From Streptomyces sp. NBC_00190 (GTDB lineage: Bacteria > Actinomycetota > Actinomycetes > Streptomycetales > Streptomycetaceae), in NCBI RefSeq assembly GCF_036203305.1, contig NZ_CP108131.1, forward strand, positions 8,556,001 through 8,620,000: a DNA stretch of 64,000 bases. Reading direction: 5' to 3'. The number at the start of each line of letters is the position of its first letter. The stretch's first letter is position 1. Shown one piece after another: positions 1 to 64,000 of the stretch. Below the pieces are notes generated by a model. That model saw nothing but the letters and a program-made list of their open reading frames with translations. It did no database searches and was not told the DNA's origin. The translations under genes were made by a program, and so were the position numbers.

Positions 1-872
1 ATGCTTGCCAACGAGCTGCGCTCCCGCCTGCGCGAGCAGTACTCAGGTGAACTCGTGATGGTGGCGGTCAGGGTGCAGTGGCAATCAGCCCGCTCGCGGC
101 CAAGCAGCCGTCGATGGGCTGCGGCCGGTACGGGATCTTCCGTAAGCCGCGCCTGAACGTCCGCATGAGATGGTCCGGATCGGCTGTGGGACTCTCCGTG
201 TGCATCGTCGCGCATTGGGGCCGACGCGGGGCTTATTCCGCTTCGGGGCACGTTCTTCGTTGCCGCGTACCGGGGAGATGCGGCATCAGGGCCGGCGCAG
301 TGGCCGAGTGTTCGGCAGTGATGCCGTGGTGTGGAAGGTCTCGGGCCGGGGGAGCGGAGATGCCTGCTCGTCACCGTCGGCCGGTGAACCGGCGCCCCCC
401 GTAGGGACGACGAACCAAAAACCGGCGCGGAAGTTGTGCCCAGAGCATTTACCGGCCGTTCTGTAGAGGGCGGGAGTGATGACGGCCCTGGCGGAGGTGG
501 CGAATCGGGTGAGCGGCCGCCGTGGCGAGTGGCGCGGATCATGCGGTCTGTCGGACGGGTGGTGGGCTGCTTCCAGCAGGGCCCGGAAGCGGAAACAGGG
601 GGCCGCTGCCGCTACGCATTCCAACGATGGGCAGGGCCGGACGCATGACGGGATACCGCCTGTCTGACAGCGTGGCCGATTCTGAAGTCCGGGTGTTGCC
701 GGGGAGTTGGCGCAGAGACATGATCGCTTTCATGCAAGCCGATCCTGATTCGGGAGTCGAGATGTGATGCGTCAATCCCTTCCATGGCATGGGAAGGGGT
801 GGCCGATTCTCGTTTTAGCCGGCGGCGGACCGTACCGCCATCGTGGTTTCAACATAAGGGAGTTGTGCATTC
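1..872. other. Region upstream of the transglutaminase without a recognisable gene
   Basis: No reading frame here resembles a known family. A short open frame runs from the first base of the window to a stop at 154-156 (51 codons). It may be the tail or a scrap of a gene cut by the window edge, but I recognise nothing in it. The last part contains the ribosome binding site of the transglutaminase (agggag about 10 bases before its ATG). Confidence 0.4.
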
Positions 873-2129
873 ATGCGTAAGCGTCGGGGATTTCTCGCCC
901 TCACCACTGTGGGCGTGGTCATGTGCACCACCGCGTTCATGCCATCGGTCAGTCTTGCCGTCGGCCGCGACGGTGGGGGCAAGGAGGATTCCTACGCCGA
1001 GAGGCACGACCTGACGGTGGACGACGTCAGGCTGATCAACGCACTGAACGAGAGGGCCTTGGACCTGGGGCAGCCCGGCAAGCCCCCGCGCGGATTACCG
1101 CCGGGTGCCGTCGAGTCTCTCAGGCCTTCGGCGTCGGCCGACGGCCGTGTGACCCCTCCGGCCGAGCCCCTCGACAGGATGCCTGACGCGTACCGGGCCC
1201 ACGGAGGCAGGGCCACTACAGACGTGAGCAACTACATACGCAAGTGGCAGCAGGCCTACAGCCACCGCGACGGCAAGGCGCGGCAGATGACCGAAGCGCA
1301 GCGAGAACAGCTGTCCTACGGTTGCGTCGGAATCACCTGGGTCAACTCGGGGCCCTACCCGACGAATAAATTGGCGTTCGCTTCGTTCGACGAGAACAAG
1401 TACAACAGTGGCCTGAGGAACGACAGCCCCCGGCCCGGCGAGACGCGCGCCGAATTCGAAGGGCGCATCGCGAAGGGAAGCTTCGACGAGACGAAGGGCT
1501 TCAATCGAGCCCGTGACGTGGCATCCATCATGAACAAGGCCCTGGAAAATACGCACGACGTGGGGGCATACGTGAACAATCTCAAGGCGGAGCTCGCCAA
1601 GAGCAACGACTCGCTGCTTCACGAGGACGGCCGTTCGACCTTTTACTCGGCTCTCAGCAGCACGCCGTCCTTCAAGGATCGTGACGGGGGGAACTACGAC
1701 CCGTCCAGGATGAAGGCGGTCGTCTATTCGAAGCACTTCTGGAGCGGGCAGGATCCGAGGAGCTCCTCCGACAAGCGCAAGTACGGCGAACCGGGTGCCT
1801 TCCGCCCGGACCAGGGAACAGGCCTGGTCGACATGTCGGGGGATAGGAACGTGTCGCGCAGTCCTGCCAACCCGGGCGAAAGCTATGTCAACTTCGACTA
1901 CGGCTGGTTCGGGGATCAGGCAGAACCGGATCCCAAGAAGACGGTATGGACCCACGCCAACCACTATCACTCGCCCGATGGTGACATGGGTCCGATGCGG
2001 GTGTACGAGAGCACCTTCCCGAACTGGTCAGCCGGGTACGCGGACTTCGACCGCGGAGCCTACGTGATCACGTTCATACCGAAGAGCTGGAACACCGCCC
2101 CCGCCAAGGTGAAGCAGGGCTGGCCGTAA
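873..2129 (+). CDS. Secreted microbial transglutaminase, pro-enzyme
   Basis: Protein-glutamine gamma-glutamyltransferase of the calcium-independent Streptomyces type. It cross-links protein glutamine and lysine side chains outside the cell. The 418 residues divide into a signal peptide (about 1-30, MRKRRGFLAL then a hydrophobic stretch), a pro-region (about 31-87) and a mature domain of about 331 residues starting near S88. Alignment by eye to the S. mobaraensis enzyme puts the catalytic triad at C151 (YGCVG), D342 (NFDYGW) and H361 (THANHYH), matching mature C64, D255 and H274. The C-terminus AKVKQGWP is also conserved. The pro-region keeps the enzyme inactive until proteolysis in this family. 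The gene stands alone: only gene scraps follow it. It looks complete and functional. Confidence 0.97.
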   Translation: MRKRRGFLALTTVGVVMCTTAFMPSVSLAVGRDGGGKEDSYAERHDLTVDDVRLINALNERALDLGQPGKPPRGLPPGAVESLRPSASADGRVTPPAEPLDRMPDAYRAHGGRATTDVSNYIRKWQQAYSHRDGKARQMTEAQREQLSYGCVGITWVNSGPYPTNKLAFASFDENKYNSGLRNDSPRPGETRAEFEGRIAKGSFDETKGFNRARDVASIMNKALENTHDVGAYVNNLKAELAKSNDSLLHEDGRSTFYSALSSTPSFKDRDGGNYDPSRMKAVVYSKHFWSGQDPRSSSDKRKYGEPGAFRPDQGTGLVDMSGDRNVSRSPANPGESYVNFDYGWFGDQAEPDPKKTVWTHANHYHSPDGDMGPMRVYESTFPNWSAGYADFDRGAYVITFIPKSWNTAPAKVKQGWP

Positions 2130-2185
2130 CAGCCACGGACGCGAGTCCGGCCTCCGGGACGGCCACGGCCTGGGCACGCTCTGGA

Positions 2186-2540
2186 TCAGGCATTCGCCTG
2201 ACCCGGTCGTACCAGGCCGCTCTCGTACGCGATCACCACGCGCTGGGCCTGGTCCCGGGCATCGAGTTTCACGAGGATCCGGCTCATATGGGTCTGCGCC
2301 GTCCACGTTGACGGGTGCAGTGCCGCGGCGATCTCGTCAATCGAGCTGTCGCAGCCTACGAGGAGCAGGAACTCCTGGTCACAGCGGCTCAGCCGGTCGA
2401 GGCCGAGTGGGCGCGGTGGTGACGCCTGTTCCTGGAGACGCGTTTCGACCAGGGGGCGGAGGTGCCCGCGGCAACAACAGGCTGTCTCCGGTCGCCACGG
2501 TCTGAATCGCGGAAAGCATCTCCATCCGGTACCAGTCCTG
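2186..2540 (-). pseudogene. Remnant of a NarL/LuxR-type response regulator (C-terminal part)
   Basis: On the minus strand the frame ending at TGA 2186 reads as the C-terminal helix-turn-helix of a two-component response regulator. It contains LDRLSRCDQEFLLLV, DEIAAALHPS, QTHMSRILVKLDARDQAQ and AYESGLVRPG, which match the usual LTxREREVL...KTHVSRILxKLxxRDRxQ...YESGLVRPG pattern. Just upstream (2456-2520) the neighbouring frame continues with MEMLSAIQTVATGDSLLLPR, the linker usually found before it, so a one-base frameshift lies near 2456. The receiver domain is missing. It is not functional. Confidence 0.75.
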
Positions 2541-2839
2541 AGTTCCGCGGTCTTTGTCGCGGCGGCGGCCCGGAAGCTCCTCCGTCTCGAGGCGCCAGCT
2601 ACCCTGCCGCCTGCCTGCGCCTGGCCGACGCGTTCGGCGCCGCGATCACCGCGGTCCTCGCCGCAGTACTGGCCTGAGGGCAGATTGGCTGCGCCTGGGC
2701 CGGGTCTGGACGGTCAACGGTCGATCTTCGAACGGGAAGTGACGCCTGATGACAGGAGTGACCGTGTCGGGGGGCTGTGGCGGAAGTACAGCCGTCCGGG
2801 TTGGTGCCGGACGTTCTGGACGGTCAGCTGATCAGTCAG

Positions 2840-3260
2840 CTGGTGGACCGGGCCAAGGCCGACGGGATCAAGCTGACGGGCCAGGGTGTCTGCTGCAGCA
2901 GCTCACGAAGAGGATCCTCGAGTCGGCTCTGGAAGACGAGATCACCGACCACCTCGGGTATGAGAAGCATGAGAAGGCCGGCTCGGGCAACACCGGGAAC
3001 GGGACCCGGTCCAAGACCGTGGCGACCGAGGTCCCGCGGGACCGGGAGTGCTCCTTCGAGCCGCAGATCGTCAAGAAGCGGCAGCGTCGGCTGACCGGGG
3101 TCGACGAGATGGTGCTCTCGCTGTCCGCCGGCGGCCTGACCCACGGCGAGATATCCGCCCACCTCGCTGAGGTCTACGGCACCGAGGTCTCCAAGCAGAC
3201 GAAGGTGGTCGACGGCATGAACGAATGGCAGAACCGGCCCCTCGATTCCGGTCCGGGCCG
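2840..3260 (+). pseudogene. IS256-family transposase remnant (N-terminal part)
   Basis: The frame contains LESALEDEITDHLGYEKHE, GNTGNGTRSKTV and [20 protein letters not shown], typical of the N-terminal region of IS256 (mutator-type) transposases. After [11 protein letters not shown] the expected residues ISTITD are absent, and the sequence resumes with [15 protein letters not shown], so about 18 bases are deleted. The frame is then lost and the DDE core is gone. The remnant abuts a narG fragment near 3246-3260. It is dead. Confidence 0.85.
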
Positions 3261-3605
3261 TGCTCCTTGATGGTGTGCACGTGCGCGGCCGCGACCAGCT
3301 CCACGGCCTCGTCCCAGTCTGCCCGCACCAGCCCGCCCTTGCCGCGGGCCCTCTGGTACGTGCGCCGGCGCTCGGGGTCCGCCTGGATGTCCCCCAGGCC
3401 AGAACGGGATCCTTCAGCCGGCGCTTCGCCTCCCTCTACATCTCCAGCAGCACCCCGCGCATGTACGGGTAGCGCACCGGGTCGGCGAGTATGCGTACCA
3501 GGAGAACGCGGCCCCGCGCGGGCAGCCGCGGGGCTCGTACTCGGGGCGGTCGGGGCCGACGGACGGGTAGTCGGTGGCCTGGGTCTCCCACGTGATAGCC
3601 GAGAA
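3246..3605 (-). pseudogene. narG: Fragment of respiratory nitrate reductase alpha subunit (narG)
   Basis: Three minus-strand pieces read as consecutive parts of the N-terminal third of actinobacterial Nar[21 protein letters not shown] with [20 protein letters not shown], then [13 protein letters not shown] in another frame, then [20 protein letters not shown] and [20 protein letters not shown]. NarG is the molybdopterin catalytic subunit of membrane nitrate reductase (about 1200 residues), so only about a tenth is present. The pieces are separated by frameshifts near 3450-3490. One end joins the IS256 remnant and the other is fused in frame to an AraC-type regulator. No narHJI genes are nearby. 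Confidence 0.88.
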
Positions 3606-4340
3606 CGGCCCTGGTTTCGCCGGCGGCCCGTATGCGGCGCGGAAGGCGCGGCTGAAGTAAGCGGCATCGGGGAAGCACCAGCCGGCTGCGATCGAATGTA
3701 TGGGGCGGCCGAGCAGGCGGGAGTCGGCCAGGTCGCGGCGGCAGTTCTCCAGGCGCAGTGCCCGGATCCAGGCAGCCATGGTGAGTTCCTGGTCGCGGAA
3801 GAGCAGGTACAGATATCGCGTGGAAATGCCGTGCGCGGCGGCTACGGCTTCGGGCGTCAGGCCCGGATCCCGCAGTCGCTGCGGGACGAAGTCGTGGATG
3901 CGTGCCTTCAGGGCACGCCTGCAGGCTTCCGGTCCCATCGTCGCCTCGGCGTCCAGGCAGCGGCCGAGCAAGGACGCCAGGAGATCCACCGTGGTCTGGG
4001 TCAAGGCCGGGACATCAGCCGGAGTGAACTCCCCTGCGCGCGTGACCAGATCCACCAGCCAGCGGTGGAACACGCCGCCCAGGCCGCGCGTGGCGGGAAT
4101 CGGGACGGCGGTCATGCGCCGCACCGCGTTCTCCGGTAACGGCACCAGGATCCGGGGCATCTGGACGACGATTGACGACCAGGCTCCCGGAGTCGTCGCC
4201 AGGCAGCCGCTGAACGGCCGGCTGCTGTCCACGAGGACGAACCCGCCGGCGCGGAACGCTGCGTCTCGTTCTGCCTGTGACAGGCCGATGCCAGTAATCA
4301 GCGGTCTGTCGATGCCTCCGGAGGGGTGACACCACCCCCA
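3606..4340 (-). pseudogene. AraC-family regulator, N-terminally truncated and fused to narG debris
   Basis: The frame reads through an AraC-type ligand-binding region (LSQAERDAAFRAGGFVLVD, then RPFSG) and a two-helix DNA-binding domain: [20 protein letters not shown] with [12 protein letters not shown], then [17 protein letters not shown]. The expected ending after FRAAYG (SPREYR-like) is replaced by residues leading directly into NarG sequence at ITWETQ, so the open frame continues as a chimera to 3414. The N-terminus of this family (about 50-60 residues before the arginine-rich sensor segment) is missing upstream of about 4340. With both ends damaged it is probably not functional, although the helix-turn-helix is intact. 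Confidence 0.8.
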
Positions 4341-4596
4341 GGCCATGCGTTCGACAGGGGGAGAAAGTCATGCCAACTCCGGAGGCCGGGCGCCCCATTG
4401 CGGGGCCATCAAAACGGTAATGGGGGCACCGGTCAGCTACCACGATGAAGGCCAGGCCTCCAGAGCCCGGCCTTCACCTATGAACCCGCTGATGTCATCG
4501 CCGACTCACGACGAAAGGAACCCGTCCTGCAGGCGGTTCCGACGTCGCACGCTGAACCGAACCCGATCATGCATCGCCCTCGAAGGGCGTACTGCT

Positions 4597-5199
4597 TCAA
4601 CGGGGCGGGTTTGAAGCTGTCTGGATTTCCCACATCTGGTTGTAGGAGTTCCATTGGACGCCGGACGTGATGCAGTCCCACTGCTGCAGCAAGGCTTGCT
4701 GGCCGGAATGGCCGGTGGAGGAATCTGCGTCCAGGCACCTTCCGGTTTGGCGGTTTACGATGATCTTGTGCCGCTCGGCAGCCCAGACTCTATGTGCGGG
4801 GATCTCGACCCACCGGATGTACCACTCGGCCGGCGCGTAGCCGGGATAGCAATACGGGTACTGGATGATGCGCGTGCCGTTGGCGTAATATCCCGACCGC
4901 CAGTCGAGCATGAGGCGCTGGTTCGAATGCCGCGCCTTGATGCGGAAGAAGCCGTTCCCGCTGTCCAGCAGATCGAACTCCTGCGAGGCGCTGGTGTTGT
5001 TGGGCCACAGGAAAACGCCCGTGTAGGGGTCGACGGACGCCCACATGACGTCGACGAGGCCGCCGCCGCCGACATTGATGATTTCCTGCCTGAGAGTGTC
5101 CGACGCGTATGCCGGTGTAGGTGCAATCGCCGTGAAGAGGGCGATCACCAGGGCCGCAATCATGCTCAGCGGTGCGAACCTCCTGGGACGCTTGTTCAT
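4597..5199 (-). CDS. Secreted ricin-B-lectin-like protein
   Basis: About 200 residues with a Sec signal peptide: MNKRPRRF, then a hydrophobic core and an APTPAYAS cleavage region. A single beta-trefoil-type domain follows, with NSNQ/ARHSNQRLMLDWRSG and NRQTGRCLDADSSTGHSGQ and ending near QWNSYNQMWEI, which recall the QxW repeats of ricin B (carbohydrate-binding) modules. No catalytic domain is present, so a secreted carbohydrate-binding role is likely. The start chosen is ATG 5199, preceded by gggagagg. An alternative ATG at 5274 with a good Shine-Dalgarno (aagga) would add 25 residues before the signal peptide. The gene stands alone, divergent from the LAL regulator. Confidence 0.7.
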   Translation of the reverse strand: MNKRPRRFAPLSMIAALVIALFTAIAPTPAYASDTLRQEIINVGGGGLVDVMWASVDPYTGVFLWPNNTSASQEFDLLDSGNGFFRIKARHSNQRLMLDWRSGYYANGTRIIQYPYCYPGYAPAEWYIRWVEIPAHRVWAAERHKIIVNRQTGRCLDADSSTGHSGQQALLQQWDCITSGVQWNSYNQMWEIQTASNPPR

Positions 5200-5596
5200 C
5201 CTCTCCCTTTTCGGACGCGCAGCGGCGCCGGCCAGGAGAACCCGGCGGATCACGCCAATCGGACTGGGGTTCATTCATTTCGTTCCTTTCCATGAAAGGT
5301 CCTGCGCCGTTACTGGGGCGAGGACGAAAGAGATGGCGATGAACCCGGAGCCAGCACGCCCAGTGGGCTATCACGCATGCGTTCCGGGTCTTGCGGGGAG
5401 ACGCTGAATCCCCGTTCGGCTGCATGTGCCGCTGGCTCCAGATCGATGGTGTTGGTTTGCAGCCCGCCCGTCACGAGTAGGCGACTACCTGTCTCGTGAT
5501 CTGGCGCTGCCAACGGTCTGGCGCCTGCGGACCATCGGTCACGGCTGATCCGTGATCTGGCCGCTCCATCGTCGGAGTCGCGGTTAGGATCCGACG
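5200..5596. other. Divergent intergenic region
   Basis: About 400 bases between the lectin gene and the LAL regulator. No coding frame of known type is visible. It presumably holds both promoters, but I cannot define a convincing -35/-10 pair by eye. Confidence 0.3.
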
Positions 5597-8204
5597 ATGG
5601 AGCGAGCATGGCCGCTCACCGGCCGTTCCGAAGAGTTGCGGTTCATCGAGGCCGTCGTTGGGCGCGCTGGGGAGGGGCGGGGCGTTGTGCTGGCCGGCTC
5701 CGCCGGAGTTGGAAAGACCCGGATGGCACGTGAGGCGCTGCGGGCTGCCGGGCGGCGGGGAGCGACGGTCCGGTGGGCTGCGGCGACGGCTTCGGCACGC
5801 GGCATACCGCAGGGAGCCTTCGACGCGTTGCTGGGGCGGCTGGGAGGCGACCCGACCCAGCTCCTGCGGCAGGCGAGCGACGTGCTGTCGGTGGGCACGG
5901 GACATGCCGGGGTCGTGATCGGAGTGGATGACGCCCACCTGCTCGACGACATGTCGGCGCTTCTGGTCCATCGACTTGCGCTGCGGCCCTCCGTGCAGAT
6001 GTTCGTGACGATCCGCAGTGGAGAACCGGCACCCGATGCGATCACCGCATTATGGAAGGACGGCCCTCTCGATCGGTTGGAACTCCAGCCGCTGGCGCGG
6101 GCCGAGATGGCCGCTCTCCTGGAGGCCGTGCTCGAGGGACCACTGGACAGCGCCGGGATCGCCCGTATGTGGGATCTGGCCCAGGGCAACGCTCTGTTCC
6201 TGCGGCAGCTCGTCGACGGTGAGAGGGAGGCGGGGCGCCTACGCGCCAAGGACGGGCTGTGGTCCTGGGACGGGCAGGTGGCGCCCTCACCGGGTCTGGC
6301 CGAACTGGTCAGGACACGCATGGGCGCCCTGACCGAACCGCTGCGCGACGTCGTCGACCTCCTGGCCCTCGGCGAGCCCCTGGGCGTCCCGTTGCTGGCC
6401 CGGCTGACCGACGACGCGAGTGTGGAGACGGCGGAGACACGCGGCCTTGTGAGCGTGGAACGCGACGGGCGGAGACTGAGCGCACGACTGGCGCACCCGC
6501 TGTACAGCGAGGTGCGCCGCGCCGACATCGGGCGTCTGCGGGCCGAGCGGTTGCGCGGACGCCTGGTCGCTGCCATGGCCGAGACCGGTACCCGCCGCGC
6601 TGGGGACACCTGCGAACGGCCATGCTGGCCGTCGACTCCGGACTCCGCCCCGACCCCGAGTTCCTCACCAGAGCCGCCCGCGAGGCGGTCGAGCTGCTCG
6701 ACCTCTCCCTGGCCGAGAGGCTGGCACGGGTGGCCGCCGTCGGCGGAGGCGGCTTCGAAGCGCAGCTTATCCTCGCCACCGTCCTCAGCTGGATGAGCCG
6801 TAGCGCGGAGGCCGAGCTGGAGCTGGCACGGCTCGATGGACTCGCGTGCGACGACACCCAGCGGACGCAGGCAGCGGTGGTGACGGCAGGCAACCTGTTC
6901 TGGTCCTCGCGCCGCCCAACCGACGCCGAAGCAGTGCTCGACGGCGTCGAGGCGGTTGTGACCGAGACCGCGGCCCGGCAGGTGGTGACCGCCTTCCGAG
7001 CCGCCTTCCACGCAGGTCTCGGCCGACAGAACCAGGCGATCGACACCGCGCGCCTGGCCCTGGCGGCCCCGGACCTTCCCGGACAGGCTGTGATGCTCGC
7101 GACGTGGGGTCTGGTCATCGGGCTGGGTCTCGTCGGCCGGACCGATGACATCGGCTCGGCCGCCGAGCCCGGCTACCAGGCGGCGCGCAGGTCCTTCGAC
7201 GCCGCGATCCTGCGGGTCGGGCTGAGCGAATTCCATCTGGGGGCGTTGCTGATGGCAGGAGATGTCCACGGGGCCGAGCAGATCGCGCTCGAACGCTGGG
7301 AGGAGAGTACGAACGCCCCCAGCCAACCGTTGTTCACGCTCGCGCTGCTAGGGAGGGTCGCGCTGGCCAGAGGGAAGGTAGTTGAGGCGGCACGCGGATT
7401 AAGGGAGGTCTGCGCCGGGATGCGGGAGACCGACACGGTCGGCTGGTTGTACCGAAATCTGTTGTCCCTCGCCCAGGCGCTGGCCATGGCCGGGGATGCC
7501 GCCGCAGCAGGGCGGTTCCTGGCCGAGGCCGAGTCCCAGGAGCATCCCGCCTTCAGCTTTCTGGCTCCCGAGCTGATCCTGACCAGGGCGTGGGTCTCTG
7601 CTGCGCAAGGCGCGACGACCGAGGCGACCACACTCGCGCGGGATGCCTCCGTGCTCGCCCGTGACCGTGGCCAGTTCGGCCACGAGATGTTCGCGCTGCA
7701 CACCGCGGTTCGCTTCGGTGACCGCTCCGCAGCCGAGAGGCTCGGCCAGCTGACAGCTCACCTGGACGGTCCTCGGGCGGACGTCGCAGCCGCCCACGCC
7801 TCCGCGCTCGCCGCCGACGACGGGGACGCCCTGCACGCGGTCTCGGTCCGGTGGGAGCAGATGGGTGATCTGCTGACCGCCGCTGATGCCGAGGCCCACG
7901 CGGTGACCTCCTATCTGGCACGGCAGCGGAGGGTCCGGCACAGGCCGCCACCGCCAGGACCCACCGGCTGGCCGAGGCATGCGACGCTGCCCGCACCCCC
8001 GCGCTAGTCGCCGCGATCCGGCCGCTGCCCCTGACCGACCGGGAACGCGAGATCGTCACTCTCGCGGCCAGCGGCCTGCCCAACCGCGAAATTGCCGCAC
8101 GCCTGTTCCTATCGGTGCGCACCGTCGAAGGCCATCTTTATCGCGCGAGCACCAAACTTGGCGTCACCCGTCGCGCTGACCTGGGCCCCATAATCCAACG
8201 ATGA
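5597..8204 (+). pseudogene. LuxR-family (LAL) ATP-binding transcriptional regulator, two frameshifts
   Basis: A large actinobacterial LAL-type regulator. The N-terminus (from ATG 5597) has a P-loop ATPase with Walker A GSAGVGKTRMA and Walker B VVIGVDDAHLL. A long helical middle follows. The C-terminus is a LuxR helix-turn-helix: PLTDREREIVTLAASGLPNR, then VRTVEGHLYRASTKLGV. The gene is read in three frames. The first break is near 6605, where DTLRTAMLAVDSG would be restored by one base. The second is near 7940, where AQAAATARTHRLAEACDAA follows in the third frame. Both breaks are losses of one base relative to a continuous 870-codon gene, so this is either a recently inactivated gene or two sequencing indels. 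In this family such proteins often activate clustered biosynthetic genes; no obvious target is adjacent. Confidence 0.85.
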
Positions 8205-8303
8205 CAGCGGTGCTCGGGATCTCCAAGACGTAGTCGACGGCAACGCGCTACTTGGAGACTTCTTCATTGGGCCAGTTCGGGCCACGAGGTTGAACCTCGC
8301 GAG

Positions 8304-8690
8304 TGGACACCGGGTTTCATGCGATGAGTGGCAGCGTATGTGATGTGGCGAGTTGTTGTTCGCATTCGGTTGGTGTGAGGTAACCGAGGGCGGAGTGGCG
8401 GCGCCGCCGGTTGTAGTAGGCCAGCCAGCGGAACAGCTCGAGTCGAGTTTGTGCCTTGGAGACCCAGCGGCGTCCGTGCAGCAACTCACGCCTGAGACCC
8501 TGGAAGAACGACTCGGCCAGGGCGTTGTCGTAGCTCGAGCCGACCCGTCCCGTGCTGCGGAGGATGCCGTGCCGGCGGCAGACTTCGGCGAAGGCGGCCG
8601 CGCTGTATTGGGCGCCCCTGTCCGTGTGGAAGACGACGCCACGGACCCTTCCGCTGCGCAGGGGGGTATCTCGCGACAACTGAGTTACGT
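8304..8690 (-). mobile_element. IS3-family element remnant, C-terminal part of OrfB
   Basis: The minus-strand frame 8317-8679 carries the end of an IS3 DDE integrase domain: VVFHTDRGAQYSAAAFAEVC with the second catalytic Asp, and SSYDNALAESFFQGLRREL with the catalytic Glu. It then has RRRRHSALGYLTPTECE. The element end is visible as tggacacc at 8304. The N-terminal half and OrfA are missing; the break is near 8670-8690, just before the IS5 copy. Confidence 0.85.
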
Positions 8691-8753
8691 GGAAAGTTGG
8701 CCAGTGGCATCCGGATTCGGGCCTCTCGGCGCGCGTTAAAGAGTGAGGGCGTA

Positions 8754-9653
8754 AGAGCTCGTAACACGATCATGAGTCGGGCTTGTTGAGGGGTCTCCAG
8801 CAGATGAGGCTGCAGGCCAGGGAGACAAAGGCGTCGTGGAGTTCGGTGCGGCGTTCCCAGCGGACGGCGAGTCGTTTGAACTGGTGGAGCAGGGCGAAGG
8901 TCTGCTCGACGACGTAGCGGAGCTTGCCCATGCCCTTGTGTTGGGGGCGCCTCTGCGGGAGATGACGGGCAGGATCCGGCGTTTGCACAGCTCTTCCCGG
9001 TTGGGGTTTGATTCGTATCCCTTGTCGCCGAGCAGGGCGTCCGGGCGTCTGCGGGGCCGGCCGGGGCGGCCCGCGACGGGCGGGATGCCGTCGACCAGGG
9101 CGAGGGTCTGGGTGACATCGTTGACGTTCGCCGCGGTCGTGACGACTTTCAGCGGGGTCCCGCGTCCGTCGCAGATCAAGTGGTGTTTGCTGCCCGTCTT
9201 CGGCCGGTCGACCGGCGACGGACTGGTGTCGGTGCCCCCTTTTTCGCCCGGATGTGAGAGCCGTCCACGCACGCCCTCGACCAGTCGAGGCGGCCGGACG
9301 CGTTCAGCTCGGCGAGCAGGATCCGGTGCAGCTGGTCGAAGACCCCTGCCTGCTGCCACCGCTCCAGGCGCCGCCAGCAGGTCTGCCCCGAGCCGAACCC
9401 CAGCTCAGGCGGCAGGAGTTGCCACGCGATGTCGTTGTGCAGGACGTACAGGATGCCTTGCAGGCACAGCCGGTCCGCCACCGGCCGCGGCCCTGGCGAC
9501 CTCGTCGGCCAGGGCGGCAGCAGCGGCTCGATCAGTGCCCACAAGTCGTCGTCCACGATCCACGGCCGAGTACTCACACCACCACGAACGGCCGAATCAT
9601 CACACCGGTTACGCCCGACCAGCACATCTCAACAAGATCCTGTTACCAGCTCT
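8754..9653 (-). mobile_element. IS5-family element, about 900 bp
   Basis: Imperfect terminal inverted repeats can be read: agagctcgtaacacgatc at 8754 and, on the other strand from 9653, agagctggtaacaggatc (16 of 18 identical). The body encodes a minus-strand IS5 transposase in pieces. I could not find a convincing target duplication outside the repeats. Confidence 0.8.
8770..9625 (-). pseudogene. IS5-family transposase, frameshifted
   Basis: The first frame (9625 to about 9240) has IVDDDLWALIEPLLPPWP and RACVDGSHIRAKKG, including the first catalytic Asp. The second frame continues with SPVDRPKTGSKHHLICDGRG and DALLGDKGYESNPNREEL. The third ends with MGKLRYVVEQTFALLHQFKR (catalytic Glu) and ICWRPLNKPDS. 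The first switch sits on an A5G5 run (9236-9246), as in IS5 relatives that use programmed frameshifting to join OrfA and OrfB. The second switch, near 8980, has no such signal and looks like an inactivating deletion. Confidence 0.85.
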
Positions 9654-9735
9654 ATGGGCAACCGGAAGTTCGGCGCACGCCACTGCGATTGCCTGGAGGC
9701 AACCGGCGGAGAGCGCCCCTCCTGCTGGCTGCCGT

Positions 9736-10139
9736 CTACTCGTCGCCCCCGGTCTTGGTGGCTGGCTCGGAGGCGAAGCAGTCCCGGCACTCGGGGACAG
9801 CGGCAACCATGCGTTGGAGGCCGCCGCAGTTCTCGCACCGGGGGTGTGCGGTGGTGTCGCCGAGTTCCTCGAGGATGGCCTGGAGGCGGCGCACCGTGAA
9901 GTCCGCCTCGGAGATGGCGGCCGGGGCCCACTGTGACGACATCCACCGCAGTGGACCGAGAAAGGCCCGAGCGAGGCTGACGGCGGTGCTCGCGGCGTAC
10001 GCCCATCCGTTGGTCGCGGCGCTGGGGTCGTCGGGCGCATCCTCGTGGGGAAGTCCGACCGACCAGGGCGGCACGGTCATGGTGAGGGAATCCAGCCGGT
10101 CACCGACGAAGCCGAGTTCGAACCAGGCGCGCCGGACCT
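9736..10139 (-). pseudogene. Small zinc-ribbon hypothetical protein, 5' end cut by an IS3 fragment
   Basis: The frame ending at 9736 encodes a protein with two CxxC pairs near the C-terminus (CENCGGLQ and ECRDCFAS), suggesting a zinc ribbon. A helical region lies before it. Reading upstream of ATG 10080, the same frame continues with protein-like sequence (QVRRAWFELGFVGDRLDSL) up to about 10139. There it stops abruptly at the edge of the IS3 OrfA fragment, so the original N-terminus is probably lost. If translation starts at ATG 10080, a 114-residue protein would be made. Function unknown. Confidence 0.6.
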
Positions 10140-10504
10140 GATCCTCTCACCGGCCAGCTCCTTCACGAGCGGGTAGATCCTTTTCCCGGCAGATGCGCCT
10201 GCGACAGATAGGCCGCGGCCCGGCGCAGGACCTGGTTCTCCTGCTCCAGCAGCTTGATCCGCCGACGTCCTTCCCGCAGTTCCTCACTCTCCTGGCTGGA
10301 CGTTCCGGCCTTGGAGCCGTCATCGATGTCCGCCCGGCGCATCCATTTCCACCACGTCATCGGGTGGACTCCGAAGTCGGTGGCCACCTGCTCGACCGTC
10401 ACACCCGGACCACAGTTCCTCGCGACCCGCACGACGTCCTGACGGAACTCTTCCGGATAGGGCTTGGGCACAGCGACATCCTTCCCACCTGCCCTACAGG
10501 GCAA
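10140..10504 (-). mobile_element. IS3-family OrfA with the first codons of OrfB
   Basis: The minus-strand frame has PKPYPEEFRQDVVRVAR, a helix-turn-helix (VEQVATDFGVHPMTWWKWM) and a leucine-zipper-like end (RIKLLEQENQVLRRAAAYLS): a typical IS3 OrfA of about 100 residues. The likely start is the GTG before PKPYPEE. At ggaaaagg the minus-one frame begins OrfB (KRIYPLVKELAGERI), the usual IS3 slippage arrangement. OrfB stops after about 15 codons, at 10140, where the element was cut. No partner OrfB of the same subgroup is nearby. Confidence 0.85.
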
Positions 10505-10551
10505 GCCACTTCAGATGTCACCCGATCGTGCGGCAGACCCGACGGGCGTTT

Positions 10552-11160
10552 TCAGGATTTGGTGTCGATGGCTCTTGCCAGTGTGGCCATGACCTCGACT
10601 GCTTCGCCGTCGGTGAGGCCTTGTTCCATGCATAGGGAGTGCCATGTCGTGAAGGCCGTGGCATGGCCGATGACAGCCTGCCGGAGCGGATCGTGGGCCG
10701 TCGGCCAGGCATCGGCCAGTACCTCGATGTACTGCCTGGTCATCTTCTCGCGGGCCTCGCGGATCGATTGGGGCACGGCGTGTTGGTCGCGGATGACCAA
10801 CGTCAGCATCTGCTCGCCCGCGCGGTAGAAGCGGTAGATGTCGGTTAGCCCGGCCGTCAGCCGCTCGAGGGGGTTCTCGATCGCGGCCCATTCCTCCGGC
10901 CGGGGCGGCCTCTGGCGCGACAGCCAGTGTCCTGAGCACGCCTCGAACAACGTCGTCTCGTCGGGGAAGTGCCGGTAGACGGTCAGCCGGGTGACTCCGG
11001 CGCGCTCCGCGATCGCCGCGATGCTCGTTGACGCTGGGCCGGCGGTGCCGTGCAGATGCACGGCGGCCTCGACGATGCGCTGCCGCGTCCGGCTCACGTC
11101 CTCGGCGCGCTTGCGCATCTCGTAGCCACGCGATTTCGGCGAACGCTTGTGTTCACTCAA
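10552..11160 (-). CDS. TetR-family transcriptional repressor
   Basis: A 202-residue one-component regulator. The N-terminal helix-turn-helix is clear: RQRIVEAAVHLHGTAGPAS, then IAAIAERAGVTRLTVYRHF PDE. The C-terminal helical domain has the TetR_C pattern of regulators beginning with a YEMRKRAEDVSRT-like leader. The start is uncertain: TTG 11160 keeps the conserved leader residues, while ATG 11118 would remove 14 residues. It is transcribed divergently from the cupin gene with an 83-base gap containing a short palindrome, the usual layout for a TetR protein repressing its neighbour. Ligand unknown. Confidence 0.9.
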   Translation of the reverse strand: MSEHKRSPKSRGYEMRKRAEDVSRTRQRIVEAAVHLHGTAGPASTSIAAIAERAGVTRLTVYRHFPDETTLFEACSGHWLSRQRPPRPEEWAAIENPLERLTAGLTDIYRFYRAGEQMLTLVIRDQHAVPQSIREAREKMTRQYIEVLADAWPTAHDPLRQAVIGHATAFTTWHSLCMEQGLTDGEAVEVMATLARAIDTKS

Positions 11161-11190
11161 TTCTTGACGCCTCGGGGTTCGCAGTGGAGA

Positions 11191-11203
11191 CTCTTTTTAA
11201 GAG
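11191..11203. promoter_or_regulatory. Candidate TetR operator palindrome
   Basis: CTCTT-TTT-AAGAG is a perfect 5-base inverted repeat with a 3-base centre. It lies between the divergent tetR and cupin starts, in an A/T-richer stretch than its surroundings. The position fits an operator controlling the cupin promoter; this is inference from position and symmetry. Confidence 0.4.
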
Positions 11204-11243
11204 AACATCAGTGTATCTCCAAAATGTGTCGGGAGTGATCGCC

Positions 11244-11762
11244 ATGACACAACCGCTGGCCCCGCCTCTCACCATCGTCCGCCCCGGCGAGGGCACCGAG
11301 GGCTTCCTCGGCTCGATCGGGGTCGCCTTTAAACTGTGGGGTGCAGACACAGGAGGCGCGGTCTCCGTCGTCGAGCACCCCTTCCCGGTCGGAGCCCTGG
11401 TCCCGCCACACCTGCACACCCGAGAGGACGAGTACTCGATCGTCACCGAAGGCGAAATCGGTTTCCGTTCCGGCGACCGCGAAGCCGTCCTGGGCGTCGG
11501 CGGCTACATCACAAAGCCGCGCGGGGAACTCCACGCAATGTGGAACGCCGGCCGCGTCCCGGCCCGAATGATCGAGATCATCAGTCCCGCCGGATTCGAA
11601 CACTTCTTCCGCGAGTTGGCCGAAATGCTCGCAGACGGGCAGCCGCCGCCCGCCGATGCGCTACCCGCGCTCGCCGCCAAGTACGGTCTCGAGTTCGGAC
11701 GGCCCACCTGGCTGCCCGACGTCATCTCGCGATTCGGTCTGACGCCGCCACCCGGCGTCTGA
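11244..11762 (+). CDS. Cupin-domain protein
   Basis: A 172-residue small beta-barrel protein. Cupin motif 1 is visible as PPHLHTREDEYSIVTEGEIG, with metal-ligand-type His, His and Glu. Motif 2 is recognisable around KPRGELHAMWNAG, with a His. An extra C-terminal segment of about 50 residues follows. The start is ATG 11244 with gggag eight bases upstream; a longer open frame exists but has no better start. Cupins of this kind bind a metal and may act as dioxygenase, isomerase or sensor domains, and the substrate cannot be told from sequence. It is probably controlled by the divergent TetR protein. Confidence 0.85.
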   Translation: MTQPLAPPLTIVRPGEGTEGFLGSIGVAFKLWGADTGGAVSVVEHPFPVGALVPPHLHTREDEYSIVTEGEIGFRSGDREAVLGVGGYITKPRGELHAMWNAGRVPARMIEIISPAGFEHFFRELAEMLADGQPPPADALPALAAKYGLEFGRPTWLPDVISRFGLTPPPGV

Positions 11763-12276
11763 CCGGGGGCCGGCGCCGCCCAGACCCACTGGCCGGGCAG
11801 CGGTCTTCCCGGTGAAGATCACCTCCGGTGGCGTTGAGGATGGGGCCGCACGGGCGACATCGCCGATCCTGCTCGCGCCGGTGATGTCGACGCCTTCCCC
11901 AAGCCTCGGCAGGGAGGCCTGTAACCCCGGCTGCCCGAGCAGAAGGCCGGCGGGACCGGGCTCCCGCTTCCGCCCCGGGCAAGCCTCCTGACCGCCGGGC
12001 AAGCCCCGTGAGGGCCAGGCGGGCCAGCTTGGCGTGACCGCCGGGCAAGCCACCTTCGAACGGGGGCTTGCCCGCGGGCGCAGCAGCGCGCGGAGCTGGA
12101 ACAGCACCACGGCGATCTCCCGCAGGCGGCCGCGGCGGGAGCCGGTTGACCCGCGCCGCGCCTGCGTCTTCGGCTGGCTGGCTGGCTGGTCAAGCGATGC
12201 AGCAGCTGTCCGCCAGTGTTGCGACGTTGCCGGGCCCTGGTGCGCGCGGTAGCGGCCGGGCGGGTACTTTACTCGG
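11763..12276. other. Noncoding GC-rich stretch with short repeats
   Basis: No real gene is visible between the cupin and HNH-like genes; long open frames on the minus strand are GC artefacts. The stretch contains a small repeat cluster (11973-12078) described separately. Confidence 0.4.
11973..12078. repeat. Short direct and inverted repeat cluster (CCGGGCAAGCC)
   Basis: A 17-base unit, TGACCGCCGGGCAAGCC, occurs twice (11989-12005 and 12035-12051). A related CCCCGGGCAAGCC lies at 11973-11985, and an inverted copy, GGGCTTGCCCGC, near 12064-12075. The inverted copy could pair with any of the direct ones to form a stem. Function unknown; it could be a decayed terminator or a palindromic repeat family. 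Confidence 0.6.
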
Positions 12277-12717
12277 GTGAGTCTCCTTGATGATGTGGCC
12301 GAGCGCGACGGCTGGCAGTGCTGGGTGTGTGACGAACCGGTCGACCCCGACGAGTCGGTGAACGACCCGCGGGGGCCCAGTGTCGACAGCCGGACCACCG
12401 ACCGGAAGGCCAAGGTCGCCGAGCGGCTCGCGCACCGCGGGTGCAACACCCGCAAGGGCGCGGTCAAGGTGGTCATCGCCTGGCCGGAGCGCCTGTACGT
12501 AGTCGAACCCGCGCCGCTGATTACCGTTGCCGAGAGGCTGGAGCGCAAGGGTGGCCGCGAGATGGTGGGCCGTTGCCCGACCAGGAAAGACGCCCAGGAG
12601 GCGGCTGATTGGCTGGTGGACCGCTTCTCCCGCCTGGTACCGGGGCTGCCGGTGACCGCCGACGTCCAGGCCGGAGGAGGCCAGTTCCTCGTCATCCTGG
12701 CCACCGGCCGCCGCTGA
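12277..12717 (+). CDS. HNH-like zinc-binding hypothetical protein
   Basis: A 146-residue protein starting at GTG 12277. The N-terminal half looks like a treble-clef HNH-type module: RDGWQCWVCDEP with C15 and C18, and AHRGCNTRKG with H53 and C56 as the second metal pair. The central His of a catalytic HNH motif is not evident (the segment between reads GPSVDSRTTDRK), so nuclease activity is doubtful. The C-terminal half is unrecognised and contains RKDAQEAADWLVDRF. It stands alone. Confidence 0.65.
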   Translation: MSLLDDVAERDGWQCWVCDEPVDPDESVNDPRGPSVDSRTTDRKAKVAERLAHRGCNTRKGAVKVVIAWPERLYVVEPAPLITVAERLERKGGREMVGRCPTRKDAQEAADWLVDRFSRLVPGLPVTADVQAGGGQFLVILATGRR

Positions 12718-12789
12718 CCGGGGATCCACCGCGCACGCTCGCCTCGAGCCTCCGCATCCCGCGCCGGCGCGGGGAGGGTTATACCGGAG

Positions 12790-13130
12790 GGCGGCTGAAC
12801 GGTTGCCTGGACGGTTGCTTCCAGCGGCGGACCGCAGGTGTGACCGGACGGGCGGAGTGGGTGGAGATCACCAACACGACCCGCGACGCCATCAGCCTCC
12901 GCGGCTGGACCCTGCGCGATGACGACGGCAACCGGTACCGCTTCGACAACATCCGCATCAACGCCCGCGCCACGATCCGCATCCACACCGGCAACGGCCG
13001 CGACACCCGAACCGACCTGTTCCAGGACCGCCGCGACTACGTCTGGGACAACCAGGCCGACACCGCGACGCTGCGCGATGACCGTGGTCGCACGGTCGAC
13101 ACGGAGTCCTGGGGCCGGCGCCACCACTGA
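12790..13130 (+). pseudogene. C-terminal fragment of a lamin-tail-domain protein
   Basis: The frame ending at 13130 contains AEWVEITNTTRDAISLRGWT, then RYRFDNIRINARATIRIHTG, NGRDTRTDLFQDRRDYVWDN and ending RTVDTESWGRRHH. This is the lamin-tail (LTD) immunoglobulin-like domain common in secreted Streptomyces proteins. The expected signal peptide and N-terminal part are missing. The frame upstream of about 12820 is not LTD-like and overlaps the HNH-like gene. A 5'-truncated remnant. Confidence 0.75.
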
Positions 13131-13456
13131 CCGGGGTCAAGGTGTCGGCGGCCGCCTGGACGGCGGGCGGCCGCTGGCACCGCACCCAGTTGCGTGCCAG
13201 GTCCCGGCGGGCGTGGAAGCACGCGTTGGGCTGTCGCCGCGCCCGCGCTACCGCCGGCTTCTGGTCGTACTTCGTCGTGGTGTACCGGGCATAGACGTCA
13301 CCGCGCCCCCCTCGCACACGCCATACGCCGGCAATGCGCAGGGAATCGTCGAGTCCCTGCCGCGGTCTTGAGCGCCGTGCAAGACGGGCGTGATCCCTGG
13401 ACTACGCCCCCGTCGAGGGGTGGTCGGCCGTGGCAGGCCCGCTCCGCTGACCGGCG
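13131..13456. other. Intergenic region, no gene recognised
   Basis: About 325 bases of GC-rich DNA with no frame matching a known family; nothing further can be supported. Confidence 0.3.
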
Positions 13457-13513
13457 ATGATTGATGCGTGCGGGCTGGGCAGTGGCGTCCGGCGGGTTCT
13501 CGGGGGTGGGGCA

Positions 13514-14374
13514 GTGATCGAGGTCGGGCAGCAGGGCGCGTTCAGCGTGAACAGTGTCGGCATGGAGCGCCAGCCGTTCCCATTGAGCTTCAGCGTCCGC
13601 GAGGCCGAGGGGCTGTGGCGGGTGAGCGCCGGTGCCGCCCAGGCGGGCGAGCTGGTCGACCTGCTCGTGGCCGTGGCGAACGACGCGGTGGCGGTGGTGT
13701 CGCTGGAGACCAACTCCTACCTGGATGAGGACTGGCATCCGCTGCAGCCCTCGCTGATCGCGGCCGAGCTCGGCGTGCCGTGCAGGGTTCACTCCCTCGG
13801 ATCCTGGGCGTCCGGCACGAACGGACTCGCGGAGGAGTTCCTGGTGATGGACCGCGGCCTCCTGCCCCGTCTCCTCGACGGCACCTGGTCGCCGTACGAG
13901 CTGACTCTGATCGACGTGCCCGCCGACGTGACCACGGAGCAGCTCGACGAGCTCGCCCTCGTGCTCGGCACGACCGGCATTGATGAGCCGCTCCTGAGTC
14001 GCCTGGGAGACTCCCGGGTCTGGTTCTCGGGCCACGACGACTGCTACGTGTTGTTGGAGACCCGCGACCCCGCCCTGTCGGCCGCGGTCCTGGCGCGGCT
14101 GCTGACCCTGCTGGCTGGCTCCGCCCTCGCCGAACTCGCCGAGAAGCCTTTCTCGCACATTCCCGAGCCCGGGCCCTGGCTACCCGAGCAACTGATCGCC
14201 ACCGCACCCCACTGGATCGGAGCCCTGGGCAACGTCACCGAGGATCTGGTCACCATCAGGCTGGCTGCCCTGCCAGGCCCGTGGCGGCTGGGCGTCTCGT
14301 TCCCGCAGCAGGCCGACCTCACCGCGACGCTTGACGTACGTCACGGCACCTGGCGGATCTCGCCCGCGGAGTAA
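13514..14374 (+). CDS. Hypothetical protein, about 286 residues
   Basis: Codon bias and length indicate a real gene, but I do not recognise a family. It is acidic, has no transmembrane segment or signal peptide, and contains segments such as TNSYLDEDWHPLQPSLIAAE and PEPGPWLPEQLIATAPHWIG. The start is uncertain: GTG 13514 follows a G-rich Shine-Dalgarno-like stretch, while ATG 13457 would add 19 residues with a weaker site. It converges on the TPR gene that ends at 14533. Confidence 0.6.
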   Translation: MIEVGQQGAFSVNSVGMERQPFPLSFSVREAEGLWRVSAGAAQAGELVDLLVAVANDAVAVVSLETNSYLDEDWHPLQPSLIAAELGVPCRVHSLGSWASGTNGLAEEFLVMDRGLLPRLLDGTWSPYELTLIDVPADVTTEQLDELALVLGTTGIDEPLLSRLGDSRVWFSGHDDCYVLLETRDPALSAAVLARLLTLLAGSALAELAEKPFSHIPEPGPWLPEQLIATAPHWIGALGNVTEDLVTIRLAALPGPWRLGVSFPQQADLTATLDVRHGTWRISPAE

Positions 14375-14532
14375 CGCGAGGAGCCACCCCGGCGAGGTGC
14401 CGGGTGTCAGCGGTAGCAGGTCACGCAGCCTACGGAGCGGCACCGGTGTGACCGAGCACAGTAGTTGGCCCGACCGGCCAACTACGGCGCAGCCGCAGGT
14501 GAGCATCCCGACCGTCGGCGCGGCGCGCCTGC

Positions 14533-15363
14533 TCAAACGCTGTCGATGCGGTCGAGCAACGCCTCGGCCTCGGCGGTGCGGCGGTGGTCCGGGCCGAAGG
14601 CGGCCAGGCAGGCGTCTTGGGCGGCTGTGACCAGCAGGCGGGCCTCGGCGCCACGCCCCAGGCCGAGGAGGGCGGTGGCCGTGGCCAGCTCGACGGCGCC
14701 GGTTTCCGGGCGGCGCTGCTCCTGGGGCAATCGACGGCGCAGCTCGTCGGCGCGCTCCGCCTCGGCGAGAGCCTCCTCGTGGCGGTCCTGGCCGTTGAGG
14801 CTGCGGGCCAGACCGAGACGCAGGACCAGGGTGAAGCGGTCCAGTACGCGATGAGCGGCAAGTGCCTCGCGCGCCAGCGCCTCCGCCTCCGGGTGGCGGC
14901 CCAGCGCGGTAAGGGCGTAAATCTGCCCATTGCGGGCGGCCGTTGCTATGAGCGGCATGTCCGGCCCTGCCCAGCGGGCTGCGACCCGGGCGACGGCCGC
15001 GCACTCTGCCTCGCATTCGGCGTGTCGGGCGAGTGAGCTCAGCGCCTGGGCGCGGTCCGAGCGCAGTTTCAGGGTCTGCGGGTGTTCGGCGCCGAAGATC
15101 CTTCCGAAGACCGGCAGCAGTGCATCGTATGTGGTGACGGCATCGGCATGGCGGCCTTGAGCGCCCGCAGCGAGCGCGGCGATACCCAGTGCCAACGGCG
15201 CGTACGTGTCGTCGCGCGGCCGGGACCGGGCCGCAGCCACGGAGCGTGCCTCGGCCTCAGCCTCGGCATAACGCCCCGCCTGGTACAAGGCCATGGCCTG
15301 GGCCAACGGGGTTCTCGTCGTCTGGCCAGCTTCGCCTCGGCCACGCCACCAAAAGAGTTTCAT
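14533..15363 (-). CDS. Tetratricopeptide-repeat protein
   Basis: A 276-residue alanine-rich helical protein from ATG 15363 (MKLFWWRG). Repeated TPR-like helix pairs can be read, for example AQAMALYQAGRYAEAEAEAR, GRHADAVTTYDALLPVFGRI, TALGRHPEAEALAREALAAH and GQDRHEEALAEAERADELRR. No catalytic or DNA-binding domain is attached. Similar TPR proteins in Streptomyces are cytoplasmic interaction scaffolds. An upstream start at 15492 would add a poorly conserved 43-residue extension, so I prefer 15363. Confidence 0.75.
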   Translation of the reverse strand: MKLFWWRGRGEAGQTTRTPLAQAMALYQAGRYAEAEAEARSVAAARSRPRDDTYAPLALGIAALAAGAQGRHADAVTTYDALLPVFGRIFGAEHPQTLKLRSDRAQALSSLARHAECEAECAAVARVAARWAGPDMPLIATAARNGQIYALTALGRHPEAEALAREALAAHRVLDRFTLVLRLGLARSLNGQDRHEEALAEAERADELRRRLPQEQRRPETGAVELATATALLGLGRGAEARLLVTAAQDACLAAFGPDHRRTAEAEALLDRIDSV

Positions 15364-15754
15364 GCCCGGAGCATACGAATGCTGCGAACACCCACTCGGC
15401 AAGGCCTGGTGTATGGGTTCGAGCCCACGGGAGGCCAACTCAGACGCCACCCGGGCCAGATGGAACACTCGATGGACGCGGTCGCGGCCCACGTCGACGC
15501 TCTTCGCCGTCCCTCACCCTGAGCGCACGGACGTATGGGTGGCGCGGACCTTTGGACACCCGCCCGCCGACCCTCTACCGGCGGCGGCCCTGATGGCCCT
15601 GACAGCCTGATCAGGATGATCCACGCGCTACCCTGCGGGCCAACTATCACGCTCAGAGGCTTCCCAATGGAGAAGTCAAGCCGCAGAACCCGTGCTGATG
15701 GCCGGTAGCCTGACTGCCTGACAGCCACACCTTCCCTTGGAAAAGAAGTTCAGG
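15364..15754. other. Intergenic region, nothing recognised
   Basis: About 390 bases between divergent genes. No gene, repeat or structured RNA is recognisable by eye. Confidence 0.3.
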
Positions 15755-16023
15755 ATGCACATCCTGGAAGATCCATCCGAGCTCTCGGCACGCGCACAAG
15801 ACCTCCTGCGTCGCTCAGCCCGGCGTGAGTGCCCCTCTCGGTTCGGCTGCCGATAGAGCTCTGGCAAGTGCGTGACCACTCGGGGAAACTCGTCCCCGCT
15901 CCCATGGATCTCATCATCCGATACGAGGGATTCGAGCAGAAGTTCGGAGGCCTGCGCTACGAGGTACGCCGTAGCTGGGTTGTGAACGGGGATCGGTACG
16001 AGACGGGCCTTACCCCCGGATTC
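15755..16023 (+). pseudogene. Small hypothetical gene, frameshifted and cut by IS3
   Basis: ATG 15755 begins MHILEDPSELSARAQDLLRR and shifts frame near 15825. It continues as PLSVRLPIELWQVRDHSGKL, then PMDLIIRYEGFEQKFGGLRYE. The frame reaches the outer IS3 terminus at 16024, where the first bases of the element (TGA) supply the stop codon. Base composition is less GC-rich than the neighbours. No confident family assignment is possible. It is broken by both a frameshift and an insertion. Confidence 0.55.
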
Positions 16024-16334
16024 TGAACACGTCTATGCGGCTTGGGTCAGGGTAGTTGCTGTTGGTTGGGAGTCGTTCTCGTAGGCGGTCGGAGATCGCT
16101 GGCCGAGGCGGGAGTGCCTGCGTCGGGTGTTGTATCGGGTCAGCCAGCGGAAGGCGTTGAGCCTGGCCTCACGCTCGCTCGACCAGGCCTTCCGGCCTTT
16201 GAGCGTCTCCCTCTTGAAGGCGGCATTGAAGCTTTCCGCAGCAGCGTTGTCCGCGCTGGACTCGACCGCGCCCATGCTCTGCCGGACCCCTGCTGACCTG
16301 CAGATCTCAGCGAAGGCCCTGCTCGTGTATTGGG

Positions 16335-17823
16335 CGAGTTCAACCAGTCGTTGCAACACCGGGCTGTTGCAGCGAGCGTAGCTGCTCTTCGAAGACCTCG
16401 GCCGGCGTCCGCCAGCCGAGGACCTTGCGGGGCCGGTTGTTGATCGCCGTGGCGACGGCTTCGAGGTCCGTGGACGACCAGCGGGAGAGATCAGTGCCCT
16501 TCGGGAAGTACTGACGCAGTAGCCCGTTCGTGTTCTCGTTTGTCGGTCGTTGCCAGGGCGAGTGCGGATCGGCGAAGAACACCTTTGTCCCGGTATCGAG
16601 AGCGAACTGGGCATGACCGGAGAGTTCCTTCCCACGGTCCCAGGTGAGGGTCTTGCGTAGCTGCTCGGGCAGCTGCGTCATCGACGTGGTGAGCGCCGCG
16701 TTCATCGCGATCGCGCCATAGCCGCCGAGCGGGGGGCCGTTCTTCACGGGCGGGCTCGCGCCCCAGCCATCGAGCCGAGGCAGGTGCACCAGGAGCGTGG
16801 AGCGGCTGCTGCGCTCGACAAGCGTGCCGATCGCGGAGCGGCCCGTCCCGATGATCAAATCGCCTTCCCAGTGTCCAGGGACCGCGCGGTCCCCGGCCTC
16901 GGCGGGGCGTTCACTGAGGATGACGTCCGCGGTGACATGCCCCTGAGGCCTGTTCTGCGACCGTGCACGGGGAACCCGCAGCGCCCGGCCGGTGCGCAGA
17001 CACGTGACCAGTTCCCGCTTGAGCGCGCCACGGCCTTCGATGAACAGCGCCTGGTAGATCGCTTCGTGGCTGATGCGCATGGACTCATCATCGGGGAAGT
17101 CGACAGGGAGCCGGTGCGAGATCTGCTCCGGGCTCCATGCCGTCGCCCACCGCCTGTCCTGCCGATGCGGCTTGTTCAGCCCTTTCCACCCAGGCGTCTT
17201 TGGCCCGGTGACGATCATGCCGTCGGGGCGACGGACGCTGCCGGCGAGCCGCTCCTGCACGTACTCACGCAACCTTTCGTCGCCTGCGAGCTTCGCGGTC
17301 TTCGGGCGCTTCGCAGCCTGCTGCGCTTTCCACTGCGCCACCAGAGCCCGGTAGACCGGTTTGCCGCCCCGGGTCGCCGCGTTGCGGCGCAGCTCGCGTG
17401 AGATCGTGCCCGCGTCGCGGCCGGTCCTGCGAGCGATCTCCCGCACGCCGAACTCCTGGGCGCGCAGCAGCGCGATCTCCTCACGCTCAGCGAACGACAG
17501 ATAGCGGCCGGTGGGCTCATCCAGGCTGATCGGCGGCATCCCGCCAGCGTGACGGAACCATCGGGTTCCGACCGGACATGAAACGCCAACAGCCACCGCG
17601 GCCTCTGCCGTCGTCACTCCCGACGCGATCCGCTGCCAGAAGTGGCGCTGCACTGCACGAGACGGCTCCGGCCGACCCGGTGAACGCATCGGCGGTCGCA
17701 TCGCCCGATCCGCCGCCCACTGCCGTCGCGCTCCCGCAGGCGCCTTCGGCACCTTCTGCTGCTGGTCTTGTCCCATCGCACACCTCCGTGATCAAGGTGT
17801 TGCGACGACCAGTTGAATCCGCC
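16335..17823 (-). mobile_element. IS30-family element, complete, inserted in IS3 orfB
   Basis: About 1489 bp with subterminal inverted repeats, TTCAACCAGTCGTTGCAACA at 16339 and TTCAACTGGTCGTCGCAACA read back from 17817 (17 of 20 identical). The pentamer TTGGG flanks both sides (16330-16334 and 17824-17828). Removing the element plus one copy restores the IS3 OrfB reading HTDHGSQ-YTSRAF, which proves the insertion point. Confidence 0.9.
16340..17776 (-). CDS. IS30-family transposase, apparently intact
   Basis: 478 residues, from ATG 17776 preceded by ggaggtg. The N-terminal DNA-binding part contains LSFAEREEIALLRAQEFGVR and IARRTGRDAGTISRELRRNA, the IS30 helix-turn-helix. The DDE catalytic domain shows GHWEGDLIIG (first Asp), LTWDRGKELSGH (second Asp) and PTNENTNGLLRQYFPKGTDL (Glu). 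The C-terminus has INNRPRKVLGWRTPAEVFEE. The length is somewhat above the IS30 norm because of an N-terminal extension of about 80 residues. All catalytic residues are present and there is no frame break, so it may be active. Confidence 0.93.
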   Translation of the reverse strand: MGQDQQQKVPKAPAGARRQWAADRAMRPPMRSPGRPEPSRAVQRHFWQRIASGVTTAEAAVAVGVSCPVGTRWFRHAGGMPPISLDEPTGRYLSFAEREEIALLRAQEFGVREIARRTGRDAGTISRELRRNAATRGGKPVYRALVAQWKAQQAAKRPKTAKLAGDERLREYVQERLAGSVRRPDGMIVTGPKTPGWKGLNKPHRQDRRWATAWSPEQISHRLPVDFPDDESMRISHEAIYQALFIEGRGALKRELVTCLRTGRALRVPRARSQNRPQGHVTADVILSERPAEAGDRAVPGHWEGDLIIGTGRSAIGTLVERSSRSTLLVHLPRLDGWGASPPVKNGPPLGGYGAIAMNAALTTSMTQLPEQLRKTLTWDRGKELSGHAQFALDTGTKVFFADPHSPWQRPTNENTNGLLRQYFPKGTDLSRWSSTDLEAVATAINNRPRKVLGWRTPAEVFEEQLRSLQQPGVATTG

Positions 17824-19184
17824 TTGGGATCCGTGATCCGTGTGCATGACCGCTCCGGCCAGGCTCCCGCGGGTTCGCCCGGCTGCTGTCAGGGCGTCGG
17901 TGACGAGTTCTGTGCGCATGTGGTCGGCGATGGCCCATCCGGCCAGCCGACGTGAGGCGAGGCCGATGACGGTCGCGAGGCAGAGCGGCTTCGAGCCGCT
18001 GACCGGCAGATACGTGATGTCGCCGGCGTACTTCGTGTTCACCGCGGCCGCGGTGAAGTCACGGCCGATCAGATCCGGCGCCTTCGGCGCCGCCTGGTCC
18101 GCAACGGTGGTCCGGTGCCGACGCCGCAGACGGACACCCCCGACTCCGATGGTCCGCATAATGCTGGCGACGCGTTTGTGGTTGATCCGTTCCCCCTCGT
18201 CGCGGAGTTCCGCCGTGATCCTGGGGGCGCCGTAGGTGCCGTCGGAGTCCTGGTGAACCTTGCGTATCCGGGCCGCGAGCCCGGCCTCGGCGATCTGCCG
18301 GGCCGCCCTTGCGGCTGCGGTGCGGCGCCAGTAGCAGAAGCTCGGGCGAGAGATGCCCGGCATCGAACACAACCGCGTGACGCCGAACCGGCGCTGATGA
18401 TCTCCAACGAACTGGCAGCGGTTCAGGGGTTGTCAATCAACTACTGCCTGATTTGATCTTGTTGTCGTGGTCGGTGATCACCTTTTGCAGAGCTTCGAGT
18501 GTGCGTGGTGGATGCGTCTGTGGGGTGAGTGTGGGGGTGAGGCCGGTTCCGGCGAAGGCCAGCAGTGGCCTGCTCGTCATGGCGTGGTAGCTCAGCGTGT
18601 TGCGGTCGTGCCCGAGGATCTTGCCCATCAGGGTCAGGGTGACGGTGTTGCGGCTTCTGAGTAGGGCGACCAGGACGCGGTGGCGGTGGTCGAGGATGCC
18701 GAATCCGGGGTTGCGGCCGCGCCGGTCCCGCCCTTCGCTCTGGCGCTGGGCCTCGGCCAGGATCTGGCGGCACGGTTCGAGCTGGAGCACGAGCTGGTCG
18801 AACTCCTCGCGTGTCAGGCCGGTCAGGACCGGGTGGGTGAGGAGGAAAGTCGCCTCGGCCGGGATCGGCGGCGGTGCTGGCTCGGGTGCGGACCGGGCAG
18901 CTTGTGCGGGGTCGTGCGGGGTGATCGTGTAGTTCCACTCGCCATGGAACTCGTCGCGGGTGACGCGCTCCGTGATCGCTTTGCGGTCGGCCCGGGTGAG
19001 TTTGCGGCCGGTGGGGTAGGTGTTCTCGTCCAGCGCGGCTTTGACGGTCAGTCCGGTGCGGGTCCGGGTCGCCGAAATCGTCTGGATCAGTACTTCGTAG
19101 CTGGTCAGGGGCCGGCCGCGCAGGCTGTGGGTGATGCGGGAGAACAGGCGGTGTTCGACCTTGTTCCACTTCGATGTCCCGGGC

Positions 19185-20630
19185 CAATGCCGTTGCTTGA
19201 GTTAGTGAACTATCGCGGGATGCAGCGTGATGACCTTGGGTTTGACCCGGCGTGTGGGTTGCCGGTCCCGGGTGTTGATCCGGTAGGAGAGCTTGGAGGA
19301 GTACTTCGAGTCCGGCCGCTTCAGGTGCCGGTCCGCCTCGCGTAGACGCCGGGTGCCGTTGTCCAGCTTGCGGTGCACCTTCGCCGCAAGTACGGCCAGG
19401 AACGTCTTGATCTTCTTGGGTGTGTCCGCGCACTGGCGGACCACGCTGCGGCGTGTGTGCTTGAGGACTTTGACGAACGACACCCGGTCCGGGTCGATAC
19501 CGTTGTCGTCAGCCAGCTTCATGACGACCCGGGTCAGGCAGTGGTGCACCGTCAGATGCGCCCAGACCTCCTGCCGGACAAGGGCGGGGTCGCCAGAACG
19601 CAGGACTTCGGCCGGTCCGCGCTGGAACGTCTTGATCTGCCGAAACGCCGACTCCGCCTCCCATCTTTCCCGGTACAGAGCTGACAGCTCCGACGCCGGA
19701 TACTCCACCGGGTCCAGCAGGTCGGTCAGCAGCCTGACCACCTCACCGCCGTTGACGCGGTACTCGATCACCCGGACCAGCACACCGCCGGGGTGCGCAC
19801 CCTTCTGGCTAGGCCAGATTCATCCTCGCCGAGTAGGTGCCGTCAGCGAGATGCTCGACCGGACGGTGGGCCACGGGTGAACGGGCCCGGAGCAGGAGAT
19901 GCGACCCGGCTTCCAGATACGCCTTCCATAAGGCGACCCCGGGAAAGTTGCGGTCCATGACCACGAGCATCCCGGCCGCTGAAACGGCCAGAGCAATCGC
20001 GAGTTCACGCTCGCCGCCGTTGAAGCCGCCCACCGCCGCGTCGATCTGCGCGTGGGTGCCGCACTCGGTCAGCGTCACCACCCTCACCTGGGGAAAACCT
20101 GCCGGGTGGCCGTTCTTGACCGGCCCGCCGAACGCGGCCCGGTTCACCTTCGTGTCCGGTGCGTCCAGCACGAACCCGTCTACCGCGGCCAGCCGCATCC
20201 CGCGGTAGAAGGAGTCCTGCAGTCCGACCGGCGCCAACGGGCCGGCCAGCTCCCGGAACACGCCCTCCAACACCAGCGGACCCAGACGCCCGCGCGCCCG
20301 GGTAAACGACGACTTGTTCGGAATGCTTGCACTCAGCTCTGGGACGCTGCCGACCAGGTGTTCAGCGACATCGTCGTAGGAGTCCTGCTGGAACAGTGCC
20401 AGCGCAAGGGTGAAATAGACCATGAACCCAGCGGGCAGAGCGCCGGGCTTCTTGTCCCGGACCCGGCACTTCTCCAGCACCCCGGCGACGAGTTCCGGAG
20501 TCACCCATCGGGTCACTACCCCCAGCCGCACATGATCGGACAACCCCACCCAAGGATGCATGCCCGGCCCAACGACCCCGCCCCTCCAGCGTCACTGCGA
20601 ACTGCTTGACGAGTTCAAGCAACGGCATTG
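19185..20630 (-). mobile_element. IS4-family element with a 10-bp target duplication
   Basis: Perfect 16-base terminal inverted repeats CAATGCCGTTGCTTGA (19185 forward, 20630 reverse) and a perfect 10-base target duplication TGTCCCGGGC on both sides (19175-19184 and 20631-20640). Size is 1446 bp. These are textbook IS4-type termini. The insertion is the youngest readable event in its lineage because its boundaries are undamaged. Confidence 0.95.
19202..20561 (-). pseudogene. IS4-family transposase, one frameshift
   Basis: The first part, 20561-19809, begins SDHVRLGVVTRWVTPELVAG. It carries the IS4-type DDE residues around RLAAVDGFVLDAPDTKVNRA and MLVVMDRNFPGVALW. The second part, in another frame from about 19800 to 19202, has ALYRERWEAESAFRQIKTFQ (the YREK-type Glu signature) and VRQEVWAHLTVHHCLTRVVM. 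The break lies at MNLA / SQKGAHPGGVLVRVIEYRVN near 19797-19803 and would be repaired by one base. Because the ends and target duplication are pristine, the frameshift is either very recent or a sequencing error. Confidence 0.88.
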
Positions 20631-21649
20631 TGTCCCGGGCGGGAAGTGGGCGACGGTGACGGACAAGCCGGACTCGTCGGCGAAGACGGCGAGGTCCATC
20701 TTGAACAGGTGGGAGTCGGCGGAGTTCGCTCCGCCGGAGTCCGCCGTGACCAGCAGCCTGCCAGCGCCGGGGTAGTCCGCCTTGCCCTGGTCGTTCCACC
20801 AGCGGCGCAGGGACTCCACCGCGAAGGCGGCGGTGTTGCGGTTGGTACCCACGTTCACCCAGCCGGTGTCACGTCCAAGGTCGTAGACGCCGTAGGGGAT
20901 GGCGATCGGGGTGTCCGGCCCGGTGAAATCATGGTCCGGAGCGGTGATCGGATCGCCCTTTGGACGGTAGGTACGGCCGGGACGGGCGAACTCGCCGATC
21001 GGTTCCTTCTGCTTCGCATCCACGCTCACCACGGGCAAGCCGCGGGCCAGGAAGAGCTCGGCGGCCGCGTTGATATGCCGGAACTGGGCGTCACGGTCCG
21101 GTGACTGCGAGCCGGCCCGGGTCTTGGCCATGCCCTGCAGACTGAACCCCATCTCCCGCAGCAGCCCGCCGACCACCGGAGCACTGACCGGATGCCCCGC
21201 ATCGCTCAGCTCTCGAGCCAGGTCCCGCAACGACGCCGTCGTCCAGCGCAACGGAGACACCGGATCACCCACCTCCCGCGGCTCGATCAACGCCTCGAGC
21301 GCCGGCCGGAGGCCAGGGTCCCGCTCAGCAGCCGACCTGCGGCCACCACCTGGCCGACGCACCCGGCCCAACGACTCGGCCCCGCTGGCGAGTTCGGTGC
21401 ATCCCCGCGCGACGGTCGACTCCGAGACCTCCGCCAGCCTGGCCACCGCCACGATCCCGCCGTGCCCCAGCGCCTCGGCCTCCGACGCCAGATACAAACG
21501 ACGCTGCCGCTCATCCAGATGCGGCAACAACGCCGCGAACTTCACGTCCAGGACCGCCAGGTCCTCCTCAGAAATCCCCACAACAGACCACGTATCACGG
21601 TACGTACGGCAGCCACACCGAAAACCGTCAGTAATTCACTGACGGCTCC

Positions 21650-21949
21650 TCACCAGCGCGTCTCCCCGGCGAAATACCGGGCCGCCTTGCGGAGGATGTC
21701 GCGCTCTTCCTCCAGCTCACGGATCCTCTTCCGCGCCGCGGCCAGCTCCACGCCGGCACCATCAGCCTGCGCAGCGGCCGGAGGCGCGGAGTGGGCACCG
21801 GGGCCGCGGCCGTCGGCGGCCCGGATCCAGTTCCGCAGCGTCTCGGTGTTCACCCCGAGATCACCAGCGACCGACTTGATCGTCACTCCCGGACGCGACC
21901 GGTACAACGCGACCGCGTCCGCCTTGCACTCGGCGGGGTAATGCTTCAT
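21650..21949 (-). CDS. IS3-family transposase OrfA
   Basis: About 99 residues from ATG 21949 (MKHYPAECKADAVALYRSRP). A helix-turn-helix follows: VAGDLGVNTETLRNWIRAAD. The C-terminal helix (RKRIRELEEERDILRKAARY) is the usual leucine-zipper-like segment for dimerisation and frameshifting into OrfB. It ends AGETRW with the stop at the edge of the ISAzo13 insertion. OrfA is intact, but the downstream OrfB is broken twice, so no full transposase can be made. Confidence 0.85.
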   Translation of the reverse strand: MKHYPAECKADAVALYRSRPGVTIKSVAGDLGVNTETLRNWIRAADGRGPGAHSAPPAAAQADGAGVELAAARKRIRELEEERDILRKAARYFAGETRW

Positions 21950-22005
21950 CCCCACGGGGACTCCATTCTCCTGGACCATCAAGATCCAAGTCTCTCCGGT
22001 GTCCA

Positions 22006-22330
22006 AAACCCGGGGTCAAGGCCCGGCTGCTCTCGCTTGCCCTGGAGGCGCTCAGGCTTGGAACCACCGTGGTCCTGGATTTCGGATGCTGGTCTCGTGT
22101 TGAGAGGTCCGCAATCCGATGGCTGGCGGTTGCCGGTGGACCTGGAAACCCAGCGCGCGAGGATCGTCCGTCGCCAGTCGCTCACTCCGGATCAGACCTT
22201 CCCGATGAGCGAGGCGGACCTCTTGAACTGGAGGAAGCTGTTCGAGGAGCCGGATGCTGCAGAACTCGATGGGGATGAGATTGGCCCCCGCCTCCTGATT
22301 GGCAGGGTTGGCCCGAGTGGGCCGCCGATC
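22006..22330 (+). pseudogene. C-terminal part of an AAA/kinase-like ATP-binding protein
   Basis: Directly after the IS3 end the plus strand reads VKARLLSLALEALRLGTTVV, LDFGCWSRVERSAIRW. In another frame it continues LPVDLETQRARIVRRQSLTP, then QTFPMSEADLLNWRKLFEEP. This is the middle and C-terminal half of small P-loop kinase-like proteins (zeta-toxin / phosphotransferase type), where 'VILDFGxWSRxER' follows the P-loop domain. The Walker A part is missing and the frame breaks near 22120. The 3' end runs up to the next IS5 element. Confidence 0.65.
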
Positions 22331-22438
22331 GGTGGCCATCTTTCAGTGGTCGTTAAGTCCGACTTCTCTTCGTTCGTGATCGCTCGATCGTGGTACTGAT
22401 CGCGGTCCGGCCTGCCCGATGGGCATGTCCATGTTGAG

Positions 22439-23301
22439 ATGCGGGGCGTGAAGAGAGAGCCGTATCTCAGCGACTTGTCGGACGGGCAGTGGGCGTTGAT
22501 CGAGCCGATGATCACGGCCTGGAAACAGGGCCGGGTGGCGCGGTCGGCGACCGGGGATCCCGGGTCTTGTGACCTGAGGGAGGTCGTGAACGCGATCTTC
22601 TATCAGAACCGGACGGGCTGTCAGTGGCGCATGCTGCCGCATGACCTGCCGGCCTGGTCGGCGGTGTTCTACTCTTCAGGTTGTGGCGCGAGGATGGGCT
22701 CGACCAGCGGATTCAGGAACTCCTGCGCTGCCAGGTCCGGGAGAAAGCCCGCCGATTAGAGGACCCGTCCCTCGTGATCATCGACACCCAGTCCGTCCGC
22801 GCCGCGGCGGGTTTCCCCAGGACCACGACGGGGCTGGACGCGAACAAGAAGGTGTCGGGGCGCAAGCGGGGACTGGCCGTCGACGTGCTGGGGCTGATCA
22901 TCGGCGTCGTCGTCATGGCCGCCTCGGCGCACGACAACGCCGCCGGCACCGCCCTGCTCGACCAGGCCGCCGAGCGGTGCGGAATGCGCCTGGAGAAAGC
23001 CCTGGTCGACCAAGGCTTCAAGGAAGCGGTCATCGTTCACGGCGCACTGCTGGACATCGGCGTCGAGGTCGTCCGCCGCAACCCTGCCGACCAGGGCAAA
23101 GGGTTCGTCCCGCAGCCCAAGCGGTGGGTGGTCGAGCAGACGAATGGCACGCTGATGCTCCACCGGCGCCTGACCCGTGAGTACGACCACCGGCCTGACA
23201 CCTCCGCCTCGCGCGTCTACTGGGCCTCCACCGCGAACATGGCCCGGCGCCTCACCACGCCCACGCCGGCCTGGCGCGACACCATCGGGCTGGCCGCGTG
23301 A
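22439..23301 (+). pseudogene. IS5-family transposase, frameshifted
   Basis: The first frame (22439-22675) gives [20 protein letters not shown], then [20 protein letters not shown]. The second (from about 22675) gives [37 protein letters not shown] (first Asp), ANKKVSGRKRGLAVDVLGLI, and PKRWVVEQTNGTLMLHRRLT (Glu). The frames meet at ttctactcttcagg, where one missing base (tac-tac-ttc) explains the break; there is no programmed-frameshift signal. Probably inactive unless the missing base is a sequencing error. Confidence 0.88.
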
Positions 23302-23696
23302 ACATCACCGAACTCCTGGTGGACCTTCACATCCGGGAGAACGAGGCCACGGCCCGGGCGGACGAACTCCGCAATCAGATCGCGCACTTCACTGCCATTC
23401 TCACCGAGACCGAAGCGCATCTTGCGGACCTGGCCACCACCCGCAAGATCATCGCCGAACTCGCACCGACCGGGACCGAACCCGATCCACCTGAGTCGAG
23501 CACTGCCTACCAAACCATCGTGAACACTTTCAACCAGCACCCCGACCAGGTGTTCCGGGCCCGCGAGCTGCACGAACTCCTCGGCATGCCCACCGACGAG
23601 GCATCCGTCAACATCACCCGCAGCCGCCTCAGACGCCTCACCCGTCAAGGCTTCCTCACCCAACCCGGACGAGGCCGCTACCAGAAACGGACTTAA
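23298..23696 (+). CDS. IS5 passenger protein, coiled coil plus winged-helix-like domain
   Basis: 132 residues from GTG 23298, overlapping the transposase stop by four bases and so probably translationally coupled. The N-terminal half is a charged coiled coil (NEATARADELRNQIAHFTAI, LTETEAHLADLATTRKIIAE). The C-terminal half resembles a winged helix (IVNTFNQHPDQVFRARELHE, VNITRSRLRRLTRQGFLTQP, then GRGRYQKR). It lies inside the IS5 inverted repeats. A clear relative, with the same two-part layout and matching landmarks, lies inside the other IS5 element at 60163-60657. Role unknown; a regulator or accessory factor of transposition is plausible. Confidence 0.7.
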   Translation: MNITELLVDLHIRENEATARADELRNQIAHFTAILTETEAHLADLATTRKIIAELAPTGTEPDPPESSTAYQTIVNTFNQHPDQVFRARELHELLGMPTDEASVNITRSRLRRLTRQGFLTQPGRGRYQKRT

Positions 23697-23957
23697 CGCC
23701 CACTCAGTGCCTGCTCCTGAGGCGGGGGTTCGTGGGACCTCAGCCGGCGGGGGCCGGGTCCATGGAGCGTCGGCGTCGAGGGATGAGATGAGCTTCGACG
23801 AGAACCGTCTGTTCGCGAGCAGCGCTTCGCGAGGAGAGTCGCGTCATTCAACCACCGTGGCAGGAATGACGCTTGGTTCCTTGTGAGCACCTGTTCCATA
23901 TGGCGGCGCCCGGCCGGGAGGTGTGTCCGGCCGGGCCCTGTCACTCGGTGGTGTGGG

Positions 23958-26900
23958 TTATCCGATGGTGAGGAAGGTGTTCCAGCCGTCTTCGTCGATG
24001 CCGGTGGCGGTGCCCGGCATGTGGTCGGTCGCGCCCGGGAAGAGGTACTGGTTCCCGTTGACGCTGGTGACCCAGATGTCGGGGACACCGTCTCCGTTGG
24101 CGTCGGGCGTGCCTAGGACCAGAGGGAGTTCGGCTCTGCTCCAGTACGTGGTCGCGTAGGTGTTGTCCTTGCCGTCAGCGGAGTTTGCGGCGGAGCTGAG
24201 CGAGGTCATGTCCGCGCCGCCGTTGGCGCCCGGCTTGCCCCTGCGCAGGAGCAGGCCGCGGTTGGGGTCCGCGTCGTTGCGGTAGAGGAGGTCCGGTACT
24301 CCGTCGCCGGAGATGTCGCGGACGCTGACGATGTCGCGGGGCGTCCAGGTGGTCGCGATCTTCTTCACCGTGGTGAAGCTCGCTCCGGTGTAGCCGGTGA
24401 AGGCCCACAGCCCGTCGGCGTCGAGGGCGAACATGTCGGCGAAGCCGTCGCCGTCGACATCCTCACTGACGACGATCTGCCGGAAGATCAAGGGGTCGGG
24501 TGCGCCTGCGGGCAGGAGGATTTCCATGCGGCGGCCGACGTCGAACTGGCCGGTGCCGGTGCCCGGGTAGACGTAGAACTTTCCGTCGGGCATCCGGGCG
24601 ATGAGGTCGGTGAGCCCGTCACCGGGGAACCAGTCGGTGGAGTGTCCGATGAGCGCGGACTTTCCGGTCGTCGGGTCCTTCCAGTAGCCGGGGGCCACGG
24701 GTGTGCCGTTCTCGACGGCGCCGGGGACGTAGGCGTCGGTGTCGCCGTTCCCGTCGCCGGCGTAGGTGCGCAGGTTGCCGTCCTTGTCGATGGCGAGGAT
24801 GTCGGGGTGCCCGTCACCGGTGACGTCGCCGGGTTTGTCGAGGCCGGCGCGTGGCTTGGCGTAGAAGCGGTACTCGGTGGGGGCGGAGATGTTGCCGGCC
24901 TTATTGGCCGTGCGGACGTACAGGACGTTGGGGCCGGCGGTGTCGACCTGGAGGCTGATGGTGGCCAGGTCGCCGCTGGAGGGTGTGGCTGTGTGCTGGT
25001 AGACGGGCCGGTTCAGGCCCCACTGGTATTCAAGGATGTCCTCGGCCTTGGCGCCGTTGCCGCGGATGTCGATTTTCTGACCGGCCGTGCCGGCGGCGTT
25101 CACGCTCCATTGGGTGTGGTTGGGGCCGGGTTCCGGGAAGTCGGTGGAGGCGACGGCGGGGTTGGGCGGGACGGTGTGGTCGACGGTGAAGGTGCACCAG
25201 CCGCCGCCACCGGAATCCAAGGGCCCGCTGCCCGGGGACCCCGCGGTGGTCGTGTCCCTGGTGCGGGAGAGCCAGTAGTACTTGTGGCCGGATTCGAACG
25301 TGTCGAAGGCGAGTTCCCTGCTGACCACTCCGTCGCTGTTCGGCGGCAGCCATTCGTTGTGCTTCTGCGCACCGCTCGCGGCGTCCCAGATCTCGATCTG
25401 CACCCCGGTCAGGTCAAGGGGGCCATCGCGGTCGGTGCCCTTGACCTGGAAGGTCACGTTGGTCTTGCCGATGCTGGTGCCTGCGCCGGTGGTGAGGCAG
25501 GGACCGCCCGGGAAGGTCTGCATGTTCGCCGCGATGGGGGTGTCGGGCGGAGTGTTGTAGGTGATGTCGATGTACGGGGCGGTCTCGCCGTTGGCGAGGA
25601 GCTTCTTCCAGTAGTACGAGTCCGACTCGTTCGGGGCCGCGAAGCCCAGGGACAGTGCGCCCCAGCGGCTGTTCGCCGCGTCGGTGACCAGGCCCCTGAT
25701 GTCGGTGGCGATCCAGTTGTCCGGGCAGGCGCTGCTGTAGCCGTAGCCGGCGTAGTCGCTGGCCACCTTTCTGGTCCAGTAGCCGGTCGTGTTGTTCCAG
25801 GTGCTCGACGAGCTGATGTAGGGAGTCGAGTAGATGTCCATCTGCTTCTGGGAGCAGGACCACGAGTACGTCTGCAGGGCCCGGACGCTGGCGGAGATGA
25901 CGTTGGCGCCGTGGAGTTCGCTGCCGAAATCGAAGTTGAAGATGGAACGGGACGTGCCACCGGTGGTGGACTCGTATCCGACACGCGCCTCGTTCGTGCC
26001 GCTCGCGTTGTAGTTCTGCCCGTTGTAGAAGCTGGAGTTGCCCTCGGTTTTGTAGAGCAGCGTCCACGAGCGCTTGTGCCCCTTGAACGAGGGGTCGATG
26101 AACACCGGGTACACCGTTTCCGGTGCGCTCAGCAGGCCGGTGTCGGGGGTGAGGGACAGCACGTTGTCGGCGAGGGCGGGTTTGGCGGGCTTCAGGCGTG
26201 CGCCTTCCGCTCCGGCCAGGCCGGCCATGGCGAGAGTGGGGTGCTGCGCCGCCTTGCCGGTGGGCTCCCAGGCAGGCTCATGGTCGGTGGTGGCGACCTT
26301 GCCGCTGGAATCCCACATCATCGGGGTCGGCGAGCCGGCGACTTCCTCGTCCTGCGTGTTGCGGGCGCTGAGCGCGCCCGACTCGGCGTCGAGGCGGAAG
26401 GCCAGGTCGGGTGAGGCCAGCCGGTACTTCAGCTCGCCGAGCAGCGGGTCGGCGGCGGCCTGGCGGTCCTTGACGACCAGGACATGCGAGTAGCCGCCGT
26501 CCTGCGCGGTCATCACGAGGTCGATCCCGGGACGCACGTTCTCGTACAGAGCCCGGGGGCCGTCGATCACCGGTTCCGGCAGGGTTCCCGGCCAGGAGAC
26601 GACCATGTCGTGGCCGTCGGTGTTCAGCCGGACCAGCTCAGTCCACACCTCGCCGGGTGTGTCCTGGCGGAGCGCCACCCGGGTGACGGAGCGCGAGGAG
26701 CGCTCCCCGCCACTGGCGGCATGCTGCTTGGTCCCGGCGCTGAAGACGACGCGGCCGTTGACGGCCTTCGCCGCATATCCTGCCTCCACCCGGTGGAGGC
26801 CGGTGTCGATCGGCTTCCACCAACCATCCACCTTGGCGCGGAAGGCCGCGTTGAAGACCTGCTTGCGGTACGAGCCATCAGGCCGGGCCCACGTCGTGGT

Positions 26901-27185
26901 GTTCGCGCTGCGCGCCGCTGTGACCTCGACCTCCTTGCCGGACTTCTCGGCCAGACGCCGCGCCTCCGGCTCGGCCACGGGCGCTTCCTCGCCGGGCCGG
27001 GCCTGCGGCTTCCCGCTCCCGGTGACGTGTACGCCTACCGGAACCGCGACGGCTACCGTGAGGAGAGCGGCCAGAGCGCCCAGTGTCCGGCGCCGCTTGA
27101 ACCATCGTGTTGCCGGGTCGGCGGCAACTTCCGTTTCCGCAGATGCTGTTGGCGGACTTTCATCCACGGATTCACTGACAGACAC
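23958..27185 (-). CDS. Large secreted or surface protein with DNRLRE-type and FG-GAP/VCBS repeats
   Basis: About 1075 residues from GTG 27185 (ggggag nine bases upstream); ATG 27281 would add 32 residues. An N-terminal cytoplasmic stretch with WFKRRRTLG precedes a hydrophobic anchor or signal segment. The middle resembles a DNRLRE module of secreted actinobacterial proteins (FNFDFGSELHGANVISASVR, then YSWSCSQKQMDIYSTPYISS). Ig-like segments follow. The C-terminal 300 residues contain calcium-binding FG-GAP repeats (GDVTGDGHPDILAIDKDGNL, SEDVDGDGFADMFALDADGL, RDISGDGVPDLLYRNDADPN, PDANGDGVPDIWVTSVNGNQ). It is transcribed divergently from the Rhs toxin. Proteins of this build often sit beside Rhs genes in Streptomyces, which suggests a role in display or target binding. 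Confidence 0.8.
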   Translation of the reverse strand: MSVSESVDESPPTASAETEVAADPATRWFKRRRTLGALAALLTVAVAVPVGVHVTGSGKPQARPGEEAPVAEPEARRLAEKSGKEVEVTAARSANTTTWARPDGSYRKQVFNAAFRAKVDGWWKPIDTGLHRVEAGYAAKAVNGRVVFSAGTKQHAASGGERSSRSVTRVALRQDTPGEVWTELVRLNTDGHDMVVSWPGTLPEPVIDGPRALYENVRPGIDLVMTAQDGGYSHVLVVKDRQAAADPLLGELKYRLASPDLAFRLDAESGALSARNTQDEEVAGSPTPMMWDSSGKVATTDHEPAWEPTGKAAQHPTLAMAGLAGAEGARLKPAKPALADNVLSLTPDTGLLSAPETVYPVFIDPSFKGHKRSWTLLYKTEGNSSFYNGQNYNASGTNEARVGYESTTGGTSRSIFNFDFGSELHGANVISASVRALQTYSWSCSQKQMDIYSTPYISSSSTWNNTTGYWTRKVASDYAGYGYSSACPDNWIATDIRGLVTDAANSRWGALSLGFAAPNESDSYYWKKLLANGETAPYIDITYNTPPDTPIAANMQTFPGGPCLTTGAGTSIGKTNVTFQVKGTDRDGPLDLTGVQIEIWDAASGAQKHNEWLPPNSDGVVSRELAFDTFESGHKYYWLSRTRDTTTAGSPGSGPLDSGGGGWCTFTVDHTVPPNPAVASTDFPEPGPNHTQWSVNAAGTAGQKIDIRGNGAKAEDILEYQWGLNRPVYQHTATPSSGDLATISLQVDTAGPNVLYVRTANKAGNISAPTEYRFYAKPRAGLDKPGDVTGDGHPDILAIDKDGNLRTYAGDGNGDTDAYVPGAVENGTPVAPGYWKDPTTGKSALIGHSTDWFPGDGLTDLIARMPDGKFYVYPGTGTGQFDVGRRMEILLPAGAPDPLIFRQIVVSEDVDGDGFADMFALDADGLWAFTGYTGASFTTVKKIATTWTPRDIVSVRDISGDGVPDLLYRNDADPNRGLLLRRGKPGANGGADMTSLSSAANSADGKDNTYATTYWSRAELPLVLGTPDANGDGVPDIWVTSVNGNQYLFPGATDHMPGTATGIDEDGWNTFLTIG

Positions 27186-27550
27186 AGGCGTACTTCTCCC
27201 CCCTCGGGCACACAACTCGAGCAGCCCTCGGTACTCACAAATTTGTTTCGGCCACCGGCCGAGAAGACGTGAAAAGTGCACTCCCGCACGTCATTGCATA
27301 GACGGGGTGCGAGCCGAGCATGAACCATCCCGCCGACATCTTCACCCCCCACACCCACGCCCTGACGTGGCACTTCCAGCCGATTTGCATCAATTGCCCC
27401 ACCCTATGCAACGGGTAAGGTGATAAAGTCCACAAGGGATATCGGAACCGTTGGTTTTCCTGGCTTTCGGACTGACAATCAGCTGGCTAATTGTCAGTTT
27501 CCTGCCGGCCGTGCGCCCTCGGCCGCGGCGGCAGAGCGTGGGGGGTCCAC
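27186..27550. promoter_or_regulatory. Divergent promoter region of the surface protein and the Rhs gene
   Basis: A 365-base gap, noticeably richer in A/T than the flanking genes, separates two very large divergent genes and must hold both promoters. I could not pick convincing -35/-10 hexamers or an operator. Confidence 0.4.
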
Positions 27551-30500
27551 ATGCCGCCGTTCACGGCGCAATTCCGCCTGCCCGGAAACAGAAGGGCGCG
27601 CGCGAAACGCGCGCGCCTCGCCGGGCGCACCGGCATCACACTTTCCGTGGTGCTGGTCGCATCTCTCCTGCCCATCCAAGCCTGGGCCGCGCCACCAGGC
27701 GACCGCACCGGCGTTACCCTGCCCGGCCTCCAAAAGGACCTGAAGGCCGAGCCCGACCAGGTCGCCACCGCCCAGCTGGACGGGTGGAACGGTGAACCGC
27801 CGGCGCCGCTTGACGCCTATGCGCCGACCATGGTGGCGCTGCCGGCGGGTGCCACGGCCAGCGTCCCGCTGACGCCTGCCTCCGGAGCCGAGTTCACCCA
27901 GGTCGGCGCGCTGCCCGTCAGCATCGGCAAGGTCAAGGACACCGGTACCCCTCCGTCAGGTACCTGGTCCGCGGCGGTTTCGGACCGCGCTAAGACCGAG
28001 GCCGCAGGCATCGACGGCGCGATCATCACGATCACGCCTCCGGCCGACGCGGTGAATCCCGTCGATGTCGCGCTGGACTACTCGAAGTTCGAGGACCTCT
28101 ACGGCACGGAGTGGTCCTCACGACTGAAGCTGCGACAGTTCCCCGCCTGCTTCCTCGACATTCCCCGGCCACCCGGGTGCGACATCTCCACGGACGTTCC
28201 CAGCTCGAACGAGCCCGGTGAGAACAGAGTCATCGCCACCCTCACTCCGGCTGCTGCGCCCGTTCAGGGCATGCACACGATGACCGCTGGCAGTGGCCCG
28301 TCGGTGCTCGTTGCCTCCGACGGGGCGTCGGGCGCCGGCGGTACGTACAAGGCCACCTCACTGTCCCCGTCCGGCACGTGGACGGCAGGGGGCAGCGGGG
28401 GCGGGTTCTCCTGGACCTACCCGTTGACGGTGCCCCCGGCTCCGGCGGGTCCCACCCCGTCGATCGCGTTCTCGTACTCGTCCCAGGCGGTGGACGGCAA
28501 GACGTCGGTGACCAACGGACAGGCGTCCTGGGTCGGTGACGGCTGGGACTATAACCCGGGCTTCATCGAGCGCCGCTACCGCGCCTGCTCCGACGACCTG
28601 AAGCCCACGACCACCGGCAAGCCGAACAACGACAACGACACCGACAAGAAGAAGGGCGACCTGTGCTGGGCCGGTGACAACGTCGCTCTCTCCCTGGGCG
28701 GCTCGACGACCGAACTCGTCCGCGACACCGTCAGCGGCAAGTGGATCCCCGCCTCCGACGACGGTTCCAGGGTCGAGCTCAAGACCGGCAGCGGCAACGG
28801 CGCGAAGGACGGCGAGTACTGGGTCGTCACCACCCGCGACGGCACGCGCTACCACTACGGCCGCCACAGCGTAGGCACCCACGGCGACGGCACCTCGCCG
28901 CAGACCGTCACCGACTCCGTGTTCACCGTCCCGGTCTTCGGCAACCACGTCGGCGAACCCTGCCACGCCGCGGCGTACGCGGACTCCTCCTGCACCCAGG
29001 CCTGGCGCTGGAACCTCGACTACGTCGAGGACGTCCACGGCAATGCCATGGTCATCGACTGGAAGCAGGAGAAGAACCGCTACGCCAAGAACGAGAAGTA
29101 CGAGGAGAAGGACGCCAACAAAAGGGTCGAGTACATCCGAGGCGGCTACCCGATCCGTATCGTCTACGGCCTGCGCGCCGACAACCTCGCCGGCGTCCCC
29201 GCGGGCCGTGTCGAGTTCAAGGCCGAGCAGCGGTGCTTCCCCGACAAGGACACCAACTGCGATAACTCCCAGTTCGGGTCCAAGAACGCGGTCGGATGGT
29301 GGGACACTCCCAGCGCCCTGCACTGCAAGATGGACGCGGCGGACTGCTACGTATCGTCGCCGACGTTCTGGTCGCGCATGCGCCTGGACTCTGTCACCAC
29401 CTACGGTCAGCGCACCGAGGGCTCCACGGCCCTGACCAAGGTCGATCAGTGGGCTCTGAAGCAGTCACTGCCCAGGAAACGCACCGACACCAGCCCCCCG
29501 CTGTGGCTGGAGTCCATCACCCGCACCGGCTACAGCCCCTCGAACAGCACCATCGGCGTAACGCTGCCCGCGGTCTCTTTCAAGGCCAACGCAGTCGACA
29601 TGCCCAACCGTGTCGCCAAGGCCAACAACCCGACAACCGGCAAGCCCGACGCGACTCCGGACTTCGACCGGCTCCGAGTGGAGACCATCCTCACCGAGAC
29701 CGGCGGTGACATCCACGTCACCTACTCCGCCCCCTGCGCTCTGGGCACCACCGTCCCCGATCCGGTAAAGAACACCAGCCGCTGCTTCCCCGTCCGCTGG
29801 TCCGCAGATCCCGACGCGGCCCCGGAGAAGACACCGATCGAGGTGTTCAACAAGTACGTCGTGGCAAGCGTGACCGAGAAGGACCGCGTCGCGCAGCGGC
29901 CCGACGTCACCACCACCTACACCTACGAGGGCGGCGCGGCCTGGGCGAAGGAGGACGACGAGCTCAGCAAGCCCGAGCTGCGCACCTACAGCCAGTGGCG
30001 CGGCTACGGCAGCGTTCTCACCACCACGGGCAAGACGGAGAACGCGGGCACGCCCACCGCGACCGAGCAGTCCCAGACCCGCACCCGCTACTACCGCGGC
30101 ATGTCCACCCCCTCCGCCAAGGTCACCCTCAAGGACTCCACCGGCACCGAGGACCTTGTCGAGGACCTGCCTCAATACCAGGGCCAGGCCGCAGAGACCA
30201 TCACGTACACCAAGGCCGGCGGAAGCGTCGAGAGCCGGCACCTGACCTGGCCCTCAAGTCAGCGGACCGCCAATCGCCCGAGAATCGACGACGCCATCCG
30301 TCAGGTCGAGGCGTACCGGACGGGCGTCGAGCACACCGACGAGATCCAGACGGTCAGCGGCGGCAAGGCCCGCATGGTGCGTACACGCAACGTGCTTGAG
30401 GCGACGTACGGACTGGTCAAGACCGTGCAGACCGATGTCATGGAGAACAAGGGAACCGACTGGACCACTGTCAAGCAGACTTGCAGCAAACCCACCTACA

Positions 30501-33500
30501 TCCACAACACCACGAGCAACCTGATCGGCCTCACGGCCGAGGCCCGTCAGACGACCGGTGACTGCACCGATGCCGGGATCGCGGCCGGAACCCTCCTGAG
30601 CGCGGCCCGCACGTCCTTCGACGCCGTCAACGCCTTCGGCACCGCCCCCACCAAGGGCCTGCCCTACCAGGTCGACACCCTCGACGCCGCAGGCACCGGA
30701 TGGATCACCTCCGGGCGCAGCGAATACGACGCGCTCGGCCGAACGGTCAAGACGTACGACGCGCTCGGCAACCCGTCGACCACCGCTTACAGCCCTGCGG
30801 CCGGACCTGCGTTCACGGTCACCGCGACCAACGCGCTCGGGCACACGGTGAGCAACAAGGTGGATCCCGCCCGCGGGAGCGTCCTGGAGGCAACCGACGC
30901 GAACGGCCGCAAGGTCACCACCGCCTACGACGAGCTCGGCCGCACCACAGAGGTCCGGACACCCTCGCAGAGCCCGTCCGACAAGCCTGCCTATAAGTTC
31001 GAATACCAGCTAGAAGAGCTGAAGACGCCAGCCGTCACCACCCGTGCGCTGAAGGACGACGGCACCTACAGCACGTCGATCGCGATCTACGACGGGCTGC
31101 TGCGGCCGCGCCAGACCCAGTCCGAGGGCGCGGGCGGCGTCCTCGTCGTCACCGACACCCTGTACTCCGCGAACGGAACAGTCACCCAGACCAACAACGG
31201 CTACCTCGCCGAGGGTGGCCTGAGCACTGTCCTCTTCGTCCCCGTCTCGATGACCGAGGTCCACAACTCCACCCGGACCGCCTACGACGGCCTCGGCCGC
31301 GCAGTACGCACCACCACGGTGGAGAAGGGCACAGCGAAGCAGTCCGCCATCACCCAGTACGGCGGCGACTGGACCCTGACACGCAGCGCCATGTCCCCCA
31401 CCGGGGCGACCCCGCTGCCCGGCAGCCGCGCGGTCAAGACCACCACCGATGCCCTGAACCGCACCACGGCGGTCGAGCACTACACGTCAACGGCCGCATC
31501 GGATGTGGACCCGTCCCTGGACCCGAATCCCGCGGCCAGAAAGTCCAGCTACAGCTACGACGTCCGCGGCAACCTCGCCAAGGTCACCGACCCGTCGAAC
31601 AACAACTGGACCTACGCCTACGACGCCCGCGGCCGGATGACCTCATCCACCGACCCGGACATGGGCACCTCGACGTTCACCTACAACAACCTCGACCAGC
31701 AGACCTCGACGACCAACGTCTACAACCTCGCCCGGCACACCAAGTACGACGCCCTGGGCCGCAAGACCGAACTGCGCAACAACAGCGCCACCGGGACACT
31801 CATCGCCTCCTGGACCTACGACACCCTTCCCGGCGCCAAGGGCCAGCCCGTCTCCGCCACCCGGAACTGGGGCAACGGCTCGTACACCAGCGAGGTCACC
31901 GGCTACGACAGCGAGTACCGGCCCACCGGATCGAAGATCACCATCCCGGACCTGCCCACCACCAAGGGCCTGGCCGGCACCTACGCCTACAGCACCACCT
32001 ACACGCCCACCGGCAAGGTTCAGTCCACGACCCTCCCGGCAACCGTCGGCGGCCTCGCCGCCGAGAAACTGATCACCCGCTACAACACCGACGGCATGGT
32101 GCAGACCATGTCCGGGCTGTCCTGGTACACCGCCGACACCATCTACAGCCCCTTCGGTGAAGTCCTGCGCACCGCCACCGGCAACGCACCCCACCGCGTG
32201 TGGACAACCAACACCCACGACCCCCATACCGGCCGGGTCACCAAAGCCGAAAGCCACCGAGAAACCCGCGACCCTCTCGCCCAGTCCAACCTCCTGTCCT
32301 CCCTCACCTACGCCTACGACACCGCCGGCAACCCGACGTCCATCACCGACACCCAGCCCGACACCCGGCCCGGCGCCACTAGCCAGTCGCCGCCCCTGGT
32401 GGACCGGCAGTGCTTCACCTACGACAACCTCGGCCAGCTCACCCGGGCCTGGACCGGAAAGACCGCCGGCTGCCCCACCAGCCCGACAGGCCCGGGGCTC
32501 ACCGAAGTGGGCTCCGCCATAGCGGGTGACGCCTACTGGCAGGACTACGAGTTCGATGCGATCGGCAACCGCACCAAGCTCACGGAACACGACCCCACCA
32601 ACAGCGCCCTCAACGACGAAACCAGCTACTCCTACGGCGTGGACACCGGCGGCCAGCCGTCCCTGAAGAAGCAGCCCCACGCCCTGACCAAGGTCAACAA
32701 GACCACCAGGACGCCCGGCTCCGCCATCGATTCCCTGTCCACCTACACCTACGACCAGGCCGGCAACACCAAAACCCGCACCATCGGCGGCGACACCCAA
32801 ACCCTCACCTGGGACCGAGGCAACACACTCCAGTCCGCCACCAGCCCCGGCATCGGCTCCGTCGCCGTCACCGGCCTCGCCGGCAAATGCCTCGACGTCC
32901 AGGACGGCCAAACCACCGACGGAACCCCCGTCCAGCTCCAGACCTGCAACGAAACCAAGCCCCAGCAATGGCGCATCACCGGCGACACCGTCCAGGCCCT
33001 CGGCAAATGCCTCACCGCAGAAGGCGGCAAAGCCACCCTCCGGACCTGCGACCCCGCCAAAACCGGGCAGAAGTTCACCTACCGGTCCACTGACAAGGCC
33101 CTGCTCACCGGCACCAACGACTGCGTGGACGTCCCGGGCAGCAACGCCACGGACGGCACCGACCTCCTGATCTGGGCCTGCAACGGTGACCCCAACCAGC
33201 AGTGGAGCTTCGGCAACCTCACCAGCTACCTCTACGACGCCTCCGGCAACCGCGTCATCCAGGAAACCGGCAGCGCCCGCACCCTCTACCTCGGCGAAAC
33301 CGAAGTCACGGTCAACACCGGCGGCCAGGCCATCGACGCCGTCCGCTACTACAGCAGCCCCGGCGCCCCCACCACCATCCGCCGCACCAACGGCAAAACC
33401 ACCGGCCACACCGTCTCCCAGCAACTCACCGACCACCACAACACCGCCACCACCAGCGTCGAACAAAGAGACGGCCAGGCCGTCACACGACGCAAGACCG

Positions 33501-35068
33501 ACCCGTACGGCAACCCCCGCGGCACCCAGCCCTCCAACTGGCCCGGCAGCCACACCTTCCTCGGCGTCGGCACCGACGACAACACCACAGGCCTCACCCA
33601 CATCGGCGCCCGCGAATACGACCTCTCGACCGGCCGCTTCATCTCCGTCGACCCAATCATCGACATCACCGACCCACTCCAGATGAACGGCTACACCTAC
33701 TCCGCCGGCAACCCCATCAGCGGAGCCGACCCCAGCGGCCTGAAGAGCGAAGAATGCGGCACGCTCTACAACTGCGGCCCCAAGGGGACGATGACCCTGG
33801 GAAACACCGGGGACATCACCGACCGCGGCGGCGACGGCGATAGAGGCGGAAACCTCTCCAGAGGCCACTCGCGCGACAGCAACAGGGGACGCAGCTCATC
33901 AGGCGTTACCTTCAAGGGTCCGCCGACCATCACATCCCCTGACGGCAACGTCCTTACGCTCCCTGCCATCAACACACAGGAATTCATCGACACATACCGC
34001 TCTACCTATCTCAAGCAGGTCGCAGACTGGGGCACCTACGACGACCCCAAGCTGGACTGGAACGTGAAGATAGGCGCCCTACTCGGGGCATGCCAGAAAA
34101 TGGTCGACCGCGGCTGCGACCCCGCCACCTTCATCTACGCCAACGTTAAGTCGACCGTAGAAACGTTCGGCCCCTTTGAAGGCGGAGGCATAACAAGGCC
34201 ATCCGTAAGCATCCTAGGTGCGGGCGGACCCTGCAACAAAAACAGCTTCATAGCAGGCACCGAGGTCCAATTGACGGACGGGACCAGCAAGCCCATTGAG
34301 GAGCTTAAAACCGGCGACGAAGTACTCGCCACCGACCCCGAGACCGGCGAGACCAGCGCCAAAGCAGTCACGGCCACCATCTACACCGAAGACGACAAGA
34401 AATACGTCGACCTCGTCATACAGACCGACGACGGCGTCAACACCATCACCACAACAGACCACCACCCCTTCTGGTCCGAGTCAGACCGCGCCTGGAAGGA
34501 CGCTGGCGACCTCAAGCCAGGCACAACCCTTCGCACCGACGAAGGAACAGCCGCAACCATCGCTCAGACCCGCACATACCGGGCCGTCAACGAGACCTAC
34601 AACCTAACCATCGCCGACCTCCACACGTACTATGTGCTCGCCGGGGCCACGCCGGTTCTGGTTCACAACTGCGGCGGCTATTTCCCCGGCCATGCGACGT
34701 CGTGCACGTGTGAAGGAATCGGAGACATTACCCTTGCAGAGGTTCCTGCGGCACGGCCGGTCTCGCGCGGGGCTGCCGGAATCAGTGATGCAGAGCGTGT
34801 CGCGGATGCTGGATCCATCGCAAGCGGGCACGCCAACGCCAAGCACGGCGGCGAATTCCCTGGACTGTCCGCCAAGGATCTCGATGATTTGGTCCGGGGT
34901 GTGATGAGTAATCCTTCCCGATCGAAACCTCTCGGCAGTGGCAGGAAGGCGTATCTGGGTAATGATGGCTCCACGGTTGTAATCCATGACCCCATGAGTC
35001 CTGACATGGGGACTGTGTTCAGTCGAAGTGCAGCAACTGTGGATGATTACTGGAAGGGTTTGAATTGA
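27551..35068 (+). CDS. Rhs/YD-repeat polymorphic toxin with ricin-lectin insert, HINT domain and C-terminal toxin tip
   Basis: 2505 residues from ATG 27551. A signal peptide lies within about 1-48 (GITLSVVLVASLLPIQAWA). YD-type Rhs repeats run from about 300 to 1770 and resume after a ricin-B-like insert at about 1770-1890 (GKCLDVQDGQTTDGTPVQLQ, GDPNQQWSFG). The Rhs core boundary is at about 2015-2065 (REYDLSTGRFISVDP, NPISGADPSG). A HINT self-cleaving domain spans about 2222-2377 (CNKNSFIAGTEVQLTDGTSK, TTDHHPFWSES, LADLHTYY-like IADLHTYYVLAGATPVLVHN). The variable tip, about 2380-2505, has SGHANAKHGGEFPGLS (H2427, K2431, H2432) and ends MGTVFSRSAATVDDYWKGLN. It resembles small nuclease-type toxin tips, probably a ribonuclease, but its family is not certain. 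The tip and following gene are less GC-rich, which suggests exchange of the tip. Confidence 0.92.
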   Translation: MPPFTAQFRLPGNRRARAKRARLAGRTGITLSVVLVASLLPIQAWAAPPGDRTGVTLPGLQKDLKAEPDQVATAQLDGWNGEPPAPLDAYAPTMVALPAGATASVPLTPASGAEFTQVGALPVSIGKVKDTGTPPSGTWSAAVSDRAKTEAAGIDGAIITITPPADAVNPVDVALDYSKFEDLYGTEWSSRLKLRQFPACFLDIPRPPGCDISTDVPSSNEPGENRVIATLTPAAAPVQGMHTMTAGSGPSVLVASDGASGAGGTYKATSLSPSGTWTAGGSGGGFSWTYPLTVPPAPAGPTPSIAFSYSSQAVDGKTSVTNGQASWVGDGWDYNPGFIERRYRACSDDLKPTTTGKPNNDNDTDKKKGDLCWAGDNVALSLGGSTTELVRDTVSGKWIPASDDGSRVELKTGSGNGAKDGEYWVVTTRDGTRYHYGRHSVGTHGDGTSPQTVTDSVFTVPVFGNHVGEPCHAAAYADSSCTQAWRWNLDYVEDVHGNAMVIDWKQEKNRYAKNEKYEEKDANKRVEYIRGGYPIRIVYGLRADNLAGVPAGRVEFKAEQRCFPDKDTNCDNSQFGSKNAVGWWDTPSALHCKMDAADCYVSSPTFWSRMRLDSVTTYGQRTEGSTALTKVDQWALKQSLPRKRTDTSPPLWLESITRTGYSPSNSTIGVTLPAVSFKANAVDMPNRVAKANNPTTGKPDATPDFDRLRVETILTETGGDIHVTYSAPCALGTTVPDPVKNTSRCFPVRWSADPDAAPEKTPIEVFNKYVVASVTEKDRVAQRPDVTTTYTYEGGAAWAKEDDELSKPELRTYSQWRGYGSVLTTTGKTENAGTPTATEQSQTRTRYYRGMSTPSAKVTLKDSTGTEDLVEDLPQYQGQAAETITYTKAGGSVESRHLTWPSSQRTANRPRIDDAIRQVEAYRTGVEHTDEIQTVSGGKARMVRTRNVLEATYGLVKTVQTDVMENKGTDWTTVKQTCSKPTYIHNTTSNLIGLTAEARQTTGDCTDAGIAAGTLLSAARTSFDAVNAFGTAPTKGLPYQVDTLDAAGTGWITSGRSEYDALGRTVKTYDALGNPSTTAYSPAAGPAFTVTATNALGHTVSNKVDPARGSVLEATDANGRKVTTAYDELGRTTEVRTPSQSPSDKPAYKFEYQLEELKTPAVTTRALKDDGTYSTSIAIYDGLLRPRQTQSEGAGGVLVVTDTLYSANGTVTQTNNGYLAEGGLSTVLFVPVSMTEVHNSTRTAYDGLGRAVRTTTVEKGTAKQSAITQYGGDWTLTRSAMSPTGATPLPGSRAVKTTTDALNRTTAVEHYTSTAASDVDPSLDPNPAARKSSYSYDVRGNLAKVTDPSNNNWTYAYDARGRMTSSTDPDMGTSTFTYNNLDQQTSTTNVYNLARHTKYDALGRKTELRNNSATGTLIASWTYDTLPGAKGQPVSATRNWGNGSYTSEVTGYDSEYRPTGSKITIPDLPTTKGLAGTYAYSTTYTPTGKVQSTTLPATVGGLAAEKLITRYNTDGMVQTMSGLSWYTADTIYSPFGEVLRTATGNAPHRVWTTNTHDPHTGRVTKAESHRETRDPLAQSNLLSSLTYAYDTAGNPTSITDTQPDTRPGATSQSPPLVDRQCFTYDNLGQLTRAWTGKTAGCPTSPTGPGLTEVGSAIAGDAYWQDYEFDAIGNRTKLTEHDPTNSALNDETSYSYGVDTGGQPSLKKQPHALTKVNKTTRTPGSAIDSLSTYTYDQAGNTKTRTIGGDTQTLTWDRGNTLQSATSPGIGSVAVTGLAGKCLDVQDGQTTDGTPVQLQTCNETKPQQWRITGDTVQALGKCLTAEGGKATLRTCDPAKTGQKFTYRSTDKALLTGTNDCVDVPGSNATDGTDLLIWACNGDPNQQWSFGNLTSYLYDASGNRVIQETGSARTLYLGETEVTVNTGGQAIDAVRYYSSPGAPTTIRRTNGKTTGHTVSQQLTDHHNTATTSVEQRDGQAVTRRKTDPYGNPRGTQPSNWPGSHTFLGVGTDDNTTGLTHIGAREYDLSTGRFISVDPIIDITDPLQMNGYTYSAGNPISGADPSGLKSEECGTLYNCGPKGTMTLGNTGDITDRGGDGDRGGNLSRGHSRDSNRGRSSSGVTFKGPPTITSPDGNVLTLPAINTQEFIDTYRSTYLKQVADWGTYDDPKLDWNVKIGALLGACQKMVDRGCDPATFIYANVKSTVETFGPFEGGGITRPSVSILGAGGPCNKNSFIAGTEVQLTDGTSKPIEELKTGDEVLATDPETGETSAKAVTATIYTEDDKKYVDLVIQTDDGVNTITTTDHHPFWSESDRAWKDAGDLKPGTTLRTDEGTAATIAQTRTYRAVNETYNLTIADLHTYYVLAGATPVLVHNCGGYFPGHATSCTCEGIGDITLAEVPAARPVSRGAAGISDAERVADAGSIASGHANAKHGGEFPGLSAKDLDDLVRGVMSNPSRSKPLGSGRKAYLGNDGSTVVIHDPMSPDMGTVFSRSAATVDDYWKGLN

Positions 35069-35454
35069 TGGTCGATCATTCACTGCGGCCGAGCCAAGTG
35101 CTGACGGAGTCCGAGGTCCACTTGGTGCGGCGCGCCCTCCTTGAGTGGGGAGGGCCAGCTCGATGCAGTAATGATCTTGCTGTGGCGATCGGGTTCGCTG
35201 ACTTCCCGGATCTGATCGAGAAGAGCCGCGGGCTGCGCGAGATGCTGGCGAAGGACAGCCTAATTTCATGTGCTGACTGGGCGCGGATCCTTTTGGGGGT
35301 AGAAATTGTCTTCATTAGTGATCTGGCTGGATCTGGTGTTGAATGGTCAGTGACCACAGGATTCGGTGATGAATTCACCGTATCGACCATTCGGTCGATC
35401 CAGCGAAAGCTGGCCGGCCTCGTTCGTCCATATTATGGAAGGCGTCCGCAGTAA
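35068..35454 (+). CDS. Probable immunity protein for the Rhs toxin tip
   Basis: 128 residues starting at ATG 35068, overlapping the toxin stop as TGATG, so the pair is translationally coupled. It is a small soluble acidic-to-neutral protein with no signal peptide (SEVHLVRRALLEWGGPARCS, IGFADFPDLIEKSRGLREML, CADWARILLGVEIVFISDLA). The base composition is lower in GC than the upstream Rhs body, like the toxin tip. No family was recognised. The assignment rests on position, size and coupling: in Rhs systems the gene directly after the tip encodes the cognate antidote. Confidence 0.75.
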   Translation: MVDHSLRPSQVLTESEVHLVRRALLEWGGPARCSNDLAVAIGFADFPDLIEKSRGLREMLAKDSLISCADWARILLGVEIVFISDLAGSGVEWSVTTGFGDEFTVSTIRSIQRKLAGLVRPYYGRRPQ

Positions 35455-35550
35455 GTGTCCTGTCATCCGTCTTTGTGAGGGCGGCGCCCCACCTGTATTT
35501 CAGTTACGGGTACTACTGAACTTGAGTACGTGATGTCGGTCTGATCGTGG

Positions 35551-36614
35551 TCAGTCGTCCATGGTCAGGCCGGTTCCCGTGAGGCATCCATCGACGAGGT
35601 GCGGTCGGTACTGAATCTGCTTGAGGGTTCGTTTCACGGCCCTGGCCAGCTGGTCGAGGTTGGCGGCGGCGAGGTTGCCAATGGTCCGTTTGACCAGCGA
35701 CCAGATGCCTTCCTGGGGGTTGAGGTCGGGTGCGTAGGAGGGAAACTGGAAGACCGTCAGCCAGTCGGCGTTGGCTTCGATGAACGCTTTCATCTGCGGC
35801 ATCAAGTGAGCGCGGAGGTTGTCCCAGACGAGCACGACCGGAGCGTCGAGCTGGATGTGTGCGCGCACGATCAGGTCCCGGTAGTCCCGCCAGGTGAAGC
35901 CCTTGGGCTCGCCCTTGCGGCCCCGGTAGACGTGGAAGCTGTAGAACATCCGGGACCGTTCGCCCTGTCGGAAGCAGGTCATCCCGGCCATCGAGACCCG
36001 GCCGGAGCCCCGGCAGCGGACACGCACGACCGGGGTCCGGCCTATCCGGCCCCAGGTCCTGGCGCGCGGCGGTCTCAGCGACTGCCCGGCCTCGTCCTCG
36101 AAGACGAGCCAGGCTCCGCGAGCCGCCGCGGCGCTTTTACCCGCGGCCAGACCTCCCTCTTCCACAGCTCGACGGCCGCATCATCGTGCTCGATCGCCCG
36201 ACGGGTCGGCTGCTGTCAGGACCAGCCATGGCGCTTGAGCAGCCGCCACGTTCCCTCCACCGTGTAAGTGACGTGGAACAGTCGGCCGATCAGAGTCTTC
36301 ACCCGGGCCAGCGTCCACCGCTGGTCCGCCCAGCCGTGAACCAGCGGACCACGCTCCAACTCCCGCTCAAGCCTGTCTATTTGCCGCTCGCTCAGCCTCG
36401 GCCTGCCCGGCGATCCCTTCGAGCGAACCCCGGACTCCCCGGCCTCCCGCCACTGGCGGCGCCATCGCTCCACCGACCGCTCGCTCACCCGCAACACAGC
36501 CGCGATCTGCCGGTTCTTCTCCCCGCCCACGAAGCGTTCCACGGCCTGCAACCGGATTCGCTCCCGCGCGGCCCTCTCGGCGTCGGTCAAACCGCCGCCC
36601 TGCGCGTACCTCAC
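35551..36614 (-). pseudogene. IS630-family transposase remnant
   Basis: The N-terminal part, 36614-36216, has ERAARERIRLQAVERFVGGE and RQIAAVLRVSERSVERWRRQ (helix-turn-helix). It ends in a TGA where TGG is expected (HGWS-stop-QQPTRRAIEHDD). The C-terminal part in another frame, from about 36120, has WLVFEDEAGQSLRPPRARTW (first Asp), PVVLVWDNLRAHLMPQMKAF (second Asp) and PSYAPDLNPQEGIWSLVKRT (Glu). A nonsense codon plus a frameshift near 36140 inactivate it. It lies between the toxin/immunity pair and a methyltransferase fragment and truncated the latter. Confidence 0.88.
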
Positions 36615-36655
36615 AGCCCAGAGCTACCGGAGCCGACCGGTCACTGTCCGGCGAA

Positions 36656-37277
36656 CAGCCCCGACATCACCCAATCAAGTTCAGTAGCCACCTCGTCGAC
36701 CCGGTACCCCGCCACCTGGAACAGGCCGCCGCCTATGCCGGATGCACGACCGAGCTGGGCGACGCCCGCCACCTGACCGCTGCGGCCGGTACGTACGACG
36801 CGGTGCTGCTGCTCGGCCCGCTGTACCACCTGACCGAACGGGACGACCGGATCACGGCCCTGCGGGAAGCGCTGCGCGTGGCCCGGGGCCCTGGTCGCGG
36901 CTGCGGGGATCAGCCGGTACAGCCTCATGTAGGAGTACACGGTCCACGCCCAACTCCCCCCGGAACTCCTGCACTGAGAGGTAGCCGCAGTGCAGTCCGA
37001 CGGCCGGTACGACGGCAGTCGTGGCTTCACTGTCGCCCACTTCCACACTGGCGCCGAGATCCTTGCTGAAGCCGCCGCGGCCGGATGGCGGAGCACCCGC
37101 CTGCACGGGATCGAAGGCCCGGGCTGGGCGTACCTGTCGGCAGCCGAGCGCTACGCCGGAGCGGAGCACGCTGCCGGGCTTCTGTCCTCGGCCCTCGACA
37201 CGGCACGTCTGGCGGACCTCCATGGGGCTGCCTTCGCCAATGCATCCGCCCACATGCTCATCACCGCCACGACCTGA
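36656..37277 (+). pseudogene. SAM-dependent methyltransferase remnant
   Basis: The plus strand reads SHLVDPVPRHLEQAAAYAGC, ELGDARHLTAAAGTYDAVLL and LLGPLYHLTERDDRITALRE, the middle of a class I methyltransferase. The glycine-rich SAM motif is missing upstream, where IS630 lies. A frameshift near 36890 leads to ALVAAAGISRYSLM with an in-frame TAG. A further TGA follows, and then the C-terminus (GRYDGSRGFTVAHFHTGAEI, GWAYLSAAERYAGAEHAAGL) runs to the stop at 37275-37277. Several defects make it clearly dead. Confidence 0.8.
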
Positions 37278-37425
37278 ACACGGCTATGGCCCCGCGCACC
37301 GACGGGCGGGGCCGTAGGGAGATGAATGCGGTGCTGGATTTGATGGCGTAGGGCCCGCTCCTCGTGAGGTGCGAGCCCTACGCCTGCCTGATCCGGCCGG
37401 TTCGTGAGCGATTCGGTCGGTTGGG

Positions 37426-37731
37426 TCAGTCTCCGGATACGCGGACCAGGGCGCCGTTGGTGTTGCGCTCGTATGTCCGTGCTGCGTTCTTGTGGAGCTT
37501 GTTCTCGACCTCGGCGGCGAGGTCGATGCCGGTCATCTCGGCGAGGGCGGCGGCGTAGAGGACGACGTCGGCGAGTTCCTCGCCGAAGTCGGGCAGACCT
37601 TTGCGCCATGCGGTGAACGCTTCGCCCAGCTCGGCGTTGAGGAGGCCGAACTCCATGGGCACGTCAGTCGTGTTGAAGCCCTTCTCGACCTTGTTCTCCC
37701 AAGTGAGTTTCTGGGCTTCGCGGATGTCCAT
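37426..37731 (-). CDS. MazG-like nucleotide pyrophosphohydrolase
   Basis: 101 residues, all-alpha NTP-PPase fold. The metal-binding MazG motif is present: E34xxE37 (LNAELGEAF) and E52xxD55 (GEELADVVLYA). Enzymes of this family hydrolyse nucleoside triphosphates, often non-canonical dNTPs, to the monophosphate plus pyrophosphate. It is the last gene of the seven-gene operon, 82 bases after the kinase-like gene. In this setting it may remove a modified or surplus dNTP made or released by the upstream enzymes; that is inference. Confidence 0.85.
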   Translation of the reverse strand: MDIREAQKLTWENKVEKGFNTTDVPMEFGLLNAELGEAFTAWRKGLPDFGEELADVVLYAAALAEMTGIDLAAEVENKLHKNAARTYERNTNGALVRVSGD

Positions 37732-37813
37732 GGGGGTGCCTCCGGCATGGGGTGCATGTGATGCGGAGGAGCCTAGCGGGGGTGAATCGCCCAGAGTTCC
37801 AATGCAGTGATTC

Positions 37814-38314
37814 TCAGCCAGTTGCGCAAGGAGTGTCCGGTTCGGGACCGAAGGTGACGACCTCGGCGTGGGAGCTGATCGTGTGGAACGCCTGCTCGTA
37901 CGCGGCGGTGAGCTCCGCGATCTCGGAGAGCGGTGGTGCGGTGCCGTCGCGCTGGAGCAGACGGGCGTGGATCACGAGCGGCGACGCGGTGAGGTGGACG
38001 AGGACGCCCCGGCGGGTCGTCACCAGGTCCACGAGCTCCAGGGTTTGGGCCCAGGTGAGGCGGGATCCGTCGCGGTAGAGCGGACCGTAGACGAGTTCGC
38101 TTACGAAGCAGCGGTCCAGGACGAGCCGGCCGGGCTTGGCCAGAAGTTCCTTGTACCGGCCGGTGAGGGCGACGGCGTCGGGAGTGCGCGGGGAGTGCAC
38201 GACCTGGAATCCGTGCCTGTCGGCCAGCTGGCGGGCCAGGCTGCTCTTGCCCGTGCCGTCACTGCCCTCCAGGGCGACGGTGTCGTAGCGGGCGGCCAGG
38301 GCGGCGACGTTCAT
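37814..38314 (-). CDS. Thymidylate-kinase-like P-loop protein
   Basis: 166 residues, ATG 38314 overlapping the previous stop (ATGA). Walker A is GSDGTGKSS (17-25), preceded by ALE as in dTMP kinases. A DRCFVSELVYGPLYRDGSRL segment fits the DRY/DRS substrate region, and the LID-like part contains RLLQRDGTAPPLSE. It is shorter than standard Tmk (about 205-215 residues). The likely reaction is ATP-dependent phosphorylation of a nucleoside or nucleoside monophosphate. Because it follows a deoxyribosyltransferase in one operon, a deoxynucleoside-derived substrate is plausible. Confidence 0.82.
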   Translation of the reverse strand: MNVAALAARYDTVALEGSDGTGKSSLARQLADRHGFQVVHSPRTPDAVALTGRYKELLAKPGRLVLDRCFVSELVYGPLYRDGSRLTWAQTLELVDLVTTRRGVLVHLTASPLVIHARLLQRDGTAPPLSEIAELTAAYEQAFHTISSHAEVVTFGPEPDTPCATG

Positions 38315-39234
38315 GACGCGAGTCCGGACGTGACGCCGGTCAGGGTCGTGGCGTGGCCGGTGCTGGCGTACTGCACCATCAGGTTCCGCCAGTTGGGCTC
38401 ACGGCCCTGGGCGTGGGTGTAGACCGGGCGCGGCTGGTAGGCGATGACAGGCTGGTGGCGGGCGGCTGCGGCGCCGATCAGGAGTGCTGCGCCGGGCGGG
38501 GCCTCGGGCCCGGAGACGTCCACGACGAGGGTGGTGGCGGCCGCGGCGCGGTTCCAGTCCTCGGCGGATCCGGTGGTCGGGTCGGCGGCGGTGAAGCGGC
38601 TTGCGGTGCGGGCGGTGTGTCCGGCGCTGCGGACGGCGTTGAGGAGCTCGTGATCGTCGGTGTAGGGGGACGGCTCGATGTAGACGCCGTGCTGGTCGGG
38701 GGTGGCTGGCGGAGCGGGCGCGGGCGCGGTCAGCAGGGCGTTGATCCCGACGTTGATCGCGGTGTCCAGCTGGGTGTTGTTGCGCTGTCCGAAGGTGGTG
38801 AAGCGGCTGCGGGCGCTGCTGGCAGGACCCAGAGTGGGGACGCGGATCACCTGGTTCGCGATGGTCTCTACGAGGGGATCGGGGAACTGCCAGGTGGGCG
38901 CGTGTCCGTGGGGGTCGTAGGTCTGGAAGTCAGTGGTCAGGACGGTGACGGGGACGCCGAGGGCGGCGGCGTAGCCGATCTCCAGGCACACGCCGTCGTC
39001 GAGGCTGGGGCCGTGCAGGAGGGCGATCATCCCGGTGAGGGTGGTCAGGCGCTCGGTGTCGAGTTCGTAGAGACGGCGGCCTTTGACGTCGGCGATGAGG
39101 TCTTCCTCGTCGGTGTCGCAGAACGGCAGGAAGACGTTGTCAGGGCCGGCCTTGTCGGCCAGTTGTTTGGCGACGCGGGCGCCCAGGGCGCGATCGTGTG
39201 CGGAGAAGAGCCGGTGGGCGACGTAGTACACCAC
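38311..39234 (-). CDS. Nucleoside 2-deoxyribosyltransferase-like protein, two-domain
   Basis: 307 residues from GTG 39234. The first half (1-about 150) is a nucleoside 2-deoxyribosyltransferase fold: YVAHRLFSAHDRALGARVAK, RRLYELDTERL and the active-site region SLDDGVCLEIGYAAALG with D79/D80 and the nucleophile-type Glu E85. Such enzymes cleave the N-glycosidic bond of 2'-deoxynucleosides and swap or hydrolyse the base. The second half (about 180-307) looks like a diverged repeat of a related Rossmann-like domain (VVDVSGPEAPPGAALLIGAA) lacking an obvious catalytic Glu. Standard enzymes are about 150-160 residues, so the tandem arrangement is unusual. Confidence 0.82.
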   Translation of the reverse strand: MVYYVAHRLFSAHDRALGARVAKQLADKAGPDNVFLPFCDTDEEDLIADVKGRRLYELDTERLTTLTGMIALLHGPSLDDGVCLEIGYAAALGVPVTVLTTDFQTYDPHGHAPTWQFPDPLVETIANQVIRVPTLGPASSARSRFTTFGQRNNTQLDTAINVGINALLTAPAPAPPATPDQHGVYIEPSPYTDDHELLNAVRSAGHTARTASRFTAADPTTGSAEDWNRAAAATTLVVDVSGPEAPPGAALLIGAAAARHQPVIAYQPRPVYTHAQGREPNWRNLMVQYASTGHATTLTGVTSGLAS

Positions 39235-39259
39235 GTGGTTGTCCCTTCGGTGGGATGGG

Positions 39260-40081
39260 TCAGCTTCGGCGCGGTGCGGGGATCAGGAGCGGCGGTGCGG
39301 TGAGGTGCTCGGCGGCGGCATGGACGGCTTGGTCGAGGGCGCGGGCGGTGTCCTGGCTGGCGAGCCAGTGGGCGAGGAAGGTTCCGGCGAAGGTATCGCC
39401 GGCACCGGTCACGTCGGTGGGGTTCACCTGAGGGGGCTGGGCCGCAGCGAGGGGCTGGCCGTGGGTGAGGAGCCGGGCGGGGCGGGGGCCGTCGGTGATG
39501 GCGACGAGCGGCAGGGTGTCCGGCTCCAGTGCCTCGGCCAGGAGGCGGTACTCGGCGGCGTTGGTGAAGATGACGGCTGCGCGGTGCAGCCAGGGGGTGG
39601 CGGCTCGGATCATGTCGGCGGCGCTGGGCAGGAAGAGGTCCACGCTAAATCCGGCGCGCTGGTTAGTGAGTTCGACGAGGAGAGGCTCGGGTTGGAGGGG
39701 GCGGCGCAGGCTGATGTGGAAGAAGTCGCCGGCGTTGGCGGTGATGTGGTCGAGCGCGTGGCGGGTGAGGCCTTCGGTGATGCCGTAGTCGGCCTGGCTG
39801 GAGGTCAGAGTGTCGTCGGTTCCGTAGGTGAGGGTGAAGGCCGCGCTGGGGCCGTGGGCGATGGCGAGGGCGGACCAGTCGATGCCTGGCTGAGGGTGTG
39901 TTGCGGGGAGCCCGGCAAGGTCGTGGCCGATGACGGAGACGGGGGCCGCGTGGGCGTCCGCGCGGGCGGCGGCCAGGGCGGTGTGGAGGGCAGCGCCTCC
40001 GAGCCGGTCGCAGCGGCGGCCGTCGGAGTAGTGGCTGGTGTCGTGGGAGATGTTCCCGACGACCGATAAGCGGGTGTGCAC
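39260..40081 (-). CDS. PfkB-family sugar/nucleoside kinase
   Basis: 273 residues from GTG 40081. It starts with SVVGNISHDTSHYSDG, GGAALHTALAAARADAHAAP, the usual PfkB N-terminal glycine-rich substrate region. It ends with the PfkB signature DVTGAGDTFAGTF (223-235), in which D229 is the predicted catalytic base. Family members (ribokinase, adenosine kinase, 2-keto-3-deoxygluconate kinase) phosphorylate a sugar or nucleoside hydroxyl with ATP. Here it sits between a glycosylase-like and a deoxyribosyltransferase-like gene, so a (deoxy)ribose or nucleoside substrate is plausible but not shown. Confidence 0.85.
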   Translation of the reverse strand: MHTRLSVVGNISHDTSHYSDGRRCDRLGGAALHTALAAARADAHAAPVSVIGHDLAGLPATHPQPGIDWSALAIAHGPSAAFTLTYGTDDTLTSSQADYGITEGLTRHALDHITANAGDFFHISLRRPLQPEPLLVELTNQRAGFSVDLFLPSAADMIRAATPWLHRAAVIFTNAAEYRLLAEALEPDTLPLVAITDGPRPARLLTHGQPLAAAQPPQVNPTDVTGAGDTFAGTFLAHWLASQDTARALDQAVHAAAEHLTAPPLLIPAPRRS

Positions 40082-40091
40082 GGTCGTCTCC

Positions 40092-40895
40092 TCAGCGGCC
40101 GGAGTGGGTGCAGTCGACGATCCGGGCGCACAGGGGCCGGCGGGTGCACAGGTTCTTCGGCGGCTTGTTGAGGTACTGCCGCTTGAAGTAGATGAGGACC
40201 AGGTGGACCCACCAGGTGGGAGCGGCGTCTTCGGGGATGGTCACCCGGTGGCCGTGGTGGGCGGCCATGGCGCGGAAGGTGTCGGGGTCGCGGGTGACGG
40301 TGCCTTCGAGGAGGTGGCGCAGGCGCTCGTGGGCGACGGGCCCGGAGGGCAGGGTGATGCCCAGGGCGGGGGCGAGCTTGGTGACCATGCCGGAGTCGAC
40401 GGGGATGATTCCGCAGTGGTAGCCGCGGGCGTAGAGCACGGCGCACTGGGCGACCTTGTACGAGGCGCCGTGGACCTGGTCGGCAATCTGCTGGATCAGG
40501 TCTTTTTGGGCGAGCTCGGCGGGGTCGGTTTCGTCCTTGGCCCACTGCTCGAAGAGGAGGTTCAGGGAGCGCAGGTAGTCGATGCGGGCCTGGGGTAGTC
40601 CGATGGGCCTGGCGAGGTCGGTGACTTCGGTGTCGGTGGACGCGGCGAGTGCGTCGAAGCCGAGGGTGTCGGCTTCGCGGATGACGGCCGCGTAGGACGC
40701 GATCATCCGGTAGTTGACGCGGGTGGACCATCCGGCGGCGAGCATGCGCATGCGGGGGTCGGTGATGCTGGTCGGCCACCACCGGTTGTTGTCGTGGTTG
40801 GCCTCGACCTCCGTCCGGATGTCGGCCAGGGCGGCGGCTGTCTCTACGAGGCGCGTGATCCGCTTGCGCTCGACCACGGGGGGCTTCGGGTTCAC
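40092..40895 (-). CDS. HhH-GPD DNA glycosylase / endonuclease III-like protein
   Basis: 267 residues, GTG 40895 overlapping the preceding stop (GTGA). The region IADQVHGASYKVAQCAVLYA aligns with the helix-hairpin-helix of EndoIII, placing K147 at the catalytic-lysine position. It is followed by GIIPVDSGMVTKLAPALGI, with D167 at the catalytic-aspartate position. The C-terminus has C250-x5-C256-x5-C262, reminiscent of but not identical to the 4Fe-4S loop of EndoIII. Family members excise damaged or modified bases from DNA. In this operon it could act on a modified base or a base-like metabolite. The overall similarity is distant, so substrate and even DNA binding are open. Confidence 0.72.
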   Translation of the reverse strand: MNPKPPVVERKRITRLVETAAALADIRTEVEANHDNNRWWPTSITDPRMRMLAAGWSTRVNYRMIASYAAVIREADTLGFDALAASTDTEVTDLARPIGLPQARIDYLRSLNLLFEQWAKDETDPAELAQKDLIQQIADQVHGASYKVAQCAVLYARGYHCGIIPVDSGMVTKLAPALGITLPSGPVAHERLRHLLEGTVTRDPDTFRAMAAHHGHRVTIPEDAAPTWWVHLVLIYFKRQYLNKPPKNLCTRRPLCARIVDCTHSGR

Positions 40896-41596
40896 GGGTT
40901 GGCTCCCTGCTTGAGGTGGGCGGCGTAGGCGGCCATGGCGGACACGGAGGATACGACCGGCCGGTCCAGCTGGTGGGCGAGTTCGGAAAGGATCGGCTGG
41001 GTGCGCCAGCCTGTGCAGGACAGGACTACGGCGTCTGCCTGGTCCAGCGCGTCGCCGGGCATGGACAGCACGAGGTCTCTGGCGCGGGCGGGGGCGACGT
41101 CGGGGTAGCCGTCGGCCAGGCCGAGGCTCGCGCAGGCGAGGACCTTGACCCCGTGGGTGTGTAAGGCATTCGCTTCGGTGCGGGTGACGTCGTCCGGGTA
41201 CGGGGTGGCCAGCACGATGCGGCGGGCGCCGAGCCGGGTGAGCTCGGCGAGCAGGGCATCGAACGCGGTGGCCACGCCTTCGGGTACGGGAGTGGTGCCC
41301 GGGGTGAACCCGGCGGAGGTGCAGCCGAGCAGTAGGCCGTCGAGCGGGATGTGCCGCAGCGAGTCGGCTCCGTCGGTGGCTGCCGCGCGCAGACCGTCCC
41401 AGAAGCGGCTGTCGATCGCCGTCGTTCGGGAGGCGGGCACGAGACGGGCGTAGTGGAAGACCACACCGTCGGGGGCGAGGAGCGGCAGTTCCTCCTCGAT
41501 GGCGACGTTGGCCCATGGCACGAGGACGCCGACGCGGCGCGGCCGGCCGCCCCCGGTCAGGGAGGCGGCCGTCCGCTGGTCAGGCCGCGACGGCAA
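40892..41596 (-). CDS. Asp/Glu racemase-superfamily protein (maleate isomerase type)
   Basis: About 234 residues; it overlaps both neighbours. The start is uncertain (TTG 41596 is the most upstream possibility). The two superfamily cysteines are present: C92 in LLLGCTSAGFTPG and C194 in AVVLSCTGWRTQPIL. The first strand reads RRVGVLVPWANVAIEEELPL, as in maleate cis-trans isomerase and arylmalonate decarboxylase relatives. These enzymes act on carboxylates by proton transfer without cofactor. The role in a nucleotide-centred operon is not obvious; it may process a dicarboxylate side chain or precursor. Confidence 0.83.
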   Translation of the reverse strand: MPSRPDQRTAASLTGGGRPRRVGVLVPWANVAIEEELPLLAPDGVVFHYARLVPASRTTAIDSRFWDGLRAAATDGADSLRHIPLDGLLLGCTSAGFTPGTTPVPEGVATAFDALLAELTRLGARRIVLATPYPDDVTRTEANALHTHGVKVLACASLGLADGYPDVAPARARDLVLSMPGDALDQADAVVLSCTGWRTQPILSELAHQLDRPVVSSVSAMAAYAAHLKQGANP

Positions 41597-43103
41597 GGCG
41601 CTGCCCGAAGATGACGCGGGGGGCGTGGCCTGTGATGGCGAGATCGCCGCTGGTCCCGACGGGGGTGGCGGTGTTGGGCTCGATGATCTGGATGGAGTAC
41701 GAGCCCAGGCGCCGCCACCAGGTGCCCATGTCGTTGACGAAGTAGGAGTGCAGGCCCGGTACGAGGAGCCCAGAGGGGTAGACGCGCTCCTTCATGGGCT
41801 GGTCCCATCCGTGGTCGATGTCGGCCTTCCACGTCTCGAAGTGCTCGGCGGACGGTGCCAGCGGCTGGCCGTTCTGCGCGGCGAGGGGGGTGCCGGGGAA
41901 CGCGCGGACCTGCCGGACGTTGGTGCGGTGGCACATCAAGCCCGCGTGGTAGATGCGGGTGAGCCAGGTCAGGTTGGCGATGTGGGTGGCGTGCGTCTCG
42001 CCGGGCATGCCGTAGATCAGGTTCAGGCCGGGCAACAACATCGGCAGTCCGCCCGGGCCGCGTTCGCCACCGGCCTCGTTGACGTGCTGGACGGCGCGCA
42101 TCAGGACGTCGGGGGTGCAGGTGAGGGTATTGCGTTCGATGACGACCAGGTCGAAGGACTCGATGCCCATGGGCGCGCAGTTGCCTTCGGTGCAGAACTC
42201 GGCGACCAGGCCCGCGATCTTCCGGCCGACAGGGGCCGCTACGGCGAGCGGGTCGGCGTTGTCGATGTGGAGGACTTCCAGGTCGGGGCAGGCCTTGCGG
42301 ATCCCGGACAGCAGGGCGCGGATCTTGTCCACGTCGCGGTTGTGGTAGGAGAAGAAGCAGGTCTGCTGGCCGAGGCGGAGGTGCCGGACCCCGGCCGCGT
42401 ACAGCTGACCGGCTTCCTCCACGATGTCGTCCACGTCGCGGAAGGCGACGATGGGGGACTTGCCAGGCTCGTTGCAGAAGTCGCAGAAGTTGCGTCGGGT
42501 GCAGCCGCGGTACATCTCCAGCTCGGCGATCGGCGTCCACGGCATCTGCTCGACCAGGCCCGCGAAGGAATCGCGGTCAGCGCGCAGTCGGCCGTACGGG
42601 GCGGAGGTGCGCGAGCCGAGGGCGATGTCCTTTGAGGTGATCGTGTGGGTGTGCGAGGCGTCGAAGAGGCCGGCGTATTCGGCGGGTTCGGACAGCATGA
42701 AGGTGGTCATCGGGCCCAGCAGGTAACGCTTGCCGCGCACGCACGACATGGCGCGGGCGATGTCGGCGAGACCGCCGTTGACGGCATGCAGGTGCACTGA
42801 GGGCACCTTGTCGCCGCCGATGACGATGACCTCTTCGGCATCGCGAAGCAGCCGGATCGCGTCATCGCGATTGGCGGTCGTGGAATAGGTGAGGGGGTCG
42901 CTGTGCGGGGCGGCCACGTGGGGCTTTCCGCCGTTGAGGCTCCAGCGGACATCGTCGATCGTCAGGTACCGCACATCGTTCCCGGGGCGGGCCTGGCGCA
43001 GGGCGGAGTACGCGGTGCGCACGTAGGTGGAGATGTACGGGGGGACGCCGAGCCCGCTGGGTTCGACGGTGTAGCAGTCCAGTACGACCGAGTGCTTCGT
43101 CAT
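41580..43103 (-). CDS. Radical SAM protein
   Basis: 507 residues from ATG 43103 (aaggga upstream). The 4Fe-4S motif is C201-x5-C207-x2-C210 (YRGCTRRNFCDFC), a spacing unlike the canonical Cx3Cx2C. About 200 residues precede it, resembling a B12-binding-like Rossmann region (EEVIVIGGDKV, GKRYLLGPMTTFML). The barrel follows, with HLRLGQQTCFFSYHNRDVDK and LPGLNLIYGMPGETHATHIA. The C-terminal region has SGLLVPGLHSYFVNDMGTWW. The layout resembles UPF0313/methylthiotransferase-like radical SAM enzymes. It is the first long gene of the seven-gene operon and a likely key catalyst. An in-frame open extension lies upstream (see the short ORF at 43342). Confidence 0.88.
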   Translation of the reverse strand: MTKHSVVLDCYTVEPSGLGVPPYISTYVRTAYSALRQARPGNDVRYLTIDDVRWSLNGGKPHVAAPHSDPLTYSTTANRDDAIRLLRDAEEVIVIGGDKVPSVHLHAVNGGLADIARAMSCVRGKRYLLGPMTTFMLSEPAEYAGLFDASHTHTITSKDIALGSRTSAPYGRLRADRDSFAGLVEQMPWTPIAELEMYRGCTRRNFCDFCNEPGKSPIVAFRDVDDIVEEAGQLYAAGVRHLRLGQQTCFFSYHNRDVDKIRALLSGIRKACPDLEVLHIDNADPLAVAAPVGRKIAGLVAEFCTEGNCAPMGIESFDLVVIERNTLTCTPDVLMRAVQHVNEAGGERGPGGLPMLLPGLNLIYGMPGETHATHIANLTWLTRIYHAGLMCHRTNVRQVRAFPGTPLAAQNGQPLAPSAEHFETWKADIDHGWDQPMKERVYPSGLLVPGLHSYFVNDMGTWWRRLGSYSIQIIEPNTATPVGTSGDLAITGHAPRVIFGQRLAVAA

Positions 43104-43341
43104 CGGTGATCCCTTCACCTGGTCTTCGGTCTCGCCCGCCAGGGGTGGCGGGCGAGGGTACGCGCGTGGGGATACGCGGGCCGTGGCGGCAGGTAGCGCG
43201 GAGGACTTGGGCGCGGCCAGCAGGGACGCCGAAGGGGGCATGTGCTGGCCACGCCGGGGAGGTGATTCCGCCTGCGACTGCTCGACCCAATCAGGAGTCA
43301 GCTGAAGGCGGTATCCCCCGAGACCGGTCTGGCGGTGTGCT

Positions 43342-43389
43342 TCACGGGGGCCCGCCAGGCCGGGCGAGGGCGGTGCGCTGGTCCTTCAT
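43342..43389 (-). CDS. Short Shine-Dalgarno-led ORF upstream of the radical SAM gene
   Basis: ATG 43389 is preceded by AGGAGG (43395-43400) with a 5-base spacer, the strongest ribosome binding site in this operon. It encodes only MKDQRTALARPGGPP before TGA. The stop follows a C5 run: losing one C would carry the frame on as GPREAHRQTGLGGYRLQLTP and, without a stop, straight into the radical SAM frame. So it is either a 15-residue leader peptide or the true N-terminus of a longer protein obscured by a one-base indel. The two readings cannot be separated from sequence alone. Confidence 0.45.
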   Translation of the reverse strand: MKDQRTALARPGGPP

Positions 43390-43443
43390 GGCGTCCTCCT
43401 GTGAGATGGCCCGAGACCGTTGTCTTCGCTATCGTGCGCCGGT

Positions 43444-43731
43444 ATGACCGAGCCGTTCGCCCAAAACGAGGACCGTCCGGCCTGCGGAATCTGTCCGGCG
43501 CACCGGCTGCCGTGCGAGTCGTTCGTGGTGTACGACCGGCCGAGCCGTGAGTGTCCGTTCGATCCGGCCGACGGGTTCCGCTATACCGCCGAGAGGACTC
43601 CGGCGTGCGTGCATCCGCACAAGATCGGCGTTGAGCCGGACCGGATCGCCCCGCCACCGGCGGCTCCGGAATCCGCGGACGAACCGACGCCGCGGGCCCC
43701 GAGGCGGTGGTGGGCGTTGGGCAGGGGCTAG
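43444..43731 (+). CDS. Small cysteine-containing hypothetical protein
   Basis: 95 residues from ATG 43444. It has clustered Cys/His in the N-terminal half (RPACGICPAHRLPCESF, SRECPFDPADGF, TPACVHPHKIG), suggesting metal binding. A proline-rich C-terminus ends RRWWALGRG. It is divergent from the radical SAM operon, and its end overlaps the convergent gene at 43728 by four bases. Family unknown; it is likely a real actinobacterial small protein. Confidence 0.5.
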   Translation: MTEPFAQNEDRPACGICPAHRLPCESFVVYDRPSRECPFDPADGFRYTAERTPACVHPHKIGVEPDRIAPPPAAPESADEPTPRAPRRWWALGRG

Positions 43732-44301
43732 GCGGCGGCGAAGTCGATGTCGTGCTCGCGGCCGGCGCGGTCCATGCGGATGCTCGCGTACCGCGCGGTG
43801 AGGACCTGCACACGCCGGTCGACTTCGGTCTTCGGGAGCCAGTACCGGCGGGGCTCGCCCCACGCGAGGCGGAAGGCGAGGTGGGGGGTGAAGTCCCCGT
43901 CGGTGAAGTCGGTGTGCTCCTGGTCGGTCTGGTGGATGAGCTGGAACCCGATGCGTGCCGCAATCCGCGCGCGAAGAGCTGGGGCTGGGCGATCATGGCG
44001 TGGGTCATCTCGTCCACCGGCACCGCGATGGGGATCTCGGACATGACCTCGTCGCCGGTCAGGTCGAAGACGGCGGCCTTGAGGACGAGGGCGCGCAGCC
44101 TTTCGGTGAACAGCGGCGCCTTGTCCTGGTAGAGGTTCCAGCGCTCGATGACCGGGAAGCCGGTGAAGCCTGCCAGTCGGAGGAGTATTCCAGGGTGGCG
44201 GCCTCGAAGGCGCCGAACTCCACGTCCGCGGTGATCGCGGCCAGGATCTCCTTCGCCCGGCCAGCGGTCTGGGCGGGGGTGGGCATGATGCTCGTGCTCA
44301 T
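43728..44301 (-). pseudogene. Hypothetical protein gene with two frame breaks
   Basis: ATG 44301 has a good Shine-Dalgarno (gaaggagc). The product would read MSTSIMPTPAQTAGRAKEIL, FGAFEAATLEYSSDW in the first frame. It continues FTGFPVIERWNLYQDKAPLF, IPIAVPVDEMTHAMIAQPQL in the second, and LIHQTDQEHTDFTDGDFTPH, RIDMDRAG-like SIRMDRAGREHDIDFAAA in the third. Together this looks like one soluble protein of about 190 residues with breaks near 44165 and 43970. Family not recognised. Either a decaying gene or two indel errors. Confidence 0.6.
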
Positions 44302-44536
44302 CTGAGGTGCTCCTTCGGTGAGGTGGTGCCCGGCCTTGCCACGGCGGGGTACGGGCAACGGGGGTGGTGCATCCCTCCGGCCTGGTGTCGTGTCGTTCCC
44401 CGGGCCGGGGGAACCACCCGTCCCCAACGGGGGAGGGGGCGGGCGGGAGCTGGAACCGGCCCCAGCCTCCGGGACTCGGTGGCTCGCCTCTGGGAGGGGG
44501 AGCGGCGAGCCAGTTCACCGGAAGTCGGGGCCAGGG

Positions 44537-44815
44537 CTATGGGGGTGGCGGCGGGAGGTTCGGGGCGGACGGCGCGAGGGGCGCGTGTGCGACATCGTGG
44601 ACCTCGTCGCAGATGCCGCCGATGGCGAGGGCCAGGCCGCCGAGGTTCGCAGCGATCAGCGCCAGGCCGAAGAAGGCGTCCCCGTCGACTCGGCTGCGCC
44701 AGCTCTCCCAGTGGCGGGATGGGGAGGGAGACCGGTCCGCCGATCTCACCCCACCCTGCGGGCATCCCACGATCGGCGGCGTGCGGTGCGGCCTGCGCGG
44801 CTAACGGTGGGGGCG
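44537..44815 (-). pseudogene. Small membrane protein, probably frameshifted
   Basis: GTG 44815 sits directly at the end of the HATPase gene and begins TPPPLAAQAAPHAADRGMPA, IPPLGELAQPSR. In the neighbouring frame the sequence continues DGDAFFGLALIAANLGGLAL with AIGGICDEVHDVAHAP, a single hydrophobic membrane segment. The two halves make a sensible product of about 92 residues if one base is restored near 44690. If not frameshifted, a GTG at 44770 could produce the membrane part alone. Function unknown; it is coupled to the HATPase gene. Confidence 0.5.
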
Positions 44816-45268
44816 TCACTGGCCTGCCTCCTCGGCGGTGGTGACTTCCGCCCACACGCGCTTGCCCCACCGCATCCGCTCGGTTCCCCACTCGGCGGCG
44901 AGCGCGTCGACGAGGAACAGACCGCGGCCCGACTCGTCGAACGGCGCCGGCTGCTTCGGCACGGTGGGGCCGTTCGGGGAGCGGTCGATGACCGCGACCT
45001 GTACGCGGTCCTCGCCCAGGCGGACAGCCTTCACGCGGATCAGGTCGCGGCCGTAGTGGTCCACGGAGTTCGTCACGAGCTCCGACATCACCAGGACAGC
45101 GCTCGCCTCCAAGGCCTCCAGGCCCCAGACGTCGAGCGCCTTCCTCACGAGCTGCCGCGCGGTGGCCACGGACTCCGCCACACACGGCAGGGTCTGGGCG
45201 TAGAGGGGCAGATCAAGCGGGTCAGGGATCGAAGGCAGCATCAGCTTCTCGCTACTCAAAAGGGTCAC
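44816..45268 (-). CDS. HATPase-domain anti-sigma-factor-type ATP-binding protein
   Basis: 150 residues from GTG 45268 (gggag seven bases upstream). It has the single-domain GHKL ATPase fold typical of Streptomyces RsbW-like proteins: the N-box LVMSELVTNSVDHYGRD, the G1 box VAVIDRSPNGPTVPK and the G2 box ESGRGLFLVDALAAEWG. Such proteins bind sigma factors or partner regulators, or act as stand-alone serine kinases. It overlaps the small gene upstream (GTGA). It lies in a block divergent from the XRE/TPR regulator at 45698, an arrangement reminiscent of whiJ/abaA-like regulatory modules in Streptomyces. Confidence 0.88.
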   Translation of the reverse strand: MTLLSSEKLMLPSIPDPLDLPLYAQTLPCVAESVATARQLVRKALDVWGLEALEASAVLVMSELVTNSVDHYGRDLIRVKAVRLGEDRVQVAVIDRSPNGPTVPKQPAPFDESGRGLFLVDALAAEWGTERMRWGKRVWAEVTTAEEAGQ

Positions 45269-45490
45269 CGGCTGCTCCCGACGGTGCGGGAGGGAGAGGG
45301 CAGTTCGGCTGTGGCCATGGCGGTCATCGCAAGTCCGCCGGGATCGGCCCGGTAGCGCCGGTTCCCCCTCCCGCGACCACCCTGCGGCAGACGACTTCAG
45401 GCCGTACTCGGCGCGGGCGAGCGTGCCGACAGCGCGGGCGTCACCCAGTACGCGGAAGCGAGGGCTGGGGTGATCGGGGGGCGGGTTCAT
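45265..45490 (-). pseudogene. Small hypothetical gene coupled to the HATPase gene, one frameshift
   Basis: ATG 45490 starts MNPPPDHPSPRFRVLGDARA, VGTLARAEYGLKSSAAGWSR. Near 45370 the sensible frame changes to RYRADPGGLAMTAMATAELP, ending TVGSSR with a TGA that overlaps the GTG of the HATPase gene. The total length is one base off a multiple of three. It would encode about 75 residues. Family unknown; position and coupling suggest a small partner of the regulatory block. Confidence 0.5.
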
Positions 45491-45697
45491 CACGTGGCAC
45501 CTGCCTCTTTGCCGGGGCCGCCGCTGCCGCCTGTCGGGGGTGGCAGGCGGAGCGGCAGCGGTCCAGTGGGTGCTCGCGGCGCCGAAGTTGTGGCAGCCCG
45601 AGCGGCTCACATCCATCCAACGCGGGTACGTGCTGGGGTGGCAGGGGCCACACTGGCCTGACGGTTGAACGGGTTGAACCGAGGTTCGGGGGTTGGA

Positions 45698-47050
45698 ATG
45701 GCGGCACGAGTACGCACACCGAACGAGGCCCTCGCCCGCCTGATGGCGGAGGCAGGGGTCGGAAACGACCAGCTCGCGAGGCGGGCGAATACCGCCGGGG
45801 CCGAGCTCGGGATCTCCCTGCACTACGACAAGACGTCCGTCTCGCACTGGCTGGCCGGATCCGTTCCCAAGGCGCAGGCCCGTCCGGCCATCACCGAAGC
45901 GCTCTCGCGCCTCCTCGCACGCCCCGTAACCTCGGCCGAACTCGGCTGGGCGACGGGCCCGGCCCCCGCTGCCGAGGTCGGCGGCGGCAGCGTGGTGAGC
46001 GAGGTGGCCGACTTGACCAGGGCCGATATGGATCCCTCCCGCAGGAGCCTGCTGGGCGCGGGCATGTACGCCGCCGCGCTCGGCGTGCCCCGCTTCGAGG
46101 ACATCGCCGGGCGGATAGAGGAGACCAGCCGGCCCGGGCGGAGCCTGCGGATCGGCGCCTCCGACGTCGCCACCGTGAGGACGATGACCGACCGGCTCGC
46201 CGACATCCTGGACGAGATCGGCGCCGGGCACGCCCGCCCGATGGCCGCAGCCTTCCTCGCGAACACGGTCACGCCGTACCTGGACGCGGACGGCCCCGCG
46301 GCCGTGAAGCAGGACATGCTGGCCGCCGCGTCGGACCTGGTCTACCTCACGGGGTGGATGGCGATGTACGAGGAGCAGCAGGGCCTCGGTCAGCGCTACT
46401 ACCACCAGGCGCTCAAGCTCGCCGGGGCGGCCGAGGACCACGTCACGTACTGCCGGACCCTGCGCGGGATGAGCCTTCAGGCATCGCATCTGGGGTACGG
46501 GCCGAAGGCGGTGGAGCTCGCGAACGCGGCCGCCGAGGCCGCGCCCGCGTCTGGACCTCGCTTGGTCGCGTTCCTGCGGGGGCAGCAGGCCGCCGCCGCG
46601 TCCATGACCGGAGACCGGCGCGGGGCCCTGGCCCGACTCCGGGAGACCGAGGACGCCCTGTCTCAGGCCGACAACAGGCGCGACGCCGTCGGAGGCTACG
46701 ACCAGGCCGCCTACTTCTTCCACCAGGCCCACGTCTTCTGGCACCTCGGCGACAGGGCCGCGTCGATCACCGCGCTGCGCCGCTCCAACCGCGTCCGCAA
46801 CGCGCAGGAGAGGCAGGGGCGCCTGCACGCCCTTGGGGTGATCGCCGACCGGCAGACACAGATGCGCCACGTGGAGGCCGCCACGGAGACGTGGGCAGAG
46901 TTCCTGGACCTGCACACGACGCTGTCCTCCGCCCGGGGTGACGCCCACCTGCGGACGCTGCGGTTGGGCATGGCCGAACACCGGAAGGTCCGAGGTGTCA
47001 GCGACCTGCTGGCCCGGGCGGATGACGTCGCGCGGCTCAAGGCCGCCTGA
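45698..47050 (+). CDS. XRE-type helix-turn-helix regulator with TPR-like C-terminal region
   Basis: 450 residues from ATG 45698. The N-terminal HTH region is PNEALARLMAEAGVGNDQLA, then LHYDKTSVSHWLAGSVPKAQ. An unstructured linker and RRSLLGAGMYAAALG follow. A long helical TPR-like domain contains TGWMAMYEEQQGLGQRYYHQ, LAGAAEDHVTYCRTLRGMSL and FLRGQQAAAASMTGDRRGAL. Streptomyces regulators of this architecture control development or secondary metabolism and often pair with a nearby HATPase protein, as here (divergent at 45268). A start 33 bases upstream is possible but less supported. Confidence 0.88.
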   Translation: MAARVRTPNEALARLMAEAGVGNDQLARRANTAGAELGISLHYDKTSVSHWLAGSVPKAQARPAITEALSRLLARPVTSAELGWATGPAPAAEVGGGSVVSEVADLTRADMDPSRRSLLGAGMYAAALGVPRFEDIAGRIEETSRPGRSLRIGASDVATVRTMTDRLADILDEIGAGHARPMAAAFLANTVTPYLDADGPAAVKQDMLAAASDLVYLTGWMAMYEEQQGLGQRYYHQALKLAGAAEDHVTYCRTLRGMSLQASHLGYGPKAVELANAAAEAAPASGPRLVAFLRGQQAAAASMTGDRRGALARLRETEDALSQADNRRDAVGGYDQAAYFFHQAHVFWHLGDRAASITALRRSNRVRNAQERQGRLHALGVIADRQTQMRHVEAATETWAEFLDLHTTLSSARGDAHLRTLRLGMAEHRKVRGVSDLLARADDVARLKAA

Positions 47051-47305
47051 CCGTAGCGCAGTACGTGGGGTCCGCTCCCCGGATACGGGGCGGGCCCGAC
47101 GCGTCATTCGCTGCGCGCCGGCAGGCGGCCACGGACGAACCGGCGGGCCTGGTGCGGCTGCTGACCACCGGCTGCTGGTCGTGGTGCTGGTGCTCGGGCT
47201 TGTGGTCATCTCGCCTCTGCGTCTTCGTCGATGTGCGGGGGGCAAGGGCGGCGCTAACACCCGCACCTGGAACGGGGCAACGGCATGACCGACCAAGGAG
47301 CAATC

Positions 47306-47975
47306 TCACGTGGTGAGCTTCGCGAGTCTCTTGTAGCAGGTCAGGGCTGCGGCGAGGCCGAGGAAGGCAAGGAAGTGGCTGCCTTTTCGTTCGTATCGGA
47401 CGGTGAGGCGGCGGTAGCCGAAGAGCCAGGAGATCGACCGCTCGATCTTCCAGCGGTGCCGAAACCGTGCCGCCCGCATCCTGCTCCGGGTGCGGGCCGT
47501 ACGGCGTCAAGCCTTTCGGTCACTTCGGACTGTGTCTGACGCCGAGCCGACTCAGTTGTCGGGGCGGAGAGGCGCGGCCTCGCCCGCCTGCGCGATTCAG
47601 TGCCCGGCGGTCGCCGGCGGCTTGCTCGGTCGTCGGACCGCAGGGCGGCGAGGAAGTGCCTGCTGCACGTGGCCGGTGAGCCGCGGGTGAAGGCGTCGGT
47701 CACCTGGTGGAGTGACTGCCGGCCGGCGAGCAGTTGCTCGGGCAGGCCGGGGCGTTCGTCGATGATCCGGGGGGCGGAGAAGTCGTCGCGTACACCACAG
47801 CCGTGAATACCGCCCGCTCGTCTACCGGGGCAGTAACCCCGCCTTGCGGACGGGACGTGAACCTTGGCATCAACAGAGCTACCAGCTCCCACATTTCGTC
47901 CAGAATCAGCCGACGCGACAGATCAACCCTCACGGTGCAGCATCGTGCTGCGCCTCGAAGTGTCACGTGAGACAT
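47306..47975 (-). mobile_element. Degenerate IS5-family remnant
   Basis: The minus strand retains the transposase N-terminus (LILDEMWELVALLMPRFTSR, RPQGGVTAPVDERAVFTAVV) near 47780-47960 and the C-terminus (FRHRWKIERSISWLFGYRRL, LAFLGLAAALTCYKRLAKLT) at 47306-47470. The intervening catalytic region is scrambled by deletions and frameshifts. Not functional. The C-terminal block resembles the remnant at 61688-61895, suggesting the same IS subgroup. Confidence 0.75.
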
Positions 47976-48182
47976 CTTCTTAGGTCTGATCACATCAAAC
48001 TCTTCTGCCCCGCAAAGAGACTTCGGTTTCACGTCCTGCGGAAAGCCAGCCCTGTGACCCTCAACTCTCATAGACAGCAAGGGCGTAGCGCGTTAGCTTG
48101 TATCTGCTGCACCGAGAGTCTGTCTGTGCTTCGATGAAATGCCAGAAACTGATTAGGCATCAGATGTCAGGAGGTGGGTGCA

Positions 48183-48593
48183 GTGTCGGAGTGGGGGTGG
48201 TCTCAGCAGCTCGAGCAAAAACTGCAAGAGAGCGAGTTCCTCAAGGAGAATAAGCTCGGGGCGAAGATCGGTGAAACCGTTGGTGCGGCGGCAGGAGTGG
48301 CAGCCGTGGCCTGCGGGGTCCTTTATGCCGGTTCGGCGGCCGCAGCCTCCGCCAGTGCTGCGGCGACGAGTCACGCTGCGGCCATGGCTGTGGCAACACC
48401 TGCTGTCGCCGCCGCTTCGGAGAGGGCTTATCGGGCTGGCTTCTGGGTCGGCAAGCAGGCGGCGAGTCGCGGACTCAAGAACACCGCCAAGGCTGCGTTC
48501 ACGCTCGGTCGTTTCGGCGGGGCGTACATCGGTGCAACAAACCAGGCGGTTCTGCGTGAGCTTGGCGAAGAATTGCGTGACCTGTTTGCCTGA
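48183..48593 (+). CDS. Hypothetical alanine-rich protein with a hydrophobic core
   Basis: 136 residues from GTG 48183 with a near-perfect AGGAGGTG Shine-Dalgarno. A short charged N-terminus (SQQLEQKLQESEFLKENKLG) precedes a long Ala/Gly-rich hydrophobic region (VGAAAGVAAVACGVLYAGSA and following), which could be one or two membrane passages. A basic amphipathic segment (GLKNTAKAAFTLGRFGGAY) and a helical end (QAVLRELGEELRDLF) follow. No family recognised. It stands alone in a lower-GC pocket between an IS remnant and the biosynthetic operon. Confidence 0.65.
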   Translation: MSEWGWSQQLEQKLQESEFLKENKLGAKIGETVGAAAGVAAVACGVLYAGSAAAASASAAATSHAAAMAVATPAVAAASERAYRAGFWVGKQAASRGLKNTAKAAFTLGRFGGAYIGATNQAVLRELGEELRDLFA

Positions 48594-49273
48594 GTGCCTT
48601 CCGTGATTCCGGGGCGATGGTCTGTTCTGTGTCGTCCCGGTGATCGCCGGCATATGGGGTAGTCATATAGGCATCTGTCTCGGTCGACGGTGTTTTCTTT
48701 TCGGTATGCTGTCGGATTGGGTATTTGGCCGCCGGGGGGCGTCGTGGTGCGGCTCAACGGGGAGCGTCGGCGCGTGCGCAGTGACGGCAGTGGGCACAGC
48801 GTGGTGGATTCGGCTGCCAGGGAGGGCGGAGCCACCGCGAAGCGCCCCCGTCAGTTGCTCGCAATTAGCTGTTGCCGCAGGTGGTCACCCGCAGGTGGCT
48901 GGTGTTCCGTCCCCTTCGCGGTGGGCCGAAGGCGTGGCCGGGATCCCGGCCACGCTCGCTCCCGACGAACTCGGTGACTTCCTCTGGACCGAGGTGCCCG
49001 TACAGCACCGCTTTCATCAGGGTGTGGCGGAGCAATGCTGTGACTGTTCGATCTTGCTGTGGCCCTAGGGTTCTGTGGCTTGTCTGAGAACAGGGAGCGG
49101 AGCTGGCGTCGGCTTGGGGGCCGTTTTCTGTGGCCGGCTGGTAGTTCGCGACCGCCGGCAAGGGACTTCAGATGCACTTCACAGAATGAGTCGGCATCCG
49201 GAACGGCCTGCCGGCCCATGCTGCGCAACAACATGCCGCAGGGCGTCGTCTGTGCCGTCAGGGAGGCTTTGCA
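48594..49273. other. Long leader region before the biosynthetic operon
   Basis: About 680 bases with no gene of known type. Because a ten-gene operon begins at 49274, its promoter presumably lies here. No T-box-like element was seen despite the tRNA-synthetase-like first gene. Weak open frames exist on both strands, but none has a homologue I recognise. Confidence 0.35.
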
Positions 49274-50269
49274 ATGCTGTCGGTGAACGGGAGCGACTGC
49301 GAGGACACGCAGGTCGACCACGAGTCGGTGGGGGCGCAGTTCGCGCACCTGCTGAGCGAACGCACTAGGGAAAATCTCCGCAAGCGGCACGCGATCCGCG
49401 CTGCCGCACATCAGCAACTGCAGGCCGAGGGCTTCGGTGAGTTCGACACACCAGTGCTCGGTCGGTGGGTGAACGAGTACAGGGTCGGCAACATCAGCGC
49501 GACGACCTCCACTGGCGAGCATCTGTGGTTGGCGCAGTCGCCGCAGGTGTATAAGCAGATGTTGATCGCCGGGGGGTACCAGCGGTACTACCAGTTCGCC
49601 CACTGCTTCCGGCAGGAGGTGCGCGAGCCGGGAACGAACGATTCTCTGCGCGAGTTCGTCCAGTTGGACATCGAGATGGAGACGGGCGATTTGGAGGCCG
49701 TGATTGCGGTCACAGAACGGCTCATCACCCGGGTCTGCTCCGCAGTGGGCTTGCCGTGTCCAGATGCGCCGTTTCCGCGGTTGCAGGCGAGGGAAGCCGT
49801 CAGCCGGTACGGCACCGACCGCCCTGATCTTCGGATTCGGCCCGACGAGATCTCGATGCTCCTGGTCGTCGACTTCCCGCTGGCCGAGCGCGACGATGAG
49901 GGGGCGATCAAGCTCACCCGGCATCCCATGGCGCTGCCCCGGCAGACGCCCGACAGCCCGCAAGAGATGCTCGACATCGACACGTGGACGTTCGACCTGG
50001 TGATGAACGGGATGGAACTTGCCAGTGGTGGGCTTCGCATCAACGACGCTGCGTTGCAGCGGCACGTACTGACGGTGGCTGGCATCGATCTCGCGTCGTT
50101 CGAGGACCTGCTGCACGTGCTCGAGGACTGCCCCCCGCACGGCGGGCTCGGCCTGGGTCTGGACCGGCTCTGCATGCAGTTGCTCGGTGCGGACTCGGTC
50201 GCCGAGGTCACTGGATTCCCGTTCAGGTTTGGGTACTGGAGCAGGAGCGGCAATGTTGCGGTTTCCTGA
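49274..50269 (+). CDS. Stand-alone AspRS-like class II aminoacyl-tRNA-synthetase paralogue
   Basis: 331 residues, the catalytic core of an Asp/Asn/Lys-type class II synthetase without the N-terminal OB-fold anticodon domain. Motif 2 is YYQFAHCFRQEV with R113 and E115, followed by LREFVQLDIEMETGDLEAVI. The aspartate-specific segment FDLVMNGMELASGGLRIND and motif 3, GGLGLGLDRLCMQLLGA (about 290-306), are present. Without an anticodon domain it probably activates an amino acid as adenylate for a metabolic use, as the AspRS-like AsnA and CysRS-like MshC do. It is the first gene of the operon; the next gene starts inside its end. Confidence 0.85.
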   Translation: MLSVNGSDCEDTQVDHESVGAQFAHLLSERTRENLRKRHAIRAAAHQQLQAEGFGEFDTPVLGRWVNEYRVGNISATTSTGEHLWLAQSPQVYKQMLIAGGYQRYYQFAHCFRQEVREPGTNDSLREFVQLDIEMETGDLEAVIAVTERLITRVCSAVGLPCPDAPFPRLQAREAVSRYGTDRPDLRIRPDEISMLLVVDFPLAERDDEGAIKLTRHPMALPRQTPDSPQEMLDIDTWTFDLVMNGMELASGGLRINDAALQRHVLTVAGIDLASFEDLLHVLEDCPPHGGLGLGLDRLCMQLLGADSVAEVTGFPFRFGYWSRSGNVAVS

Positions 50270-51773
50270 TCGTCTCGACCAGCTCGTCGTCACCGCGGCC
50301 GAGAACTGGCCCGACGCAACGGCCCTCGTCGGTCAGGACGGTGAGTTGCTGACGTATCGCGACCTCAGCGCCCGGGCACATGCAGTGGCGGATCGTCTGC
50401 TCAGGTGCGGGGTGGAGCGCGGATCGGCCGTGCTCGTCGCGGTGAGCAACGCCCCGGCCGACGTTGCGGCGCAGGTGGGCGTATGGCTGTGCGGCGCGGT
50501 CGCGGTGCCGGTACACAGATCATCCCCCCCACGCGTGGCTGAGGATGTCGCCACTCGCACCGCGGCCTGCGCCCTGGTGGACAACCTGCGGTCCGAGTGG
50601 TTCCCCGACGGCGAGGTGGACACGCCTGAGCACGGCGTGCGCCGGTTGGCGCAGGCCGGATCCGCGCACCCCGCGGAGCTGGATGAGGATCAGGCTCTGG
50701 TGATCTTCACGTCCGGCTCGACGGGGCGACCCAAGGGGGTCGTGCTGTCGCATCGGGCTTTCTGCCGCAAGCTCGAGGCGATCGACAGTGTCTTGGCGTT
50801 CGCGCCGGGCACCTCCCTGCTCCAGGTTCTCCACCTGCACTTCAGCTTCGGTCAGTGGACGACGCTGCTGACGCTGGCGACCGGCGGCACCGTCCACCTG
50901 ATGCCCCGTTTCACCGCCGCAGGCATGATCGAGGCACTCGCACGGTTTGGCATCCATCGCACGGCGGTGGTGCCCACGATGCTGCGCAAGCTCCTTGCGG
51001 AATCGGACGAGTCCGCCTTGATGCGCCTGCGCGCTGTGGGAGCACCCCGGCTGTGGATCGCGGGTGGCGAACCCCTGGCTGCCGGTCTCGGGCTGGGGCT
51101 GACGGACCTTCTGCCGCATGCCCGGATCACGGACGTCTTCGGGCTGAGCGAGACGTGTACCTCCGACTTCATCGTCGCACCCGAGGCGTACCGTGAGCTG
51201 GCCGGCAGCATTGGGTTCCCGTCTGCCGGCGTTGCGGCGAAGGTGGTGGGCGACGACGGGCGCGACGTACCTGCGGGGGAGGTCGCCGAGCTGTGGATCC
51301 ATACGCCGTTTCGCATGACGGGCTACCTGGGCGATCCGGGCGCGACAGCGGCGGCGACGGCAGGTGAGTGGTTTCGAACCGGCGATCTCGCACGACGTGG
51401 CGATGACGGGCGGTTCGTGCTCGCGGGGCGGGCGAAGAACATCATCAGCCGCGGCGGGAACAAGATCTCCCCACTGGAGGTCGAGGGCGTCTATTCCGGG
51501 CATCCGGCCTGCGCCGCAGTCGTGGCCACCGGCGTCCCCGACGATCTGCTCGGCGAGCGGACGGTACTGCTGGTAACACTCCGTCACGATGCACAGGTGG
51601 ACGAGGCCGCCCTGCGTGAGTGGGGGCGACAGCAGATGGACCGGTTCAAGCTCCCCGACGAGGTGCACATCATCGATGAGCTGCCGTTGGGCCCGACCGG
51701 GAAGGTGGATCGGGTCGGCGTCCAGCGAATGGCGCGCGAGCGCGGCCTGAAGCGAACGAGGCAGCAGCCGTGA
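50253..51773 (+). CDS. AMP-forming acyl/aryl-acid ligase (ANL superfamily)
   Basis: 506 residues from ATG 50253 (aggagcgg), overlapping the previous gene by 17 bases. Core motifs are IFTSGSTGRPKGVVLSH (151-167, P-loop), VFGLSETCTSDFI (A5-type region), WFRTGDLARRGDDGRFV (A7/A8, with the hinge after GRAKNIISRGGNKISP) and the C-terminal catalytic lysine K484 in PLGPTGKVDR. The enzyme adenylates a carboxylic acid and hands it to CoA, an amine or a carrier. No carrier protein gene is present, so transfer to CoA or directly to an amine is more likely. Confidence 0.9.
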   Translation: MLRFPDRLDQLVVTAAENWPDATALVGQDGELLTYRDLSARAHAVADRLLRCGVERGSAVLVAVSNAPADVAAQVGVWLCGAVAVPVHRSSPPRVAEDVATRTAACALVDNLRSEWFPDGEVDTPEHGVRRLAQAGSAHPAELDEDQALVIFTSGSTGRPKGVVLSHRAFCRKLEAIDSVLAFAPGTSLLQVLHLHFSFGQWTTLLTLATGGTVHLMPRFTAAGMIEALARFGIHRTAVVPTMLRKLLAESDESALMRLRAVGAPRLWIAGGEPLAAGLGLGLTDLLPHARITDVFGLSETCTSDFIVAPEAYRELAGSIGFPSAGVAAKVVGDDGRDVPAGEVAELWIHTPFRMTGYLGDPGATAAATAGEWFRTGDLARRGDDGRFVLAGRAKNIISRGGNKISPLEVEGVYSGHPACAAVVATGVPDDLLGERTVLLVTLRHDAQVDEAALREWGRQQMDRFKLPDEVHIIDELPLGPTGKVDRVGVQRMARERGLKRTRQQP

Positions 51774-52456
51774 TACCTCCGCACGGCGACGCACCGCGCC
51801 CGGTGCTGTTGCTCGACGTCGGAGGTGTCCTGCTGCTGCCGGCCGCGTCCGAGGTCGTCGAGGCGCTGGAGGCCTGGGGCGCCTCCCTGCCGGAGGTCGA
51901 TGACGCGACACTGCACTACGAAGCGGTCTCTGCCTTCGACTGCTCGGGCGACATCCTCGACTACCGGCGCGCGTACGGGCGGGGTCTCGGCCTGCGCGGG
52001 GCCGCGCTCCAGAGTGCCGCCTCGGCGCATGAACTCTGGCGGCGTCCGTGGTCGATCGCGATACCGTCGGCGGTGGAGAAGCTGCGCTGGCTGGTCCAAG
52101 ACGGCGGAGTCGACGTCGCCATCGTGTCCGATTCCGACGGCACGGTCGCGAGTCAACTCGTCGACACAAAGGTGTGCCAGGTGGGGAGGGGGCCGCTGCC
52201 CGCAGTGCTGGCAGTGTGCGACTCGACGCTAGTGGGGGCCAGGAAGCCGAGCCGTCTGATCTTCGATGCCGCGAGGCGGGCGGTGGGTGAGTCGCGGCGC
52301 ATCCTCGGCCATGTTGGGGACAGCCTGCGGTGCGACGTTCGCGGAGCGTACGGCGCGGACCTGAAGCCGATCCACATCGATCCGCTCGGCAGCTGCCCAG
52401 AGCGCGACCACCGGCACGCGACGGCTCTGGCCGACCTGAGTTCCGGGCTGGCCTGA
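51770..52456 (+). CDS. HAD-superfamily hydrolase
   Basis: 228 residues from GTG 51770, overlapping the previous stop. Motif I is VLLLDVGGVLLLP with D18 as nucleophile; the second acidic residue is Gly, as in the 'DxGGVL' subgroup. Motif II is VAIVSDSDGT, motif III the Lys in GARKPSRLIFDAARR, and motif IV GHVGDSLRCDVRGAYGAD. A phosphatase acting on a small phosphorylated intermediate of the pathway is the natural guess; substrate unknown. Confidence 0.8.
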   Translation: MIPPHGDAPRPVLLLDVGGVLLLPAASEVVEALEAWGASLPEVDDATLHYEAVSAFDCSGDILDYRRAYGRGLGLRGAALQSAASAHELWRRPWSIAIPSAVEKLRWLVQDGGVDVAIVSDSDGTVASQLVDTKVCQVGRGPLPAVLAVCDSTLVGARKPSRLIFDAARRAVGESRRILGHVGDSLRCDVRGAYGADLKPIHIDPLGSCPERDHRHATALADLSSGLA

Positions 52457-52457
52457 C

Positions 52458-53867
52458 ATGGCCGACGTGCTGGTTCTTGGGGGTGGGATCGCCGGGCTGT
52501 CAGCGGCGCTCTTTTTGGCCCGCAGCGGACACTACGTGCAGCTGATCGAGGGGGACGCGGCGTCGGCGCCGGTGAACCCGGACCACACGTTGCGCGGCTG
52601 GCCGCGGCAGGGAGTCGCCCAGTTCGGGCACGGCCACGCGATCCACGCACTGGCACGGCGCACGCTCCGACAATGCGCGCCCGATGTGCTGCGGACGCTG
52701 GCGGCCGCCGGTGCGGGCGAGCGCGACTTCGGCACGTACATCCCCCCGGCGGAGCGCGAGCCGGGAGACGACGAACTGGTGGCGATCCTCGTCCGGCGCT
52801 CGGTCTTCGAGTGGGCGATGCGCCGTGCGGTGGAGGTCGAGGAGCACATCGACATCGCCGCCGGTATGCGCGGCGTCGGCCTCGTGGCTTGTGACGGCCG
52901 GCGTGTTCCCGGCGTGGCGGGCGTGGGGACAGGCGACGGCCAGATCTTCCGGGCCCCCTGGGTGGTGGACGCCACGGGCCGGAAGTCGAGGGTCACGGCC
53001 TGGTCGGTGGAACTCGGCGCCGCCGCTGCGGAGGTCTCGTGGCTGTACTCCGGAACCCGATACTATGCCCGCCACTTCCGGTTCACGGGGGCTGCGCGAC
53101 CACCGGCGAGTGAGTGGCACTTCGGCCCCGCGGGTGACCTGGGCTACCTGCGGTTCTCCGTACTGGAGGAGGACCGCGACTCCTTCGTCGTCACCCTCAA
53201 TATCGCGCCCACTGACCAAGAGCTGCGCGTCCTGCGCGAGGCCGAGGTCTGGACCCGGGCCGCGTTGTGCATGCCGGTGCTGGCCGAGTGGCTGGCCCTG
53301 GCCGAACCGATCTCCGACGTGTACGTGATCGGCGGTCTGAGTAACGTCTTTGTCCGCCACGGGCCGACTACCGCCGTCGGTGGCGTGATCCCGATCGGTG
53401 ACGCACTGTGCCAAACCAATCCGACACATGGCTGGGGCGTGTCCATGGCGTTGCACCACGCCCGCCTCGTAGCCGAGGCACTGAACCGTGGCCAGGCACC
53501 AACCCCGGCCGACACCGCCGACATTGTCGCTACGCTGTCGCGGTTTTCGCTGCCGTATTACCAGGCAGCCGCGGCCGAGGACACCGAGCGTGCCCGGCTC
53601 GCGGAGGGGGAGAACCGTGACGTCACGAACCTCGACAATCCTCTCTTCATCCGTAAGGTGGCCTACGCACAGGCCGCCAAGGACACGAAGCTCTACCGGG
53701 CGGTCCAGCGTCGCATTCACCTCTTCGACGATCCGACCGTGCTCGCCCGTGACCGGGACCTGCTGACGTACGCCGCCCAGCTGGCGCCGACGGCAGTCCT
53801 CACGTCAGGGCCGAGCCGGCCCGAACTGCTCGACCGGCTCACCTCGACCCGCTTGGCAGGCAACTGA
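52458..53867 (+). CDS. FAD-dependent oxidoreductase / monooxygenase-like
   Basis: 469 residues. The FAD-binding Rossmann motif GGGIAGLSAALFLARSG lies at 8-24. The second FAD motif is VIPIGDALCQTNPTHGWG, with the GD pair typical of group A monooxygenases and geranylgeranyl-reductase/halogenase relatives. A middle segment VVDATGRKSRVTAW is the DG-type motif region. No lysine-based halogenase WxWxIP motif was seen. It probably oxidises the growing product; the exact reaction cannot be told. Confidence 0.82.
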   Translation: MADVLVLGGGIAGLSAALFLARSGHYVQLIEGDAASAPVNPDHTLRGWPRQGVAQFGHGHAIHALARRTLRQCAPDVLRTLAAAGAGERDFGTYIPPAEREPGDDELVAILVRRSVFEWAMRRAVEVEEHIDIAAGMRGVGLVACDGRRVPGVAGVGTGDGQIFRAPWVVDATGRKSRVTAWSVELGAAAAEVSWLYSGTRYYARHFRFTGAARPPASEWHFGPAGDLGYLRFSVLEEDRDSFVVTLNIAPTDQELRVLREAEVWTRAALCMPVLAEWLALAEPISDVYVIGGLSNVFVRHGPTTAVGGVIPIGDALCQTNPTHGWGVSMALHHARLVAEALNRGQAPTPADTADIVATLSRFSLPYYQAAAAEDTERARLAEGENRDVTNLDNPLFIRKVAYAQAAKDTKLYRAVQRRIHLFDDPTVLARDRDLLTYAAQLAPTAVLTSGPSRPELLDRLTSTRLAGN

Positions 53868-53899
53868 CGTTGACTGGTGTTACGACGCCAAGGAGCGCA

Positions 53900-55324
53900 A
53901 TGTTGACAGAGCATACGTATCTGTTAGAACGGCTGTCGGGATCTCAGCCGAATGAACGTGCCCTGGTGCTAGAGGAACTCTCCGAGTGCACCCAACGACT
54001 CGTCGCGTCCACCGGCCGCGGGCTGGATCTGTGCGAGGCCGATCTCAGCGGTCTCAATCTCGCCGGTGCCAACCTGCGGCGGGCCACGCTCAGCCGGGCG
54101 AGCCTGCACAACACGAACCTGCGCGACGCCGATCTCAGCGAGATCACGATGGTCTGCCCGGGCATGGAGCGTACAGACCTGCGCGGGGCCAACCTCGAAT
54201 CGGCCTACGTCCACGCCCTCGCCGCACAGACATGCAACTTCGACGACGCCAACCTCTCCCGGCTGCGAGATGCGACCGGCACGCTGTTCCACGGCTGCAG
54301 CATGCGCGGCGTACAGCTGTCCAGCGCGCAGCTCGCCGGCTCCTCCTTCTACCAGTGCGACCTGAGCGGGGGACGGTTGAGTGGCGCGAACCTGCAAGGC
54401 TGCCTCATCAACGAGTGCCTGCTCATCGAGGCGAGTCTGGAGCAGGCGCTGCTGGACCAGTTGTCGATCGTGAAGTCGGATCTGAGCGCAGCCTCCCTCG
54501 AAGGCGCCTCCGGGCAGGGACTGTGCCTGCAGCGCCTCACCGGAGCCCGGGCGCTACGGCTCGACGCGGCGGTGCTGCCCCGGCTGCGACTCGACCAGGT
54601 CCGCGGCGACAGCTGGACGGCCGACTCGATGCACGTCATTGGCGCGGACTTCAGCGACGTGACGGTGCTGGGCATCAACCTCGACAACGCGGATCTTTCG
54701 AACACGACATGGCGGACATGCGTGCTCTCCGACGCTCGCCTGCGCTCGGCCACGCTGTCGAACGCCAAGATTGTGTCGTGCTCTCTGCGAGGGCTGGACG
54801 CAGAGGGAGCGCACGCGGAGAACCTGCACATCGTCGAGTCAGATCTCTCGGGATCGGCGATGGCGGGCCTGACCGGCCGGTGTCTCGTCGCGCGAGACGT
54901 CAACATGCAGGACTGCGATCTGCGGCAGGCCAACCTGTACCGCGCGATGATCACGGGGGATCCGCCGGGGGCGATGAACCTGCGCGGGGCGAACCTCGTC
55001 AACGCGGTCCTGGTCCAGGCGTACGTGGCGGCCGACCTGCGGGATGCCGACCTGACCGGGGCCAACTGCGCCTACAGCAGGTTCTCCCAGTCCGACCTGA
55101 CCAAGGCCCACCTCGATGGCGCCAACATGTACCAGTCGACGTGGGTCAAGGTCGCCATGCAGGGCGCCTCAGTGCGAGGGGTGCGAGCGCCCGTCTTCGT
55201 CGACCGGTGCGTCGGCCTCGCCGAAGCCGTGGCCGGCACCGGGGACAGCGCCAGCGACGAGTTCGCGGCCTACCTGGAGAGCTTCAGAGCTGTCCTGGCG
55301 AACGCTCGCAAAGGATCGACATGA
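53900..55324 (+). CDS. Pentapeptide-repeat protein
   Basis: 474 residues from ATG 53900 (aaggag upstream); a TTG start at 53870 is possible. Nearly the whole length is A(D/N)LxX-type pentapeptide repeats (for example ADLSGLNLAGANLRRATLSR, NLRDADLSEI, DLRGANLESAYVHALAAQTC, DLRDADLTGANCAYSRFSQS), forming a right-handed beta-helix. Such proteins can mimic DNA and protect gyrase, or act as scaffolds. Being inside a biosynthetic operon, it could be a self-resistance factor, but enzymatic or scaffold roles are also possible. Confidence 0.9.
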   Translation: MLTEHTYLLERLSGSQPNERALVLEELSECTQRLVASTGRGLDLCEADLSGLNLAGANLRRATLSRASLHNTNLRDADLSEITMVCPGMERTDLRGANLESAYVHALAAQTCNFDDANLSRLRDATGTLFHGCSMRGVQLSSAQLAGSSFYQCDLSGGRLSGANLQGCLINECLLIEASLEQALLDQLSIVKSDLSAASLEGASGQGLCLQRLTGARALRLDAAVLPRLRLDQVRGDSWTADSMHVIGADFSDVTVLGINLDNADLSNTTWRTCVLSDARLRSATLSNAKIVSCSLRGLDAEGAHAENLHIVESDLSGSAMAGLTGRCLVARDVNMQDCDLRQANLYRAMITGDPPGAMNLRGANLVNAVLVQAYVAADLRDADLTGANCAYSRFSQSDLTKAHLDGANMYQSTWVKVAMQGASVRGVRAPVFVDRCVGLAEAVAGTGDSASDEFAAYLESFRAVLANARKGST

Positions 55325-56028
55325 CCCGTGTGCTGGTCCTCGCTGCCCATCCCGACGATGCGGAACTGGCTGTGGGCGGCTCCATAGCCCGGTGGTCGGA
55401 CAGCGGAATCGACGTCACGGTGGCGTTCTTCTCGGCGTCGGAATCACGTCCCGCGCTGGTCGGGCGCCGCGTCGCCGCCGCAGAGGAGGCCGCAACCATC
55501 CTCGGGCACCGGCTGCAATGGCTGGCCGATCCGGCGATCCGACAGGTGGAGCAGGTCACCGAGTTCGAGGTGGTCGAACTCATCGACAGGACCGTCGCCG
55601 CGCTGAATCCGGATGTCGTCATCGGGCACTGGCACGGCGACTCGCACGGCGATCACGTCCGGATGGCCCGGGCCACGTTGGCCTCCAGCAGGCGTTGGCC
55701 GACAACAGCCCTGCTGCAGTTCGGCCCGAATGAACACCGGGTGCTCAACTACCTGACCTTCGTCCCGAACATCTTCCTGCCCATAGTGGGCCACGAGCAG
55801 CGCAAGAAGGCGGCGCTTCGCGCGTACAGCTACGACGGACAGGGCTTTCGTGAACTCGACCTCGACGGTGCACACGTACGCAATGCCGCCCTGGGATCCC
55901 TGTGCGGCCTGGCCGCGGCCGAGGGTCTGTACCTCGCGCGGTGCGTCGGGGGCTCACATACCGCGAACGCACTCGCGCGACTACTCGGCACCGAGCCGTC
56001 TGGAGGCGAACGTGAGCAGTACATCTGA
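55321..56028 (+). CDS. PIG-L-family zinc deacetylase
   Basis: 235 residues from ATG 55321, overlapping the previous stop (ATGA). The zinc and catalytic motif AHPDDAE (H10, D12, D13) and the second ligand region GHWHGDSHGDHVRMA (H109-G-D111-H112) are both present, as in MshB and BshB. These enzymes remove acetyl from N-acetylglucosamine-type amides. With the sugar dehydrogenase and acyltransferase next to it, an amino-sugar substrate is likely. Confidence 0.9.
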   Translation: MTRVLVLAAHPDDAELAVGGSIARWSDSGIDVTVAFFSASESRPALVGRRVAAAEEAATILGHRLQWLADPAIRQVEQVTEFEVVELIDRTVAALNPDVVIGHWHGDSHGDHVRMARATLASSRRWPTTALLQFGPNEHRVLNYLTFVPNIFLPIVGHEQRKKAALRAYSYDGQGFRELDLDGAHVRNAALGSLCGLAAAEGLYLARCVGGSHTANALARLLGTEPSGGEREQYI

Positions 56029-57334
56029 GGAGACCGACTACGGGCAACTGCTGGGCGATCGCCGGATCCGGCTGGCCGTGTGGGGTCTGGGATACATCGG
56101 CTGGTCGACCGTGGAAGCCTTCGCCGCCAAGGGGGTGGAGATCGCGGGCTACGATCCCGACCCGGAGCGAGTAGCCCAACGCAGGGCGACGGAGTCTGGG
56201 CTGGACGTGGCAATATCGAGCGACAGCCAAACGGTTCTCAGTGCGAACTGCCTGGTGCACATGATCGCGGTGCCGACCGAGCGGGACGGGGCGCCGTGTC
56301 AGGAGTCGCTGCAGGAGGTCTTCGAGGAGCTGGCAGCCGCCATCGCCCACGGCGAACTCAGGGGCCGCTGCCCGATCGTCATCGTCGAGTCCACCTTGAC
56401 GCCGGGCACCACCGGCCAGCTGATCGTGCCGATCCTGCGGTTACACGGACTGGAGGTCGGCCGTGATCTCGGGCTGGCTCTCGCCCCGCGCCGGGACTGG
56501 TTCCTTGCCGAGGGGCAAGGCATGCGGGAGCTGGATCGCATCTACGCCGGCTACGACCAGTTCTCCAGCCGCTCGGCGGCGAGCATCCTCGAACTCGTCA
56601 ACGACACTCTGCACCAGGCACCGGGACACCTCGAGGGCGAGCTGGTCAAGTGCGTGGAGAACGCGTACCGGCACATGGACATCAGCCTGGCCAACCAGCT
56701 GACCCTCGCCTTCCCCGACATCAATATGGTGGAGGTGCTCAGGCTCGCGGGCACCAAGTGGAACGTCGGCACCTACCACCCGAGTTTCGGTACCGGTGGT
56801 TACTGCATCCCCCTGGCCAGCCGGTACCTTCTGCTCGGCGCGCCGCAGCCGAAGGAGCTGTCGCTGCTCGAGGCGGCTGTGGAGACCGACGAACGTATCC
56901 GCCAGCTCGTTGCGGAGGCGGCGAGCGGCGGCGGACCGGTGTTCGTCATGGGCATCGCGTACAAGGGCAACATCAAGGTCGACATCCTCAGCCCCGCACG
57001 TGCCATCGTGACCCGGCTCCTGGAGGCCGGCATCGAGACGACGGTCTGGGACCCGATGTACACCGCCGCGGAGATCGACGCGAAGCTGGGTGCCGCCGTG
57101 GCGGCGACCGACGTGCAGTCGCAGGTCGCACGGGCCCGTACGGTGTTGATCGTCGCCGATCACCGCGAATTCCTCGGCGCCGACTGCGTCGACGCCCTCA
57201 ACGCGCCCCGCGATGAGCGCCTGGTGATCCTCGACAACTATGGCGCGCTCCAGGCGGTGCCGTGGCGGGATCACGTCAGCTACTTCCGCGCGGGAAGCTC
57301 TGGTTGGCTGCGGTCGTGCGCGGGAGAGAACTGA
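56012..57334 (+). CDS. UDP-sugar 6-dehydrogenase (UDP-glucose/GDP-mannose dehydrogenase family)
   Basis: 440 residues from GTG 56012 (ggagg), overlapping the deacetylase gene. NAD-binding motif GLGYIG (25-30), then AGYDPDPERVAQRR. The catalytic region is SFGTGGYCIPLASRYLL with C265, which oxidises a nucleotide-sugar C6 hydroxyl to a carboxylate in two steps. The C-terminal domain (VMGIAYKGNIKVDILSPARA) is also present. The segment usually reading SPEFLREG is PRRDWFLAEGQG, so the substrate may differ from UDP-glucose. It would supply a (amino)uronic-acid unit. Confidence 0.88.
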   Translation: MSSTSEETDYGQLLGDRRIRLAVWGLGYIGWSTVEAFAAKGVEIAGYDPDPERVAQRRATESGLDVAISSDSQTVLSANCLVHMIAVPTERDGAPCQESLQEVFEELAAAIAHGELRGRCPIVIVESTLTPGTTGQLIVPILRLHGLEVGRDLGLALAPRRDWFLAEGQGMRELDRIYAGYDQFSSRSAASILELVNDTLHQAPGHLEGELVKCVENAYRHMDISLANQLTLAFPDINMVEVLRLAGTKWNVGTYHPSFGTGGYCIPLASRYLLLGAPQPKELSLLEAAVETDERIRQLVAEAASGGGPVFVMGIAYKGNIKVDILSPARAIVTRLLEAGIETTVWDPMYTAAEIDAKLGAAVAATDVQSQVARARTVLIVADHREFLGADCVDALNAPRDERLVILDNYGALQAVPWRDHVSYFRAGSSGWLRSCAGEN

Positions 57335-58497
57335 TGGACGAGGCGGGCTTGGCCGGTGCGCAGCAACTGCGTGACGCGGGCGCGACGGTCGGGGAGGGCG
57401 TACGGGCTTGGCTCGGCGAACTGATCGAGATCGGTACCGATGTCGAAGTGGCCGACGGCGCCACCGTGGTCGCCGACCGGCTGCGGCTCGGCGACGGGGT
57501 GCGGATCGCCGCTGGGTGCGACCTGCGGTCCGGCTCGATCGTCATCGGTGCGGGCACCGAGCTGCTCGCCGGTGCCGCAATCCTGGTCGCCGATGCGTTC
57601 GAGATCGGTACCGCAGGTCGGATCGAGCAGCGTGTGAACATCACCTGCCGATCCTTCCGCGCCGGGAAACTGTTCTACTTCGGCCACGACTCCGCGGTCG
57701 GCTACGGCGGGACCAATGCCTCCACGGCGCACGTGCACATTGGTGACCGGGTCGCGCTCGGCCCCCACAGCATCCTCAACGCCAACTTCCCGATCGAGCT
57801 CGCCGATCAGGTCGGGTCGGGCTGCAACCTCACCATGTGGACCCATGGGTTTCACTTCGGCCATCGCCTCCTCGACGGCTACTCGGCGGACTTCTCGCCG
57901 ATCCGGGTCGACTCGAACGTGTGGCTGGGATTCCATGTCACGCTCCTGCCGGGCGTACACATCGGGGCCAACACCATCGTGGCGGCGGGGGCCGTCGTCG
58001 CCCGGAGCCTGCCGGCGGACGTGCTCGCCGGTGGTGTTCCCGCCAGGCCGATCAAGCCGCTGACAGCCAAGCCGGTCGACGCGGCGCAGGCCGCGCAACT
58101 CGTCGATCATCTGCTCGAACGCTGGTGCGAGGAACTGGCCTGGAAGGGCGTGCACTGGTCCCTGCGCGACGGTGGCGCGGTGGTCGTTGGTGACACCACT
58201 GTGAAGAGGTGGGAGCCGGGGGAGCCGGTACCGCCCCCCGAACCCGGTCGCACACTCGTGCTGCTGACAGTGGACCAGGAGCCGCATCTCGACGCGCCGC
58301 GGGGGGACACCGTCGTGCTCGGCCTGCGTGAGGGACGTTTGACCGGCCGGCTGACGGACGTCGCCCACGACCTGCGGGACTTCCTGCGCCGTAATGCCCT
58401 GCCCTGCGGTGATGAGGAGACGTTCCACGGCTTGCCCACCGGGCCGTTCGCCCGCCTGCAGAATCCCCGGCAGTCGACGTCCGGATTCCTGGCATGA
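57334..58497 (+). CDS. Left-handed beta-helix (hexapeptide) acyltransferase-like protein
   Basis: 387 residues from ATG 57334, overlapping the dehydrogenase stop. A long hexapeptide-repeat domain runs from about 30 to 260: VVADRLRLGDGVRIAAGCDL, TAHVHIGDRVALGPHSILNA and VWLGFHVTLLPGVHIGANTI, then VVARSLPADVLAGGVPARPI, the classic end of a LbetaH acetyltransferase. About 120 residues of unrecognised C-terminal domain follow (VHWSLRDGGAVVVGDTTVKR). It probably acylates a sugar or amine of the product. The extra domain is unusual for the family. Confidence 0.82.
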   Translation: MDEAGLAGAQQLRDAGATVGEGVRAWLGELIEIGTDVEVADGATVVADRLRLGDGVRIAAGCDLRSGSIVIGAGTELLAGAAILVADAFEIGTAGRIEQRVNITCRSFRAGKLFYFGHDSAVGYGGTNASTAHVHIGDRVALGPHSILNANFPIELADQVGSGCNLTMWTHGFHFGHRLLDGYSADFSPIRVDSNVWLGFHVTLLPGVHIGANTIVAAGAVVARSLPADVLAGGVPARPIKPLTAKPVDAAQAAQLVDHLLERWCEELAWKGVHWSLRDGGAVVVGDTTVKRWEPGEPVPPPEPGRTLVLLTVDQEPHLDAPRGDTVVLGLREGRLTGRLTDVAHDLRDFLRRNALPCGDEETFHGLPTGPFARLQNPRQSTSGFLA

Positions 58498-59189
58498 GCG
58501 CCAGCGAGATGTCGCGGGCGGTCGATTGCGGGGCTGTCAAGCTCGGGCAGGGCTTTCCCGAGGAGCCAGGGCCAGTGCAGCTCATGGAGGCCGCGTGCGC
58601 GGCCATCGTGTCCGGTGCCACCCAGTGTCCCCCCACCCTCGGGCTGCCCGCGCTCCGCGAGGTCATCGCCGGTCACCAGGCGGCCTCCTACGGCATCGAA
58701 CTCGACCCCGCTCGCGAGATCGTGGTGACCGTTGGAGCGTCCGAGGGCATCACGGCCGCCCTGCTCGAGCCCGGCGACGAGGTCCTGATCCTTGAGCCGT
58801 TCTACGATCTCTGCCCCGCCGCGGTACGGTTCGCCCGCGGCGCTGCGGTGCTCGTGCCGTGGGAACTGGTGAGCGGCGGCCCCGATCTGGTCGCCGCCGC
58901 GGCAGTCGTGTCCCGCCGTACGAGAGCGGTGATCGTCAACACTCCGGGGAACCCGTCGGGCCGGGTCTGGGACGAATCACTCCTCGACCAGTTCGCCCGG
59001 TTTGCGGTCGTGCGTGACCTGGCCGTGATCTCTGACGAGGTGTACGGGCCCATCGTGTTCGACGGGCACCGCCACCAGTGTGTCGCCTCCCCGAGCGGGA
59101 CGGCGCCGCGGACGTTCACCTTCGCCAAGTCCGCTGCGACGACCCAGGCCGGGATCGACCGGATGCAGGGAGCGGGTCCCCGTGGCTGA
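58494..59189 (+). CDS. PLP-dependent class I/II aminotransferase, C-terminally truncated
   Basis: 231 residues, start ATG 58494 overlapping the previous stop. Fold-type I motifs are present: LGQGFPEEPGP, NTPGNPSGRVWD (NPxG), VISDEVYGPIVFD (D181, Y184) and FTFAKSAAT with the probable PLP lysine K212. After the lysine the expected SMTGWRLGY and about 160 residues of the C-terminal domain are missing, and the frame ends MQGAGPRG. The next gene starts at 59182, so the loss is a clean deletion inside the operon. Such an enzyme would normally be inactive because the C-terminal domain carries the substrate arginine. Confidence 0.8.
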   Translation: MSASEMSRAVDCGAVKLGQGFPEEPGPVQLMEAACAAIVSGATQCPPTLGLPALREVIAGHQAASYGIELDPAREIVVTVGASEGITAALLEPGDEVLILEPFYDLCPAAVRFARGAAVLVPWELVSGGPDLVAAAAVVSRRTRAVIVNTPGNPSGRVWDESLLDQFARFAVVRDLAVISDEVYGPIVFDGHRHQCVASPSGTAPRTFTFAKSAATTQAGIDRMQGAGPRG

Positions 59190-60051
59190 TCAGCGCGACG
59201 GAGGCTTGCGCCTGGGGGCCTCGACCGGCTGCACGTACCACTTCGACGTCGTGACCGAGGAGTCCGTCGACCTGCTGCACGCGATGGGCGTGCGGGACGT
59301 CGAGATCTATCTGCAGTGCGAGGCGGAGCTTGACGAGCGATACCTCCAGGATCTGGGTGCCCGGTGCGCCGGCCTCGGGCTTACCGTCACCTCTCTGCAC
59401 CCGTACGTGTTCGGCTTCGAGAATCTGCTCTTCACGCCCTATCTCCGGCAACGCCGTTGGGCAACCCTGCAGTTCGAGCGGTATCTGCACGCGGCCAGGC
59501 TGCTGGGCGCACCGGCATACGTGTCCCACGGGCCGCCGCGTCACCTGGTGACCGACGGCTCGGCGTTCGATTCCAACTACGTGCGCACCACCAGGCAGCT
59601 GATCGGCCTGGCCGAGACGTACGGAGTGCGGTACTGCCTGGAGAACGTCAGCTACGGTCTGGTGAGCACGCCCGACGATGCCGATCACCACCTCCTCGAA
59701 TTCGGCTGCGCGCTGGGACTCGTGGTCGACGTCAAGTCGGCGTGGAAGGCCGGCTTTTGCCCCGCAGACTTCCTGCAACCGCGGCAGCTGGCGGCAGTGT
59801 CCCATCTCCAGCTCAGTTTCCGCCGCGAGGGTCGCTATTGTCGCGGCGTTAGCGGCGAGATCACCGACGCCGACGTCATCGACGCACTCAGGCTCTGCCT
59901 GCGTCGGCGACCGGCGCTCGTGCCTGTCCTGGAGATCGAGGCACGTCGCGCGCAGGAACTCGCCGACACTGTCCAGGCCACCCGAGATCTGCTTTCCCGG
60001 CTGGCGGCTGCGCCTGAACACACCGACGAGCACCTGCACGGGCGAGGTTAG
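59182..60051 (+). CDS. Sugar phosphate isomerase/epimerase-type TIM-barrel protein
   Basis: 289 residues from GTG 59182 (gggag upstream), overlapping the aminotransferase gene. AP-endonuclease-2-like TIM barrel: LRLGASTGCTYHFDVVTEES, DVEIYLQCEAELDERYLQDL, VTSLHPYVFGFENLLF, RYCLENVSYGLVSTPDDADH and LGLVVDVKSAWKAGFCPADF, with metal-type Glu/Asp/His at strand ends. The final Glu region reads VPVLEIEARRAQEL. Family members isomerise or epimerise sugars, or cleave similar substrates. Its stop codon lies at the very end of the following IS5 element, so the original C-terminus may have been slightly altered by the insertion. Confidence 0.8.
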   Translation: MADQRDGGLRLGASTGCTYHFDVVTEESVDLLHAMGVRDVEIYLQCEAELDERYLQDLGARCAGLGLTVTSLHPYVFGFENLLFTPYLRQRRWATLQFERYLHAARLLGAPAYVSHGPPRHLVTDGSAFDSNYVRTTRQLIGLAETYGVRYCLENVSYGLVSTPDDADHHLLEFGCALGLVVDVKSAWKAGFCPADFLQPRQLAAVSHLQLSFRREGRYCRGVSGEITDADVIDALRLCLRRRPALVPVLEIEARRAQELADTVQATRDLLSRLAAAPEHTDEHLHGRG

Positions 60052-60162
60052 AAGCCGTTGTCTTTCCGAGCGTGATGGGTGTGTTTGCGCTGGTCAGGCA
60101 TGTGGCTGGTCTTTCGGTGGGAGGGACGAGGTGTTGTGTCGTCTCTTCGGTGGAGGTGCTGG

Positions 60163-60657
60163 ATGCCGTCGGTGATGGGGCTGCTGGAGGAGCGTGAACG
60201 AGCCGCTCGGCAGCGAGTGGACGTTCTTCAGGCCGAGCTGCGGGAGGCGGAGGCCGCGTGGGAGCGGTTCGTGATCGCCCGGGAGACGGTGGCCGAGGTC
60301 CTGGCGGAACCGTGCGGAGGCGAGGAGGTGCCACCGGTCGTGGTGGCCGGCGGGCGGCCGGCGCGGGTTGTGGGTGCGGTGGCCGGCTCGGTGGTGCCGG
60401 TGTGGCGAGAAGGCCTCGGCGCTGCGGTGCTGGCGCCGGATTACCAGCAGCTCGTGGACGTTCTGGCTGGTGGGATCGGGTCGGGTGTCGGGGCGATGGA
60501 CTGCCGGCAACTCGCAGTGGCGGTCGGGCTGGAGCCGGTGCCTGCGAAGGTGGAGGGAGTGCGGTCGAAGGTGAAGCGCCTGGCCGCGCGGGGATGGCTG
60601 GCAGAGGAACGCCCGGGGATGTTCAGTGCCGTCGCCGGGCGAGGCGACGGCTCATGA
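60163..60657 (+). CDS. IS5 passenger protein, coiled coil plus winged-helix-like domain
   Basis: 164 residues from ATG 60163 (ggagg upstream). The coiled-coil N-terminus is GLLEERERAARQRVDVLQAE, LREAEAAWERFVIARETVAE; a variable linker follows. The C-terminal winged-helix-like part is YQQLVDVLAGGIGSGVG, CRQLAVAVGLEPVPAKVEGV and RSKVKRLAARGWLAEERPGM. The same landmarks in the same order occur in the passenger of the other IS5 (23298-23696), for example ARETVAEVLAEP against TRKIIAELAP. Its 3' end overlaps the convergent transposase gene by 35 bases. Function unknown. Confidence 0.7.
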   Translation: MPSVMGLLEERERAARQRVDVLQAELREAEAAWERFVIARETVAEVLAEPCGGEEVPPVVVAGGRPARVVGAVAGSVVPVWREGLGAAVLAPDYQQLVDVLAGGIGSGVGAMDCRQLAVAVGLEPVPAKVEGVRSKVKRLAARGWLAEERPGMFSAVAGRGDGS

Positions 60658-61564
60658 GCATGCTCATCGACCACAGGATCATCGCCTCGGCGCTGTCGGT
60701 GCGGGCTTCGTAGTCGCGGGCCAGGCGGCGTGAGCGCATCAGCCATGCGAACGTGCGCTCCACCAGCCATCTTTTCGGCAGGACGACGAAGCCTGTGGTG
60801 TCGTCGCTGCGTTTGACCACCGTCAGCGCGATCCGCAGCACGTTGCGGGCGAGGTCGACGAGTTGGCCGGTGTAGCCGCCGTCGGCCCAGACCAGCGTGA
60901 TGCGCCAGTGCCGCTCGCGCAGCCGGGCCAGCAGTGTCTGTCCCGCGTCCCGGTCAGTGACGGATGCCGCCGTGACCACGACGGTCAGCAGCAGACCGAG
61001 GGTGTCCACCACGATGTGGCGCTTGCGGCCGTTGACCTTCTTGCCGCCGTCGAAGCCCCTGGTCGCGGCCGGCATCGATGCGGCGCCTTTCACCGACTGG
61101 GCGTCGATGATGCCCGCCGTCGGTTCCAGGTCGCGGCCGGCCGCTTCACGGATCCGGTCGCGGAGCCGGTCGTGGAACTCGGCCGTCAGGCCTTTGTCGC
61201 GCCAGCGTCGGAAGAAGGCGTAGACGCGGTCCCACGCGGGGAAGTCCGCGGGCATCGCCCGCCAGGTGACGCCGCCCGCGACCAGGTAGCGGACCGCGTC
61301 GACCATCTGCCGGTGGCAATAGCCCTCCGGCTGTCCGCCGCGGCCCTCCAGCCAGCCCGGCACCGGAAGTGCGGCACGGACCTCGGCCCATTCCGCGTCC
61401 GTCATGTCCGACGGATATCGGGGCTCCCGGCTCGGACGATCGCTCGCGTTCCCGTACATGTGGGCGAGGCAGTCACACGACCGGGAAGGCGAGTTGGACG
61501 ACGCGGGGGACAGCACGAAAGACTGCGGCACCAGGGTCTCCTGACGCTCGGATGGATTCGACAC
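60623..61564 (-). CDS. IS5-family transposase, apparently intact
   Basis: Up to 313 residues; translation may start at an internal ATG, giving the conserved core from MTDAEWAEVRAALPVPGW. The DDE signature is present: TAGIIDAQSVKGAASMP (first Asp), ITLVWADGGYTGQLVDLARN (second Asp) and LPKRWLVERTFAWLMRSRRL (Glu), with GKKVNGRKRHIVVDTLGLLL between. No frame break was seen. It could be active and able to move itself with the passenger gene. Confidence 0.9.
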   Translation of the reverse strand: MSNPSERQETLVPQSFVLSPASSNSPSRSCDCLAHMYGNASDRPSREPRYPSDMTDAEWAEVRAALPVPGWLEGRGGQPEGYCHRQMVDAVRYLVAGGVTWRAMPADFPAWDRVYAFFRRWRDKGLTAEFHDRLRDRIREAAGRDLEPTAGIIDAQSVKGAASMPAATRGFDGGKKVNGRKRHIVVDTLGLLLTVVVTAASVTDRDAGQTLLARLRERHWRITLVWADGGYTGQLVDLARNVLRIALTVVKRSDDTTGFVVLPKRWLVERTFAWLMRSRRLARDYEARTDSAEAMILWSMSMLMSRRLARRRH

Positions 61565-61687
61565 CCACGAGCTGTTCGGGAGGCCCTGCCTTCATGCCCA
61601 GACCGGCCGAAGATCACCCGGCCGGGCAACCACACTCGAACTCACGACCACCTTGATCGATAGAGCAACGGCTACTTAGACCATGTC

Positions 61688-61895
61688 CTATGTGGTGAGG
61701 CGGACGAGTCGTTTGTAGCAGCAGAGGGCGGCTGCGAGGCTGAGGAAGGCCAGGTAGTTGCGGGGATTGCGTTCGTGGCGGTGGTTGAGCCGACGGTAGC
61801 CGTGAGCCAGGACATGGTGCGTTCGATACCCCATCTGCGACGGCCGAGACGTTCGCTGGACTCGACGCCAGACTCCTCCTCCTGGCGCCGCGCTA
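61688..61895 (-). mobile_element. IS5-family transposase C-terminal remnant
   Basis: The minus strand reads RLGRRRWGIERTMSWLT and, after a frameshift, YRRLNHRHERNPRNYLAFLS, LAAALCCYKRLVRLTT to the stop at 61688. It is the same subgroup as the remnant at 47306. Only the last 60-70 residues remain; it is joined head-on to another IS5 fragment. Confidence 0.75.
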
Positions 61896-61896
61896 C

Positions 61897-62404
61897 ATGC
61901 TCAGCCTTCGCGCGATCGGCGGCCGCGGACTTACCAGCAAGGTCCACCTCGCCGCGGACCGCAAGTGTCGTCCGCTCACGTTTGTCCTGACCGCCGGGAA
62001 GGCCGCGGACGGCCCGCAATTCGTCCCCGTGCCCGAGAGGGTACGCAACCGTCTGCCCGTCGGCCGCCCCCGCACCAGGCACGGTGCCGTCGTCGCAGAC
62101 AAAGCCTACTCATCCTGCGGCAATCACGCCTACCTGCGCAAACGCGGTATCAAGGCAGTCATCCCGGAGAAGAAGGAGCAAGCCGCCAACCGGATGAAGA
62201 AGGGCAGCGGGGGCGGTCGGCCCGTCAGCCACGACACCGACCTCTACAAGGAACGGAACACCGTCGAGCGCCTGATCAACAAGCTGAAGGCGTGGCGAGG
62301 CATCGCCACCCGCCATGACAAGACTCCGGAAAGCCACCTCAGCCGGACTCCACCTCCGCGCCTCAATGATCTGGATCGACGACCTCCTCAAAGCCACCGA
62401 CTGA
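61897..62404 (+). mobile_element. IS5-family transposase C-terminal fragment, frameshifted
   Basis: The plus strand reads IGGRGLTSKVHLAADRKCRP, LTFVLTAGKAADGPQFVPVP, VVADKAYSSCGNHAYLRKRG and DLYKERNTVERLINKLKAWR (catalytic Glu). After a one-base break near 62338 it ends with LHLRASMIWIDDLLKATD. The N-terminal half is missing; its left edge is the junction with the minus-strand remnant at about 61896. Confidence 0.82.
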
Positions 62405-62462
62405 TCACGACATCACACAGGCCCTCAACGAAGCCAGCTCCGGTGATGTGGATCTGGTGTTG

Positions 62463-63146
62463 TCAGGGGTTTGGGTGCGAGTCCTGGGTGGTGGTGTTGG
62501 TTGTTCCCTGGCTGTGGAAGGTGTTGTTCGTGGTGCTGTTGTATGTCGGCAGGGTGCCGCTGAGGTTGAGGTTGGTGGGCAGGAACGAACCGTTCCCAGT
62601 GCCGCCGTTCCCGTTGCCACCGTTCCCGTTCCCGGTGCCGCCGTTCCCATTGCAGGTTCCGCCGGTGATGGAGGCCTGGTCACTGGATCTGGCGCTGAGG
62701 CCGCCTCCGGCCTGCTCGACGATGGTGGCGGTGTTGGTGACGGTGCAGGGAGCGTCGTCAGCCACGTTGACGATGATCGCGACAATGAAGTCGGCGTCGG
62801 GAGGCAGGGAATCGATGTTACAGGTGAGCACGGTGTCCGTGGCGTGCACGCCACAGGAGCCAAAGGGCCCGCGGGTGTAGAAATCCTCGATTGTGAGGCC
62901 TTGGGGGAGGACGTCGGTCATCACCGTTGCGCCGATGGCCGCGGCCTGATCGTTATTGCTGATCACGATCCGGTAGAAGCCTTGCCCGCCTCGGGGGAAG
63001 TCCCCCGCGTGGGTTTTCGTAATGCCCAGGTTGCCCTGGGCGTATGCGGGTGTGGCCCCGATGGCGAGGGGCAGGGCGGCGCCCAGGGCCAGAACGGTGG
63101 CAGCGGCAGAGGCACGCCGCCTCAAAGTGTGGGTAAGCAAGGCCAT
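62463..63146 (-). CDS. Secreted DUF11-type protein with a Gly/Asn-rich tail
   Basis: 227 residues with a clear signal peptide (MALLTHTLRRRASAAATVLA, then ATPAYAQG). One DUF11 (conserved repeat) immunoglobulin-like domain follows: THAGDFPRGGQGFYRIVISN, GATVMTDVLPQGLTIEDF and VTNTATIVEQAGGG, with two internal Cys. The C-terminal quarter is low-complexity GNGG/GTGNG repeats, then an Asn/Thr-rich end. No sortase motif or membrane anchor was seen, so it is probably released or loosely wall-associated. Function unknown. Confidence 0.8.
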   Translation of the reverse strand: MALLTHTLRRRASAAATVLALGAALPLAIGATPAYAQGNLGITKTHAGDFPRGGQGFYRIVISNNDQAAAIGATVMTDVLPQGLTIEDFYTRGPFGSCGVHATDTVLTCNIDSLPPDADFIVAIIVNVADDAPCTVTNTATIVEQAGGGLSARSSDQASITGGTCNGNGGTGNGNGGNGNGGTGNGSFLPTNLNLSGTLPTYNSTTNNTFHSQGTTNTTTQDSHPNP

Positions 63147-63407
63147 GGTGGGTCACTCCTGCTCGTGCGATGGTCTTCCGTGGCGGGCGCCGATGACGCG
63201 AACGCGACATCGGACCCTTGCACTGACAACAACGGACGTTCAGGGGACCTGATCAAGGGGGTGAGCGGAGATTTCCCCCGATTGCAGGAGGCGGCCGGCG
63301 CGAAGGGAGGCGGCCTTGAGAAGGAGCTGAAGTGACGAGCTGGCAGGACCGCAAGCCGGTCGGAGACGCCCACGAGTGAGGTTCCCCCGCAGTGCGGGAG
63401 TGGCTGA

Positions 63408-64000
63408 CTAGCTGGTCAGGGCGGGTTGACGTGGTTTCAGGTTCACTTGTTCGGTCGTTGCCTGGTTGGCGTAGTGCTTTTCCTCGTACTCGATGGGGCT
63501 GAGATAGCCGAGCTGTTTCTGGATGCGGCGGGGGTTGTAGAAGCCGTCGATGTACTCAAAGAGCGCGAGGTTCGCTTCGGCTCTGGTGGCGAAGGCCCGT
63601 CCGCGGATGCACTCGGTCTTGATCACCATCCACAGGTTCTCGGCGAGGGCGTTGTCGTACGAGTCGCCGACCGAGCCCATGGACGCCTGGATCCCGGCCC
63701 TGACCAGGCGTGTTGTGAGCTTCACGGACGTGTATTGACAGCCGTGATCGGCGTGGTGAATGAGCTGGCTGGGGGTGACTTCGCGGCTGGCCAGGGCGTA
63801 TTCCAGCGAGGTGAGGACCAGGTCGGCGTCGGCGCGGGCGGAGGCTTCCCAGGCCACTACGCGGCGGGAGAACGCGTCGCGGATCGCGGAGAGCCACAGT
63901 GGGCCCTCCCCGGTGGGGATCATGGTCAGGTCGGTGACCCACAGCCGGTTCGGCCGGTTCGCGGTGAAGTCGCGTTGCACCAGGTCAGGGGCCGGATCCG
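63408..64000 (-). mobile_element. IS3-family transposase OrfB, running off the window
   Basis: The minus-strand frame covers most of the DDE domain: NRLWVTDLTMIPTGEGPLWL (first Asp), LIHHADHGCQYTSVKLTTRL (second Asp) and GDSYDNALAENLWMVIKTEC (Glu). It ends EYIDGFYNPRRIQKQLGYLS, PIEYEEKHYANQATTEQVNL and a stop at 63408. The 5' part lies beyond position 64000. It is a third IS3 subgroup in this window, distinct from those at 8304 and 16024. Confidence 0.92.

Follow-up and report, generated by a model that had tools for sequence, protein, structure and literature searches.

The window, a stretch of 64,000 nucleotides from Streptomyces sp. NBC_00190, contains a cassette of approximately 5.7 kb consisting of seven open reading frames, all located on the minus strand (43103-37426). 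The initial annotation had described them as a one-strand series in which neighbors overlap or stand 10-82 bp apart, and both this spacing and all seven reading frames were confirmed. The first gene, g1 (43103-41580), encodes a radical SAM protein of 507 aa. It overlaps by 17 bp with g2 (41596-40892), which has a TTG start and encodes a protein of the Asp/Glu racemase superfamily. The third gene, g3 (40895-40092), starts with GTG within a 4-bp GTGA overlap with g2 and encodes an EndoIII-fold, HhH-GPD-like protein of 267 aa from this GTG. It is followed by g4 (40081-39260), encoding a PfkB/ribokinase-superfamily kinase, and g5 (39234-38311), encoding a tandem nucleoside 2-deoxyribosyltransferase (NDT). 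The product of g6 (38314-37814), which has a 4-bp ATGA overlap with g5, is a P-loop dNMP-kinase-like protein, and after a gap of 82 bp, g7 (37731-37426) encodes a MazG-like dNTP pyrophosphohydrolase. No known RNA families were detected at gathering score in the region 36000-47500. The cassette lies inside the terminal inverted repeat of the linear chromosome, as the segment 31861..51860 is 100% identical to the left-end stretch; the identity spans the whole 20-kb stretch compared, so these coordinates delimit the comparison rather than the repeat, which may extend further. The chromosome therefore carries two copies of the cassette.

The neighborhood comparison that had been proposed to accompany the initial annotation showed that all seven genes occur in the same order at 25 of the 28 places examined, i.e., 22 genomic and three plasmid loci; this count is without the plasmid matches H3 and H7 and without five genomes carrying a partial g5. 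The other three places are L018, where the contig ends within g3, and two g1 remnants (one behind L029/L030, the other at L105). At least three of the 22 genomic loci have lesions, namely a frameshift in g1 (L037), a partial match for g4 (L032) and an insertion within g6 (L048). In one family sample of 297 genomes, full-length g3 and near-full-length g5 were found in the identical 12 genomes, and a near-full-length g5 without g3 was never found. The occurrence is patchy (12/297 and 10/391 genomes), and other genomes hold degraded remnants of the cassette. The unit occurs in many Streptomycetaceae; relatives of g1 or g3 are also present in further actinobacterial genera. Some genes are apparently fused: g2-g3 in P0117 and g5-g6 in L035, which resemble in-frame joins, and g4-g5 in P0312, which resembles a frameshift. 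These are single cases that could result from stop loss or frameshift, and because none recurs among the 120 matches listed, they were given little weight as evidence for linkage.

The seven genes share one history. Pairwise correlations among the cassette genes range from r 0.48 to 0.94, compared to 0.16-0.47 between cassette genes and gyrB, although the inclusion of the broken copies (L037 g1, L032 g4 and L048 g6) and the fused L035 g5 possibly blurs these values. The mean cassette distance correlates weakly with that of gyrB (r 0.34, p 0.031), so some vertical descent is likely. Purifying selection acts on the seven genes, with dN/dS values of 0.02-0.39 in the seven pairs tested and 0.43 as an exception at the frameshifted g1. 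The cassette occupies a repeat at the chromosome end, resides on plasmids or lies next to an integrase, the last at seven of the 22 loci. This setting, together with the common history that is only weakly tied to gyrB, makes the cassette a mobile accessory unit. A tRNA attachment site was rejected as a candidate, as only one of 23 loci has a tRNA near the cassette (Thr, at L042, approximately 0.6 kb beyond the integrase). Altogether, the outcome named beforehand as contradicting a functional unit, i.e., genes that are not co-conserved or that have housekeeping functions, clearly failed to appear: the genes are conserved and inherited together and belong to the accessory genome.

One related XRE/TPR-type regulator is located beside the cassette in 15 of 22 loci, and a motif upstream of g1 is common to 15 of 22 loci. 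In the window, an XRE/TPR-type regulator of 461 aa (45665..47050, plus strand), lying approximately 2.6 kb from the cassette, clusters with the cassette-linked regulators. It differs from those elsewhere by about 70% and has no Pfam match at 1e-3; it is a distant relative of the cassette-side regulator, and its tie to the cassette copy in the window is uncertain. In addition, the g6-g7 gap contains a -10-like box, CGCTAGGCT (37770..37778, minus strand). Counted by eye over 21 aligned gaps, the box is exact in 13 and deviates at no more than one position in 20, L048 being excluded owing to its insertion. Based on this conserved box, g7 is predicted to be served by a separate promoter.

The g1 protein matches the Radical_SAM family (8e-9) and has a CX5CX2C motif (C201, C207 and C210), besides four extra cysteines (249, 309, 329 and 391) that are present in all 37 sequences compared. 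At the level of the fold, its architecture is methylthiotransferase/B12-radical-SAM-like, with a radical SAM core and a TRAM-like C-terminal end that is common to MiaB and RimO. The alignment with RimO/MiaB reaches residue 505-506, and profile searches gave no sequence match to TRAM in g1. In total, 410 of the 507 residues align, end to end, with tRNA- and protein-modifying methylthiotransferases (MiaB, including its RNA-bound form, RimO and MtaB), and the fold is similarly shared with the B12 radical SAM enzymes MgmA, OxsB and TsrM, for MgmA and OxsB end to end. Nevertheless, a methylthiotransferase identity was rejected, because the three N-terminal cysteines of the auxiliary cluster are not conserved: column 10 has Cys in 34, column 55 in 30 and column 121 in 32 of 37 sequences, none being invariant, and the window protein has Ser at column 55. 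Further differences from these methylthiotransferases and B12 enzymes are the CX5CX2C motif of g1, where they have CX3CX2C, and its extra cysteines. A haloarchaeal radical SAM protein, encoded on a plasmid of Natronorubrum bangense, shares approximately 30% identity across 97% of g1, but has CX3CX2C, is devoid of the extra cysteines, and its locus has no other cassette-type gene annotated within 12 kb. Several cassette g1 proteins are named by JGI as 'radical SAM superfamily enzyme with C-terminal helix-hairpin-helix motif'; this kind, which includes the haloarchaeal protein, corresponds to COG1031.

For g3, the initial label 'HhH-GPD glycosylase-like' holds for the fold but does not imply a glycosylase role on DNA. 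The window protein matches the HhH-GPD model at only 0.25, while 28 of the 32 family members do so at E up to 10, the best at 5e-6, and an EndoIII-like HhH-GPD fold is present. K144 and D164, numbered on a 264-aa piece, are invariant. The G-x-G of the hairpin, preceding a conserved [YF]K, is replaced by GAS (23/32), QAS (8/32) or HAS (1/32), and all 32 members have a C-terminal C-x5-C-x5-C-x-H. The Fe-S ligands of EndoIII are arranged as C-x6-C-x2-C-x5-C, which is also seen in the Nth protein of this genome, unlike in g3. Three alignment runs of g3 with Nth disagree, K144 falling on the Nth Lys in one and D164 on the Nth Asp in none of them; a profile comparison between both (hhalign) was not significant, and among solved structures the g3 profile reaches only NTHL1 (0.03, over 47 residues). 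Given the altered DNA-binding hairpin and the changed cluster ligands, g3 should not be assumed to be a DNA glycosylase, and it may act on a free nucleotide instead. Phage thymine hypermodification enzymes, which include HhH-like pyrophosphorylases, were considered as well, but no such Pfam family was found among the 32 members and a literature search was unproductive. A precedent for a nucleotide-acting g3 is DUF2419/Qng1, a queuosine nucleoside/nucleotide glycosylase with a DNA-glycosylase-type fold, which is reported to act on a nucleoside in queuine salvage (PMC9406330). The title of the entry for a solved DUF2419 mutant (7ulc) mentions bound queuosine-5'-monophosphate.

In the remaining five proteins, the residues that have catalytic roles in their families are invariant in the 22 aligned rows. 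g2 matches Amdase (PF17645, 3e-14) and, just under cut-off, Asp_Glu_race (7e-7); its structure matches are AMDase and maleate isomerase chains, and with the invariant C92 and C194 it is arylmalonate decarboxylase/maleate isomerase-like. g4 matches PfkB (PF00294, 2e-17) and sugar-kinase, ribokinase and adenosine-kinase structures, has the invariants D14, N174xxE177 and GAGD229T, and finds its best NCBIfam match in ribose-1-phosphate kinase (2e-11, far under cut-off). Neither g2 nor g4 has a sequence-level tie to a nucleoside substrate. g5 matches Nuc_deoxyrib_tr (PF05014, 2e-18) in two stretches, and outside the two cassette copies the genome has no PF05014 match. The catalytic Glu of NDTs lies in a D-x-G-x-x-x-E-type motif. 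The N-terminal half of g5, which matches NDT structures, has DDGVCxE85 with an invariant E85; the C-terminal half, ending in GREPNxRNLM, is degenerate and by eye lacks the Glu at that position.

The earlier 'dTMP-kinase-like' label for g6 could not be retained, as a thymidylate kinase identity was rejected on scores far under the family cut-offs, with 16.6 bits for both Thymidylate_kin (cut-off 27) and DTMP_kinase (cut-off 83). From its matches to AAA_28 (4e-6), PHROG 761 thymidylate kinase (1e-15) and, as nearest solved relative, SPbeta YorR (2axp, 9e-12), and its motifs DGxGK and DRxFxSELVYGP, g6 is classified as a broader dNMP-kinase-like P-loop protein. The metal-binding motif of MazG-type proteins is ExxE ... 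ExxD. g7, matching MazG-like PF12643 (7e-6; 26.6 bits versus a cut-off of 27), contains E34xxE37 and E52xxD55, and its metal-site-type residues E34, E37, E51/E52 and D55 are invariant. Its nearest solved relatives are 4qgp and DCTPP1 (7e-6), with MazZ (7ody) behind at 1.6e-4.

Since the residues with a catalytic role are invariant in g2 and g4 to g7, an active nucleoside or deoxynucleotide pathway is the natural reading. The initial proposal of a nucleoside cassette is partly supported: the co-conservation and the invariant family residues agree with it, and the labels for g3 and g6 have to change. We tentatively favor a mobile seven-enzyme pathway that would make or remodel a modified 2'-deoxynucleotide and control its pool through a dedicated dNTP pyrophosphatase. 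In this pathway, g1 and the two-Cys isomerase/racemase-type g2 would construct or modify a base that is carried by a nucleotide or nucleic acid. g3, being without the usual DNA-gripping hairpin glycines, would then cleave the N-glycosidic bond of the nucleotide to release the free base, as DUF2419 does with queuosine, and g5 would move this base onto 2-deoxyribose taken from an ordinary deoxynucleoside; the order of these first three steps is a guess. Subsequently, g4 would phosphorylate the nucleoside, g6 would form the diphosphate and the host the triphosphate. g7, with its own promoter-like box, would hydrolyze either the normal competing dNTP or escaping toxic dNTP. The product would most likely be an antimetabolite, acting inside the cell or against competitors, although the cassette contains no exporter, whereas genes for a secreted antibiotic usually include one. 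In a decidedly improbable variant, g1 with its TRAM-like end would build the modified base in tRNA or DNA, from which the altered HhH-fold g3 excises it, after which NDT, PfkB kinase and dNMP kinase would lead to the dNTP and MazG would remove the normal counterpart. If true, bacteria would have phage-like means to poison or re-letter DNA.

Other explanations have to be weighed against this deoxynucleotide pathway. Viperin-type radical SAM enzymes make ddhNTPs. Likewise, the cassette could serve in anti-phage or anti-plasmid defense, in which infection would trigger a chain-terminating or poisonous dNTP or the draining of one dNTP, g7 and g3 protecting the host. The compact size, the patchy occurrence, the presence on plasmids and next to integrases, the degraded remnants, the missing exporter and the nearby regulator are all consistent with such a role; among the PADLOC 2023 anti-phage profiles, only P-loop matches of g6 were found, the other six proteins having none at 0.01. 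We consider defense possible but rather unlikely. That the seven genes are unrelated accessory or housekeeping genes and neighbors by chance, as can happen for an operon seen in a single genome, has a negligible probability: this explanation is already contradicted by the conserved order at 25 of 28 places, the rest being accounted for by a contig end and two remnants, by the correlated gene histories and by the finding that none of the 297 genomes has a near-full-length g5 but no g3.

Salvage or detoxification is less probable than defense. Here, the cassette would dismantle a modified nucleoside or nucleotide, obtained either from the surroundings or as RNA and DNA are turned over, by glycosidic cleavage and by the kinase and pyrophosphatase, after which g1 and g2 would act on the freed part. 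Two glycosidic-bond-type enzymes (g3 and g5) and a ribokinase-type kinase (g4) would suit this role, for which queuine salvage by DUF2419 offers a precedent (PMC9406330). A dNMP-kinase-like and a MazG protein are nevertheless odd for a catabolic route, the conserved unit has no transporter or permease, and its distribution is mobile and decaying. Comparably doubtful is a role in nucleic-acid modification, with g1 altering a tRNA or DNA base, or a modified dNTP being made for host DNA, and g3 excising for editing or recycling. The end-to-end alignment of g1 with methylthiotransferases including RNA-bound MiaB argues for it, whereas the unconserved auxiliary-cluster cysteines, the loss of the g3 hairpin glycines and the fact that the unit includes neither a polymerase nor a DNA-binding partner argue against it. 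The pair of g6 and g7 resembles the joint use of a kinase and a pyrophosphatase in phage base replacement. The pyrophosphatase part is represented by MazZ (PMC8342488).

A phage origin of the cassette was rejected. A search of 50,697 phage records gave no match for g1, and in viral contigs no g1 match was confirmed; g7 has no phage relatives and g5 one weak one. For g6, the phage rows listed (15 of 95 records) are relatives with 32-35% identity, all from Microbacterium phages. In agreement with the initial statement that no named system has this composition, no description of the seven-gene unit was found in the literature searched, which lies mostly outside subscription journals, so one may exist there. 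Every enzyme superfamily in the cassette is already known, but their combination in one gene system is apparently undescribed. With only 5.7 kb to express in a laboratory host, a possible new nucleotide chemistry is directly testable, and a family of HhH-fold proteins whose DNA-binding motif is altered gains a defined biochemical context. Nucleoside-antibiotic clusters (tubercidin, ascamycin, albucidin and others) are also actinobacterial nucleoside pathways, and some papers on them also contain the term radical SAM; among those listed, none has the NDT term, and the cassette differs from them by having no exporter or resistance gene. The phage Z-cluster (PurZ, MazZ and DatZ; cyanophage S-2L) is likewise a small gene set in which a MazG-like pyrophosphohydrolase, MazZ, works in a modified-dNTP pathway and reshapes the dNTP pool (PMC8342488). 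The adenylosuccinate-synthetase (PurZ) and HD (DatZ) families are absent from the seven cassette proteins, which instead include radical SAM, racemase-type, HhH-fold, PfkB and NDT enzymes and are actinobacterial, no phage copy having been found. If a modified deoxynucleotide is indeed formed, the cassette could represent a new class of nucleoside antimetabolite, a new nucleotide-based defense or an equivalent, in cells, of the base replacement known from phages.

The seven genes g1 to g7 on the minus strand of the window are one unit. Their open reading frames run from 43103 to 37426 with, in the order g1 to g7, overlaps (negative) or gaps of -17, -4, 10, 25, -4 and 82 bp, confirming the same-strand arrangement with overlaps or 10-82-bp gaps described in the initial annotation; g3 starts with a GTG at 40895 on the minus strand, overlapping g2 by 4 bp. 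The window lies close to one end of the linear chromosome (G000:C1:8556001-8620000; contig of 8,633,858 bases). Among the family labels proposed earlier, radical SAM (g1), Asp/Glu-racemase superfamily (g2), PfkB kinase (g4) and nucleoside 2-deoxyribosyltransferase (NDT, g5) are backed by profile searches, while g7 scores marginally below the MazG-like cut-off. The HhH-GPD model is matched weakly by the window copy of g3 (0.25) and, at E up to 10, by 28 of 32 members of its family (best 5e-6). The dTMP-kinase-like label of g6 needs correcting: judged by profile score, g6 is no thymidylate kinase but a P-loop dNMP-kinase-like protein.

With the seven window proteins as tblastn queries, the analysis covered 28 places, every one found via g1 or g3; L016 duplicates L035 and is left out, and two further plasmid hits (H3, H7) are not among the 28. 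The co-conservation claimed earlier is borne out at 25 of these places, where all seven genes occur in the same order and strand: 22 genomic loci (L031-L049, L017, L019, L020) and three plasmid loci (L064, L065, L104). The rest comprise L018, where the contig end falls within g3, and two remnants: one behind L029/L030, reduced to pieces of g1, and L105, with a single g1 fragment. Individual genomic copies show damage: g1 is frameshifted in L037, the g4 match of L032 starts only at residue 107, and g6 of L048 is split by a 2.7-kb insertion (~3023-5700). Within the family sample of 297 genomes, g3 is present in 12 and g5 in 17. Near-full-length g5 (E 3.5e-96 or better) occurs in exactly the 12 genomes with g3; the other five matches (G154, G221, G233, G237, G085) cover g5 only in part and come from genomes lacking a g3 match; they are probably decayed cassettes. 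All seven genes are under purifying selection, since dN/dS was 0.02-0.39 for every gene across the seven pairs tested, apart from 0.43 for g1 of L037, which is frameshifted.

The cassette moves as a unit. Across 19 genomes, pairwise protein distances correlate between cassette genes (r 0.48-0.94, all p <= 0.002), whereas correlation with gyrB is only 0.16-0.47 (p 0.019-0.214), or 0.34 for the cassette mean (p 0.031). The window's genome and G387 probably acquired different copies, because their gyrB distance is 0.020 yet their cassettes are 0.376 apart. In several close pairs such as G365/G409 both distances agree, and there is therefore vertical descent too. The window cassette is present twice, in a terminal inverted repeat whose two copies are identical over the entire 20 kb compared. 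Matches covering 99% of g1 at 71-74% identity lie on four Streptomyces plasmids, and 7 of 22 loci carry an integrase-type gene (534-658 aa) and a small XRE gene directly past g7, a pair checked with Pfam in L033. Among the 391 genomes sampled from the order, 10 have g1, one of these as fragments only; among 394 genomes of the class, the own genome alone matched at E 1e-30. At 1e-3, 13 of 396 genomes of the phylum sample matched, the 12 besides the own genome with weak partial radical-SAM matches. Among the protein-collection matches listed (best 120 of 499 and best 120 of 485), relatives of g1 or g3 occur in Sphaerisporangium, Nonomuraea, Actinoplanes, Actinomadura, Pseudonocardia, Dactylosporangium and others.

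Several features were seen around these loci. By eye, a very long RHS-type ORF of 2525 aa (window 27491-35068, plus) has YD repeats, a ricin-B-like stretch and a HINT-like stretch close to its end, and beyond it lies an IS630-like transposase broken into two parts (36614-35551). Upstream of the cassette, beyond the regulator, short-chain dehydrogenase and HATPase_c_2 genes recur at several loci (e.g., L036, L033); of the 120 flanking ORFs scanned, 7 and 9 respectively are of these kinds. In a Natronorubrum bangense plasmid (L063, 11971-14224), a haloarchaeal g1 homologue is followed by a TRAM-domain gene. Taken together with the TRAM-like C-terminus of g1, this hints that the ancestral role was related to RNA.

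A closely related ~460-aa protein, labelled XRE/TPR-type mostly by eye, accompanies the cassette in 15 of 22 loci; in 14 of them it is divergent and starts ~220 bp upstream of g1, and in L035 it lies downstream. Four more loci, the window locus (L031), L043, L044 and L019, encode a similar type of protein that differs by ~70%, with a single sub-threshold TPR match in L019; the ORF filter called none in L032, L020 and L049. In plasmid L064, the annotation of the neighbouring gene reads tetratricopeptide repeat protein. Distances between regulators correlate with those between cassettes (r 0.76, p 0.001, n=19). Of the 22 loci, 15 have a single copy of the motif GTRCAACCGRACAAC, located upstream of g1; the window lacks it even with two mismatches allowed. 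By eye, the window has a perfect inverted repeat (11-bp arms, 4-base loop; 43131-43156, minus) at 28-53 bp upstream of g1, a candidate attenuator, operator or terminator; inspection by eye of the sequence upstream in L043 and L044 showed no such repeat. A small frameshifted gene (~43728-44301, minus; by eye) separates the cassette from a HATPase-like gene that ends at 44816. In most other loci the divergent regulator occupies this position, suggesting that the window regulator was displaced by an insertion. In the g6-g7 gap, the -10-like box CGCTAGGCT is exact in 13 of 21 aligned loci and within one mismatch in 20, which suggests that g7 can be transcribed alone.

The best-supported, still tentative, reading is that the cassette synthesises or remodels a modified deoxynucleotide. 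It draws on a plausible chain in which g5, g4, g6 and g7 would act at the deoxynucleoside, monophosphate, diphosphate and triphosphate levels, on g1 and g2 as putative suppliers of the chemistry, and on g3 as candidate for the glycosidic-bond step. A promoter of its own for g7 would suit a role in cleaning the pool and equally one in removing a dNTP that competes. An intracellular role is favoured because the unit lacks an exporter and its distribution is mobile and decaying. Defence is a less likely alternative, and the sparse defence-gene matches in the flanks do not help it; salvage and nucleic-acid modification, about equally probable, are less likely still. No description of the cassette was found in the literature searched, most subscription journals lying outside that search, and the passages from PMC13118837 and PMC12924846 are unrelated to it.
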